A DNA stretch of 34,731 bases from positions 1 to 34,731 of the IMG/VR virus record IMGVR_UViG_3300042448_001637. The stretch is one strand, 5' to 3'. The notes beneath the pieces were generated by a model. It worked only from the letters and a program-made list of their open reading frames with translations. It was not told the DNA's origin and ran no database searches. Shown piece by piece: positions 1 to 34,731 of the stretch. Made by a program: the position numbers and the translations under genes. This DNA comes from a virus. Position 1 is the stretch's first letter. Every line of letters starts with the position of its first letter.

Positions 1-3000
1 AGCTGTTGCTGAAGAACCTGACAATCTTGATGAACCGTTTGTACCAGCGGTACCAGTTGTTCCTGAAGAACCACTTGATGCGCTTGACCCACTTAATTGT
101 GACAATCCCGATAAACCAGCAGTACCATTTGTACCCGTAGAACCTGAAGACGCTGAAGTACCGCTCGATCCACTATTTGCGGATTGACCACTTGTACCAG
201 CGCTACCTGAAGATGCTGATGAACCTGATGAACCTGATGTTCCTGAAGTTGCACTTGATCCAGCACTACCTGAAGATCCGCTTAACTGAGACAATCCTGA
301 TGTACCAACCGTTCCTGATGTTGCTGAAGAGCCTGATGTAGCTGAGCTACCTGAGTTAGCTGAAGCACCTGAAGTTCCGTTAGAACCTGTAGATCCTGAA
401 GAACCAGATGTTCCGCTTGATCTACTTAATGATGATTGGCCATCAGTTCCTGAAGTACCAGTTGAACCTGATGAACCAGAAGTTCCTGAAGTATCACTTA
501 ACGCTGATTGACCGTCCGTACCTGAAGTACCTGACGTTCCAGCTGTTGCTGAAGACCCACTTAATCTACCTAAACCTGAGGTACCATTTGTACCTGAAGT
601 TGCGGAAGATCCTGAAGTTGCGGAAGAACCACTATTTGCTGAAGCACCTGAAGTTCCGTTAGAACCAGTCGATCCAGAAGAACCCGATGTTGCTGAAGAA
701 CCAGCAGAACCACTTAACGCTGAAGAACCTGCTGTTCCTGAAGTCCCAGAAGAACCTGCGCTACCAGCTGAACCACTTAACGCTGAAGAACCAACTGTAC
801 CAGACGTACCAGAAGATGCTGATGAACCTGAAGTTCCAGCAGAACCTGAAAGTTGACTTAAACCTGAAGTACCGATTGTACCTGAAGTAGCTGAGCTACC
901 TGAAGTTGCTGAAGAACCTGAATTAGCAGATGCTCCGTTTGTACCATTTGTACCTGTACTACCTGAACTACCTGATGTACCAGAACTTCTACTTAATGAA
1001 GACTGACCATCTGTACCATTTGTTCCTGAAGACCCAGAGGTTCCTGAAGAACCTGAAGATCTACTCAAACCTGAGGTACCGTTTGTTCCTGAAGAACCGC
1101 TAGATGCTGAAGAACCGCTTAATTGAGATAATCCTGAGTTACCAGCTGTTCCATTTGAACCGCTTGTACCAGAAGTCGCTGAAGAACCAGCAGATCCACT
1201 TGAACCACTTAATGAACTTAAACCAGATGTACCCGCAGTACCACTTGTAGCAGAGCTACCAGCTGTTGCTGAAGAACCTGAATTAGCAGATGCTCCGTTT
1301 GTACCGTTTGTACCCGTAGAACCACTTGAACCAGATGTACCAGAACTTCTACTTAACGCTGATGCACCATCCGTACCCGCTGATCCTGAAGAACCAGAAG
1401 AACCTGATGTACCACTTGTTGCTGAAGTACCCGCTGAGCCTGAGCTACCACTTAATTGTGATACTCCAGATGTTCCAGCTGTTCCTGATGTTGCGGAACT
1501 ACCAGCTGTTGCTGAAGAACCACTATTTGAACTTAATCCTGACGTACCGTTTGTTCCAGTTGATCCTGAAGAACCAGCAGTTCCCGATGATCCAGAACTT
1601 CTACTTAATCCAGAAAGACCATCTGTACCTGAAGTTCCCGTAGAACCTGAAGAACCAGATGTACCTGAAGTATCACTTAAAGCAGACACACCGTCTGTAC
1701 CTGAAGTACCTGACGTTCCAGCTGTTGCTGAAGAACCACTTAATCTACCTAATCCCGAAGTACCAGCAGTACCACTTGTAGCAGATGAACCTGATGTTGC
1801 TGAAGAACCACTATTTGCGCTTGCACCTGAAGTACCAGTAGACCCTGTTGAACCACTAGAACCTGATGTTGCTGAAGAACCCGCAGAACCGCTTAAACCT
1901 GAAGATCCAGCTGTTCCTGAAGTCGCACTAGACCCTGATGAACCTGAACTACCAGCTGAACCACTTAACGCTGAAGAACCAACTGTACCCGTTGTACCTG
2001 ATGTACCACTTGATGCAGATGTTCCTGAAGAACCACTATTTGAAGATAAACCAGAAGTACCGTTTGTACCAGTCGATCCTGAAGACCCACTAGAACCTGA
2101 CGTACCGCTTGATTTGCTTAATGCTGAAGCGCCATCAGTACCAGATGTACCACTTGAACCTGAAGAACCAGATGTACCTGAAGTCGCAGATGTACCAGCA
2201 GATCCAGAAGAACCTGATAATTGAGACAATCCAGATGTACCAACTGTACCTGAAGTAGCAGATGAACCAGAGGTTGCTGATGAACCGCTATTTGCTGAAG
2301 CACCATTTGTACCGTTTGATCCAGTTGAACCACTTGAACCAGATGTTCCTGAAGATCTACTTAACGATGATTGACCATCAGTTCCTGAAGTTCCTGTTGA
2401 TCCTGAAGAACCACTTGTTCCAGAAGTATCGCTTAAAGCTGATTGGCCATCTGTACCTGAAGTACCCGATGTACCAGCTGTTGCTGAAGAACCTGATAAT
2501 CTACCTAAACCTGAAGTACCATTTGTACCTGAAGTTGCGGAAGAACCAGATGTAGCTGAACTACCAGAGTTTGCCGATAAACCGCTTGTACCAGCTGAAC
2601 CTGAAGAACCACTTGTTCCCGCTGTTGCTGAAGAACCAGCTGAACCACTAGAACCACTTAACGCTGAAGAACCAACTGTACCTGCCGAACCTGAAGTTGC
2701 TGATGTACCGCTTGTTGCAGAAGAGCCACTATTTGAAGATAAACCAGATGTACCGTTTGTACCTGTTGATCCTGAACTTCCACTTGTACCTGAACTTCTA
2801 CTTAAAGCAGATGCTCCGTCAGTACCAGCAGATCCTGAAGATCCACTTGATCCTGATGTACCTGAAGTCGCAGATGTACCAGCAGATCCAGAAGAACCTG
2901 ATAATTGAGACAATCCAGATGTACCAACTGTACCTGAAGTAGCAGATGAACCAGAGGTTGCTGATGATCCAGAATTAGCACTTAATCCTGATGTTCCAGC

Positions 3001-6000
3001 TGAACCAGTACTTCCTGAAGAAGCTGATGTACCCGCTGAACCAGAAGATGCACTTAAACCACTAGAACCTGATGTTCCTGAAGTCGCAGAAGAACCCGCA
3101 CTACCAGCAGAACCGCTTAATGCTGAACTACCTGATGTACCAGTTGTACCTGAAGTTGCTGAAGAACCTGAAGTTGCTGATGAACCACTATTTGAAGATA
3201 AACCTGATGTACCGTTTGTACCAGTTGATCCACTTGAACCTGAAGAACCTGAAGTTCCTGAAGATTTACTTAATGCTGATTGACCGTCTGTTCCTGAAGT
3301 TCCAGTTGATCCACTTGAACCAGAAGTTCCAGACGTATCACTTGTAGCAGAAACACCATCTGTACCTGAAGTACCAGATGTTCCAGCTGTTGCTGAAGAA
3401 CCACTTAGTCTTGATAAACCTGAAGTACCAATTGTACCTGAAGTTGCTGAAGAACCTGAAGTTGCTGATGAACCACTATTTGCACTAACACCTGATGTAC
3501 CAGCAGTACCTGTAGATCCAGAAGAACCTGAAGTTGCTGAACTACCACTTAATGCGCTAGCCCCTGAAGTTCCAGCCGAACCACTTGAACCTGAAGTTGC
3601 TGATGTTCCAGCTGAACCTGAAGTTGCTGATAGACCTGAAGAACCTGCGGTTCCTGAAGTTGCTGATGTTCCAGCTGAACCTGCACTACCACTTAATGCT
3701 GAGCTACCTGATGTACCAGTTGTACCTGAAGTTGCTGAAGAACCTGAAGTTGCTGATGAACCACTATTTGAAGATAAACCTGATGTACCGTTTGTACCAG
3801 TTGATCCTGAAGATCCGCTTGAACCAGATGTACCTGAAGATCTACTTAAACCTGATTGACCATCAGTTCCTGATGTACCTGTAGAACCACTTGATCCAGA
3901 AGTTCCTGATGTATCACTTAATGCCGATTGACCGTCCGTACCTGAAGTACCTGACGTTCCAGCTGTTGCTGAAGACCCACTTAATCTACCTAAACCTGAA
4001 GTACCGTTTGTACCTGAAGTCGCTGATGAACCACTTGTTGCTGAACTACCACTATTTGCTGAAGCACCTGAAGTACCAGTAGAACCAGTCGATCCAGAAG
4101 AACCCGATGTTGCTGATGAACCTGCGCTACCACTCAACGCTGAACTACCAGAAGTACCTGTTGTTCCAGAAGTTGCTGATGAACCTGCACTACCTGAAGA
4201 AGCGCTCAATCCTGAGCTACCAGCTGTTCCTGAAGTAGCAGAGCTACCTGAAGTTGCTGAAGATCCGCTTAATTGAGATAAACCATTTGTACCAGCAGTA
4301 CCAGTTGTACCAGAAGATGCTGACGTACCACTTGATCCACTATTTGCAGCTAAACCTGAAGTACCATTTGTACCAGAGGTTGCTGATGAACCAGAACTCG
4401 CTGAAGTTCCTGAAGATGCTGAAGCTCCTGAAGAACCGTTAGAACCTGTTGAACCAGAAGTACCAGAAGTAGCCGAAGAACCAGACGATGAACTCAATCC
4501 TGAAGACCCTGCGGTTCCTGAAGTCGCTGAAGAACCAGAAGATGCACTTGAACCTGAATCACCCGATCTACCAGAAGTACCTGTTGTACCTGAAGTAGCA
4601 GAAGATCCTGATGTAGCAGAAGAACCAGAGTTAGCACTTATACCTGAAGTACCTGCGCTACCAGCTGACCCACTCGTTGCTGATGTTCCTGATGTAGCTG
4701 AAGAACCACTCAATGCGCTAGAACCTGATGTTCCTGAAGATGCTGATGATCCACTAGAACCTGATGTTCCTGATGTAGCTGAAGATGCAGAAGCACCTGA
4801 ACTACCCGCAGTTCCTGAAGATGCTGAAGAACCAGCTGAACCTGAAGTACCGCTTGTTGCTGAACTACCTGATGTAGCGGAGCTACCACTATTAGCACTT
4901 AAACCTGATGTACCGTTTGTACCCGATGTTGCACTTGAACCTGAAGATGCTGATGTACCGCTTGATGCGCTTAAACCAGATGATCCATTAGATCCAGATG
5001 ACCCAGCAGTACCAGAAGTTGCTGATGAACCTGAAGATGCTGATAAACCTGAGCTACCAGCTGTTCCACTTGTTGCTGAAGTACCCGCACTACCAGCTGA
5101 GCCACTCAATGCAGAGCTACCAGAAGTACCTGTTGTTCCTGAAGTAGCTGAGCTACCTGAAGTTGCGGATGAACCACTATTACCTGATAAACCAGATGTT
5201 CCATTAGAACCAGCAGAACCTGAGGTTGCTGAAGTTCCTGATGAAGCACTTGATCCACTATTTGCACTAGAACCTGAAGTACCAGCAGAACCTGAACTAC
5301 CAGATGTACCTGAAGTAGCTGAAGATCCACTTGAACCTGAAGTTCCTGAACTATTACTATTACCTGATGAACCAGCTGTTCCTGAAGATGCTGATGATCC
5401 GCTTGAACCATTTGAACCTGAGGTTGCTGAAGAACCTGAAGTTGCACTTGATCCGCTATTTGCGCTTAAACCTGAAGTACCATTTGTACCACTTGTTGCT
5501 GAACTACCACTTGATGCTGAAGTTCCAGAAGATGCTGAAGCACCTGAAGTACCAGCAGAACCAGAAGATGCTGAAGTCCCTGATGTTGCGCTTGATCCTG
5601 ATGAAGCGGATAAACCAGAAGAGCCAGCCGTACCACTTGTGGCAGAGCTACCTGAAGTTGCAGACGAACCTGAATTAGAACTCAAACCTGATGTACCGTT
5701 TGTACCCGATGTTGCACTTGATCCTGATGAAGCGGATGTTCCCGATGAAGCACTCAATCCTGATGAACCGTTAGAACCAGTTGACCCTGAGGTTCCTGAT
5801 GTCGCAGAACTTCCTGATGAAGAACTTAAACCAGAAGACCCAGCTGTACCTGAAGTAGCGGAGCTACCTGAAGTCGCAGATGAACCGCTATTTGCTGACA
5901 ATCCCGATGTACCGTTTGTACCAGAGGTTGCAGATGAACCAGATGTTGCTGAGGATCCGCTTAAAGCAGATGCCCCACTTGTACCAGCTGAACCTGAAGA

Positions 6001-9000
6001 ACCACTTGTTGCTGAAGAACCACTTGTTGCTGAAGAACCTGAATTAGCACTCAATCCTGACGTACCATTTGTACCAGTACTACCAGAAGAACCTGAAGAA
6101 CCTGAATCAGCACTTTGACCAGATGTTCCTTTGGAACCTGTTGAACCAGCAGAACCACTTGATCCTGAAGATCCAGAAGTTGAACTTAAACCAGAAGATC
6201 CAGATGTACCTGAAGTTGCTGATGAACCTGAAGTAGCAGAGCTACCACTATTTGAACTCAACCCAGATGTACCATTTGTACCTGAAGTTGCGGAACTACC
6301 AGAAGATGCGGATGTACCAGAAGATGCTGAAGCACCTGAAGAACCATTAGAACCAGAAGATCCAGATGTTCCTGAAGTTGCTGAAGACCCACTTGAAGCA
6401 GATAAACCAGAACTTCCAGTGGTACCACTTGTAGCAGAGCTACCTGATGTTGCTGAAGATCCACTTAATGCACTTAAACCACTTGTACCATTTGTACCTG
6501 AAGTCGCAGATGAACCAGAAGAAGCAGATGTTCCTGAAGATGCTGATGCACCTGATGAACCTGCTGATCCTGAAGAACCAGCTGTTCCTGATGTAGCTGA
6601 ACTACCAGAACTTGCACTCAACCCTGATGAACCTGCGGTTCCAGAAGTTGCTGAAGACCCTGATGTAGCGGAGCTACCACTATTTGAAGATAATCCTGAT
6701 GTACCATTTGTACCTGATGTAGCTGAGCTACCTGATGTACCTGACGAACCAGAACTATTACTATTTCCACTCGAACCTGCGGTTCCTGAAGAAGCTGAAC
6801 TTCCTGAAGAACCTGATGTACCGCTTGTTGCTGATGACCCACTTGTAGCAGATGACCCTGAATTTGCGGCTAAACCTGAAGTACCATTTGTACCTGAAGT
6901 TGCTGAAGATCCACTTGAAGCAGATGTTCCTGAAGAAGCTGAAGCACCACTTGAACCAGCTGAACCTGAAGAACCCGAAGTTCCACTTGTAGCAGATGAA
7001 CCAGAACTTGCGCTTAAACCTGAACTTCCAGCTGTTCCTGACGTAGCAGAGCTACCTGAAGTTGCTGAAGAACCACTATTTGAACTCAATCCCGAAGTAC
7101 CGTTTGTTCCACTTGTAGCAGAAGAACCAGAACTTGCTGATGTACCTGAAGAAGCTGAAGCACCTGAAGAACCAGCTGATCCACTTGTACCTGAAGTACC
7201 TGAAGAAGCTGAACTTCCAGATGATGCACTTAAACCTGAAGATCCAGCTGTCCCTGAGGTAGCAGAGCTACCAGAAGTTGCTGAAGAACCACTATTAGCG
7301 GCTAAACCAGAAGTACCATTTGTACCAGAAGTAGCCGAACTACCACTTGATGCAGAAGTTCCTGAAGATGCTGACGCACCACTTGACCCAGCTGAACCTG
7401 AAGATCCTGATGTCGCAGAAGTTCCTGAAGAACCAGCTGAACCCGAACTACCTGAATTAGCGGCTAAACCAGAAGTACCATTTGTACCTGAAGTAGCTGA
7501 ACTACCAGACGATGCTGATGTTCCTGAAGAAGCGGAAGCCCCTGATGAACCAGCAGAACCTGTTGAACCTGAAGTTCCACTTGTTGCTGAAGACCCAGCA
7601 GAAGAACTTAAACCTGAAGATCCAGCCGTACCACTTGTAGCAGAGCTACCTGAAGTTGCTGAAGACCCACTATTACCTGATAAACCACCAGTACCATTTG
7701 TTCCTGAAGAACCTGAAGTTCCTGATGTAGCTGAAATAGCTGAAATACCATCAGCACCATCAACCCCACTTGAACCTGAAGTTCCTGATGAACCAGATGT
7801 TTTACTTGAACCACTTAAACCACTTGTACCTGTTGTACCCGAAGTTGCTGATGAACCACTTGTAGCAGATGATCCTGAATTAGCTGATAAACCACTTGTA
7901 CCAGCTGTTCCTGAAGTTGCAGATGAACCAGATGATGCTGATGTTCCTGAAGATGCTGATGCACCTGAAGAACCAGCAGAACCGCTTGATCCAGCTGTAC
8001 CAGAAGTTCCTGAAGAAGCGGATGACCCACTTGAACCACTATTAGCCGCCAATCCTGAGGTACCATTTGTACCTGAAGTAGCAGAAGAACCAGATGATGC
8101 TGATGTTCCTGAAGAAGCAGATGCCCCTGATGAACCTGATGTAGCTGACGTACCACTTGTAGCTGAAGAACCACTAGTTGCAGATGTGCCTGAAGAAGCT
8201 GATGATCCTGATGTAGCTGAACTACCACTTAATGCAGAAGCCCCACTTGTACCAGCTGAACCTGAACTACCTGATGTAGCTGAAGTTGCTGATGAACCAC
8301 TATTAGCGGCTAAACCTGAGGTACCGTTTGTACCTGAAGTCGCTGACGAACCCGATGATGCACTTAAGCCTGAAGAACCCGCAGTTCCTGAAGTTGCAGA
8401 TGTACCTGAAGAAGCTGACGCTCCTGATGAACCATTAGAACCTGAAGTTGCAGAGCTACCTGAAGTTGCTGATGATCCTGAGTTTGCTGATAAACCAGAA
8501 GTACCATTTGTACCTGTAGAACCAGCTGTTCCTGAAGAACCTGAAAATTGACTTAAACCTGACGCACCAGCAGTACCATTTGTACCAGTTGATCCTGAGG
8601 AACCGCTTGATCCAGATGTTCCTGACGTTGATGACAAATTACTATCCCCACCAATACCTGATGTTCCAGTTGAACCCGAACTACCTGAAGTTCCTGACGT
8701 TGATGACAAATTACTTTCACCATCTATACCTAAAGTACCATTTGATCCACTTGACCCTGATGTACCTGAAGAAGAACTATCACCACTTATACCTGAAGTT
8801 CCATTGGAACCATCGTTTCCTGAAGAACCATCTGTACCAGTTGAACCTGATTCACCTGACAATCCAGATGTTCCAAAACTACCGTCATTTCCTGAAGAAC
8901 CGTCAGACCCAGTTGACCCAGACGTACCTGATTGACCAGATGTGCCATAAGATCCATCATTTCCTGAAGAACCGTCACTACCTGTGCTACCACTTTCACC

Positions 9001-12000
9001 ACTTAAACCTGAAGTACCGTTAGAACCATCTACACCTGATAAACCAGATGTACCATCTGAACCTGAGACCCCACTTACGCCATTAACACCATTTAAACCT
9101 GAAGAACCATCACTACCATTTGAACCTGACTCCCCACTTTGACCACTTGTACCAAATGAACCGTCTGCTCCTGAAGAACCATCGGACCCTGTAGAACCCG
9201 ATTCACCAGAAACACCAGAAGTTCCATTAGAACCATCATTTCCTGAAGATCCATCGGACCCTGTGCTTCCAGATTCCCCTGAAACACCTGAAGTCCCATT
9301 GGAACCATTATCACCACTACTACCATCGGATCCTGTAGAACCACTTTCACCACTTAAACCTGAAGTTCCATTGGAACCATTATCACCACTAGATCCATTG
9401 CTACCAGTACTTCCAGATTCACCAGAAACACCACTCGTACCAAAACTACCATCGTTACCTGATGTACCATCTGAACCAGTTGACCCCGATTCGCCTGATT
9501 GGCCTGAAGTTCCAAACGATCCGTCATTTCCTGAAGAACCGTCAGTACCTGTACTACCAGATTCACCTGATATACCACTTGTTCCGTTAGAACCGTCATT
9601 TCCTGAAGAACCATCTGAACCAGTTGACCCTGATTCACCAGAAACACCTGAAGTTCCATTGGAACCATTATCACCGCTACTACCATTAGTACCTGTTGAT
9701 CCAGATTCACCTGACAATCCTGAAGTACCAAAACTACCGTCAGCACCACTTGAACCATCACTACCTGTACTACCAGATTCCCCTGATTGACCAGATGTTC
9801 CGAAAGAACCATCTAAACCACTCGATCCATCTGTTCCAGTTGAACCAGATTCACCACTTAAACCTGAAGTCCCGTTAGAACCATCGTTACCTGAACTTCC
9901 ATCTGTTCCAGTCGATCCACTTTCACCTGATTGACCAGAAGTACCAAAACTACCATCCGCTCCTGAAGAACCGTCAGAACCTGTACTACCTGACTCACCA
10001 CTTAAACCACTTGTACCAAATGAACCATCATTTCCTGAAGATCCATCTGTTCCAGTCGATCCACTTTCACCTGATAGACCTGAGGTTCCGAATGAACCGT
10101 CATTACCTGACGTACCGTCACTACCTGTAGATCCTGATTCACCACTTAAACCTGAAGTTCCGTTGGAACCATCATTACCACTACTACCGTCTGTACCATT
10201 ACTACCAGATTCACCAGAAACACCACTCGTACCAAAACTACCATCATTTCCTGAAGATCCATCGGATCCTGTGGAACCACTTTCACCACTTATACCTGAA
10301 GTTCCGAAGGAACCATCGTTTCCTGAAGAACCATCTGTGCCCGTAGAACCACTTTCGCCTGAAACACCACTTGTACCAAATGACCCATTTTCACCACTAC
10401 TACCATCTGTACCTGTTGATCCTGATTCACCTGAAACACCAGAAGTACCAAAACTACCATCATTTCCTGAAGAACCATCTGATCCCGTTGAACCAGATGT
10501 TCCTGACTCACCAGAAGTTCCGAATGAACCATCATTTCCTGAAGATCCATTGGATCCCGTAGATCCTGATTCACCACTTAAACCACTTGTACCAAATGAA
10601 CCATCAACACCAGATAATCCAGATGTACCATCTGATCCAGAGATACCCGAACTACCATCAACACCATTTAAACCAGAAGTACCAGTTGAGCCTGATTCAC
10701 CAGAAACCCCCGAAGTACCAAAACTACCATCCGCTCCTGAAGAACCGTCAGAACCAGTTGATCCTGATTCACCTGATAAACCAGAAGTTCCGTTGGAACC
10801 CTCATTTCCTGAACTTCCATCTGTTCCAGTGCTACCACTTTCACCTGATATACCACTTGTCCCAAAACTACCGTCATTACCTGAAGTACCATCAGAACCA
10901 GTACTACCTGACTCGCCACTTATACCAGAAGTTCCGTTGGAACCCTCATTTCCTGAACTTCCATCTGTTCCAGTGCTACCACTTTCACCTGATATACCAC
11001 TTGTCCCAAAAGATCCGTCATTTCCACTACTACCGTCAGAACCCGTACTACCAGATTCACCAGAAACACCACTCGTACCAAAACTACCATCATTTCCTGA
11101 AGATCCATCTGTACCAGTCGATCCGCTTTCACCGCTTATACCTGAAGTTCCGTTGGAACCATCATTCCCCGAAGTACCATCTGTTCCAGTCGATCCACTT
11201 TCACCACTTTCACCTGAAGTTCCGTTGGAACCATCATTCCCCGAAGAACCGTTAGTACCCGTACTACCAGATTCACCTGACAATCCAGAGGTTCCAAAAG
11301 AACCGTCATTACCTGAAGAACCATCGGATCCTGTAGAACCGCTTTCACCTGAAATACCAGAAGTTCCGTTGGAACCGTCATTTCCTGAACTACCATCAGT
11401 TCCAGTTGAACCACTTTCACCTGAAATACCACTTGTTCCAAAACTACCGTCATTACCTGAAGATCCATTGGATCCTGTAGATCCTGACTCACCACTTAAA
11501 CCACTTGTACCAAATGAACCATCATTTCCTGAAGATCCATCGGACCCTGTGCTTCCAGATTCCCCTGAAACACCTGAAGTCCCATTGGAACCATTATCAC
11601 CACTACTACCATCTGTACCTGTTGATCCGCTTTCGCCTGATTGACCAGATGTTCCGAATGAACCATCAGCACCCGATAAACCGTCTGTGCCAGTGCTACC
11701 ACTTTCTCCACTTATACCTGAAGTTCCATTGGAACCGTCATTACCACTTTCACCTGAAGTTCCGTTGCTTCCACTTTCACCCGATTGACCACTTGTACCA
11801 AAACTACCGTCATTTCCTGAAGAACCGTCAGTACCTGTGCTACCAGATTCTCCTGATTGACCAGATGTTCCAAAACTACCATCATTTCCTGAAGAACCGT
11901 CAGAACCTGTTGATCCAGACTCACCTGACAACCCTGAAGTACCAAAACTACCATCAACACCAGATAATCCAGATGTACCATCTGAACCTGAAACACCAGA

Positions 12001-13098
12001 ACTACCATCAACACCATTTAAACCAGAAGTACCAGTTGAACCGCTTTCACCTGAAACACCACTTGTACCAAAAGAACCATCCGCTCCTGAAGAACCGTCT
12101 GAACCAGTTGAACCGCTATCGCCACTTATACCTGAAGTTCCGTTGGAACCGTCATTACCGCTTTCGCCATTTGTTCCCGAAGAACCACTTTCACCTGATA
12201 TACCTGAAGTTCCAAAACTACCGTCTGCTCCTGAAGATCCATCTGAACCCGTGCTCCCACTTTCTCCACTAACACCAGATGTACCAAAGCTACCATCGTT
12301 ACCCGAACTACCATCTGTTCCTGTAGATCCGCTTTCACCCGAAATACCACTTGTACCAAAAGAACCATCATTCCCCGAAGAACCATCTGAACCAGTTGAA
12401 CCAGATTCACCTGATTGACCACTTGTTCCGTTAGAACCATCATTCCCCGAAGAACCATCTGTACCAGTTGATCCTGATTCCCCTGATTGACCAGAAGTAC
12501 CAAAACTACCGTCATTACCTGAAGAACCATCGGATCCTGTAGAACCGCTATCGCCACTTATACCTGAAGTTCCGTTGGAACCATCTGCACCACTTTCACC
12601 TGAAGTTCCAGTTGATCCTGATTCACCTGAAACACCAGAAGTACCAAAACTACCATCATTTCCTGAAGAACCATCTGATCCCGTTGAACCAGATGTTCCT
12701 GACTCACCAGAAGTACCGTAAGAACCACCTAAACCTGAATAACCTGAAGTACCAGCGGTACCAGATGTACCTGCTAATAAGGGTGAATAAGAATATTCAC
12801 CAGTAGCAGAATTAAACGACACGAAATAGTTTGGAGAACTATTTTCGGTCATACCAGTAACAAATAATTGATTTAGGGTGTATATCCCTTTAAGATCTTG
12901 GGTATTTTCCCACTGAAGTGTGGTATTATTCCAAACTAAAATGTCCCCTTCATTGGGGCCACTTATTACAACGTCTGATAGATCATCTATTCCAAGATTT
13001 TCTATAACGTCCTTTATATTCTGGAAGTTAGCATCTAATTCCGCATAGGATAGTGCCCTTCCTAGATCATCTCTAAGATAAATTGTTACTGTTGCCAT
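1..13098 (-). CDS. Giant collagen-like phage fibre protein, 3' end beyond window
   Basis: One minus-strand frame stays open from an ATG at 13098 to base 1: at least 4,366 codons, C-terminus missing. Residues 1-109 form a non-repetitive anchor containing LSYAELDANFQNI, a motif common at the N-terminus of phage tail fibres, and GDILVWNNTTLQW. From Gly110 (12771) the protein is Gly-X-Y triplets. Down to about 8770 they are strict, in a module of eight triplets (72 nt) approximating GTD GSS GND GSF GTS GIS GES GST. From about 8770 to 1 the triplet phase continues, but Ala, Ser, Gln, Arg or Asp often replaces Gly (GSSATSGTS, GLSQLSGSS, GTDGQSALSDTS). X and Y are mainly Ser, Thr, Asp, Asn and Glu; I found no Pro in the repeats I read. 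Likely a trimeric host-contact fibre; the tip or adhesin would lie outside the window. The gene follows clpC on the same strand after 90 nt. Confidence 0.9.
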   Translation of the reverse strand, partial: MATVTIYLRDDLGRALSYAELDANFQNIKDVIENLGIDDLSDVVISGPNEGDILVWNNTTLQWENTQDLKGIYTLNQLFVTGMTENSSPNYFVSFNSATGEYSYSPLLAGTSGTAGTSGYSGLGGSYGTSGESGTSGSTGSDGSSGNDGSFGTSGVSGESGSTGTSGESGADGSNGTSGISGDSGSTGSDGSSGNDGSFGTSGQSGESGSTGTDGSSGNDGSNGTSGQSGESGSTGSDGSSGNDGSFGTSGISGESGSTGTDGSSGNDGSFGTSGVSGESGSTGSDGSSGADGSFGTSGISGESGSSGTNGESGNDGSNGTSGISGDSGSTGSDGSSGADGSFGTSGVSGESGSTGTSGLNGVDGSSGVSGSDGTSGLSGVDGSFGTSGLSGESGSTGSDGSSGNDGSFGTSGQSGESGSTGTDGSSGNDGSFGTSGQSGESGSNGTSGESGNDGSNGTSGISGESGSTGTDGLSGADGSFGTSGQSGESGSTGTDGSSGDNGSNGTSGVSGESGSTGSDGSSGNDGSFGTSGLSGESGSTGSNGSSGNDGSFGTSGISGESGSTGTDGSSGNDGSNGTSGISGESGSTGSDGSSGNDGSFGTSGLSGESGSTGTNGSSGNDGSNGTSGESGESGSTGTDGTSGNDGSNGTSGISGESGSTGTDGSSGNDGSFGTSGVSGESGSTGSDGSSGNDGSFGTSGISGESGSTGTDGSSGNEGSNGTSGISGESGSTGSDGTSGNDGSFGTSGISGESGSTGTDGSSGNEGSNGTSGLSGESGSTGSDGSSGADGSFGTSGVSGESGSTGTSGLNGVDGSSGISGSDGTSGLSGVDGSFGTSGLSGESGSTGSNGSSGNDGSFGTSGESGTSGSTGSDGSSGNDGSFGTSGVSGESGSTGTDGSSGENGSFGTSGVSGESGSTGTDGSSGNDGSFGTSGISGESGSTGSDGSSGNDGSFGTSGVSGESGSNGTDGSSGNDGSNGTSGLSGESGSTGSDGTSGNDGSFGTSGLSGESGSTGTDGSSGNDGSFGTSGLSGESGSTGSDGSSGADGSFGTSGQSGESGSTGTDGSSGNDGSNGTSGLSGESGSTGTDGSSGLDGSFGTSGQSGESGSTGSDGSSGADGSFGTSGLSGESGSTGTNGSSGDNGSNGTSGVSGESGSTGSDGSSGNDGSNGTSGISGESGSTGTDGSSGNDGSFGTSGQSGESGSTGSDGTSGNDGSFGTSGVSGESGSTGSNGSSGDNGSNGTSGLSGESGSTGSDGSSGDNGSNGTSGVSGESGSTGSDGSSGNDGSNGTSGVSGESGSTGSDGSSGADGSFGTSGQSGESGSNGSDGSSGLNGVNGVSGVSGSDGTSGLSGVDGSNGTSGLSGESGSTGSDGSSGNDGSYGTSGQSGTSGSTGSDGSSGNDGSFGTSGLSGESGSTGTDGSSGNDGSNGTSGISGDSSSSGTSGSSGSNGTLGIDGESNLSSTSGTSGSSGSTGTSGIGGDSNLSSTSGTSGSSGSSGSTGTNGTAGASGLSQFSGSSGTAGSTGTNGTSGLSANSGSSATSGSSATSGSNGSSGASASSGTSATSGTAGSSGLSASSGSSATSGTNGTSGLAANSGSSATSATSGSSGSAGTSGASALSGSSATSGSSASSGTSATSGSSATSGTSATSGSSGASASSGTSASSGSSATSGTNGTSGLAANSGSSGSSASSGTSGTAGSSGSAGSSGASASSGTSASSGSSATSGTAGTSGLSANSGSSATSGSSATSGTTGTSGLSGSSKTSGSSGTSGSSGVDGADGISAISATSGTSGSSGTNGTGGLSGNSGSSATSGSSATSGTAGSSGLSSSAGSSATSGTSGSTGSAGSSGASASSGTSASSGSSATSGTNGTSGLAANSGSSGSAGSSGTSATSGSSGSAGSSGASASSGTSASSGSSATSGTNGTSGLAANSGSSATSGSSATSGTAGSSGLSASSGSSASSGTSGTSGSAGSSGASASSGTSASSGSSATSGTNGTSGLSSNSGSSATSGSSATSGTAGSSGLSASSGSSATSGTSGSSGSAGSSGASASSGTSASSGSSATSGTNGTSGLAANSGSSATSGSSATSGTSGSSGSSASSGTAGSSGNSNSSGSSGTSGSSATSGTNGTSGLSSNSGSSATSGSSATSGTAGSSGLSASSGSSATSGTAGSSGSAGSSGASASSGTSASSGSSATSGTNGTSGLSALSGSSATSGSSATSGTTGSSGLSASSGSSATSGTSGSSGSNGSSGASASSGTSASSGSSATSGTNGTSGLSSNSGSSATSGSSATSGTSGSSGLSSTSGSSGSSGSAGSTGSKGTSGQSADSGSSGSSGSTGTNGTSGLSANSGSSATSGSSATSGSSGSAGTSGASALSGSSATSGSSATSGTNGTSGLSANSGSSATSGSSATSGTAGSSGLSSSSGSSATSGTSGSTGSNGSSGLSASSGTSASSGSSATSGTNGTSGLSSNSGSSATSGSSATSGTAGSSGLSASSGSSATSGTSASSGSAGTSGASASSGTSASSGSSATSGTNGTSGLSANSGSSATSGSSATSGSNGSSGSSASSGTAGSSGNSNSSGTSGSSGSSATSGTSGSSGSAGTSGSSANSGSSASSGTSATSGSAGSNGTSGLSGNSGSSATSGSSATSGTTGTSGSSALSGSAGSAGTSATSGTAGSSGLSASSGSSATSGTAGSSGSNGSSGLSASSGTSASSGSSATSGTNGTSGLSANSGSSATSGSSATSGTSGSAGSSASSGTAGSSGASASSATSGTSGSSGSSASSGTSGSSALSGSSATSGTSATSGSAGSAGTSGISANSGSSATSGSSATSGTTGTSGRSGDSGSSASSGSSATSGTAGSSGLSSSSGSSATSGTSGSTGSNGSSGASASSGTSASSGSSATSGTNGTSGLAANSGSSGTSASSGTTGTAGTNGLSQLSGSSATSGSSATSGTAGSSGLSASSGSAGSSATSGTTGTSGSSALSGSAGSSATSGSSGSTGSTGTSGASANSGSSATSGSSATSGTNGTSGLGRLSGSSATAGTSGTSGTDGQSALSDTSGTSGSSGSTGTSGTDGQSGLSRSSGTSGSSGSSGSTGTNGTSGLSSNSGSSATSGSSATSGTTGTSGSSALSGSAGSAGTSATSGTAGSSGLSATSGSAGTSATSGSSGSAGTSGASALSGSSATSGSSGSTGTAGTSGVSANSGSSATSGSSATSGTIGTSGLSRLSGSSATAGTSGTSGTDGVSATSDTSGTSGSSGSTGTSGTDGQSALSKSSGTSGSSGSSGSTGTNGTSGLSSNSGSSATSGSSATSGTTGTSGSSALSGSAGSAGSSATSGTSGSSGLSASSGSAGTSASSGSTGSAGTSGLSANSGSSATSGSSATSGTVGTSGLSQLSGSSGSAGTSATSGTSGSSGSSGSAGTDGASALSRSSGTSGSSGSTGTNGTSGLSSNSGSSATSGTSATSGSAGTVGSSALSGSSGSAGSSATAGTSGSSGSAGTSGLSANSGSSATSGSSATSGTNGTSGLGRLSGSSATAGTSGTSGTDGQSALSDTSGTSGSSGSTGTSGTDGQSSLSRSSGTSGSSGSTGSNGTNGASANSGSSATSGSSATSGTVGTSGLSQLSGSSGSAGTSATSGTSGSSGSSGTSGTDGASALSKSSGTSGSSGSSGSTGTNGTSGLSSNSGSSGTSASSGTSGTTGTVGSSALSGSAGSSGSSGSSATSGTAGSSGLSGSAGSSATSGSSGSTGSTGTSGASANSGSSATSGSSATSGTAGTSGLGRLSGSSATAGTSGTSGTDGVSALSDTSGTSGSSGSTGTSGTDGLSGLSRSSGSSGTAGSSGSTGTNGTSGLSSNSGSSATAGSSATSGTAGTSGVSQLSGSSGSAGTSATSGTSGSSGSSGSAGTDGASALSRSSGTSGSSGSTGTNGTNGASANSGSSATAGSSATSGTAGTSGLSSLSGSSGSAGSSATSGTSGSNGTAGNSGLSQLSGSSASSGSSGTNGTSGLSRSSGSSGTSGSSGTNGTDGQSSLSRSSGTSGSSGSTGTNGTNGASANSGSSATSGSSATSGTIGTSGLSQLSGSAGTSGSSASSGTSGTVGSSALSGSAGSAGSSGTSGTAGSSALSGSAGSSATSGSSGSTGSNGTSGASANSGSSATSGSSATSGTNGTSGLGRLSGSSATAGTSGTSGTDGQSALSDTSGTSGSSGSTGTSGTDGQSSLSRSSGTSGSSGSTGSNGTSGASANSGSSATSGSSATSGTVGTSGLSQLSGSSGSAGSSATSGTSGSSGSSASSGSAGTSGQSANSGSSGTSASSGSTGTNGTAGLSGLSQLSGSSASSGSSGTTGTAGTNGSSRLSGSSATA

Positions 13099-13166
13099 TT
13101 ATATATGTTAGTTTAAACTTACTAACATATAAATAGTACTAAAACTCAATAAGGCAACAGTAACAA
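13083..13166 (-). promoter_or_regulatory. Nested inverted repeats at the fibre start codon
   Basis: TTGTTACTGTTGCC at 13083-13096 is a perfect 14-bp inverted repeat of GGCAACAGTAACAA at 13153-13166. In the fibre mRNA the 3' arm is made of the first codons, beginning at the G of the ATG, and the 5' arm lies about 55 nt upstream. Inside the loop is a second perfect stem of 11 bp (13102-13112 with 13121-13131, 8-nt loop). Folding would bury the initiation region, so translational control, or protection of the 3' end of the preceding clpC message, is plausible. The structure is seen directly; the function is inferred. Confidence 0.7.
13129..13136 (-). promoter_or_regulatory. CTATTTAT, variant of a recurrent upstream motif
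   Basis: Read on the minus strand this is CTATTTAT, 30 nt before the fibre ATG. It differs by one base from ATATTTAT, which occurs upstream of five other genes in the window. No TTG-N19/20-TAnnTTTG promoter was found here, so the fibre may use a phage-specific promoter or read-through from clpC. Confidence 0.3.
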
Positions 13167-13188
13167 GTTTTTTTTTACTTATTTTTTT

Positions 13189-15654
13189 TTACTCCGTAAT
13201 ACTCACGTTTATTTTTTCAACCTTAGTATTATAGGTTATAACTATTTTACCAGATTTAGGCATTTGTTTACGTAACATTTCGTCAGAAATAGGATCCTCA
13301 ACATATTTTTGTATGGTTCTTTGGATCTCTCTTGCCCCATATAATTTATTAAAACCTTTTTCTAAAATAAAATCTTTAGTTTTTTTATCAATTTTAACAG
13401 TAAAGCCGATTTTATTTAAATGATTCTCAAAATCTTTTAATTGTAAATCAATGATTTTAATCACATCATCTTGTGTTAAGTAATTAAAATAGACAATCTC
13501 ATCCAAACGATTAATAAATTCTGGTTTAAAAGTTTTCTTAAGATTTTTTTCAATAATACTTTTTGAATTAGTATTGGACTCAGTTTCAGAATCACTAAAA
13601 CCAATCTTTGTACCAAAATCTTGAACTTCTTTTAACCCAATATTTGAAGTCATGATAATAATGGTGTTTTTAAAGTTAATTTTTCTACCATTACCATCAG
13701 TTAGGAAACCTTCATCCAATAGTTGGAGCATTACGTTAAAAATATCTGGGTGAGCTTTTTCAATCTCGTCAAATAAAACCAAAGAGTATGGTTTATTCTT
13801 AACTTTCTCGGTTAATTGACCACCTTCATTGTAACCAACATATCCTGGGGGCGCTCCAATCAATTTACTAATGTTAAATTTTTCAGAATATTCTGACATA
13901 TCAACACGAATGATAGCATTCTGTGAGCCAAAAACTTTCTCAGCCAAAGATTTCGCTAATTCCGTTTTACCAACACCAGTTGGTCCGATAAATAAGAATG
14001 AACCGATTGGTTTAGATTGTTTTCTAATACCAGTTCTATTTCTTTTAATAGATGAAACTACTTTATCAATTGCATCTGACTGACCAATTACACAATTAGC
14101 TAATTCTTTATCCATTGATAATAACCTAGTTATTTCATTTTCAGATACTTTGCTAACAGGTATACCAGTCATCATTGAGACAACTTCAGAAATCATATCC
14201 GCATCAACAATATTCCTTTTATCATTAATCGATAATTTCCAAACCGAATTTTCTTTTTCTAATTCAGTTATAATTTTCTTTTCTTGGTCACGAAGTTGTG
14301 CAGCTTGTTCAAAATTTTGCGTTTTAACAACAAGTTGTTTTTGTTCCTTGATGTCTTTTAATTTAGTCTCAAGGTCTTTAATTTTTTGTGGTGCCTTAAT
14401 TGCAACCTGAGTTCTTGAACCAGCTTCATCCATAATGTCGATAGCTTTATCAGGGAACTCTCTATTTGTAATGTAACGATCGGCCAATGCAATGATTTCA
14501 TTAATAGCCTCTTCGGTATAAGTTACCTTATGGAAATCTTCATACCTTTCTTTAATATTCATCAAGATTTGTTTCGTCTCATCCAATTGAGGTGGGTTAA
14601 CCATAACTTTTTGGAATCTACGATCCAGCGCACCATCTTTTTCAATATGCTCACGATACTCGTCAAGAGTTGTAGCACCAATACATTGAAGTTCACCACG
14701 TGCTAAAGCTGGTTTAAATACGTTTGCAGCGTCCAAAGAACCAGAAGAGTTACCAGCACCAACGATTGTATGTAATTCATCAATAAAAAGGATTACATTT
14801 GGGTTATCCTTAGCTTCATCAACGATTGCTTTAATTCTCTCTTCGAATTGACCACGATATTTTGTACCAGCAACTAACGATGTCATGTCCAATGTTACGA
14901 CACGTTTATTCATTAAAGGCCTTGGGCAATCACCATTTGCGATTTTAATTGCCAAGCTTTCAGCGATAGCTGTTTTACCAACACCTGGATCACCAATAAG
15001 GATTGGGTTATTTTTCTTTCTTCTCGTTAGAATTTGACAAACTCTTTCCACCTCAGAACTACGACCAATAACTGGGTCTAATTTACCCTCTTGCGCTAAC
15101 ACAGTTAAATCACGGCCAAAATTATCCAACGTTGGTGTTTTTGATTTAATATTTTTATTAGCCTCATTTAATGGTTTTCTATCCTTAGGGATTTCATCAT
15201 CATTAGAAAATATACTCGATTGAGGTGTTGACAACTGTTTAATTTTTTTAGCAATAAACGTTTTTGTTAAACCATATTCCTTGAATAATTTAACAATCGC
15301 ATTATCTTTCTCCATCGAAATTAGAAAAAATAACTCAACTGTAATGTGGTCAGTGGGTTTTTTTCTAACAATACACTCTTTTATTATTTCCTGTAATTCT
15401 GGTTCAAACGGTAAGATACCATCTTGTTTATCGCTTGATGAATCCGACAATCTCTTATTAATGTCGTTTAAATCATTAACCATTACGTCAAAATCAAGGA
15501 CTTTGTTCTTAATAACCTCATATATCATATTCTCAGTAGTGAGAATACCAAATATAACATGCTGTAACCTAAGCATTGAATCGTTGTACTTAATTGCCAC
15601 GGATTGCCCTCTGGTAAAGGCGCTTCTCAATTCGTTTGTCATTTTTTCTTTCAT
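13189..15654 (-). CDS. clpC: ClpC-type Hsp100 AAA+ unfoldase
   Basis: 821 aa, the usual ClpC length. A diverged Clp N-domain (about 1-145) is followed by AAA-1 with Walker A GDPGVGKT (221-228) and Walker B ILFIDE (288-293), a short middle domain with a UVR-like [14 protein letters not shown] (447-460), and AAA-2 with Walker A GPTGVGKT (557-564), Walker [11 protein letters not shown] (626-635) and sensor-2 GAREI (773-777). The short middle domain argues against ClpB. KIGF (683-686) matches the IGF/IGL loop by which ClpA, ClpC and ClpX dock on ClpP, so the protein could feed substrates to the host ClpP; no clpP is visible here. Start: the ATG lies 20 nt downstream of a consensus Bacteroidota promoter. 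The gene lies directly upstream of the giant fibre gene, so a role in folding or quality control during infection is possible but unproven. Confidence 0.93.
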
Positions 15655-15674
15655 GTGCGAGTATATATTTTATG

Positions 15675-15704
15675 CAAAGATAGTAATAATCTTGACATAA
15701 CCAA
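15675..15704 (-). promoter_or_regulatory. Consensus Bacteroidota promoter for clpC
   Basis: On the minus strand: TTG (15704-15702), 19 nt, TATCTTTG (15682-15675), matching the Bacteroidota consensus TTG-N17-23-TAnnTTTG. The clpC ATG is 20 nt downstream. It overlaps the plus-strand promoter at 15692-15722. Confidence 0.8.
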
Positions 15705-15722
15705 ACTTTTTACCTATTTTTG
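15692..15722 (+). promoter_or_regulatory. Consensus Bacteroidota promoter for the KTSC/oxygenase operon
   Basis: TTG (15692-15694), 20 nt, TATTTTTG (15715-15722), followed after 15 nt by the ATG at 15738. The upstream elements of this and the clpC promoter interlock, so RNA polymerase is unlikely to occupy both at once. Confidence 0.75.
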
Positions 15723-15737
15723 TTAAAAATAAATATT

Positions 15738-15989
15738 ATGGAAAAAACAACAATCTATTTTAAGGATGGTAATTTCATCGAATACTCCAATCACGATTTA
15801 AACAAAATTGTGTCTATGATCAGCGGTAATCATTTAATTATAACAACAAAATCCACAGAAGAAACTGATAATGGGCCAGTTATCATTAACAATACGATTG
15901 TATATGAATTGGATAAGATAAAAAACTTTGTAAAAATAACACCAACAGTAAAATTTAACATCGAAGAAGAAAATGTCAGTAACAAGTAA
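15738..15989 (+). CDS. Small phage protein of unknown function, 83 aa
   Basis: First gene of the plus-strand operon. The ATG at 15738 is preferred over an upstream TTG at 15720 because that TTG overlaps the -7 promoter element. The protein begins MEKTTIYFKDGNFIEY and ends in an acidic NIEEENVSNK tail. No signal peptide, membrane segment or recognised motif; it looks like a small soluble alpha/beta protein. Its end overlaps the KTSC gene by 17 nt in another frame, suggesting coupled translation. Confidence 0.75.
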   Translation: MEKTTIYFKDGNFIEYSNHDLNKIVSMISGNHLIITTKSTEETDNGPVIINNTIVYELDKIKNFVKITPTVKFNIEEENVSNK

Positions 15990-16215
15990 ACAGTATTTGG
16001 GTGAGAACGTTGTAGTTTCGTATGAAAGCTCAAATATTAAAGAAGGTAAGTACAATACCAACACTAAAAAACTACAAGTAACATTTAATAACGGTGCGAT
16101 CTATGAGTATGATGATGTACCTCATGAAACTTTTGCTGCTATGAATTTAGCGGAAAGTCAAGGTAAATATTTTAATAGTAATATCGCAAAATCATTCACC
16201 TATAGAAAAATTTAA
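15973..16215 (+). CDS. KTSC-domain protein
   Basis: 80 aa, essentially one KTSC domain: VVVSYESSNIKEGKYN, then LQVTFNNGAIYEYDDVP, then AESQGKYFNSNIAKSFTYRKI. This fits the family pattern of a Ser-Ser element, an F-x-x-G-x-x-Y-x-Y-x-x-V-P strand pair and a C-terminal S-x-G-x-Y/F-x-N segment. KTSC proteins are small, common in phages and bacteria, and some are linked to nucleic-acid metabolism; the exact role is unknown. It overlaps the previous gene by 17 nt and the next starts 4 nt downstream. Confidence 0.85.
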   Translation: MSVTSKQYLGENVVVSYESSNIKEGKYNTNTKKLQVTFNNGAIYEYDDVPHETFAAMNLAESQGKYFNSNIAKSFTYRKI

Positions 16216-16218
16216 CCT

Positions 16219-16683
16219 ATGTACGTTGATGTAAGATATGAATCAAGAGCTAATATAACTTTCCATAATATGGCGAAGGTTTCCATACGTGGTAACCAAA
16301 ATTACCTTGTTAAATGGTATTATAATGATGAGTTTTTCGGTGAAATGTTCTTAAATGGTGGAACATGGGGGGCTTATCCGATGAATGAGATAGGTAATTG
16401 GAGAGTGGAATTTTGGCAAGAAAATAGATTAATATACACCTACACCAATATACTTGAAAAAAATAATATTCTTATATTATTTGATAATGATGGTAATGAT
16501 TTTGGTGAATTCGCCAGAAAAGTTAAAGAATATTCTGATGACATATCAAATAGATTTGGTTGTAACACCTTTGTTTTCTTTAAAAATTCGGAATTATGTG
16601 ATTTTACCGATCATAAGGGTATACCATTAAGATTAAATGATGATATTAACAGCTTTAAAATTATTTATAACAAAATATTATAA
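16219..16683 (+). CDS. Unknown phage protein, 154 aa
   Basis: Acidic, aromatic-rich soluble protein beginning MYVDVRYESRANITF. The N-terminal half (WYYNDEFFGEMFLNGGTWG, then NWRVEFWQENRLIY) looks like an all-beta domain; the C-terminal half (NNILILFDNDGNDFGEFARK) looks alpha/beta. I do not recognise the family. The stop overlaps the oxygenase start by one base (TAATG), which points to coupled expression, so a partner role with the oxygenase is possible but unsupported. Confidence 0.75.
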   Translation: MYVDVRYESRANITFHNMAKVSIRGNQNYLVKWYYNDEFFGEMFLNGGTWGAYPMNEIGNWRVEFWQENRLIYTYTNILEKNNILILFDNDGNDFGEFARKVKEYSDDISNRFGCNTFVFFKNSELCDFTDHKGIPLRLNDDINSFKIIYNKIL

Positions 16684-17345
16684 TGGATAATTTAATTAAA
16701 ATATACGAAAACACTATTCCTAGAGAAGTTTGTGATTTTATCATAAACGAATTTGAAACATCTAAAAACCAAACGGAAGGTATTAGCGGTGCTGGTGTTA
16801 ATAAACTCGTTAAATCCTCAACAGATTTGATGATTCACTTAAATCTGGATAACCCAAATTGGTTATATATCTATGATTACTTAAGAGAAAATTTATTGGG
16901 TAATCTTGTTGAATATATTGAACAAAACAGTTTTATGACAATTACTGGTGGGTTTGCATCAAAAGCCTCTGCCGTGAGAACAGCTCAATCTTGTTATATT
17001 GCTGGTAATAACGGCCAACCACATATGCAAATGCAGAGATATATCGATGACCAAGGATATTATGCCTGGCACCATGAAAATGAGGGCGGCACAACGGCTA
17101 AAAGAGAATTATTTTTTATTTATTATCTAAATGATGTTGATGGTGGTGAAACTGAATTTAAATTTAACCAGCAAAAAGTAAAACCAGAAACTGGTAAATT
17201 AGTTATAGCCCCAGCCTTATGGACACACAAACATCGTGGTAATCCCCCACAAAATGGTCAATACAAATATATCATCACAGGTTGGATCGAAAAAAAGGAT
17301 GAACACTATATTTCTGAAGAATTTGAGGAAGATTACTTAATTTAA
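16683..17345 (+). CDS. 2-oxoglutarate/Fe(II) oxygenase, prolyl 4-hydroxylase-like
   Basis: 220 aa with a C-terminal double-stranded beta-helix fold. Visible active-site elements: YYAWHHENEGG giving the HxE iron ligands His130 and Glu132, YYLNDVDGGETEF (148-159), the distal His184 in THKHRGNPP, and Lys195 in KYIITGW to bind 2-oxoglutarate. This is the phage P4H-like pattern also known from marine myoviruses. Such enzymes hydroxylate Pro or other side chains; the substrate here is unknown. The obvious neighbour candidate, the collagen-like fibre, has no Pro in the repeats I read, so another residue or protein must be considered. Fourth gene of the operon, start overlapping the previous stop. 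Confidence 0.88.
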   Translation: MDNLIKIYENTIPREVCDFIINEFETSKNQTEGISGAGVNKLVKSSTDLMIHLNLDNPNWLYIYDYLRENLLGNLVEYIEQNSFMTITGGFASKASAVRTAQSCYIAGNNGQPHMQMQRYIDDQGYYAWHHENEGGTTAKRELFFIYYLNDVDGGETEFKFNQQKVKPETGKLVIAPALWTHKHRGNPPQNGQYKYIITGWIEKKDEHYISEEFEEDYLI

Positions 17346-17354
17346 CCGAAAATA

Positions 17355-17368
17355 CAGATATTTATCTG
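17355..17368 (+). promoter_or_regulatory. Palindrome CAGATA-TT-TATCTG before the nucleotidyltransferase
   Basis: Perfect 6-bp arms around TT, ending 2 nt before the ATG at 17371. It contains ATATTTAT, the motif seen upstream of several other genes. It could be an operator or part of a phage promoter. A similar 14-mer, CTTATA-TT-TATAAG, lies at 18131. Confidence 0.45.
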
Positions 17369-17370
17369 AT

Positions 17371-18114
17371 ATGGACAATATTTTAAGGAGTTTTACTGTT
17401 CGACCTAGCTTATATTCAGACATATGGGAAAACCCATCATCTGATGATTTTAAGGGTATAAAACTTAAAAAAGAGATTAGAGAACGTTTAATTGCAATAG
17501 CAAAAGATTTTATTGAAAGTCTTGGTATTGATAGTTTTGCTATTGAAGATATTTTGTTTGTTGGTAGTTTAGCTAATTACAATTGGTCTGAGTATTCTGA
17601 TATTGATTTACATGTTGTTGTTGATAAAAAAGCTGTTAATGATGATTCTGTTTTAGTTGACGAATTTTTTACAGCTAAAAAAGAATTATATAATTTAAAA
17701 CACGATATTAAAATCAAAGGTTTTGATGTTGAATTATATGTTCAAGATACGGAAGAGATTTTAGATGCAGCGGATGGGATATACAGCATTCTTTACAATA
17801 AATGGAGAAAAGAACCAAGTAAAGATAAACCAGAAATAAATAAAAAAGATATTGTCAAAAAAGTAAAAGAATTCAATAAAAAATTAAATGACATCACCAA
17901 TGAAGAGGATCCTGATGCTAAAATTTTAAAGTTGAAAAAACTAAAAGAAAAGATTAAGGCCTACAGAAAAAGCGGATTAAATGCAACTGGGGAGTTTAGT
18001 ACTGAAAATTTAGTTTTTAAATATTTAAGAAGATCTGGGTACATGGAAAAATTAGCTGATATGGGTATTGATGTTAAAGATGAATTTTTATCGTTAGAAA
18101 ATCTGGAATATTGA
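17371..18114 (+). CDS. Predicted nucleotidyltransferase (Pol beta-like fold)
   Basis: 247 aa. GSLANYNWSEYSDIDLHVV is the signature of the nucleotidyltransferase superfamily: Gly65-Ser66 and the DxD metal ligands Asp77 and Asp79. The FDVELYV segment supplies the likely third acidic residue (Asp119 or Glu121). The C-terminal half is Lys-rich and helical, with a probable coiled coil around 160-200. Related stand-alone enzymes occur in T4-like and other large phages, with unknown targets; transfer of a nucleotide to RNA, protein or a small molecule is all that can be said. It lies 25 nt after the oxygenase, behind the palindrome at 17355. Confidence 0.82.
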   Translation: MDNILRSFTVRPSLYSDIWENPSSDDFKGIKLKKEIRERLIAIAKDFIESLGIDSFAIEDILFVGSLANYNWSEYSDIDLHVVVDKKAVNDDSVLVDEFFTAKKELYNLKHDIKIKGFDVELYVQDTEEILDAADGIYSILYNKWRKEPSKDKPEINKKDIVKKVKEFNKKLNDITNEEDPDAKILKLKKLKEKIKAYRKSGLNATGEFSTENLVFKYLRRSGYMEKLADMGIDVKDEFLSLENLEY

Positions 18115-18130
18115 TATTTTCCTCTTTTTG

Positions 18131-18144
18131 CTTATATTTATAAG
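18131..18144 (+). promoter_or_regulatory. Palindrome CTTATA-TT-TATAAG upstream of a virion-type gene
   Basis: Perfect 6-bp arms around TT, 28 nt before the ATG at 18173. It contains ATATTTAT (18134-18141). Its design matches the palindrome at 17355. Either a phage promoter or an operator. Confidence 0.4.
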
Positions 18145-18172
18145 AAGAATAATTATTTTAAATAAATAAGAT

Positions 18173-18544
18173 ATGAAACCAATAGGTTCTGAAAAAATAG
18201 AAAACGTAGACGAAAAATTAGCTAGAATCTTAGAGATTGCTGGTATTAAAAAAGAGATGATTAACGAAAGTAAACCAACTCTTGGTCATTCGTCTAATGT
18301 ATTACACGAGGCTGTAGCAGCCAATGGTACCGAATATGGTATCGTACAGGAAGAAAAACATGTATACATCAAAGCTAAAAACGCTGACGGTGAATACGAT
18401 TATCTAAGTGGTGTTCAAAATATACATGAACATTCATACAAATCATACGCTGATGCCTTAAAACATTTAAATATGATGTTTAAACAAATTAACGAGTCTG
18501 TTGATTTTAAAGAAAACATCGATGTTTTAAAAAAAAAAGCATAA
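18173..18544 (+). CDS. Putative virion protein, N-terminal part upstream of a frameshift
   Basis: 123 aa beginning MKPIGSEKIENVDEKLARIL. The section HEAVAANGTEYGIVQEEKHVYIKAK followed by NADGEYDYLSGVQNIHEHSY resembles conserved structural or head-associated proteins of large phages; this is recalled similarity, not a search. The frame stops at 18542-18544, just after a run of ten A (18529-18538). The -1 frame is open across this point and runs into the next gene, so the natural product may be one fused protein of about 310 aa. Confidence 0.75.
   Translation: MKPIGSEKIENVDEKLARILEIAGIKKEMINESKPTLGHSSNVLHEAVAANGTEYGIVQEEKHVYIKAKNADGEYDYLSGVQNIHEHSYKSYADALKHLNMMFKQINESVDFKENIDVLKKKA
18526..18539 (+). 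other. Slippery T4-A10 tract, candidate -1 frameshift or slippage site
   Basis: The zero-frame codons GTT TTA AAA AAA AAA GCA TAA contain the heptamer T TTA AAA and then A AAA AAG-like positions over ten A. A -1 shift, or one added A by polymerase slippage, enters the frame of the next gene, giving KKKSITERYILKLKNSN and then its Ala/Pro/Thr-rich segment. A one-base sequencing under-call gives the same picture. Confidence 0.6.
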
Positions 18545-18609
18545 CTGAGCGTTATATCCTAAAACTTAAAAACAGTAATCCAGCACCAGCCGTTGATACA
18601 ACAGCAGAT

Positions 18610-19107
18610 ATGGGTGTGGATACCACAGCTGAACCAGCGGCACCAGTCGAAGAACCAGCTGAATTAGCCACGGATTTTTCAAGTGAAACACCTACTGATA
18701 TGGGTGTGGATACTACAACCGATCCAGCGGCAGCAGAGGTGCCAGCAGCACCAGCAGAAGAAACTGGTACTGAGAATGTTGATGAACCTATTTTAAAAAC
18801 TGTTCAAAAACTTACTGGTAAGCTAACCCAAAAAATGAGAGATGGTGCTCAAGAATTGGAATCAAAAGATTATAAATACGTTGTTAATTCAATCTTATCT
18901 GCAATCGATATGACAAAGATAACAGAAGAAGATATGAATGATATGTTAAATAAACTACAAAACAAAGATTCTGAGGATACAACAGAAGCTGAACCAGGTG
19001 CTGAGGAAATGACACCAGAAGAGCCAGTTCAAGAACAACCAAAAGATTATTTAAGAAGAATACATAAATCGGTTATAGACGAATTTTTAAATGAAATAAA
19101 TAAATAA
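18610..19107 (+). CDS. Putative virion protein, C-terminal part
   Basis: 165 aa from the first ATG, but the frame is open back to 18511 and looks coding (ITERYILKLKNSNPAPAVDTTAD), so the true start is probably the gene at 18173 through a shift at the A10 tract. The N-terminal 55 residues are a low-complexity Ala/Pro/Glu/Thr linker with two copies of DMGVDTT. The rest is helical: TVQKLTGKLTQKMRDGAQEL, then YKYVVNSILSAIDMTKITEED, then a final DYLRRIHKSVIDEFL. I recall similar helical modules in structural or scaffold proteins of T4-like marine phages. No ribosome-binding site precedes 18610. A terminator follows. Confidence 0.72.
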   Translation: MGVDTTAEPAAPVEEPAELATDFSSETPTDMGVDTTTDPAAAEVPAAPAEETGTENVDEPILKTVQKLTGKLTQKMRDGAQELESKDYKYVVNSILSAIDMTKITEEDMNDMLNKLQNKDSEDTTEAEPGAEEMTPEEPVQEQPKDYLRRIHKSVIDEFLNEINK

Positions 19108-19109
19108 TA

Positions 19110-19137
19110 AAATCCCCGAAAGGGGATTTGTTTTTTT
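19110..19137 (+). terminator. Rho-independent terminator
   Basis: AAATCCCC (19110-19117), GAAA tetraloop, GGGGATTT (19122-19129), then G and seven T. A perfect 8-bp GNRA-capped stem right after the virion gene. The next promoter's TTG element overlaps the 3' arm. Confidence 0.88.
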
Positions 19138-19158
19138 AAAACGTTTTTACTACTATTG
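19128..19158 (+). promoter_or_regulatory. Degenerate Bacteroidota-type promoter for dNMP kinase
   Basis: TTG (19128-19130), 20 nt, TACTATTG (19151-19158), one mismatch to TAnnTTTG. Directly after it comes TATAAATA (19159-19166), identical to the core of T4 late promoters; in such AT-rich DNA that may be chance. Confidence 0.4.
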
Positions 19159-19173
19159 TATAAATAAATAAAA

Positions 19174-19743
19174 ATGATAGTAGGTATTCTAGGAAAAAAA
19201 CGTTCAGGTAAAGACACTACAGGTGATTACCTTGTTGCTAACAAAAATTTTGTGAAATATAGTTTCGCTAATCCAATCAAACGTGGTGCGATGGAATTAT
19301 TCGGTTTTACCGAAGACCAAGTTTTTGGTGATGCCAAAGACGAAATCGACCCAACCTGGGGAATCACACCAAGATTAGTATTACAGATAATGGGTACTGA
19401 GGTTTTTCAATACGACATGCCAAAATATATACCAGAATTACAGGTATTTGGTAGAAGTTTTTGGGTTAAACGTTTTGAACAATGGTATAACCAAAATAAA
19501 GATCTGGATGTCGTTATTTGCGATGTTAGATTTCAACATGAAGTTGATGCGATATTAAAGATGGGTGGTACAATATTGTCAGTGCAAAGACCAAATCTAA
19601 GTACTGGTGATGAGCATGCGTCTGAAAAAGAAATGGACTCCATTGTTGGTATTACAACCGAAATAATAAACGATCGTACTTTACATGATCTGTACGATAA
19701 GATAGATAATTTGGTAAATGATTTACGAAAACCCATTAGCTGA
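19174..19743 (+). CDS. Deoxynucleoside monophosphate kinase (T4 gp1-like)
   Basis: 189 aa. The N-terminal P-loop MIVGILGKKRSGKDT places the Walker A Gly7 to Lys13. It is followed by YSFANPIKRGAMELFGF, DPTWGITPRLVLQIMGTEVF and VVICDVRFQHEVDAI, the arrangement of phage dNMP kinases. The enzyme phosphorylates dNMPs to dNDPs in the cytoplasm, feeding DNA synthesis and recycling nucleotides from host DNA. First gene after a terminator, with its own promoter candidate. Its 3' end overlaps the next gene by 26 nt in another frame. Confidence 0.9.
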   Translation: MIVGILGKKRSGKDTTGDYLVANKNFVKYSFANPIKRGAMELFGFTEDQVFGDAKDEIDPTWGITPRLVLQIMGTEVFQYDMPKYIPELQVFGRSFWVKRFEQWYNQNKDLDVVICDVRFQHEVDAILKMGGTILSVQRPNLSTGDEHASEKEMDSIVGITTEIINDRTLHDLYDKIDNLVNDLRKPIS

Positions 19744-20098
19744 GATATTATCAGTACATAAATTTAAAGTTGATAGAGCCACAGCTGAAATGTTATGTTA
19801 TACTTTTAACAGTGAAATAAAGTGTGACAGAAAAATTAATATACAGTTATTTAGTAGATTTGCTAAATACAACCCTTTATACATCTTCAGTTATGGTGGT
19901 GTGATAAATTATGAAATAAAAGACCAACCCATAAAATTGCAGGGTGTTGAAATTGTTGTTTCACCTGGAAAAGAGGAAAAGTTTATGGATGAAAATTCTA
20001 ATTTTATATTCTACGGTGGGCCAAACGCTGGTCTTCAGTGGTTAGATGATGAAGATGGTTATGAAGGTGTTTACGGAGCCTGTAGAATTAACTTTTAG
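19718..20098 (+). CDS. Unknown phage protein, 126 aa
   Basis: Starts inside the dNMP kinase gene (26-nt overlap), beginning MIYENPLAEILSVHKFKVDR. The C-terminal portion (ENSNFIFYGGPNAGLQWLDDEDGYEGVYGACRINF) is acidic and aromatic. No motif or membrane segment recognised. The overlap suggests co-translation with the kinase. Its stop overlaps the end of the convergent minus-strand gene by 11 nt. Confidence 0.72.
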   Translation: MIYENPLAEILSVHKFKVDRATAEMLCYTFNSEIKCDRKINIQLFSRFAKYNPLYIFSYGGVINYEIKDQPIKLQGVEIVVSPGKEEKFMDENSNFIFYGGPNAGLQWLDDEDGYEGVYGACRINF

Positions 20099-20366
20099 TT
20101 ATTTTTAACCTAAGATTACCAGTACCCTTTATAACTCTGTGCCAGTCATGTCTCGCTATTTTTAGTGAGACATTTTCTTTTAACGGAATGGGTAATTGAT
20201 TATCGTATTGAAATTTCCAATCGGTTGTGTTTAATACCTCAACAACACGATCTTCATTATCCCTATGCCACATAAGTTCAATAGGGTCAATATTTTCATC
20301 AAATTCTCTTATGACATAATTGTCACCAACCTCAATGTCTTTGTATGGTTTACCAGTATCCACCAA
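20088..20366 (-). CDS. Small cupin-like phage protein, 92 aa
   Basis: Pattern LMWHRDNEDRVVEVLNTTDWKFQYDNQLPIPL, then ARHDWHRVIKGTGNLRLKI. The spaced WHR...DR, GW/DWxxQxDxxLP and xHRxIKGxGxLxxxI elements recur in small phage proteins that look like a single cupin barrel; this rests on recalled patterns, so it is tentative. Conserved His residues could bind a metal. The start overlaps the end of the upstream gene by 17 nt, as in an operon. Confidence 0.7.
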   Translation of the reverse strand: MVDTGKPYKDIEVGDNYVIREFDENIDPIELMWHRDNEDRVVEVLNTTDWKFQYDNQLPIPLKENVSLKIARHDWHRVIKGTGNLRLKITKS

Positions 20367-21312
20367 ATTTAGATTTTAATCCAAGTAAACTAGCGTATCT
20401 AGGTAATCTACATGACCAATAAGACGCCTTTGTTCTATCCTTTTTATTAGCACAATCATGTCTAGAAGCAAACGCCTTACGTGCTGCTGGGTTATTTAAC
20501 TTAACAGATAAACCAGTTGTATCACCAAAAGAAACTTTCTTAACACCACCACCTGGTTTTCTAACGTAAACATAAAACTTTTTAGAACCCCCTCTTTTAG
20601 GTTTACCGAGTTCAACTTCTTTACCCTGATACTTTGCCTCAGCTATGAGTTCGTCTTCTGGCATATCCTCAGTAAATGGTAAATCCAATGGAACCATCTG
20701 GCCTTCAAATAAGTCAAATCTACCTAAATCTGTATTTTCAAATAACTTTGTATCTAAAGCTGATAACCTAATCACCTTCTTTTCCCAAAGATTTCTAGCT
20801 TCCTTAATAAGCAAAGCATGTTTTTCACTACCAGGTCTGTATTCATTCTCTAATAAAGGTATACTATTACTTAAATGGTATTTTACATCTTCAGAAACCA
20901 AATCTTTTAATACCCAAGAGTCAAAATTCTCCATTAATTTTTTCTCAATAGATAACTCAAAACATTCCTCACAGACAATATCTGATTCAGAAATTAATGA
21001 CTCAAACTCTTTGTTTTCATACATATCATTAATAACTTCAAAAACAAAAGAAAGGTCTTTATATTCTGGATTAACAACAACATGATAACAATCATCGGAT
21101 TTTTCCATCATGGGTTTACCAAAATTATTTTTACTTTTTGAAATGTAAAACGCTGGATTTTCCGCTTCCTCATGAATTGAGAACAATTCCGAAATCACAT
21201 CAAGACTCAAACCCTCATCTTTAGGGGATGATAAATCGTTATTTTTTGAACCTCTATTACTCAAAATTTTAGCCATCTGGCTTTCGGTCATTTTGTATAT
21301 TTTTTTACCCAT
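20350..21312 (-). CDS. Conserved phage protein with RHxC/YWSCR C-terminal domain
   Basis: 320 aa beginning MGKKIYKMTESQMAKIL. Residues 1-200 are acidic and mostly helical. The C-terminal 100 residues are basic and much more conserved-looking: KKFYVYVRKPGGGVKKVSFGD, NNPAARKAFASRHDCANK and ASYWSCRLPRYASLLG. This Lys/Arg-rich segment with RHxC and YWSCR recurs in large-phage and giant-virus proteins, where it appears as a C-terminal module; I know no proven function. The Cys and His residues could bind zinc or nucleic acid. A copy of ATATTTAT lies 18 nt upstream. Confidence 0.78.
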   Translation of the reverse strand: MGKKIYKMTESQMAKILSNRGSKNNDLSSPKDEGLSLDVISELFSIHEEAENPAFYISKSKNNFGKPMMEKSDDCYHVVVNPEYKDLSFVFEVINDMYENKEFESLISESDIVCEECFELSIEKKLMENFDSWVLKDLVSEDVKYHLSNSIPLLENEYRPGSEKHALLIKEARNLWEKKVIRLSALDTKLFENTDLGRFDLFEGQMVPLDLPFTEDMPEDELIAEAKYQGKEVELGKPKRGGSKKFYVYVRKPGGGVKKVSFGDTTGLSVKLNNPAARKAFASRHDCANKKDRTKASYWSCRLPRYASLLGLKSKFGGYW

Positions 21313-21330
21313 TACTAATGATATTATATT

Positions 21331-21338
21331 ATAAATAT
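21331..21338 (-). promoter_or_regulatory. ATATTTAT motif upstream of the RHxC/YWSCR gene
   Basis: On the minus strand AGATATTTAT spans 21340-21331, 18 nt before the ATG at 21312. The same ten bases occur before the nucleotidyltransferase and the small basic protein. Confidence 0.35.
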
Positions 21339-21342
21339 CTAG

Positions 21343-21897
21343 TTAAATGAATAAATTCTTAAAGTCGTATACATTATTTGGTATCGGTCTTAAATGCTCA
21401 AAACCATAAAAAGCACTCATATTTGATTGTTCCCGTATTGTTTGGTTATTAACTAGCATTTTTGAGTGGAAACTATCAATCAGTCTAGGGGTTGCGTATC
21501 CACAAACAATGAACTCGGTGTCACTAACTTTACATATAAAAATAGCCTTTTTATACATTGGTTTATAAAAAATTGGGAACTCATTATAGTTAAATATAAT
21601 AACATCAACCCATTTTTCAAAAGACGATCGCAATTGTTGCAATGGTTCAACATTAACATTATTATAATCCATGATAGGGTGTTGAACACGTTTTGAAATG
21701 GCCGTTATTGCACAAGCTAGTGTAAACATCTCCTTGTATTTCTGGTTATTTTTAACTAATTTTGTTGTATTATGTTGTTTCTTAACAACACACCTAATAA
21801 ACGAAACGCAGTTGTGGATGTCCCTCTCATCCAATTTAATCCTACTAAATTTTTTGATATGTGCATCAAACGCACCTTTAAATGTTATTATACCCAT
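21343..21897 (-). CDS. Unknown phage protein, 184 aa
   Basis: The ATG at 21897 (MGIITFKGAFDAHIKKF) is chosen over upstream in-frame starts because the promoter's -7 box sits just before it. The protein is basic, with FEKWVDVIIFNYNEFPIF, AIFICKVSDTEFIVCGYATP and a C-terminal FYGFEHLRPIPNNVYDFKNLF. The HLRPIP end and the FxxCKVSDTxxxVCGYATP strand suggest a folded alpha/beta protein, but I do not recognise the family. It is transcribed divergently from the helicase. Confidence 0.75.
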   Translation of the reverse strand: MGIITFKGAFDAHIKKFSRIKLDERDIHNCVSFIRCVVKKQHNTTKLVKNNQKYKEMFTLACAITAISKRVQHPIMDYNNVNVEPLQQLRSSFEKWVDVIIFNYNEFPIFYKPMYKKAIFICKVSDTEFIVCGYATPRLIDSFHSKMLVNNQTIREQSNMSAFYGFEHLRPIPNNVYDFKNLFI

Positions 21898-21901
21898 GAC
21901 A

Positions 21902-21932
21902 CAAAAGTAAAAAAAAATTTGTTTATAACCAA
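21902..21932 (-). promoter_or_regulatory. Bacteroidota-type promoter, near-leaderless
   Basis: On the minus strand: TTG (21932-21930), 20 nt, TACTTTTG (21909-21902). The ATG at 21897 is only 4 nt beyond the -7 box, so the transcript should start at or next to the start codon. Confidence 0.72.
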
Positions 21933-21949
21933 ATAAATTCCTAATTTTG
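21919..21949 (+). promoter_or_regulatory. Bacteroidota-type promoter for helicase, near-leaderless
   Basis: TTG (21919-21921), 20 nt, TAATTTTG (21942-21949), then 5 nt to the ATG at 21955. It interlocks with the opposite promoter at 21902-21932, the same design as at 15675-15722. Confidence 0.72.
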
Positions 21950-21954
21950 TAAAC

Positions 21955-23352
21955 ATGAAAGGATATACTAAAGAACAACTTGAATTTATTGAGTTTAGCG
22001 GGCCAGAATCCGTAATATTATCAGCAACAGCTGGAAGCGGTAAAACCCACTCAACAGTAGGTAGATTAAACCACCTATTAGCAAGTGGTGTTGACCCCAG
22101 TAGAATAATTTTCTTCTCATTTACTAATGATGCTGTAAATGAACTAAGGAGCCGTATTGATAATGAGGTTAAAATTACAACTATACACAGTTTTACAAGC
22201 GCAACCCTAGCAAAATTAGGCAAGTTTAAACCAATCGTAACGTTTTATGATTTTATAAACTGGTATCGTGACAAAAAGAAGCCGTCATTTAAAGACCCAA
22301 GGAAAATTAGAGAGGAGTATTACTCAACCATTGAAAGATTTTATGAAGAAGGTACTGGTATATCATCTTCATTTTCAGCTTATAAATTACAGTTCTATGA
22401 TGGGGTTAAAGCACCAAAACCTAATTTTTATGATCACTACGTGGCCTTTTTAAGGGAAACAAACAGTCGTGATTTTTCTGATATGTTGATTGACACAGAA
22501 AAGTTAACAAGAAACCCAGAACATAAAGATTTTTTTAATGGTATGTACGATTACATATTCATTGATGAGTACCAAGATACCTCAACACTCCAAATGAAAA
22601 TATTGTCAGCGATCAACGCAAAACAATACTATCTTATCGGTGATAAAAACCAATCAATCTACGGCTTTTCTGGTGCTAACTGTGAAAAAATTGAATCGTT
22701 ACTTAAACAAAAAAAGACTGTTGTTGAATTAACATTAACAAAAAACTTTAGATCGCATAAAAGAATTGTTGAAAATGCGAATAAGTTTAGTTCATTAATG
22801 GCAATACCTGAATCGGAACATGATGGTTTTGTTGACGAGAAATTTATAACAAAAAAGCGGTTGTTTGAGATGATGCAAGATGGTAACCCATTAACCATAC
22901 TTGTTAGAACAAACAATATCATTAAAGAAATTGAGAAACAAGCTTTGAAGAAAAAAATACCGATGAGGTATTTTAATTACATAACAAAAACAGATCTTGA
23001 TAACGTTAAGAAATCTAACATAACGGATAGTCTTAAAAAGAAATTAAATGAGGTCCTACCCTATTATTTAAACAATCAAGATTTTGTTGACTTTATTGAA
23101 TCAAATAGTGACTCTGATGTGTTTGTAACTTCAATCCATAAAAGTAAAGGTAGGGAGTTCCCAAGATGTGTTGTTATCAATTCTGCGGACCCAGAGATGT
23201 TAATTAAACACGGTAGTTTAACGCACAGCTTATCAGAGTACTCTTTTATTACCGATGATGGTGATGTTGATGAGGAAGGAAGAAATATACACTACGTTGC
23301 GGTTACAAGGCCGAAAGAGGAGTTATACTTCATGATATACGATGATCTATAA
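21955..23352 (+). CDS. UvrD/Rep-family SF1A DNA helicase (compact, Dda-like)
   Basis: 465 aa, short for the family, as in phage Dda-type enzymes. All core motifs are visible: Q-motif YTKEQLEFI (4-12), Walker A ATAGSGKT (24-31), motif Ia FFSFTNDAVNEL, Walker B IFIDEYQD (201-208), motif III IGDKNQSIYGFSG (228-240), motif IV LTKNFRS, motif V SIHKSKGREFP and motif VI YVAVTRPKEELY. Predicted ATP-driven 3'-5' DNA helicase in phage replication, recombination or repair. The UvrD 1B and 2B insertions look reduced. Single-gene unit with its own promoter and terminator. Confidence 0.93.
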   Translation: MKGYTKEQLEFIEFSGPESVILSATAGSGKTHSTVGRLNHLLASGVDPSRIIFFSFTNDAVNELRSRIDNEVKITTIHSFTSATLAKLGKFKPIVTFYDFINWYRDKKKPSFKDPRKIREEYYSTIERFYEEGTGISSSFSAYKLQFYDGVKAPKPNFYDHYVAFLRETNSRDFSDMLIDTEKLTRNPEHKDFFNGMYDYIFIDEYQDTSTLQMKILSAINAKQYYLIGDKNQSIYGFSGANCEKIESLLKQKKTVVELTLTKNFRSHKRIVENANKFSSLMAIPESEHDGFVDEKFITKKRLFEMMQDGNPLTILVRTNNIIKEIEKQALKKKIPMRYFNYITKTDLDNVKKSNITDSLKKKLNEVLPYYLNNQDFVDFIESNSDSDVFVTSIHKSKGREFPRCVVINSADPEMLIKHGSLTHSLSEYSFITDDGDVDEEGRNIHYVAVTRPKEELYFMIYDDL

Positions 23353-23359
23353 AATATAA

Positions 23360-23387
23360 AAGCCACCAATTACGGTGGCTTTTTTTA
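23360..23387 (+). terminator. Bidirectional rho-independent terminator
   Basis: AAGCCACC (23360-23367), loop AATTAC, GGTGGCTT (23374-23381), followed by T. The A-rich 5' side gives a T-tract on the minus strand too, so it can end both the helicase message and the minus-strand message from 23657. Confidence 0.88.
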
Positions 23388-23495
23388 TAGAGGTTATTTA
23401 AATTTTTGACTTTACTTTACCATATATATTGGTTCAAGAGTAACCACAATTAACTTATAATTAGCTCTCTACCTGGTTTAATTTTTTTTCTAAAG

Positions 23496-23657
23496 TTATC
23501 TTCTACCTTGGCCTCTATATGGTTTCTTATAGTTTTTAGTATTTTTACCTTTACTACTTTTATTTTTAGAGTGGATACCCTTTCTGTTTTTTTTAATTTT
23601 ACGTCTAAACTCCTTAATACCTGTTGAAGAAGTTTTCTTTTTACCTGGTGCTGCCAT
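23496..23657 (-). CDS. Small basic phage protein, 53 aa
   Basis: Minus-strand ATG at 23657, stop at 23498-23496. Extremely basic: begins MAAPGKKKTSSTGIKEF, has KNRKGIHSKNKSSKGKN and ends NYKKPYRGQGRR. The KNRKGIHSK and NYKKPYRGQG elements are familiar from small hypothetical proteins in many large and Bacteroidota phages. Charge and size suggest nucleic-acid or ribosome binding; no function is known. AGATATTTAT lies 35 nt upstream. The stretch from 23388 to 23495 holds no gene I can support. Confidence 0.8.
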   Translation of the reverse strand: MAAPGKKKTSSTGIKEFRRKIKKNRKGIHSKNKSSKGKNTKNYKKPYRGQGRR

Positions 23658-23692
23658 AGTTAGTTTGTTTTAATAATAGTTTAGTTTTTTCA

Positions 23693-23700
23693 ATAAATAT
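23693..23700 (-). promoter_or_regulatory. ATATTTAT motif upstream of the small basic gene
   Basis: On the minus strand AAGATATTTATTG covers this site, 35 nt before the ATG at 23657. Confidence 0.35.
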
Positions 23701-23734
23701 CTTGATAAAAATGAAAATTAACCTATAATCCTAA

Positions 23735-23742
23735 ATATTTAT
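23735..23742 (+). promoter_or_regulatory. ATATTTAT motif upstream of the 52-aa gene
   Basis: The plus strand reads TAAATATTTATTAA, 14 nt before the ATG at 23757. Divergent in orientation to the copy at 23693-23700, giving a third head-to-head control region. Confidence 0.35.
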
Positions 23743-23756
23743 TAATAAACAAACAT

Positions 23757-23915
23757 ATGATTATTTTTTACAATAGATTCGATAAAACCAAAGAACCAAT
23801 TGGTAGAACAAACAAACACGCTTCAAGATTGGAAGCGGCAAAATTTTTTGCTGAAATTAAAAAAATGAGTCTTAAGGATTTTTTGAAAGTATTTACTGTT
23901 AGTATAATAAAATAA
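23757..23915 (+). CDS. Small phage protein, 52 aa
   Basis: Begins MIIFYNRFDKTKEPIGRTNK, continues HASRLEAAKFFAEIKKMSLK and ends DFLKVFTVSIIK. Basic, helical, no membrane segment. The pattern of an aromatic N-terminal strand followed by an amphipathic helix looks real, and the codon use matches the neighbours. Function unknown. It lies 20 nt before the endolysin, so it could be co-transcribed with it. Confidence 0.65.
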   Translation: MIIFYNRFDKTKEPIGRTNKHASRLEAAKFFAEIKKMSLKDFLKVFTVSIIK

Positions 23916-23935
23916 AAAATCAAAAAAAAAGAATT

Positions 23936-24772
23936 ATGTTATTAAAAGTAGGTTCAAAAGGAGATGATGTAAAAAAACTCCAGGCGAAATTGGGTACGGC
24001 AGCTGATGGTGCTTTCGGTCCAGGAACAGAAAAATTAGTTAAAGAATGGCAAACCGCTAATGGTTTAACCGCTGACGGTATTGTTGGTGATGCAACTTGG
24101 GCAAAAATGGGTTTGAATGAAGGTTCAAAACCAGCTGCGCCAGCTGCTGCTCCAGTAGCAATACCACCATCAAACTTTAAATTAGCAGCGTTAAAAGGCC
24201 ATATTCCTGATGCAGTTATCGCACAGATCCCTGACACAGCGGCTAAATTTAATATCACAAACACTTTAAGATTAGCGCATTTCTTGGCTCAATGTGGTCA
24301 CGAATCTGGTGGTTTTAAAGCTGTTACTGAAAATTTAAATTACAGTGCTGATGGTCTTAAAAAAATATTCCCAAAATATTTCCCAGGTACATTAAATGAG
24401 TCTTATGCTCGCCAACCAGAAAAAATTGCTAACCGTGTTTATTCATCTCGTATGGGTAATGGTGACGAAACATCTGGTGAAGGTTTTAAATTCCGTGGTC
24501 GTGGTTACATTCAATTAACTGGTAAATCAAACTACACAGCGTTTGATAAAATGGTTGATGATAATATTTTAGAAAATCCTGATCTAGTTGCTACTAAATA
24601 CCCGTTGGCTTCAGCCGCATTTTTCTTTAACTCAAATAATCTTTGGACTATTTGCGATAAAGGTGCTGACACAGCAACTGTTACAGCTGTAACAAAAAGA
24701 GTAAATGGTGGTACAATAGGTCTTGATGATCGTATTAAACACTTTAACGAATTTTACAACTTGTTAAAATAA
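23936..24772 (+). CDS. Endolysin: peptidoglycan-binding domain plus GH19 glycosidase
   Basis: 278 aa. Residues 1-60 are a PG_binding_1 domain (VGSKGDDVKKLQAKLG, then GAFGPGTEKLVKEWQ, then GLTADGIVGDATW). An Ala/Pro linker (65-78) leads to a GH19 chitinase-like lysozyme domain: HFLAQCGHESGGF with the likely general acid Glu123, ENLNYSADGLKKIF, RVYSSRMGNGDE and FRGRGYIQLTGKSNY. It cleaves the peptidoglycan glycan backbone at lysis. There is no signal peptide, so release needs a holin; a candidate lies at 32455-32811. Confidence 0.93.
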   Translation: MLLKVGSKGDDVKKLQAKLGTAADGAFGPGTEKLVKEWQTANGLTADGIVGDATWAKMGLNEGSKPAAPAAAPVAIPPSNFKLAALKGHIPDAVIAQIPDTAAKFNITNTLRLAHFLAQCGHESGGFKAVTENLNYSADGLKKIFPKYFPGTLNESYARQPEKIANRVYSSRMGNGDETSGEGFKFRGRGYIQLTGKSNYTAFDKMVDDNILENPDLVATKYPLASAAFFFNSNNLWTICDKGADTATVTAVTKRVNGGTIGLDDRIKHFNEFYNLLK

Positions 24773-24778
24773 TTTATC

Positions 24779-24982
24779 ATGGCTTTACCTTGCCCAAATT
24801 GTCAAACTCCCCTAGGCATTAGTTTAGATTTTATTATTAAAAATCCTGTATCGGTATGTCCGACATGTCAAACTGTGTTTAATTTTGCGGTAAATGACGA
24901 AATTATAAAAACTTTTAAGGAAACTTTAAATGAAATAGAGGACATAAAAAGACAATACAAGGGTATGGTTAAATTTGGATAA
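24779..24982 (+). CDS. Small zinc-ribbon protein, 67 aa
   Basis: Two CxxC knuckles, CPNC (Cys5, Cys8) and CPTC (Cys27, Cys30), form a classical zinc ribbon, followed by a helical tail (IIKTFKETLNEIEDIKRQYK) with coiled-coil character. It begins 6 nt after the endolysin stop, so the two are probably co-transcribed. Role unknown: such ribbons mediate protein or nucleic-acid contacts. Confidence 0.78.
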   Translation: MALPCPNCQTPLGISLDFIIKNPVSVCPTCQTVFNFAVNDEIIKTFKETLNEIEDIKRQYKGMVKFG

Positions 24983-25029
24983 TTATCTATAAATAAAAAA
25001 TAAAAAATAAAAAAACTAAAAACAAAATT

Positions 25030-25629
25030 ATGGCAGCAGACATTTCCGCTCAATTTACGGGTCTTCCTATTGAAGAACTGATTGTGTCACCTATCGTTGG
25101 TATGGCGAAGGGGCAAGCAAAATTAAACGATGTAACATGGAAATACATCAACGAAGTTGCATTCCAAACAGATAAAGAGGGTAACACAACAGCTCGTTCT
25201 TTAGACGTTCAAATGCAAAGAGTTATGACTGATCCTACAGATGGATCTCAGTCGGTTAAAACTTTGTATTCTAAAGTTGCGATGTTACCTTTAGTTCCAC
25301 TTCCAGCATTAGCTATCACATCAGCTGATATTGCTTTTACTATGGAAGTTAAAACATCTGAGGTAGACAAAACATCAGAAGATAAAAGCGGTAGCTTTAG
25401 TGCTAGTGCATCTGGTGGATTCTGGGGTATGAAATATTCAGTTAATATGTCTGGTAGTGTTGCTACTCACAAGGAGAACACAAGAAGTACAGATAATTCA
25501 GCTAAATATGAAGTAAAAGTACACGCAGAGCAATTACCACCAACAGAAGGTATGTTGAAATTATCGGATTACCTAACACAAATGTTAGAGCCAACTTTAA
25601 TTCCACCATCTGTTAACACAAACGCTTAA
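25030..25629 (+). CDS. DUF2589-like protein, long form
   Basis: 199 aa. LPIEELIVSPIVGMAKGQAKL, then FINEV-like YINEVAFQ, an SLDVQMQR strand and AMLPLVPLPALAITSADIAF match the DUF2589 layout: an N-terminal helix that packs on a beta domain with a Pro-rich Leu-Pro-Leu-x-Pro segment. A Ser/Gly-rich loop (SGSFSASASGGFWG) interrupts the C-terminal part. DUF2589 proteins are usually found as adjacent pairs of unknown function, and the next gene is the partner. The leader is very A-rich, a normal Bacteroidota start context, with TATAAATA at 24988-24995. An alternative as a tail component was considered but nothing supports it. Confidence 0.75.
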   Translation: MAADISAQFTGLPIEELIVSPIVGMAKGQAKLNDVTWKYINEVAFQTDKEGNTTARSLDVQMQRVMTDPTDGSQSVKTLYSKVAMLPLVPLPALAITSADIAFTMEVKTSEVDKTSEDKSGSFSASASGGFWGMKYSVNMSGSVATHKENTRSTDNSAKYEVKVHAEQLPPTEGMLKLSDYLTQMLEPTLIPPSVNTNA

Positions 25630-25639
25630 TACCAATAAC

Positions 25640-25670
25640 TTGACTTTATGAATAATTTTAACTACATTTG
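25640..25670 (+). promoter_or_regulatory. Consensus Bacteroidota promoter between the DUF2589 genes
   Basis: TTG (25640-25642), 20 nt, TACATTTG (25663-25670), 19 nt before the ATG at 25690. It allows separate expression of the second DUF2589 gene. Confidence 0.7.
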
Positions 25671-25689
25671 AAAAAAAATTACAACATAT

Positions 25690-26175
25690 ATGTCAAGATT
25701 GAATATTGAGGAATTAGTTGGTGGACTTCTAGAAGCTGCCATGGTTTCTCAGGGTATAAGTGAAAGACAGCATATTAATGCTCTTAGGAATTATTTCAAT
25801 GAAGACGGTACACCCAAAATACAAACCTTTGTAATAGGAGATAAAACTTTGGATGTACCGCTTTATATTTTGGCCGACCACTCATCTATAGGTTTAGATG
25901 AATTAGATATTGAATTTGAAGCTAGACTTATTTTTGGGGATAGTGATGGTGAGGTATCTGATCTTAAAAAATCCCTACTAGGTCTTTTCAAAAAGAAAGG
26001 TTATCAACACAATATTAAAGGTATTGAAGTTGATTCTGGTAAAAATACCGATAGGTCTGGAATGGCTAGAATAAAAGTAAAATTTAAAGCGGATGAAAAA
26101 CCTGAAGCTGTTAGTAGATTAGTAGATGTCTATATTCAAAAAATGACTGAAACGGGTACTAATGAAAATAAATAA
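25690..26175 (+). CDS. DUF2589-like protein, short form
   Basis: 161 aa. Begins MSRLNIEELVGGLLEAAMVS, parallel to the LPIEELIVSPIVGMAKGQ start of the previous protein. Then DKTLDVPLYILADHSSIGLDELDIEFEARL matches the second common DUF2589 variety (a vPL-x-x-L...h-x-x-L-x-I-x-x-L-x-V-x-F core). The C-terminal part (MARIKVKFKADEKPEAVSRLVDVY) is another beta strand plus helix. No signal peptide. Paired with 25030-25629 but with its own promoter. Confidence 0.72.
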   Translation: MSRLNIEELVGGLLEAAMVSQGISERQHINALRNYFNEDGTPKIQTFVIGDKTLDVPLYILADHSSIGLDELDIEFEARLIFGDSDGEVSDLKKSLLGLFKKKGYQHNIKGIEVDSGKNTDRSGMARIKVKFKADEKPEAVSRLVDVYIQKMTETGTNENK

Positions 26176-26204
26176 AATAAATATAAAACTAAAAAACAAT
26201 TAAA

Positions 26205-26459
26205 ATGGCATTTGTAAAAAATTTAAATGGAAAAGCTGTAGAATGTGAGTATGAAGATGGTGCACAATTAGTACCAGCATCTGGTTATATCGCAGCTATT
26301 GTTCAAAATGGTGAAATTCATTTCTTTGGTGCTGCTGATGACGCTGGTATTATTGATATCGGATCAACAGCTAACGGAAGTGCAGTTGAAACATTAACTG
26401 AAGCTAAAGCGGCTATCGCTACTTTAGGAAAGTTATTCTTAGATGGTGTAGCTGTCTAA
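26205..26459 (+). CDS. Unknown small acidic protein, 84 aa
   Basis: Begins MAFVKNLNGKAVECEYEDGA and ends TLTEAKAAIATLGKLFLDGVAV. Predicted small beta domain followed by an Ala-rich helix. It lies 29 nt after the second DUF2589 gene with an A-rich start context and a terminator after it, so probably the last gene of that unit. Family not recognised; a small abundant structural or accessory protein is possible. Confidence 0.7.
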   Translation: MAFVKNLNGKAVECEYEDGAQLVPASGYIAAIVQNGEIHFFGAADDAGIIDIGSTANGSAVETLTEAKAAIATLGKLFLDGVAV

Positions 26460-26477
26460 TTAAACTAAATTAAAAAT

Positions 26478-26506
26478 AAAGGCTTGGTTTTACCAGGCCT
26501 TTTTTT
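26478..26506 (+). terminator. Rho-independent terminator
   Basis: AAAGGCTTGGT (26478-26488), loop TTT, ACCAGGCCTTT (26492-26502), with one T-G wobble, then more T to 26506. It closes the DUF2589 unit. Confidence 0.88.
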
Positions 26507-26517
26507 ATTATTATAAT

Positions 26518-26718
26518 ATGAGTTTTAATAAAAGATACGTTGACAGCCGTAAAATTTTAATATATAAAGATAGGTTGGGAGACCTCTTTACTGATAAAAT
26601 AGATGCATTTATATTCAGTGATAATTTCTCAAAAGAAATATTTGATTTATACGAAGAAAAAAAATTTGATTTAATTAGGCATCGAATACTTGAATATGAA
26701 ACTAAATCTTTGATCTAA
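26518..26718 (+). CDS. Small unknown protein, 66 aa
   Basis: Begins MSFNKRYVDSRKILIYKDRLG and continues through SKEIFDLYEEKKFDLIRHRIL. Charged, helical, no membrane segment. It starts after a terminator and its last 48 nt overlap the convergent beta-barrel gene. It could be a real small phage gene or a chance frame. Confidence 0.5.
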   Translation: MSFNKRYVDSRKILIYKDRLGDLFTDKIDAFIFSDNFSKEIFDLYEEKKFDLIRHRILEYETKSLI

Positions 26719-27408
26719 AGGTTTTATATTTTTATTTAGTTCAGAACTAATTGTTGATAGATACCCCTCATAAACAAATCCAATGGATGTTGTTTTCTTA
26801 ATTGCTTTGGTTATTGATAGGTTGTAATTACCAACCGTATTTTTAGCCCAGATTAAATCATTAGTCGAGACAACAGCTGGTTGTAACAACATATTATGTT
26901 CAAGGGTATAATCAGTTATCTTATATTTTAAAGTATGTCTATACGATAACCTTTTACTACCAAACCAAAGTTTTGATATTTCAGACCTATCATAAACATA
27001 TGCGAGTGATACGCTACCACCCAATTTATTAGTCTTAAATGACTTTTTAAGACCCATACCACCAGAAATACTTAAGTCCAAATTCTTAACCAAAGAATGT
27101 TCAACAGTTGAGAATAAAATCACACTGTAATTATTTTTAACCTCTTTCCAGGAAAAAATATTTAATCTGGCATCCTCAGATTGTTTAATAAATTCGTTAT
27201 TTTTTTGTCCATAGAATAAAAAATAATATGGGTTTAAACTAACACCAACGTCCTTTTTTTTATTATTAAGTTCATAACTCATTTTAGACGTTATCTGAAC
27301 GTTTTTATTGTTTCCTGTAAGTAATACCCCACCGAAGTCAAAACTCTTTATTTGGGCCTCTAAACGGCCAAAAACGCATACTAATAGTATTGTTATTAAG
27401 TATCTCAT
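26671..27408 (-). CDS. Exported outer-membrane beta-barrel candidate, 245 aa
   Basis: The ATG at 27408 (MRYLITILLVCVFGRLEAQI) gives a clean signal peptide with cleavage near EAQ; upstream in-frame starts would spoil it. The mature part consists of alternating aromatic/hydrophobic strands (VGVSLNPYYFLFYG, LSISGGMGLKKSF, GGSVSLAYVYDRSEI, SIGFVYEGYLSTI) and ends in Phe-rich FSFIFKYSMPN, consistent with an 8-12-strand barrel of the DUF481/DUF2490 type. Last gene of the envelope operon; the start lies one base after the stop of the small CsgG-like gene. Confidence 0.75.
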   Translation of the reverse strand: MRYLITILLVCVFGRLEAQIKSFDFGGVLLTGNNKNVQITSKMSYELNNKKKDVGVSLNPYYFLFYGQKNNEFIKQSEDARLNIFSWKEVKNNYSVILFSTVEHSLVKNLDLSISGGMGLKKSFKTNKLGGSVSLAYVYDRSEISKLWFGSKRLSYRHTLKYKITDYTLEHNMLLQPAVVSTNDLIWAKNTVGNYNLSITKAIKKTTSIGFVYEGYLSTISSELNKNIKPLDQRFSFIFKYSMPN

Positions 27409-27409
27409 C

Positions 27410-27898
27410 TTATAGTTTACTAACTGCGTCAATTATAGCCTTTTTCATTGCAATACCTATCGATGATTTACTAAATGGTACCTTACCCTCTTTCAATTCA
27501 ATAAATGCGTAACTAGCGGTTGTCGCTGATTCACCAATACCATCAACAATCTTATCCCCAAAATGTAGTTTTAGTAGTATTTGTGTTGTTTCTGTTGCCG
27601 CACCAACACCAGCAATTCTAAAAGTTGTTGACGGTGTACCTACTCTAGTGATCTCAACCATAACTGGTATGGCGTTTTGTTCGCATAATGAATATTTTTC
27701 AGATAAAACTTCTTCGGTAATTTGTTTAACCCCGAATAGTATATTCCTATCTTTAAATTCTTTTATTTTCATTGTGCTGTAAACCGAATCTACACTAACA
27801 CAAATTTGAGGGTACGCTGAGATCGGCCCATTGGTTTGAGAAAATGCTGAATTTGATACTGCGAGTATCATAATTAGCGAAAAAATAAACTGTTTCAT
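27410..27898 (-). CDS. Small exported CsgG-like protein, 162 aa
   Basis: Signal peptide MKQFIFSLIMILAVSNSAFSQ. The mature protein has ILFGVKQITEEVLSEKYSLCEQN, then IPVMVEITRVGTPSTTF, then QILLKLHFGDKIVDGIGES and a final SKSSIGIAMKKAIIDAVSKL. The last two segments align with the C-terminal half of the CsgG-like protein at 31728 (MQVKFVDAETGEVIVGSG, NQSTIGTSTKKALETAS), so this looks like a reduced paralogue. Periplasmic or outer-membrane location expected; role unknown. Confidence 0.7.
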   Translation of the reverse strand: MKQFIFSLIMILAVSNSAFSQTNGPISAYPQICVSVDSVYSTMKIKEFKDRNILFGVKQITEEVLSEKYSLCEQNAIPVMVEITRVGTPSTTFRIAGVGAATETTQILLKLHFGDKIVDGIGESATTASYAFIELKEGKVPFSKSSIGIAMKKAIIDAVSKL

Positions 27899-27902
27899 AA
27901 TT

Positions 27903-29072
27903 TTATTGTTTATAACCTGTTCTTATTATATAAAAATTTGTTGCCCCGTTATGGGATAAATTATCCATTGTAATGGATTGGGTGCCACTGTAAGTTGTTT
28001 TTAGATTACTATTAGACCCGTTAATAACAGACCACTGCGCTGCTGTAAATAATCTGTAATTTGGTGTTGAATTTAACCAACTAGGTATTACATTATTTTT
28101 TCTTTGGAAGATTAAAACAACATCTGTTATTGATAATATATTATTGTTATTTACATCCATTCTATAATAATCTTTAGAGTTAAAAGATTGTGTAAATATT
28201 TTTTGGTTAAAAAATTGTGCATCCGTCACATCTGGTGCTAAAATACTAATGCTTTCACCCACTATAATTCTAAAATCATTTAAATTAACACTTTCATTAG
28301 TTGTTATCGTATATTTACCACTCACATCCGTAGTGTATGTACCAAGTAGTGTATATGTTGATTGTGTTTTAAGTTTAAAATGTAGTTTTACTGTTATCCC
28401 AGAAACACCAACCCCCTCAGCGTTGTAAACGTACCCAGAATACGCAAATGGTGCGACCACAATAACACCAGCATTAGAAAAAGTAAAACCGCAAGTACCA
28501 CTCTGTAATTGGGCTCTAAATAATGTTGCATCTGTTTGATTTGTATAACTGTTTGTTGTACCTGTATTAGCGATATCAGTCCACGTAACACCATTGTTTA
28601 CAGATCTTTGCCACTTTACTATTGTACCTGTGTGACCACTCAAAGTTAAAGTACCAGAGTTTGTTGTTGTTGCATGCACAGCTGATGAAACTGAACCACC
28701 TGTGGGTGGTGTACCAGAAATAACAGTAATGGTTTTACTGGTTGAAAAAACTGCGCTACCACAATTAGGTGTTTGAACTTCCACACGATAATAATATGTA
28801 CCAGATGATGATATTGTTTCTGTTAAAGTTGTGGTTGTGTTTGTTATATTTGTCCAGTTAACATTATCTGTTGATCTTTGCCATCTATTGATATTACCTT
28901 GTTGGCCAGATAAGGTTAGTTCAACAACACCACCAGCACATATTGTGTTATTTGCCGCAAATACTGTCCCAGCATTAGTTGGTTTAACAGATAGATAAAC
29001 ACTAGATGATGCTAATGATGAGCAGGTTACTGGACTACTTGAATTAACAATTGCCCTAATAAGTTGTTTTTG
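27903..29072 (-). pseudogene. Lectin/adhesin gene, 3' part after a frameshift
   Basis: The frame is open from 29072 and continues the product of the gene at 30198; the point of change is near 29056-29062. It encodes the end of one and two further SprB-like Ig repeats, with WQRS and TYYYRVEV or TLFRAQL signatures, then a CarboxypepD_reg-like beta domain (VYNAEGVGVSGITVKLHF, then VSGKYTITT) and a dockerin-like segment (YRMDVNNNNILSITDVVLI). A final INGSNSNLKTTYSGT stretch matches the T9SS cargo at 33194. No start codon of its own fits well (first candidate GTG at 28784 lies mid-domain), so it depends on the upstream part. Confidence 0.72.
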
Positions 29073-30198
29073 TTATATTCGATATTGTTATACTTGTTGA
29101 CGTACTTGATATTGTTGTACCAGCTGTAAAGAAGTTATCAAAAGATGATTCCCATCTAGCGACACTACCAGTCATACTATTAAGGGTTAATGTGGTGCTA
29201 TTTGAGCCAGAACATACATTTATATCCCCACCACTAATTGTACCAGTTGATCCATTACCAACATTAATTCGCCTTGTAAATATCGTTACACTGGATGTTA
29301 AATCACCTGGCATGTCACCGTATTCACAAATATAACCAGGTAAAGTTGTGTTAGGTAAGTCATTCCATGAACCACTATTTGCGGAATAGAATTGTGCGTA
29401 ATGTTCACCACCAGCGTTATTTGGCTCCCCGCTAGCCCACTTATGATATCGCCCACTAATTACTGTTGTACTCGGGGTGTTACCGTTTGAAAATTGTGTA
29501 CCTTTTTCTGGGCCAGTCACCCAGTGCCATTTCCCCTCTACCGCAGCTTGTGAAGCAAATGCTGTTGTACCTTTTGCAGTGTTAACTTGTGAAAGCTCAT
29601 CAGAACCACCAAACCAACCGTCATTAGCCATAATTCTCCAGATAAAGTTATTTTCAGCTTCAGATGACATTGTCGCTAAATAACCAACTCTACCAAAATA
29701 TGAGCGATTTTCAGCTGAGGTTTTAGCACTTGTCCAAGATCCAGATGATGCAACATATTCATAAAAATGTTCGGTTAATGGATTATAAAATACTGTACCC
29801 GCAACAAAAGTGATTCTTCTTATATTAGCGTAGCAAGTTGTTGTTGTTGATTTAAATGTAACCGTTCTTAAAAGAGTTTGCCAGTTTGCTGCTGTTGTTG
29901 TACCGTTAAAACTTAATATACCTGTTGTTGAGTTCCATGAAGCTGTTACACCGCTTGGTAACGTTCCAGTATAACTCAAAACATCACCAGAAGTATATGT
30001 TTGTGATATTTGAACCCTAAAGCCCGTTATATTACCGTTTGCTGTTATTGTTAAATCTGAATCAACAACACTTGTTGTGTTATATGAAACGGATAAATTA
30101 GATGAGGTACCACCAACGGTTATAGAGGTTGCTTGTGCGTTAACAATGTTTGCACAACAGATAAACATAACCAAGAATAAAAAAAACCTTCTCATCAT
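29056..30198 (-). CDS. Exported C-type lectin / adhesin, N-terminal part, frameshifted
   Basis: 380 aa. Signal peptide MMRRFFLFLVMFICCANIVNA; residues about 24-130 are a beta domain with LSFNGTTTAANWQTLLRTVTF; 136-293 are a C-type lectin domain with the mannose-type EPN (258-260), WND (278-280) and Cys-terminated GYICEYG; then the first SprB-like Ig repeat. It stops at SITISNITKTTY followed by TAG (29058-29056), inside that repeat. Skipping one base at ACTTATTAGGGCA restores TYRAIVNSSSPVTC. So this is one gene of about 765 codons carrying a 1-nt insertion, whether real, programmed or a sequencing error. The start overlaps the upstream stop (ATGA). Confidence 0.8.
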   Translation of the reverse strand: MMRRFFLFLVMFICCANIVNAQATSITVGGTSSNLSVSYNTTSVVDSDLTITANGNITGFRVQISQTYTSGDVLSYTGTLPSGVTASWNSTTGILSFNGTTTAANWQTLLRTVTFKSTTTTCYANIRRITFVAGTVFYNPLTEHFYEYVASSGSWTSAKTSAENRSYFGRVGYLATMSSEAENNFIWRIMANDGWFGGSDELSQVNTAKGTTAFASQAAVEGKWHWVTGPEKGTQFSNGNTPSTTVISGRYHKWASGEPNNAGGEHYAQFYSANSGSWNDLPNTTLPGYICEYGDMPGDLTSSVTIFTRRINVGNGSTGTISGGDINVCSGSNSTTLTLNSMTGSVARWESSFDNFFTAGTTISSTSTSITISNITKTTY

Positions 30199-31721
30199 AA
30201 CGCCAATCTTGTACCCATCATTAAAGTGTAGTTTAACACATTATCCCCAATTGAATAAGCACCGCCAAAATTAAAATTTAATTTAAATGTTTTTGTAACA
30301 CCTAAATTCATACCAACGATTGGTAAAATAACAAATGGTGATTTTAATAAAGCATCATCATAATACCTAACAAAAGGTGCGTAAACGAACAAAGCCATTG
30401 TTTTAATATCAACCCTTTTACCTATTTTAAAATCCCTATTACCACCAATAATCGCTGCTGACCCATAATAAGGTTCTTTATATATTTGCCCAGCTGAAGC
30501 TGTTAACATGTAAACAGCTTTAAATTTTTTAATACTCCTCATCTGACCAAAAGCGAGGGTGTTATACATAGACCCACTACCAGCAAAACCAATTGTTATT
30601 GTATTTGAAAGTAGTGTAATTGCTTTACGGTTTATCCAAGCGTAATAACCAGTAATGTTACCACCTTGTATTGAAGATGTGTAATCAAGCATAAGGCCAT
30701 GTGATCTTAGACCGTCATATCTTACCGATGAGTAGCCCGCATTAACCCTTGAACCCCTGTTAATTTCTCCTTCATTGAATTGAAAACCAACCAAATCACT
30801 ACTCATGAGTATTGATGGTCTACCCCCATTTTTACTTGTAGCTGATCCTTTACTATTACTACTACCACTTTTCACAGCGTTAGTTGTCCCACCTACGGCA
30901 TCAGATTTTTTATCCGAACTACCTTCTGTTTGATTTGGTGTAGAGCTACCACCGTCCCCGCCACCAGAACCTGAGCTGCTTGTGGTGGTACCACCTGAGC
31001 CACCAGAGCCTGAACCACTTGTAGTGGTTCCACCCGAGCCACCAGATCCACCAGTGTTGTTTGGTGCACTACCTTTTTCTTCCGACCCATTCGAACCACC
31101 AGTTTGTCCCCCTGACCCACCAGTTTGCTCCCCTGATCCACTCGAATTACCAGTTTGCCCCCCTGATCCACTCGACCCATTCGAACCTTCATTATTATTA
31201 GAACCAGTATTACTTCCACTACCAGAACCACCAGAAGTTGTTGATCCGCTAGAATTGTTTCCATTTTTATTTTCTTTGTTATTGTTAGAGGATTTAGAAT
31301 CACCGTTACCACCCCCCACGTTATTTATTGACCCAGCGGCTGCCATTATATTTCCCGTACCACTAGATGCCATATCACTAATAGCCGATAAAGCTCCGAA
31401 TATACTAATTACATTCAGAGCGGTACTTTGAGTTTGTGACACCGTAACAGCTGTCCCAATACCACCACATGGTGAAGCGTTTTGATATTGATTAAAAACA
31501 CCAGCGGCCCAGTTATCAAACGCACCGTTATTAAAATCATTAGCTGTAAACGTATTAACTTGACCGTAGTACGTTACAGCTATTTGATTTTGCCCATAAG
31601 GAATTGATAAATTGTAAACCTTGCCATTACAAGGGTCTGTATAGGAATAGTTAAATGTTTGTGCATTTGCTATACTGCATAGCAAAGACACACAAAAAAT
31701 TATAATTAATCTTATTCCCAC
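30195..31721 (-). CDS. Outer-membrane barrel protein with long Gly/Ser linker
   Basis: 508 aa. Start GTG at 31721, three bases after AGG and directly before a good signal peptide (GIRLIIIFCVSLLCSIANAQ). Residues 21-130: N-terminal domain with a Cys pair (DPCNGKVY, ASPCGGIG). About 137-318: low-complexity Gly/Ser/Asn/Thr linker. About 320-508: beta-rich segment (ILMSSDLVGFQFNEGEIN, GLMLDYTSSIQGG, ITIGFAGSGSMYNTLAFGQM) ending in YTLMMGTRLAL, as in outer-membrane barrels. Probably a barrel carrying a flexible exposed or periplasmic arm. It follows the CsgG-like gene by 6 nt and overlaps the lectin start. Confidence 0.75.
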   Translation of the reverse strand: MGIRLIIIFCVSLLCSIANAQTFNYSYTDPCNGKVYNLSIPYGQNQIAVTYYGQVNTFTANDFNNGAFDNWAAGVFNQYQNASPCGGIGTAVTVSQTQSTALNVISIFGALSAISDMASSGTGNIMAAAGSINNVGGGNGDSKSSNNNKENKNGNNSSGSTTSGGSGSGSNTGSNNNEGSNGSSGSGGQTGNSSGSGEQTGGSGGQTGGSNGSEEKGSAPNNTGGSGGSGGTTTSGSGSGGSGGTTTSSSGSGGGDGGSSTPNQTEGSSDKKSDAVGGTTNAVKSGSSNSKGSATSKNGGRPSILMSSDLVGFQFNEGEINRGSRVNAGYSSVRYDGLRSHGLMLDYTSSIQGGNITGYYAWINRKAITLLSNTITIGFAGSGSMYNTLAFGQMRSIKKFKAVYMLTASAGQIYKEPYYGSAAIIGGNRDFKIGKRVDIKTMALFVYAPFVRYYDDALLKSPFVILPIVGMNLGVTKTFKLNFNFGGAYSIGDNVLNYTLMMGTRLAL

Positions 31722-31727
31722 GCACCT

Positions 31728-32453
31728 TTAATTCTTGAATAAACCTTTTTTAATTAATTTTACAACAACTCTAGATGATGCGGTTTCTAACGCTTTTTTT
31801 GTTGATGTGCCTATTGTAGATTGATTAAATTTGATTTCATCCACATCATCTAATATTGTTGACATTTTTACAGTTTTAGCTTCACCTAAACCAGAACCAA
31901 CGATAACCTCACCAGTCTCAGCATCAACAAATTTAACTTGCATACCTAATCTGGTTGTTTGTGTTGCCGTAGCTTTTCCATTAACTTTAACAACCTCATC
32001 TTCGGATACACTAAAGTCATAAACCTCAATGTACACAAAGTATTTTGCTAATTTAACTTTACCCCTACCATCTACCTTGTTTTCGGTAAAACCTTTATCA
32101 GATGCTTTAAATTGGTTAACCATTCTTTCTTTGATTTCTAACTTATCTTCAGTAAAGACAAATCTATTAGTCATTTCAAGGAACTCGATAACAATATTAG
32201 TTACACCCAAACCAACTCTTTTATCTTTTAGTTCAGGATACATCTCATAAAGTTCTTCTGTGAACCCAATTTTTAATAATTGGATTGGGTACTTTACGGT
32301 ATCAGTATAGTTCGAAACAACATCAATAGATTGTGTTTGCTCAAAACTAGCCTTATATTCTTCGGTTTTAACGCTACCAATAGTAACTGGTTGTCCCTGT
32401 GCGTAAACACAAGAACAACCAATCATTAATAATATAAAAAATATTCTTTTCAT
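31728..32453 (-). CDS. CsgG-like outer-membrane secretion/assembly protein
   Basis: The ATG at 32453 begins MKRIFFILLMIGCSCVYAQG, a signal peptide with a possible lipobox at Cys13, and follows the previous stop by one base. The body matches the CsgG layout: VTNIVIEFLEMTNRFVFTEDK, then LAKYFVYIEVYDF, then LGMQVKFVDAETGEVIVGSG (compare E. coli CsgG LRVVNVSTGEILSS), then STIGTSTKKALETASSRVVVKL. CsgG is the lipoprotein pore that exports curli subunits. The length (241 aa) is near CsgG. CsgA/B/E/F were not recognised here, so the cargo is unknown; Bacteroidota have many CsgG-like proteins of unproven function. Confidence 0.75.
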   Translation of the reverse strand: MKRIFFILLMIGCSCVYAQGQPVTIGSVKTEEYKASFEQTQSIDVVSNYTDTVKYPIQLLKIGFTEELYEMYPELKDKRVGLGVTNIVIEFLEMTNRFVFTEDKLEIKERMVNQFKASDKGFTENKVDGRGKVKLAKYFVYIEVYDFSVSEDEVVKVNGKATATQTTRLGMQVKFVDAETGEVIVGSGLGEAKTVKMSTILDDVDEIKFNQSTIGTSTKKALETASSRVVVKLIKKGLFKN

Positions 32454-32454
32454 T

Positions 32455-32811
32455 TTAAATTTCTGTTGTATTTGATAAAGACACACCGTCTTCCTCATCA
32501 ACTTTTTGTATTAACATCTTATCTCTATCTTCTGAATTAAACCAGTAGTCAACAACTTTATTCAAGTTACCAACAAAGGCACCTAATAAAATTAATAACA
32601 TTTCTTTCCAGTCTTCTCCGATTGTAGCCCCCATGAAAACACCTGCGTTGATACCAACAATTATTAATGTGAATAACCCCAATACAATTGCTGTTATTCT
32701 CCATCTATTAGATTGCATTTGTTGCAACATGTAGTAAAATCTGTTTTTATCCTCTACTTGTACAGGCGCTGGTGAGCTAACCATGCTTTTTAAAGTTTCT
32801 TTAATTTTCAT
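32455..32811 (-). CDS. Two-helix membrane protein, holin-like, 118 aa
   Basis: The ATG at 32811 (MKIKETLKSMVSSPAPVQVE) is preferred over an upstream TTG at 32853 that overlaps the previous gene. Two hydrophobic segments, ITAIVLGLFTLIIVGINAGVF and MLLILLGAFVGNLNKVVDYWF, are separated by a short loop, with charged ends. The second helix pattern (LLGAF-x-x-N-x-x-x-V-x-x-Y-W/F-F) recurs in phage holin-type proteins. It could form the lysis pore for the endolysin at 23936, or serve the envelope operon in which it sits. Confidence 0.68.
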   Translation of the reverse strand: MKIKETLKSMVSSPAPVQVEDKNRFYYMLQQMQSNRWRITAIVLGLFTLIIVGINAGVFMGATIGEDWKEMLLILLGAFVGNLNKVVDYWFNSEDRDKMLIQKVDEEDGVSLSNTTEI

Positions 32812-32846
32812 ATCTTCTTCGTTTGTTTTATTTATTTTCTTTTTCC

Positions 32847-33182
32847 TTACCAAGGACTATCTTCAGTTTCTGATTTTTTAGCTGGTTTTTCTTCTTTAAC
32901 TGGTGCTGCTTTTTCAACCACAGTTGTTTTTTCTTTGATGATAGTGTTAGTACCACCAGCAGCTGCATTATTTTTAGAAGAGTTATCAACACTTATGTTG
33001 ATCGCTGGGGCTGGAGCCGCTTGCTCTGTCTTCGTCTCTTCTTTATCATCACCACCACCAAATAAAGTTGTGGTAAAGTAGGTACCACCAGCCATAACAG
33101 CTGTTGTGATGATACCAATTATTGTTTTCTTTAAACCTGACCATGTTCCGTCTGATTCAGGTACGTTTGTTTCTTCTGACAT
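32847..33182 (-). CDS. Single-pass membrane protein with charged Ala/Pro/Lys tail, 111 aa
   Basis: Residues 1-16 acidic (MSEETNVPESDGTWSG), one membrane helix KTIIGIITTAVMAGGTYFTT, then GGGDDKEETKTEQAAPAPA and a polar tail with KEKTTVVEKAAPVKEEKPA. No signal peptide cleavage site. The neighbour is the holin-like gene, so a lysis accessory role (spanin-like) is possible; a linker across the periplasm for the envelope genes is an alternative. Function unknown. Confidence 0.68.
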   Translation of the reverse strand: MSEETNVPESDGTWSGLKKTIIGIITTAVMAGGTYFTTTLFGGGDDKEETKTEQAAPAPAINISVDNSSKNNAAAGGTNTIIKEKTTVVEKAAPVKEEKPAKKSETEDSPW

Positions 33183-33193
33183 TGTTTTAAATT

Positions 33194-34731
33194 TTAGTTT
33201 AGTTTTATTGTTTTATTTGTTTTAACTTCATTTTGTGTTTTTAAAATACCATAGTATGTACCTGGTATAACATTACTTAAATCAACAGGGTAAACATACT
33301 TACCTTCGTACATTTTACCACTGAATACGGTGTATACTAATCTACCGTTTGCGTCATAAAAACCAACTGTAACTTCACCATCTTCTGGTACACTAAAGCT
33401 AACATAAGTCAAACCTTCAGTAGGGTTAGGGGCAACAATTATTTCACAATCTTTGGTTAATGTACCACCACCATTTATTTTGAATATTTTAACAACACCA
33501 TTTGTTGGGGTTATTCTTAAATCAGTTGCACTCGCATCACCAGCGAATTTTCTAATAACATATAATGGACTATCATCCCAATCAACTTGTGGTGATAACG
33601 CTAAAAATTGTAACGTTAAAACAGCGTCATTGTTATTAGCTAAATACTCATTTCTACTCATATCAGCACCAGCCCATTCAACAACTCCATTATTAGGGTT
33701 TAAGAATGACATCCAGTTCATAAATTTTTGTTCTGTTTTGATACCTTTAAATTCTAATAAAGCATTGTCGTAAGCTAAAGCTAATTGGATTGAACCAACC
33801 TGACCACCATCAGTTAAAACTTTCATAGGTACATTAACTAAATTACCTTCGCTAACTTCAATTTTAGGTAAATTGATTTCGATTGTTGATGTAGGGAAAT
33901 CATATTCAACAGTTTCGTCAATGATATATTTAGGGGTTTTACTAGGGTTTAAGATTTCGATAGGGATTGTACGAGCCATGTTAAATCCAGTACCGTTAGC
34001 ATCACCACCACCTAATACATAATATGTTACTGAGTCTGGTTGACCAGCGATGATATCAAATACTAAGTTAGTTACACCAGCGATAGTTGATGTGTAGTTA
34101 GTTGAAGATCCGTTAATAGTGTTATATTGTGAAACCGTAAAGAATCTTATGTCTTGTACAGCATTTGGCCATACAGAGAATCTACCCGCTAAACGACCAT
34201 AGATGGCTGATACGTCAGCAATTGTAATGTTATTTGATCCGTTAACGTCTGAAGCGTAATAATCAAATCCAGTTGGTGTCATCTCACCAAGTATGTATTT
34301 GTTAACTCTTTGTGCATCTGCAACAGAAACTTCATTACCAATAGCCATTGTATCACCTTTAACATATAAATGAGCATCCCAATAGGTTGTATCCAATATC
34401 TCGTCAAAAGCGAAATAGCCAGTAATGTCTGTTGTATCAAGTTTTACTTGAGTCCAGGCACCAGTTGATGTCTTAGGCCTCTTCTCAAGAGCCACTGTAA
34501 TATCTTTAGACCCAGAACCAGTTACGTTTGTAAATCTTCCGTGGTATTTCAATCTATTCATCTTAAATTCACCACCATAACTATGCAAAGATAATGTTGT
34601 ATCCATACCAGCAATTGTTGAAGCGTAAGATGGGAACGTTAAAGTACCAACCACTTTTAAACTATCAATGCTCGTTAAAGCTTGGAATGCTGTTGCGTTT
34701 TGGTGAAAGAATTTTATTTGGAAAGCAGCGC
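33194..34731 (-). CDS. T9SS cargo with cohesin-like and dockerin-like modules, 5' end beyond window
   Basis: The frame is open to the right window edge (visible fragment about 512 aa); the internal GTG at 34654 is not a credible start. In order: beta domain, CarboxypepD_reg-like segment (34540-34390, ITVALEKRPKTSTGAW), dockerin-like pair (EVSVADAQRVNKYILG, DVNGSNNITIADVSAIYGRL), a stretch shared with the lectin gene (FFTVSQYNTINGSSTN), a cohesin-like domain (33886-33469, STIEINLPKIEVSEGNLVNV) and a T9SS type A sorting domain (APNPTEGLTYVSF, VGFYDANGRLVYTVFSG, PGTYYGILKTQNEVKTNKTI). Such proteins are exported through the Sec and T9S systems and often attached to the cell surface. In a phage region this is unusual. 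Confidence 0.85.
   Translation of the reverse strand, partial: AAFQIKFFHQNATAFQALTSIDSLKVVGTLTFPSYASTIAGMDTTLSLHSYGGEFKMNRLKYHGRFTNVTGSGSKDITVALEKRPKTSTGAWTQVKLDTTDITGYFAFDEILDTTYWDAHLYVKGDTMAIGNEVSVADAQRVNKYILGEMTPTGFDYYASDVNGSNNITIADVSAIYGRLAGRFSVWPNAVQDIRFFTVSQYNTINGSSTNYTSTIAGVTNLVFDIIAGQPDSVTYYVLGGGDANGTGFNMARTIPIEILNPSKTPKYIIDETVEYDFPTSTIEINLPKIEVSEGNLVNVPMKVLTDGGQVGSIQLALAYDNALLEFKGIKTEQKFMNWMSFLNPNNGVVEWAGADMSRNEYLANNNDAVLTLQFLALSPQVDWDDSPLYVIRKFAGDASATDLRITPTNGVVKIFKINGGGTLTKDCEIIVAPNPTEGLTYVSFSVPEDGEVTVGFYDANGRLVYTVFSGKMYEGKYVYPVDLSNVIPGTYYGILKTQNEVKTNKTIKLN

Follow-up and report, generated by a model that had tools for sequence, protein, structure and literature searches.

A giant collagen-like fibre gene on a viral contig, and the glycosylation genes linked with such fibres in its relatives

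BclA is a short spore protein with proline and threonine in its repeats. Collagen-like fibres are also known from phages. The tail fibres EPclA–D of E. coli prophages have a Gly-X-Y domain between terminal domains, their length differences are typically multiples of three residues, rEPclA forms trimeric rods, and the fibres described there are short (PMC3368898). Two further systems concern the attachment of sugars, i.e. the TibC/AAH O-heptosyltransferases, which act on the serine-rich autotransporter adhesins TibA and AIDA-I (PMC4358343), and the cuticle collagen of Riftia, which is stabilised by glycosylated threonine (PMC11766948). Among the open-licence literature matches listed (titles and beginnings of abstracts), none dealt with giant collagen-like fibres of huge phages or with TibC-type enzymes in phages.

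We analysed a stretch of environmental viral DNA of 34,731 nt (“the window”), which is the whole public record IMGVR_UViG_3300042448_001637 of IMG/VR. A collagen-like fibre gene runs off its left end (Table 1); it starts with ATG, contains no stop codon and is still open at the end of the contig. When these 13,098 bases were shuffled 200 times, the longest stop-free frame reached 235 codons. The gene is also present in two other assemblies, with differences at 5 of 4,334 and 4 of 3,858 residues, respectively. A first-pass annotation had reported an uninterrupted, open minus-strand frame of 4,366 codons, and the stop-free frame and the near-identical assemblies confirm it. Comparison with the sister gene on contig G025 yielded dN/dS values of 0.124, 0.166, and 0.142 in three blocks, i.e. 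the gene is kept by purifying selection (dN/dS 0.12–0.17). Projected by alignment to relatives, the complete gene should have about 6,560 codons, and the full fibre probably has more than 6,000 amino acids. The exact lengths of fibre genes may be off because short-read contigs break at a 127-nt exact repeat within the gene (G004 and G006 end there); in contig L058 the fibre frame is broken.

Table 1. Positions of the fibre gene, its parts and two neighbouring genes in the window.
Feature	Position	Strand	Evidence and remarks
Giant collagen-like fibre gene, 4,366 codons visible	1–13098	−	3′ end beyond contig; stop-free, dN/dS, near-identical copies
N-terminal anchor, residues 1–109 (MATVTIYL...ELDANF...)	12772–13098	−	Related IMG/VR loci
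Strict Gly-X-Y body, residues 110–1441	8776–12771	−	444 uninterrupted triplets; Pfam Collagen 620 bits
Relaxed period-3 body, residues 1442–4366 and beyond	1–8775	−	2,925 visible residues; register unchanged
ClpA/B-like AAA+ unfoldase	13189–15654	−	phrog_4871, 843 bits
2OG-Fe(II) oxygenase	16683–17345	+	Pfam 2OG-FeII_Oxy_3, E 1.9e-14

The body of the fibre consists of two parts. The strict part has Gly at 444 of 444 register positions, a super-repeat of 72 nt (24 residues), 155 Asp and Glu residues and no Lys or Arg, and it scores far above the cut-off of 27.2 bits with Pfam Collagen (PF01391). In the relaxed part, the register positions are occupied by Gly in 694 (71%) and by Ala in 226 (23%) of 975 cases, so that Gly is not found at every third residue, and Ser is present at 762 of the 975 Y positions. 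The last 1,500 visible residues still match Pfam Collagen with 322 bits. The visible body contains 1,585 serines. Proline is absent from all of its 4,257 residues, and the X and Y positions thus differ from the proline-rich ones of classical collagens. A megablast search of the body against the INPHARED phages gave no match, and the low-complexity filter of that search may hide repeats.

The relaxed pattern is specific, and not decayed collagen. Ala occurs at adjacent register positions only 3 times, compared with 52 expected instances and a minimum of 35 in 2,000 shuffles. The register is constant in all 69 overlapping windows of 120 residues from this body and also in 329 windows from five related bodies. 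Gaps in the aligned bodies are multiples of three as well, but the aligner itself favours these, and the register claim therefore rests on the alignment-free counts. In comparison with G025, only 5 of 701 register positions are changed and 150 Ala stay Ala. In the more distant sister G004, 128 of the 927 register positions compared in the relaxed part carry a different residue, and in 70 cases Gly and Ala are exchanged; the order of Gly and Ala thus drifts over longer times.

With a rise of 0.286 nm per residue, the strict part would measure 381 nm and the whole visible fibre 1,218 nm, so that the arithmetic of the first-pass annotation, near 0.4 µm and, if all of it were triple helix, more than 1 µm, was right. 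Its description of Gly-X-Y triplets over 12.8 kb holds for the triplet register, which is kept throughout, whereas strict Gly-X-Y is confined to the first part of the body. The idea of a triple helix along the whole length is not supported as it stood, because two thirds of the visible body depart from canonical Gly-X-Y; the lack of proline, the lack of Lys and Arg in the strict part and the 23% Ala at register positions likewise make it doubtful.

The N-terminal anchor has relatives in 31 IMG/VR loci (48–100% identity) and none in the INPHARED phages. A search of genome_contigs returned 19 stretches, of which none was confirmed, and no host was found by this route; the host of the carrier is probably a member of the Bacteroidota. 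The AlphaFold2 model of the anchor was poor (mean pLDDT 52). A ClpA/B-like unfoldase is encoded 90 bp upstream of the fibre on the same strand, and all 31 anchor loci have such a gene upstream of the anchor; this position makes it a possible folding helper of the fibre. The 2OG-Fe(II) oxygenase is an equally conserved neighbour (31 of 31 loci). Its candidacy as a hydroxylase of fibre proline was rejected because the body has no proline.

The contig stops short of the distal end of the fibre, which can be seen in sister genes. One of them, joined from contigs G003 and G025 (overlap of 5,368 nt at 99.8%), has 5,415 codons, and another, on the single contig G009, has 5,825 codons with a single in-frame TAA at codon 255. 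Both end with a Peptidase_S74 tip, and the sister tip scores 55.5 bits with the Pfam model (cut-off 22). The Ser and Lys of the S-D-x-R-x-K motif, which we take to be catalytic, are invariant in 12 of 12 tips of relatives, while the AlphaFold2 model of the tip was poor (mean pLDDT 37). Among the best 25 of 627 phage matches of the tip, the annotation is long tail fibre distal subunit for 14 and mostly tail fibre for the rest. Outgroups encode the two halves, strict and relaxed, in separate genes arranged in tandem. Of the 18-mers of the strict part, 23.5% recur in gene 1 and 0% in gene 2 of the outgroup contig G011, the respective values for the relaxed part are 0% and 40.1%, and the fused forms cluster together in a Clp tree (support 0.989). 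Judged by these comparisons, the gene of the window results from the joining of two fibre genes that lay in tandem. The relative G013 has a BclA_C-like domain after the anchor (E 9e-4, below the cut-off).

The relatives also indicate the type of phage. G013 has matches to phrog_138, phrog_207, and phrog_213, i.e. a set of gp23-type capsid protein, portal, and prohead protease, and a sheath relative was found in 4 of 8 records (G022, G026, G028, G029), the other four being shorter contigs or about as short. The capsid, portal, protease, and sheath genes thus characterise the carriers as probable T4-like myoviruses. In the clade of the window, the nearest structural genes are head genes (portal, protease, major capsid) and the sheath is about 52 kb away. 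Another group of relatives has the fibre gene upstream of, and on the same strand as, the tail sheath genes. The first-pass annotation had proposed a giant collagen-like phage fibre. This proposal gains support from the stop codon and S74 tip in relatives, from the annotated tail fibres that the tip matches and from the sheath neighbours, and the total length exceeds even what that annotation had seen.

Two features go beyond that earlier description, i.e. the fusion of two genes and, in relatives, the predicted serine O-heptosyltransferase and other glycosyltransferases alongside the fibre. The relatives have a TibC/AAH-type O-heptosyltransferase and two further glycosyltransferases beside the fibre, in two gene orders. 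The heptosyltransferase, like the tip, is known from relatives and lies outside the window; the nearest instance is on L068, which comes from the sample that also yielded the near-identical contig L010. In three relatives it scores 326, 310, and 343 bits with TIGR04414 (cut-off 200), and of 11 records searched, 8 exceed the cut-off of this model, Microcystis phage Mel-JY01 among them; those that do not are two left-half contigs and LR756502. Comparison with the TibC structure gave E 6e-61. Residue D116 aligns with the catalytic Asp that is Ala in the 4rb4 chain, C349, C352, C366, and C378 align with the four iron-finger cysteines of TibC, and the five residues are invariant in 6 of 6 heptosyltransferases. 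Family model and key residues therefore identify the linked enzyme as a TibC/AAH-type serine O-heptosyltransferase, with predicted activity. In the clade of the window, the glycosyltransferases adjoin the major capsid gene and are accompanied by a carbamoyltransferase, and an FkbM methyltransferase is present in two relatives looked at. A SIS_2 (GmhA-type) heptose gene was found in none of the 11 records; phage-made ADP-heptose is thus not supported, and the donor would be the host's. The only cytidylyltransferase-like gene, in G022, fits the TagD and HldE models about equally, below both cut-offs.

To estimate the linkage between these enzymes and the fibres, we counted collagen-like genes around the heptosyltransferase. 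They are present in 20 of the 21 loci that extend 6 kb to either side, although this and the following linkage counts take in many close relatives and are not independent. For comparison, control pieces with the fibre left in contained a collagen-like gene in 9 of 31 cases, from contigs mostly chosen for holding a fibre, and in 2 of 10 cases when taken from the longest contig alone; with the fibre cut away, a control that favours the linkage claim, the value is 1 of 23. GT917/GT315 adjoin 15 of 18 S74 fibres with collagen-like bodies but none of the 46 that have other bodies. A collagen-like frame is present in 42 heptosyltransferase loci; in 28 of them, enzyme and fibre share a strand, with a tail sheath present and no relative of this capsid protein. 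Of 36 loci with 8 kb of upstream sequence, 3 lack a collagen-like frame (L297, L330, L351), and the nearest frame is poor in Ser and Thr (13–19%) in 3 of the 42 (L304, L346, L348). The huge phages LR756501 and LR756504 have the heptosyltransferase and no collagen-like frame within 15 kb. Conversely, the heptosyltransferase occurs in only 2 of the 80 collagen-like loci that were sampled and clipped, and remote S74 loci without these enzymes have a collagen-like frame in 5 of 20 cases.

We regard it as somewhat probable that the gene encodes a trimeric, O-glycosylated, micrometre-scale adhesion fibre of a huge T4-like phage, with the linked glycosyltransferases decorating its serines. The presence of an adhesin-type sugar-attaching enzyme next to the fibre gene in relatives suggests a sugar-coated fibre of this scale for host-cell capture. 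The frame, having arisen by fusion of two tandem fibre genes, would form the main shaft of a very long homotrimeric fibre that is docked on the virion by the N-terminal anchor. The acidic, proline-free Gly-X-Y and Gly/Ala-X-Ser body would yield a rod of micrometre order, and a C-terminal Peptidase_S74 domain beyond the end of the window would trimerise the chains and bring them into register. In the host cytosol, the TibC-type O-heptosyltransferase and two glycosyltransferases, together with the carbamoyltransferase in the clade of the window and the FkbM methyltransferase in two relatives, would decorate serines, and the sugars would keep the rod hydrated and stable without hydroxyproline. 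More tentatively, and with somewhat less than an even chance in our judgement, the fibre may be a proline-free, micrometre-long bottlebrush, stabilised by sugars in place of hydroxyproline. Each chain would bear O-heptose on hundreds to thousands of its serines, attached in the host cytosol by the phage-borne TibC-type enzyme and extended by the two glycosyltransferases, and the fibre would capture cells at a distance of about a cell length.

The glycosyltransferases might instead act on the capsid, on DNA or on the host surface, next to an ordinary, unglycosylated and merely very long collagen-like tail fibre. Phage glycosyltransferases of other uses are common, in the clade of the window the genes lie beside that for the major capsid protein, and the two huge phages with the enzyme and no collagen-like frame nearby are compatible with such a separation. 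Nevertheless, we consider it unlikely in view of the 28 same-strand loci with a sheath and no capsid-protein relative, the restriction of adjoining GT917/GT315 to fibres with collagen-like bodies, and the serine-rich adhesins on which TibC-type enzymes act (PMC4358343). The proximity of head genes and the distance to the sheath in the clade of the window would also fit a capsid fibril, similar to the fibril layer of mimivirus; the tail fibre annotations of the best tip matches and, in the other gene order, the nearby sheath and tube genes point to the tail, which leaves this location quite improbable.

A further alternative concerns the structure of the relaxed part. Only the strict 0.38 µm may be collagen-like, followed by another period-3 or period-6 fold or by a flexible, glycan-covered stalk, and we grant this a substantial chance, though not a prevailing one. 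The mixture of Gly and Ala at register positions, the near absence of Ala from neighbouring triplets, its retention in the near sister and the abundance of Ser at Y argue for it. On the other side are the register, which is unchanged across the boundary, the persisting Pfam Collagen match, and the length differences by multiples of three that are known for phage collagen domains (PMC3368898). That there is no real protein at all, only an assembly or repeat artefact, is scarcely credible and already largely refuted: simple repeats do inflate stop-free frames and break short-read assemblies, as the contig ends at the 127-nt repeat, the broken frame of L058 and the in-frame stop of G009 illustrate, but purifying selection, the constant register, near-identical copies from separate samples and tipped sister genes from separate assemblies all speak against it.

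A single gene with 444 uninterrupted triplets, about 6,560 projected residues and no proline makes it a direct question what holds the fibre together. The linked O-heptosyltransferase offers a testable answer on stability; adhesin glycosylation would then reach beyond bacterial autotransporters to phage virions. Enzyme and fibre recur together on many phage contigs, with two different gene orders. Microcystis phage Mel-JY01, for which the host is named and the genome record complete, appears to carry both parts, so that a test may already be possible. If true, the fibre would be a new kind of virion appendage, common to a large, mostly uncultured group of huge phages.

Like EPclA–D, the fibre is phage-encoded and has a Gly-X-Y domain between terminal domains. 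The longest EPcl collagen domain has 322 residues, compared with 1,332 strict and at least 2,925 relaxed residues here, and proline, the commonest residue at X in EPcl, is absent; the anchor and the S74 tip also differ (PMC3368898). The Vibrio phage nt-1 gene gp36+37, an annotated fusion of tail fibre genes, resembles it in the fusion, the distal C-terminal S74 domain and the T4-like context. That gene is several times shorter (3,564 bases), and at the tip, identity is 44% with 70% of the query covered. The spore-hair glycoprotein BclA of Bacillus has a collagen-like shaft that carries sugar (PMC8968730), whereas the fibre described here is phage-encoded, Ser-rich, and proline-free. As in the TibC/AAH system, an enzyme of the family with the key residues is encoded beside a serine-rich, repetitive, adhesin-like protein; unlike in that system, the enzyme, of predicted activity, is phage-encoded, and the putative acceptor is a collagen-like protein instead of an autotransporter. 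The Riftia collagen, though from an animal and glycosylated at threonine and not serine, provides a precedent for sugar replacing hydroxyproline as the stabiliser.

The 34,731 bases of the window make up an entire public virus record, so its left side cannot be extended. In 200 base shuffles of the fibre-gene stretch, the longest stop-free frame had 235 codons. Glycine and alanine occupy 694 and 226, respectively, of the 975 register positions (i.e. every third residue) in the relaxed part. The fibre body contains no proline and the whole visible protein no cysteine, serine and threonine account for 49.6% of that protein, and 155 residues of the strict part are acidic while none is basic.

Fibre gene and neighbouring genes in the window
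Feature	Position	Strand	Remarks
Fibre frame	13098 to 1	minus	ATG start, 4,366 codons, stop-free, open at contig end
Anchor	12772-13098	minus	109 residues
Strict part	8776-12771	minus	444 uninterrupted Gly-X-Y triplets
Relaxed part	1-8775	minus	2,925 residues, register unchanged
ClpA/B-like unfoldase	13189-15654	same as fibre	90 bp upstream of fibre
2OG-Fe(II) oxygenase	16683-17345		conserved in anchor loci

The fibre frame is a real protein under selection. Two other assemblies of the gene differ at 5 of 4,334 and 4 of 3,858 residues. The dN/dS values against the sister gene in contig G025 are 0.124, 0.166, and 0.142 for three blocks; those of the Clp neighbour, against three other relatives, are 0.04-0.05. 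An alignment-free count revealed no register shift in 69 overlapping windows of the body, nor in 72, 91, 36, 74, and 56 windows of five related bodies. In the strict part, none of 434 aligned glycines is changed in the sister G004, versus 217 of 865 X and Y positions. Gap runs were multiples of three residues in 30 of 30 cases in the relaxed part and in 7 of 9 in the strict part (the remaining two, 13 and 8, total 21), but this evidence is weaker than the alignment-free count because the aligner prefers such gaps.

The register alanines are mostly conserved in the near sister: across the three blocks of G025, 150 alanines remain alanine and the register differs at 5 of 701 positions. In G004, which is more distant, the relaxed part differs at 128 of 927 register positions, 70 of them by Gly/Ala exchange, versus 209 X and 168 Y positions of 927 each. 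Alanines in adjacent triplets were observed 3 times in the window (mean 52, minimum 35 in 2,000 shuffles) and 6 times in the related contig G009 (42 expected, shuffle minimum 27). The relaxed part is accordingly a specific pattern, in stretches of near-alternating Gly and Ala triplets with Ser third, rather than decayed collagen.

Thirty-one IMG/VR loci were found to contain the anchor. The frame leaves the contig or fetched stretch before any stop in 26 loci, reaches a stop after a folded tip in four, and stops at codon 255 in one (L019). In G009, the contig of L019, the same frame continues to the tip, yielding 5,825 codons interrupted by a single TAA. This stop is absent from the sister assembly G004, and the TAA is either a population variant or a consensus error. 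The final 4,291-4,301 bases of G009 are matched at 100% by three right-hand contigs of other samples; a fourth, L058, is an exception, with a two-piece match and a broken frame. The left-hand contigs G004 and G006 terminate in a 127-base exact repeat, and therefore G009 may omit one 360-base loop. The second sister gene was completed from G003 and G025 (overlap of 5,368 bases at 99.8%) and has 5,415 codons. The last 1,881 bases of the window align with it at 96.4% identity and 2,196 further codons follow there, which puts the expected length of the window's gene at about 6,560 codons. The computed rod length, if triple-helical, is 1.2 micrometres for the visible part and 0.38 for the strict part; it would be about 1.8 micrometres for about 6,560 codons if the entire body formed a triple helix.

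The sister tip is a Peptidase_S74 domain (Pfam, 55.5 bits, cut-off 22). Its catalytic residues, Ser and Lys in the motif S-D-x-R-x-K, are invariant in 12 of 12 relatives. The tip matches 627 INPHARED phage records; among the 25 listed, the annotation is long tail fibre distal subunit in 14, and the others are given as other tail fibre or spike proteins, baseplate wedge, S74 protein, or hypothetical. Three chains are expected, mainly because S74 domains are trimerising chaperones.

The window's fibre gene is a fusion. Six relatives (G011, G013, G016, G017, G018, and G023) have a tandem pair of collagen-like frames. Gene 1 is complete with anchor and its own tip in five of them (G023 lacks the start), and gene 2 is complete with an S74 tip in G011, G013, G016, and G023, while in G017 and G018 the contig or stretch ends within it. 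In G011, gene 1 encodes 2,574 residues, nearly all in strict Gly-X-Y order, and gene 2 encodes 4,969 residues with a relaxed body and S74 tip. Of the 18-mers in the window's strict part, 23.5% recur in G011 gene 1 and none in gene 2; of those in the relaxed part, 40.1% recur in gene 2 and none in gene 1. In a codon tree of 14 Clp sequences, fused forms cluster apart from two-gene forms (support 0.989); the fused group also includes L011, which may be of either form. The junction sequence is common to the window and G003/G025 and different in G004/G009. In G013, a BclA_C-like domain (L049:7990-8562, E 9e-4, below the cut-off) lies between anchor and collagen-like body, and an island resembling it is found near the start of gene 2 in G011.

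Homologues of two glycosyltransferases, one of 916 and one of 315 residues, adjoin the S74 tip in 15 tip loci of L058-L074, not counting L062 and L067, whose contigs are too short. Among 80 kept tip loci, at least 3.5 kb downstream was required (16 were too short to judge), and the pair was present in 15 of 18 loci with a collagen-like body versus 0 of 46 with another body. In the body stretch tested, Ser and Thr make up only 7-9% in the three exceptions (L095-L097), compared with 20-41% in the others. A third conserved neighbour of about 400 residues is a TibC/AAH-type O-heptosyltransferase by TIGR04414 (326, 310, and 343 bits, cut-off 200), matches the TibC structure 4rap (E 6e-61), and was present in 16 of 17 loci L058-L074; the L062 contig ends before reaching it. 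All 6 of 6 sequences keep the four iron-finger cysteines and the Asp whose place is taken by Ala in the 4rb4 chain. TibC is described as modifying serine, not threonine (PMC4358343).

At least 566 viral loci with the heptosyltransferase exist; 80 were kept, many of them short, and 42 contain a collagen-like frame. With at least 6 kb on both sides, the fraction is 20 of 21, and the sole exception, L297, shows a 495-residue collagen-like frame at a laxer setting. With at least 8 kb upstream it is 33 of 36 (not L297, L330, and L351). For comparison, collagen-like frames were present in 9 of 31 pieces of the same or related phage records with the fibre kept (most of these contigs were selected for holding the fibre; the longest, G022, alone gave 2 of 10), in 1 of 23 with the fibre excised, and in 5 of 20 S74 loci of at least 15 kb (L075-L137). 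The nearest collagen-like frame has at least 27% Ser and Thr in its richest stretch in 39 of the 42 loci and only 13-19% in L304, L346, and L348. GT917 and GT315, the two further glycosyltransferases, are present in 40 of the 42.

The link is held in two gene orders. In 28 of the 42 loci the fibre is upstream on the enzyme's strand with a tail sheath gene in the locus; in 14 it is on the opposite strand, with a capsid gene near in 13. Many of the loci are close kin, and therefore the independent cases are far fewer than these counts. Two results argue against a general rule: the heptosyltransferase was present in only 2 of the 80 collagen-like loci sampled, which were clipped, and LR756501 and LR756504 contain it without a collagen-like frame within 15 kb. 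TibC-like genes are found in LR756501, LR756503 (same match as LR756501), and LR756504, phages of 735 and 636 kb. Of 50,697 INPHARED records, 4 have the heptosyltransferase, including Microcystis phage Mel-JY01. Its collagen-like frame (1,016 residues, Ser/Thr-rich, some Pro) is open where the record begins and is followed, after 1.7 kb, by a 1,226-residue gene, the last third of which is the heptosyltransferase. That gene (PP395634, 4750-8430) is annotated 'methyltransferase FkbM'; its terminal TibC/AAH-type domain scores 317 bits (cut-off 200).

The viral genome would be at least 257 kb if the 51,317-base anchor contig and the 206,296-base tip contig of sample 3300008113 are one virus. The relative G013 encodes a T4-type portal, prohead protease, and major capsid protein, and G022 has a sheath relative about 52 kb from the fibre. 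G022 also encodes a second, shorter collagen-like protein of 1,225 residues (52039-55713). For the capsid protein, identities of 31-34% were obtained with its counterparts in a 484 kb phage, in Mel-JY01, and in Flavobacterium phages. The Clp protein matches 149 phage records; among the 30 listed, the most identical are huge phages of 642 and 635 kb (57% and 55%), and one record outside these 30 has a match above 60%. The unfoldase lies just upstream of the anchor in all 31 anchor loci, which also keep the 2OG-Fe(II) oxygenase although the fibre has no proline to hydroxylate. A secreted window protein matches Por_Secre_tail (26.5 bits, just below the cut-off of 27), pointing to a possible Bacteroidota host. 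Host-like secreted proteins are encoded at 29056-34729, with a cohesin match above the cut-off and C-type lectin, dockerin, and Por_Secre_tail (T9SS) matches just under it. Two neighbouring DUF2589 proteins are encoded at 25030-26175.

Most likely, the fibre chains would be synthesised in the cytosol of the host, so that both the acceptor and host ADP-heptose would be within reach of a TibC-type enzyme; the linked enzymes would extend the sugar, the S74 tip would trimerise the chains, and the anchor would attach the fibre to the virion. Judging from its position, the Clp unfoldase may help to fold or clear such giant chains. A glycosylated fibre would be the bold case. Among the papers listed in the literature searches, none was seen to describe a linked serine O-glycosylation set like that of the relatives. 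Sugars in place of hydroxyproline have precedents in the accounts of BclA (PMC8968730) and Riftia cuticle collagen (PMC11766948).

The fibre is a real and extreme member of the collagen-like phage fibres, a kind already known, with a fusion history. An IMG/VR scan for at least 60 triplets gave at least 120 stretches, of which 80 loci were kept and 76 had an in-frame run. Among the matches listed, no run exceeds 329 triplets and no frame 3,275 residues, compared with 444 triplets and at least 4,366 residues in the window; the loci were clipped, and the comparison is therefore a sample, not a claim of record. The 329 uninterrupted triplets are found in L218, a short viral contig of 9,774 bases. 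The collagen domains of the E. coli prophages in PMC3368898 reach 322 residues at most and typically differ in length by multiples of three, and the whiskers of jumbo phage CBB are given as 119 nm (PMC5259590).
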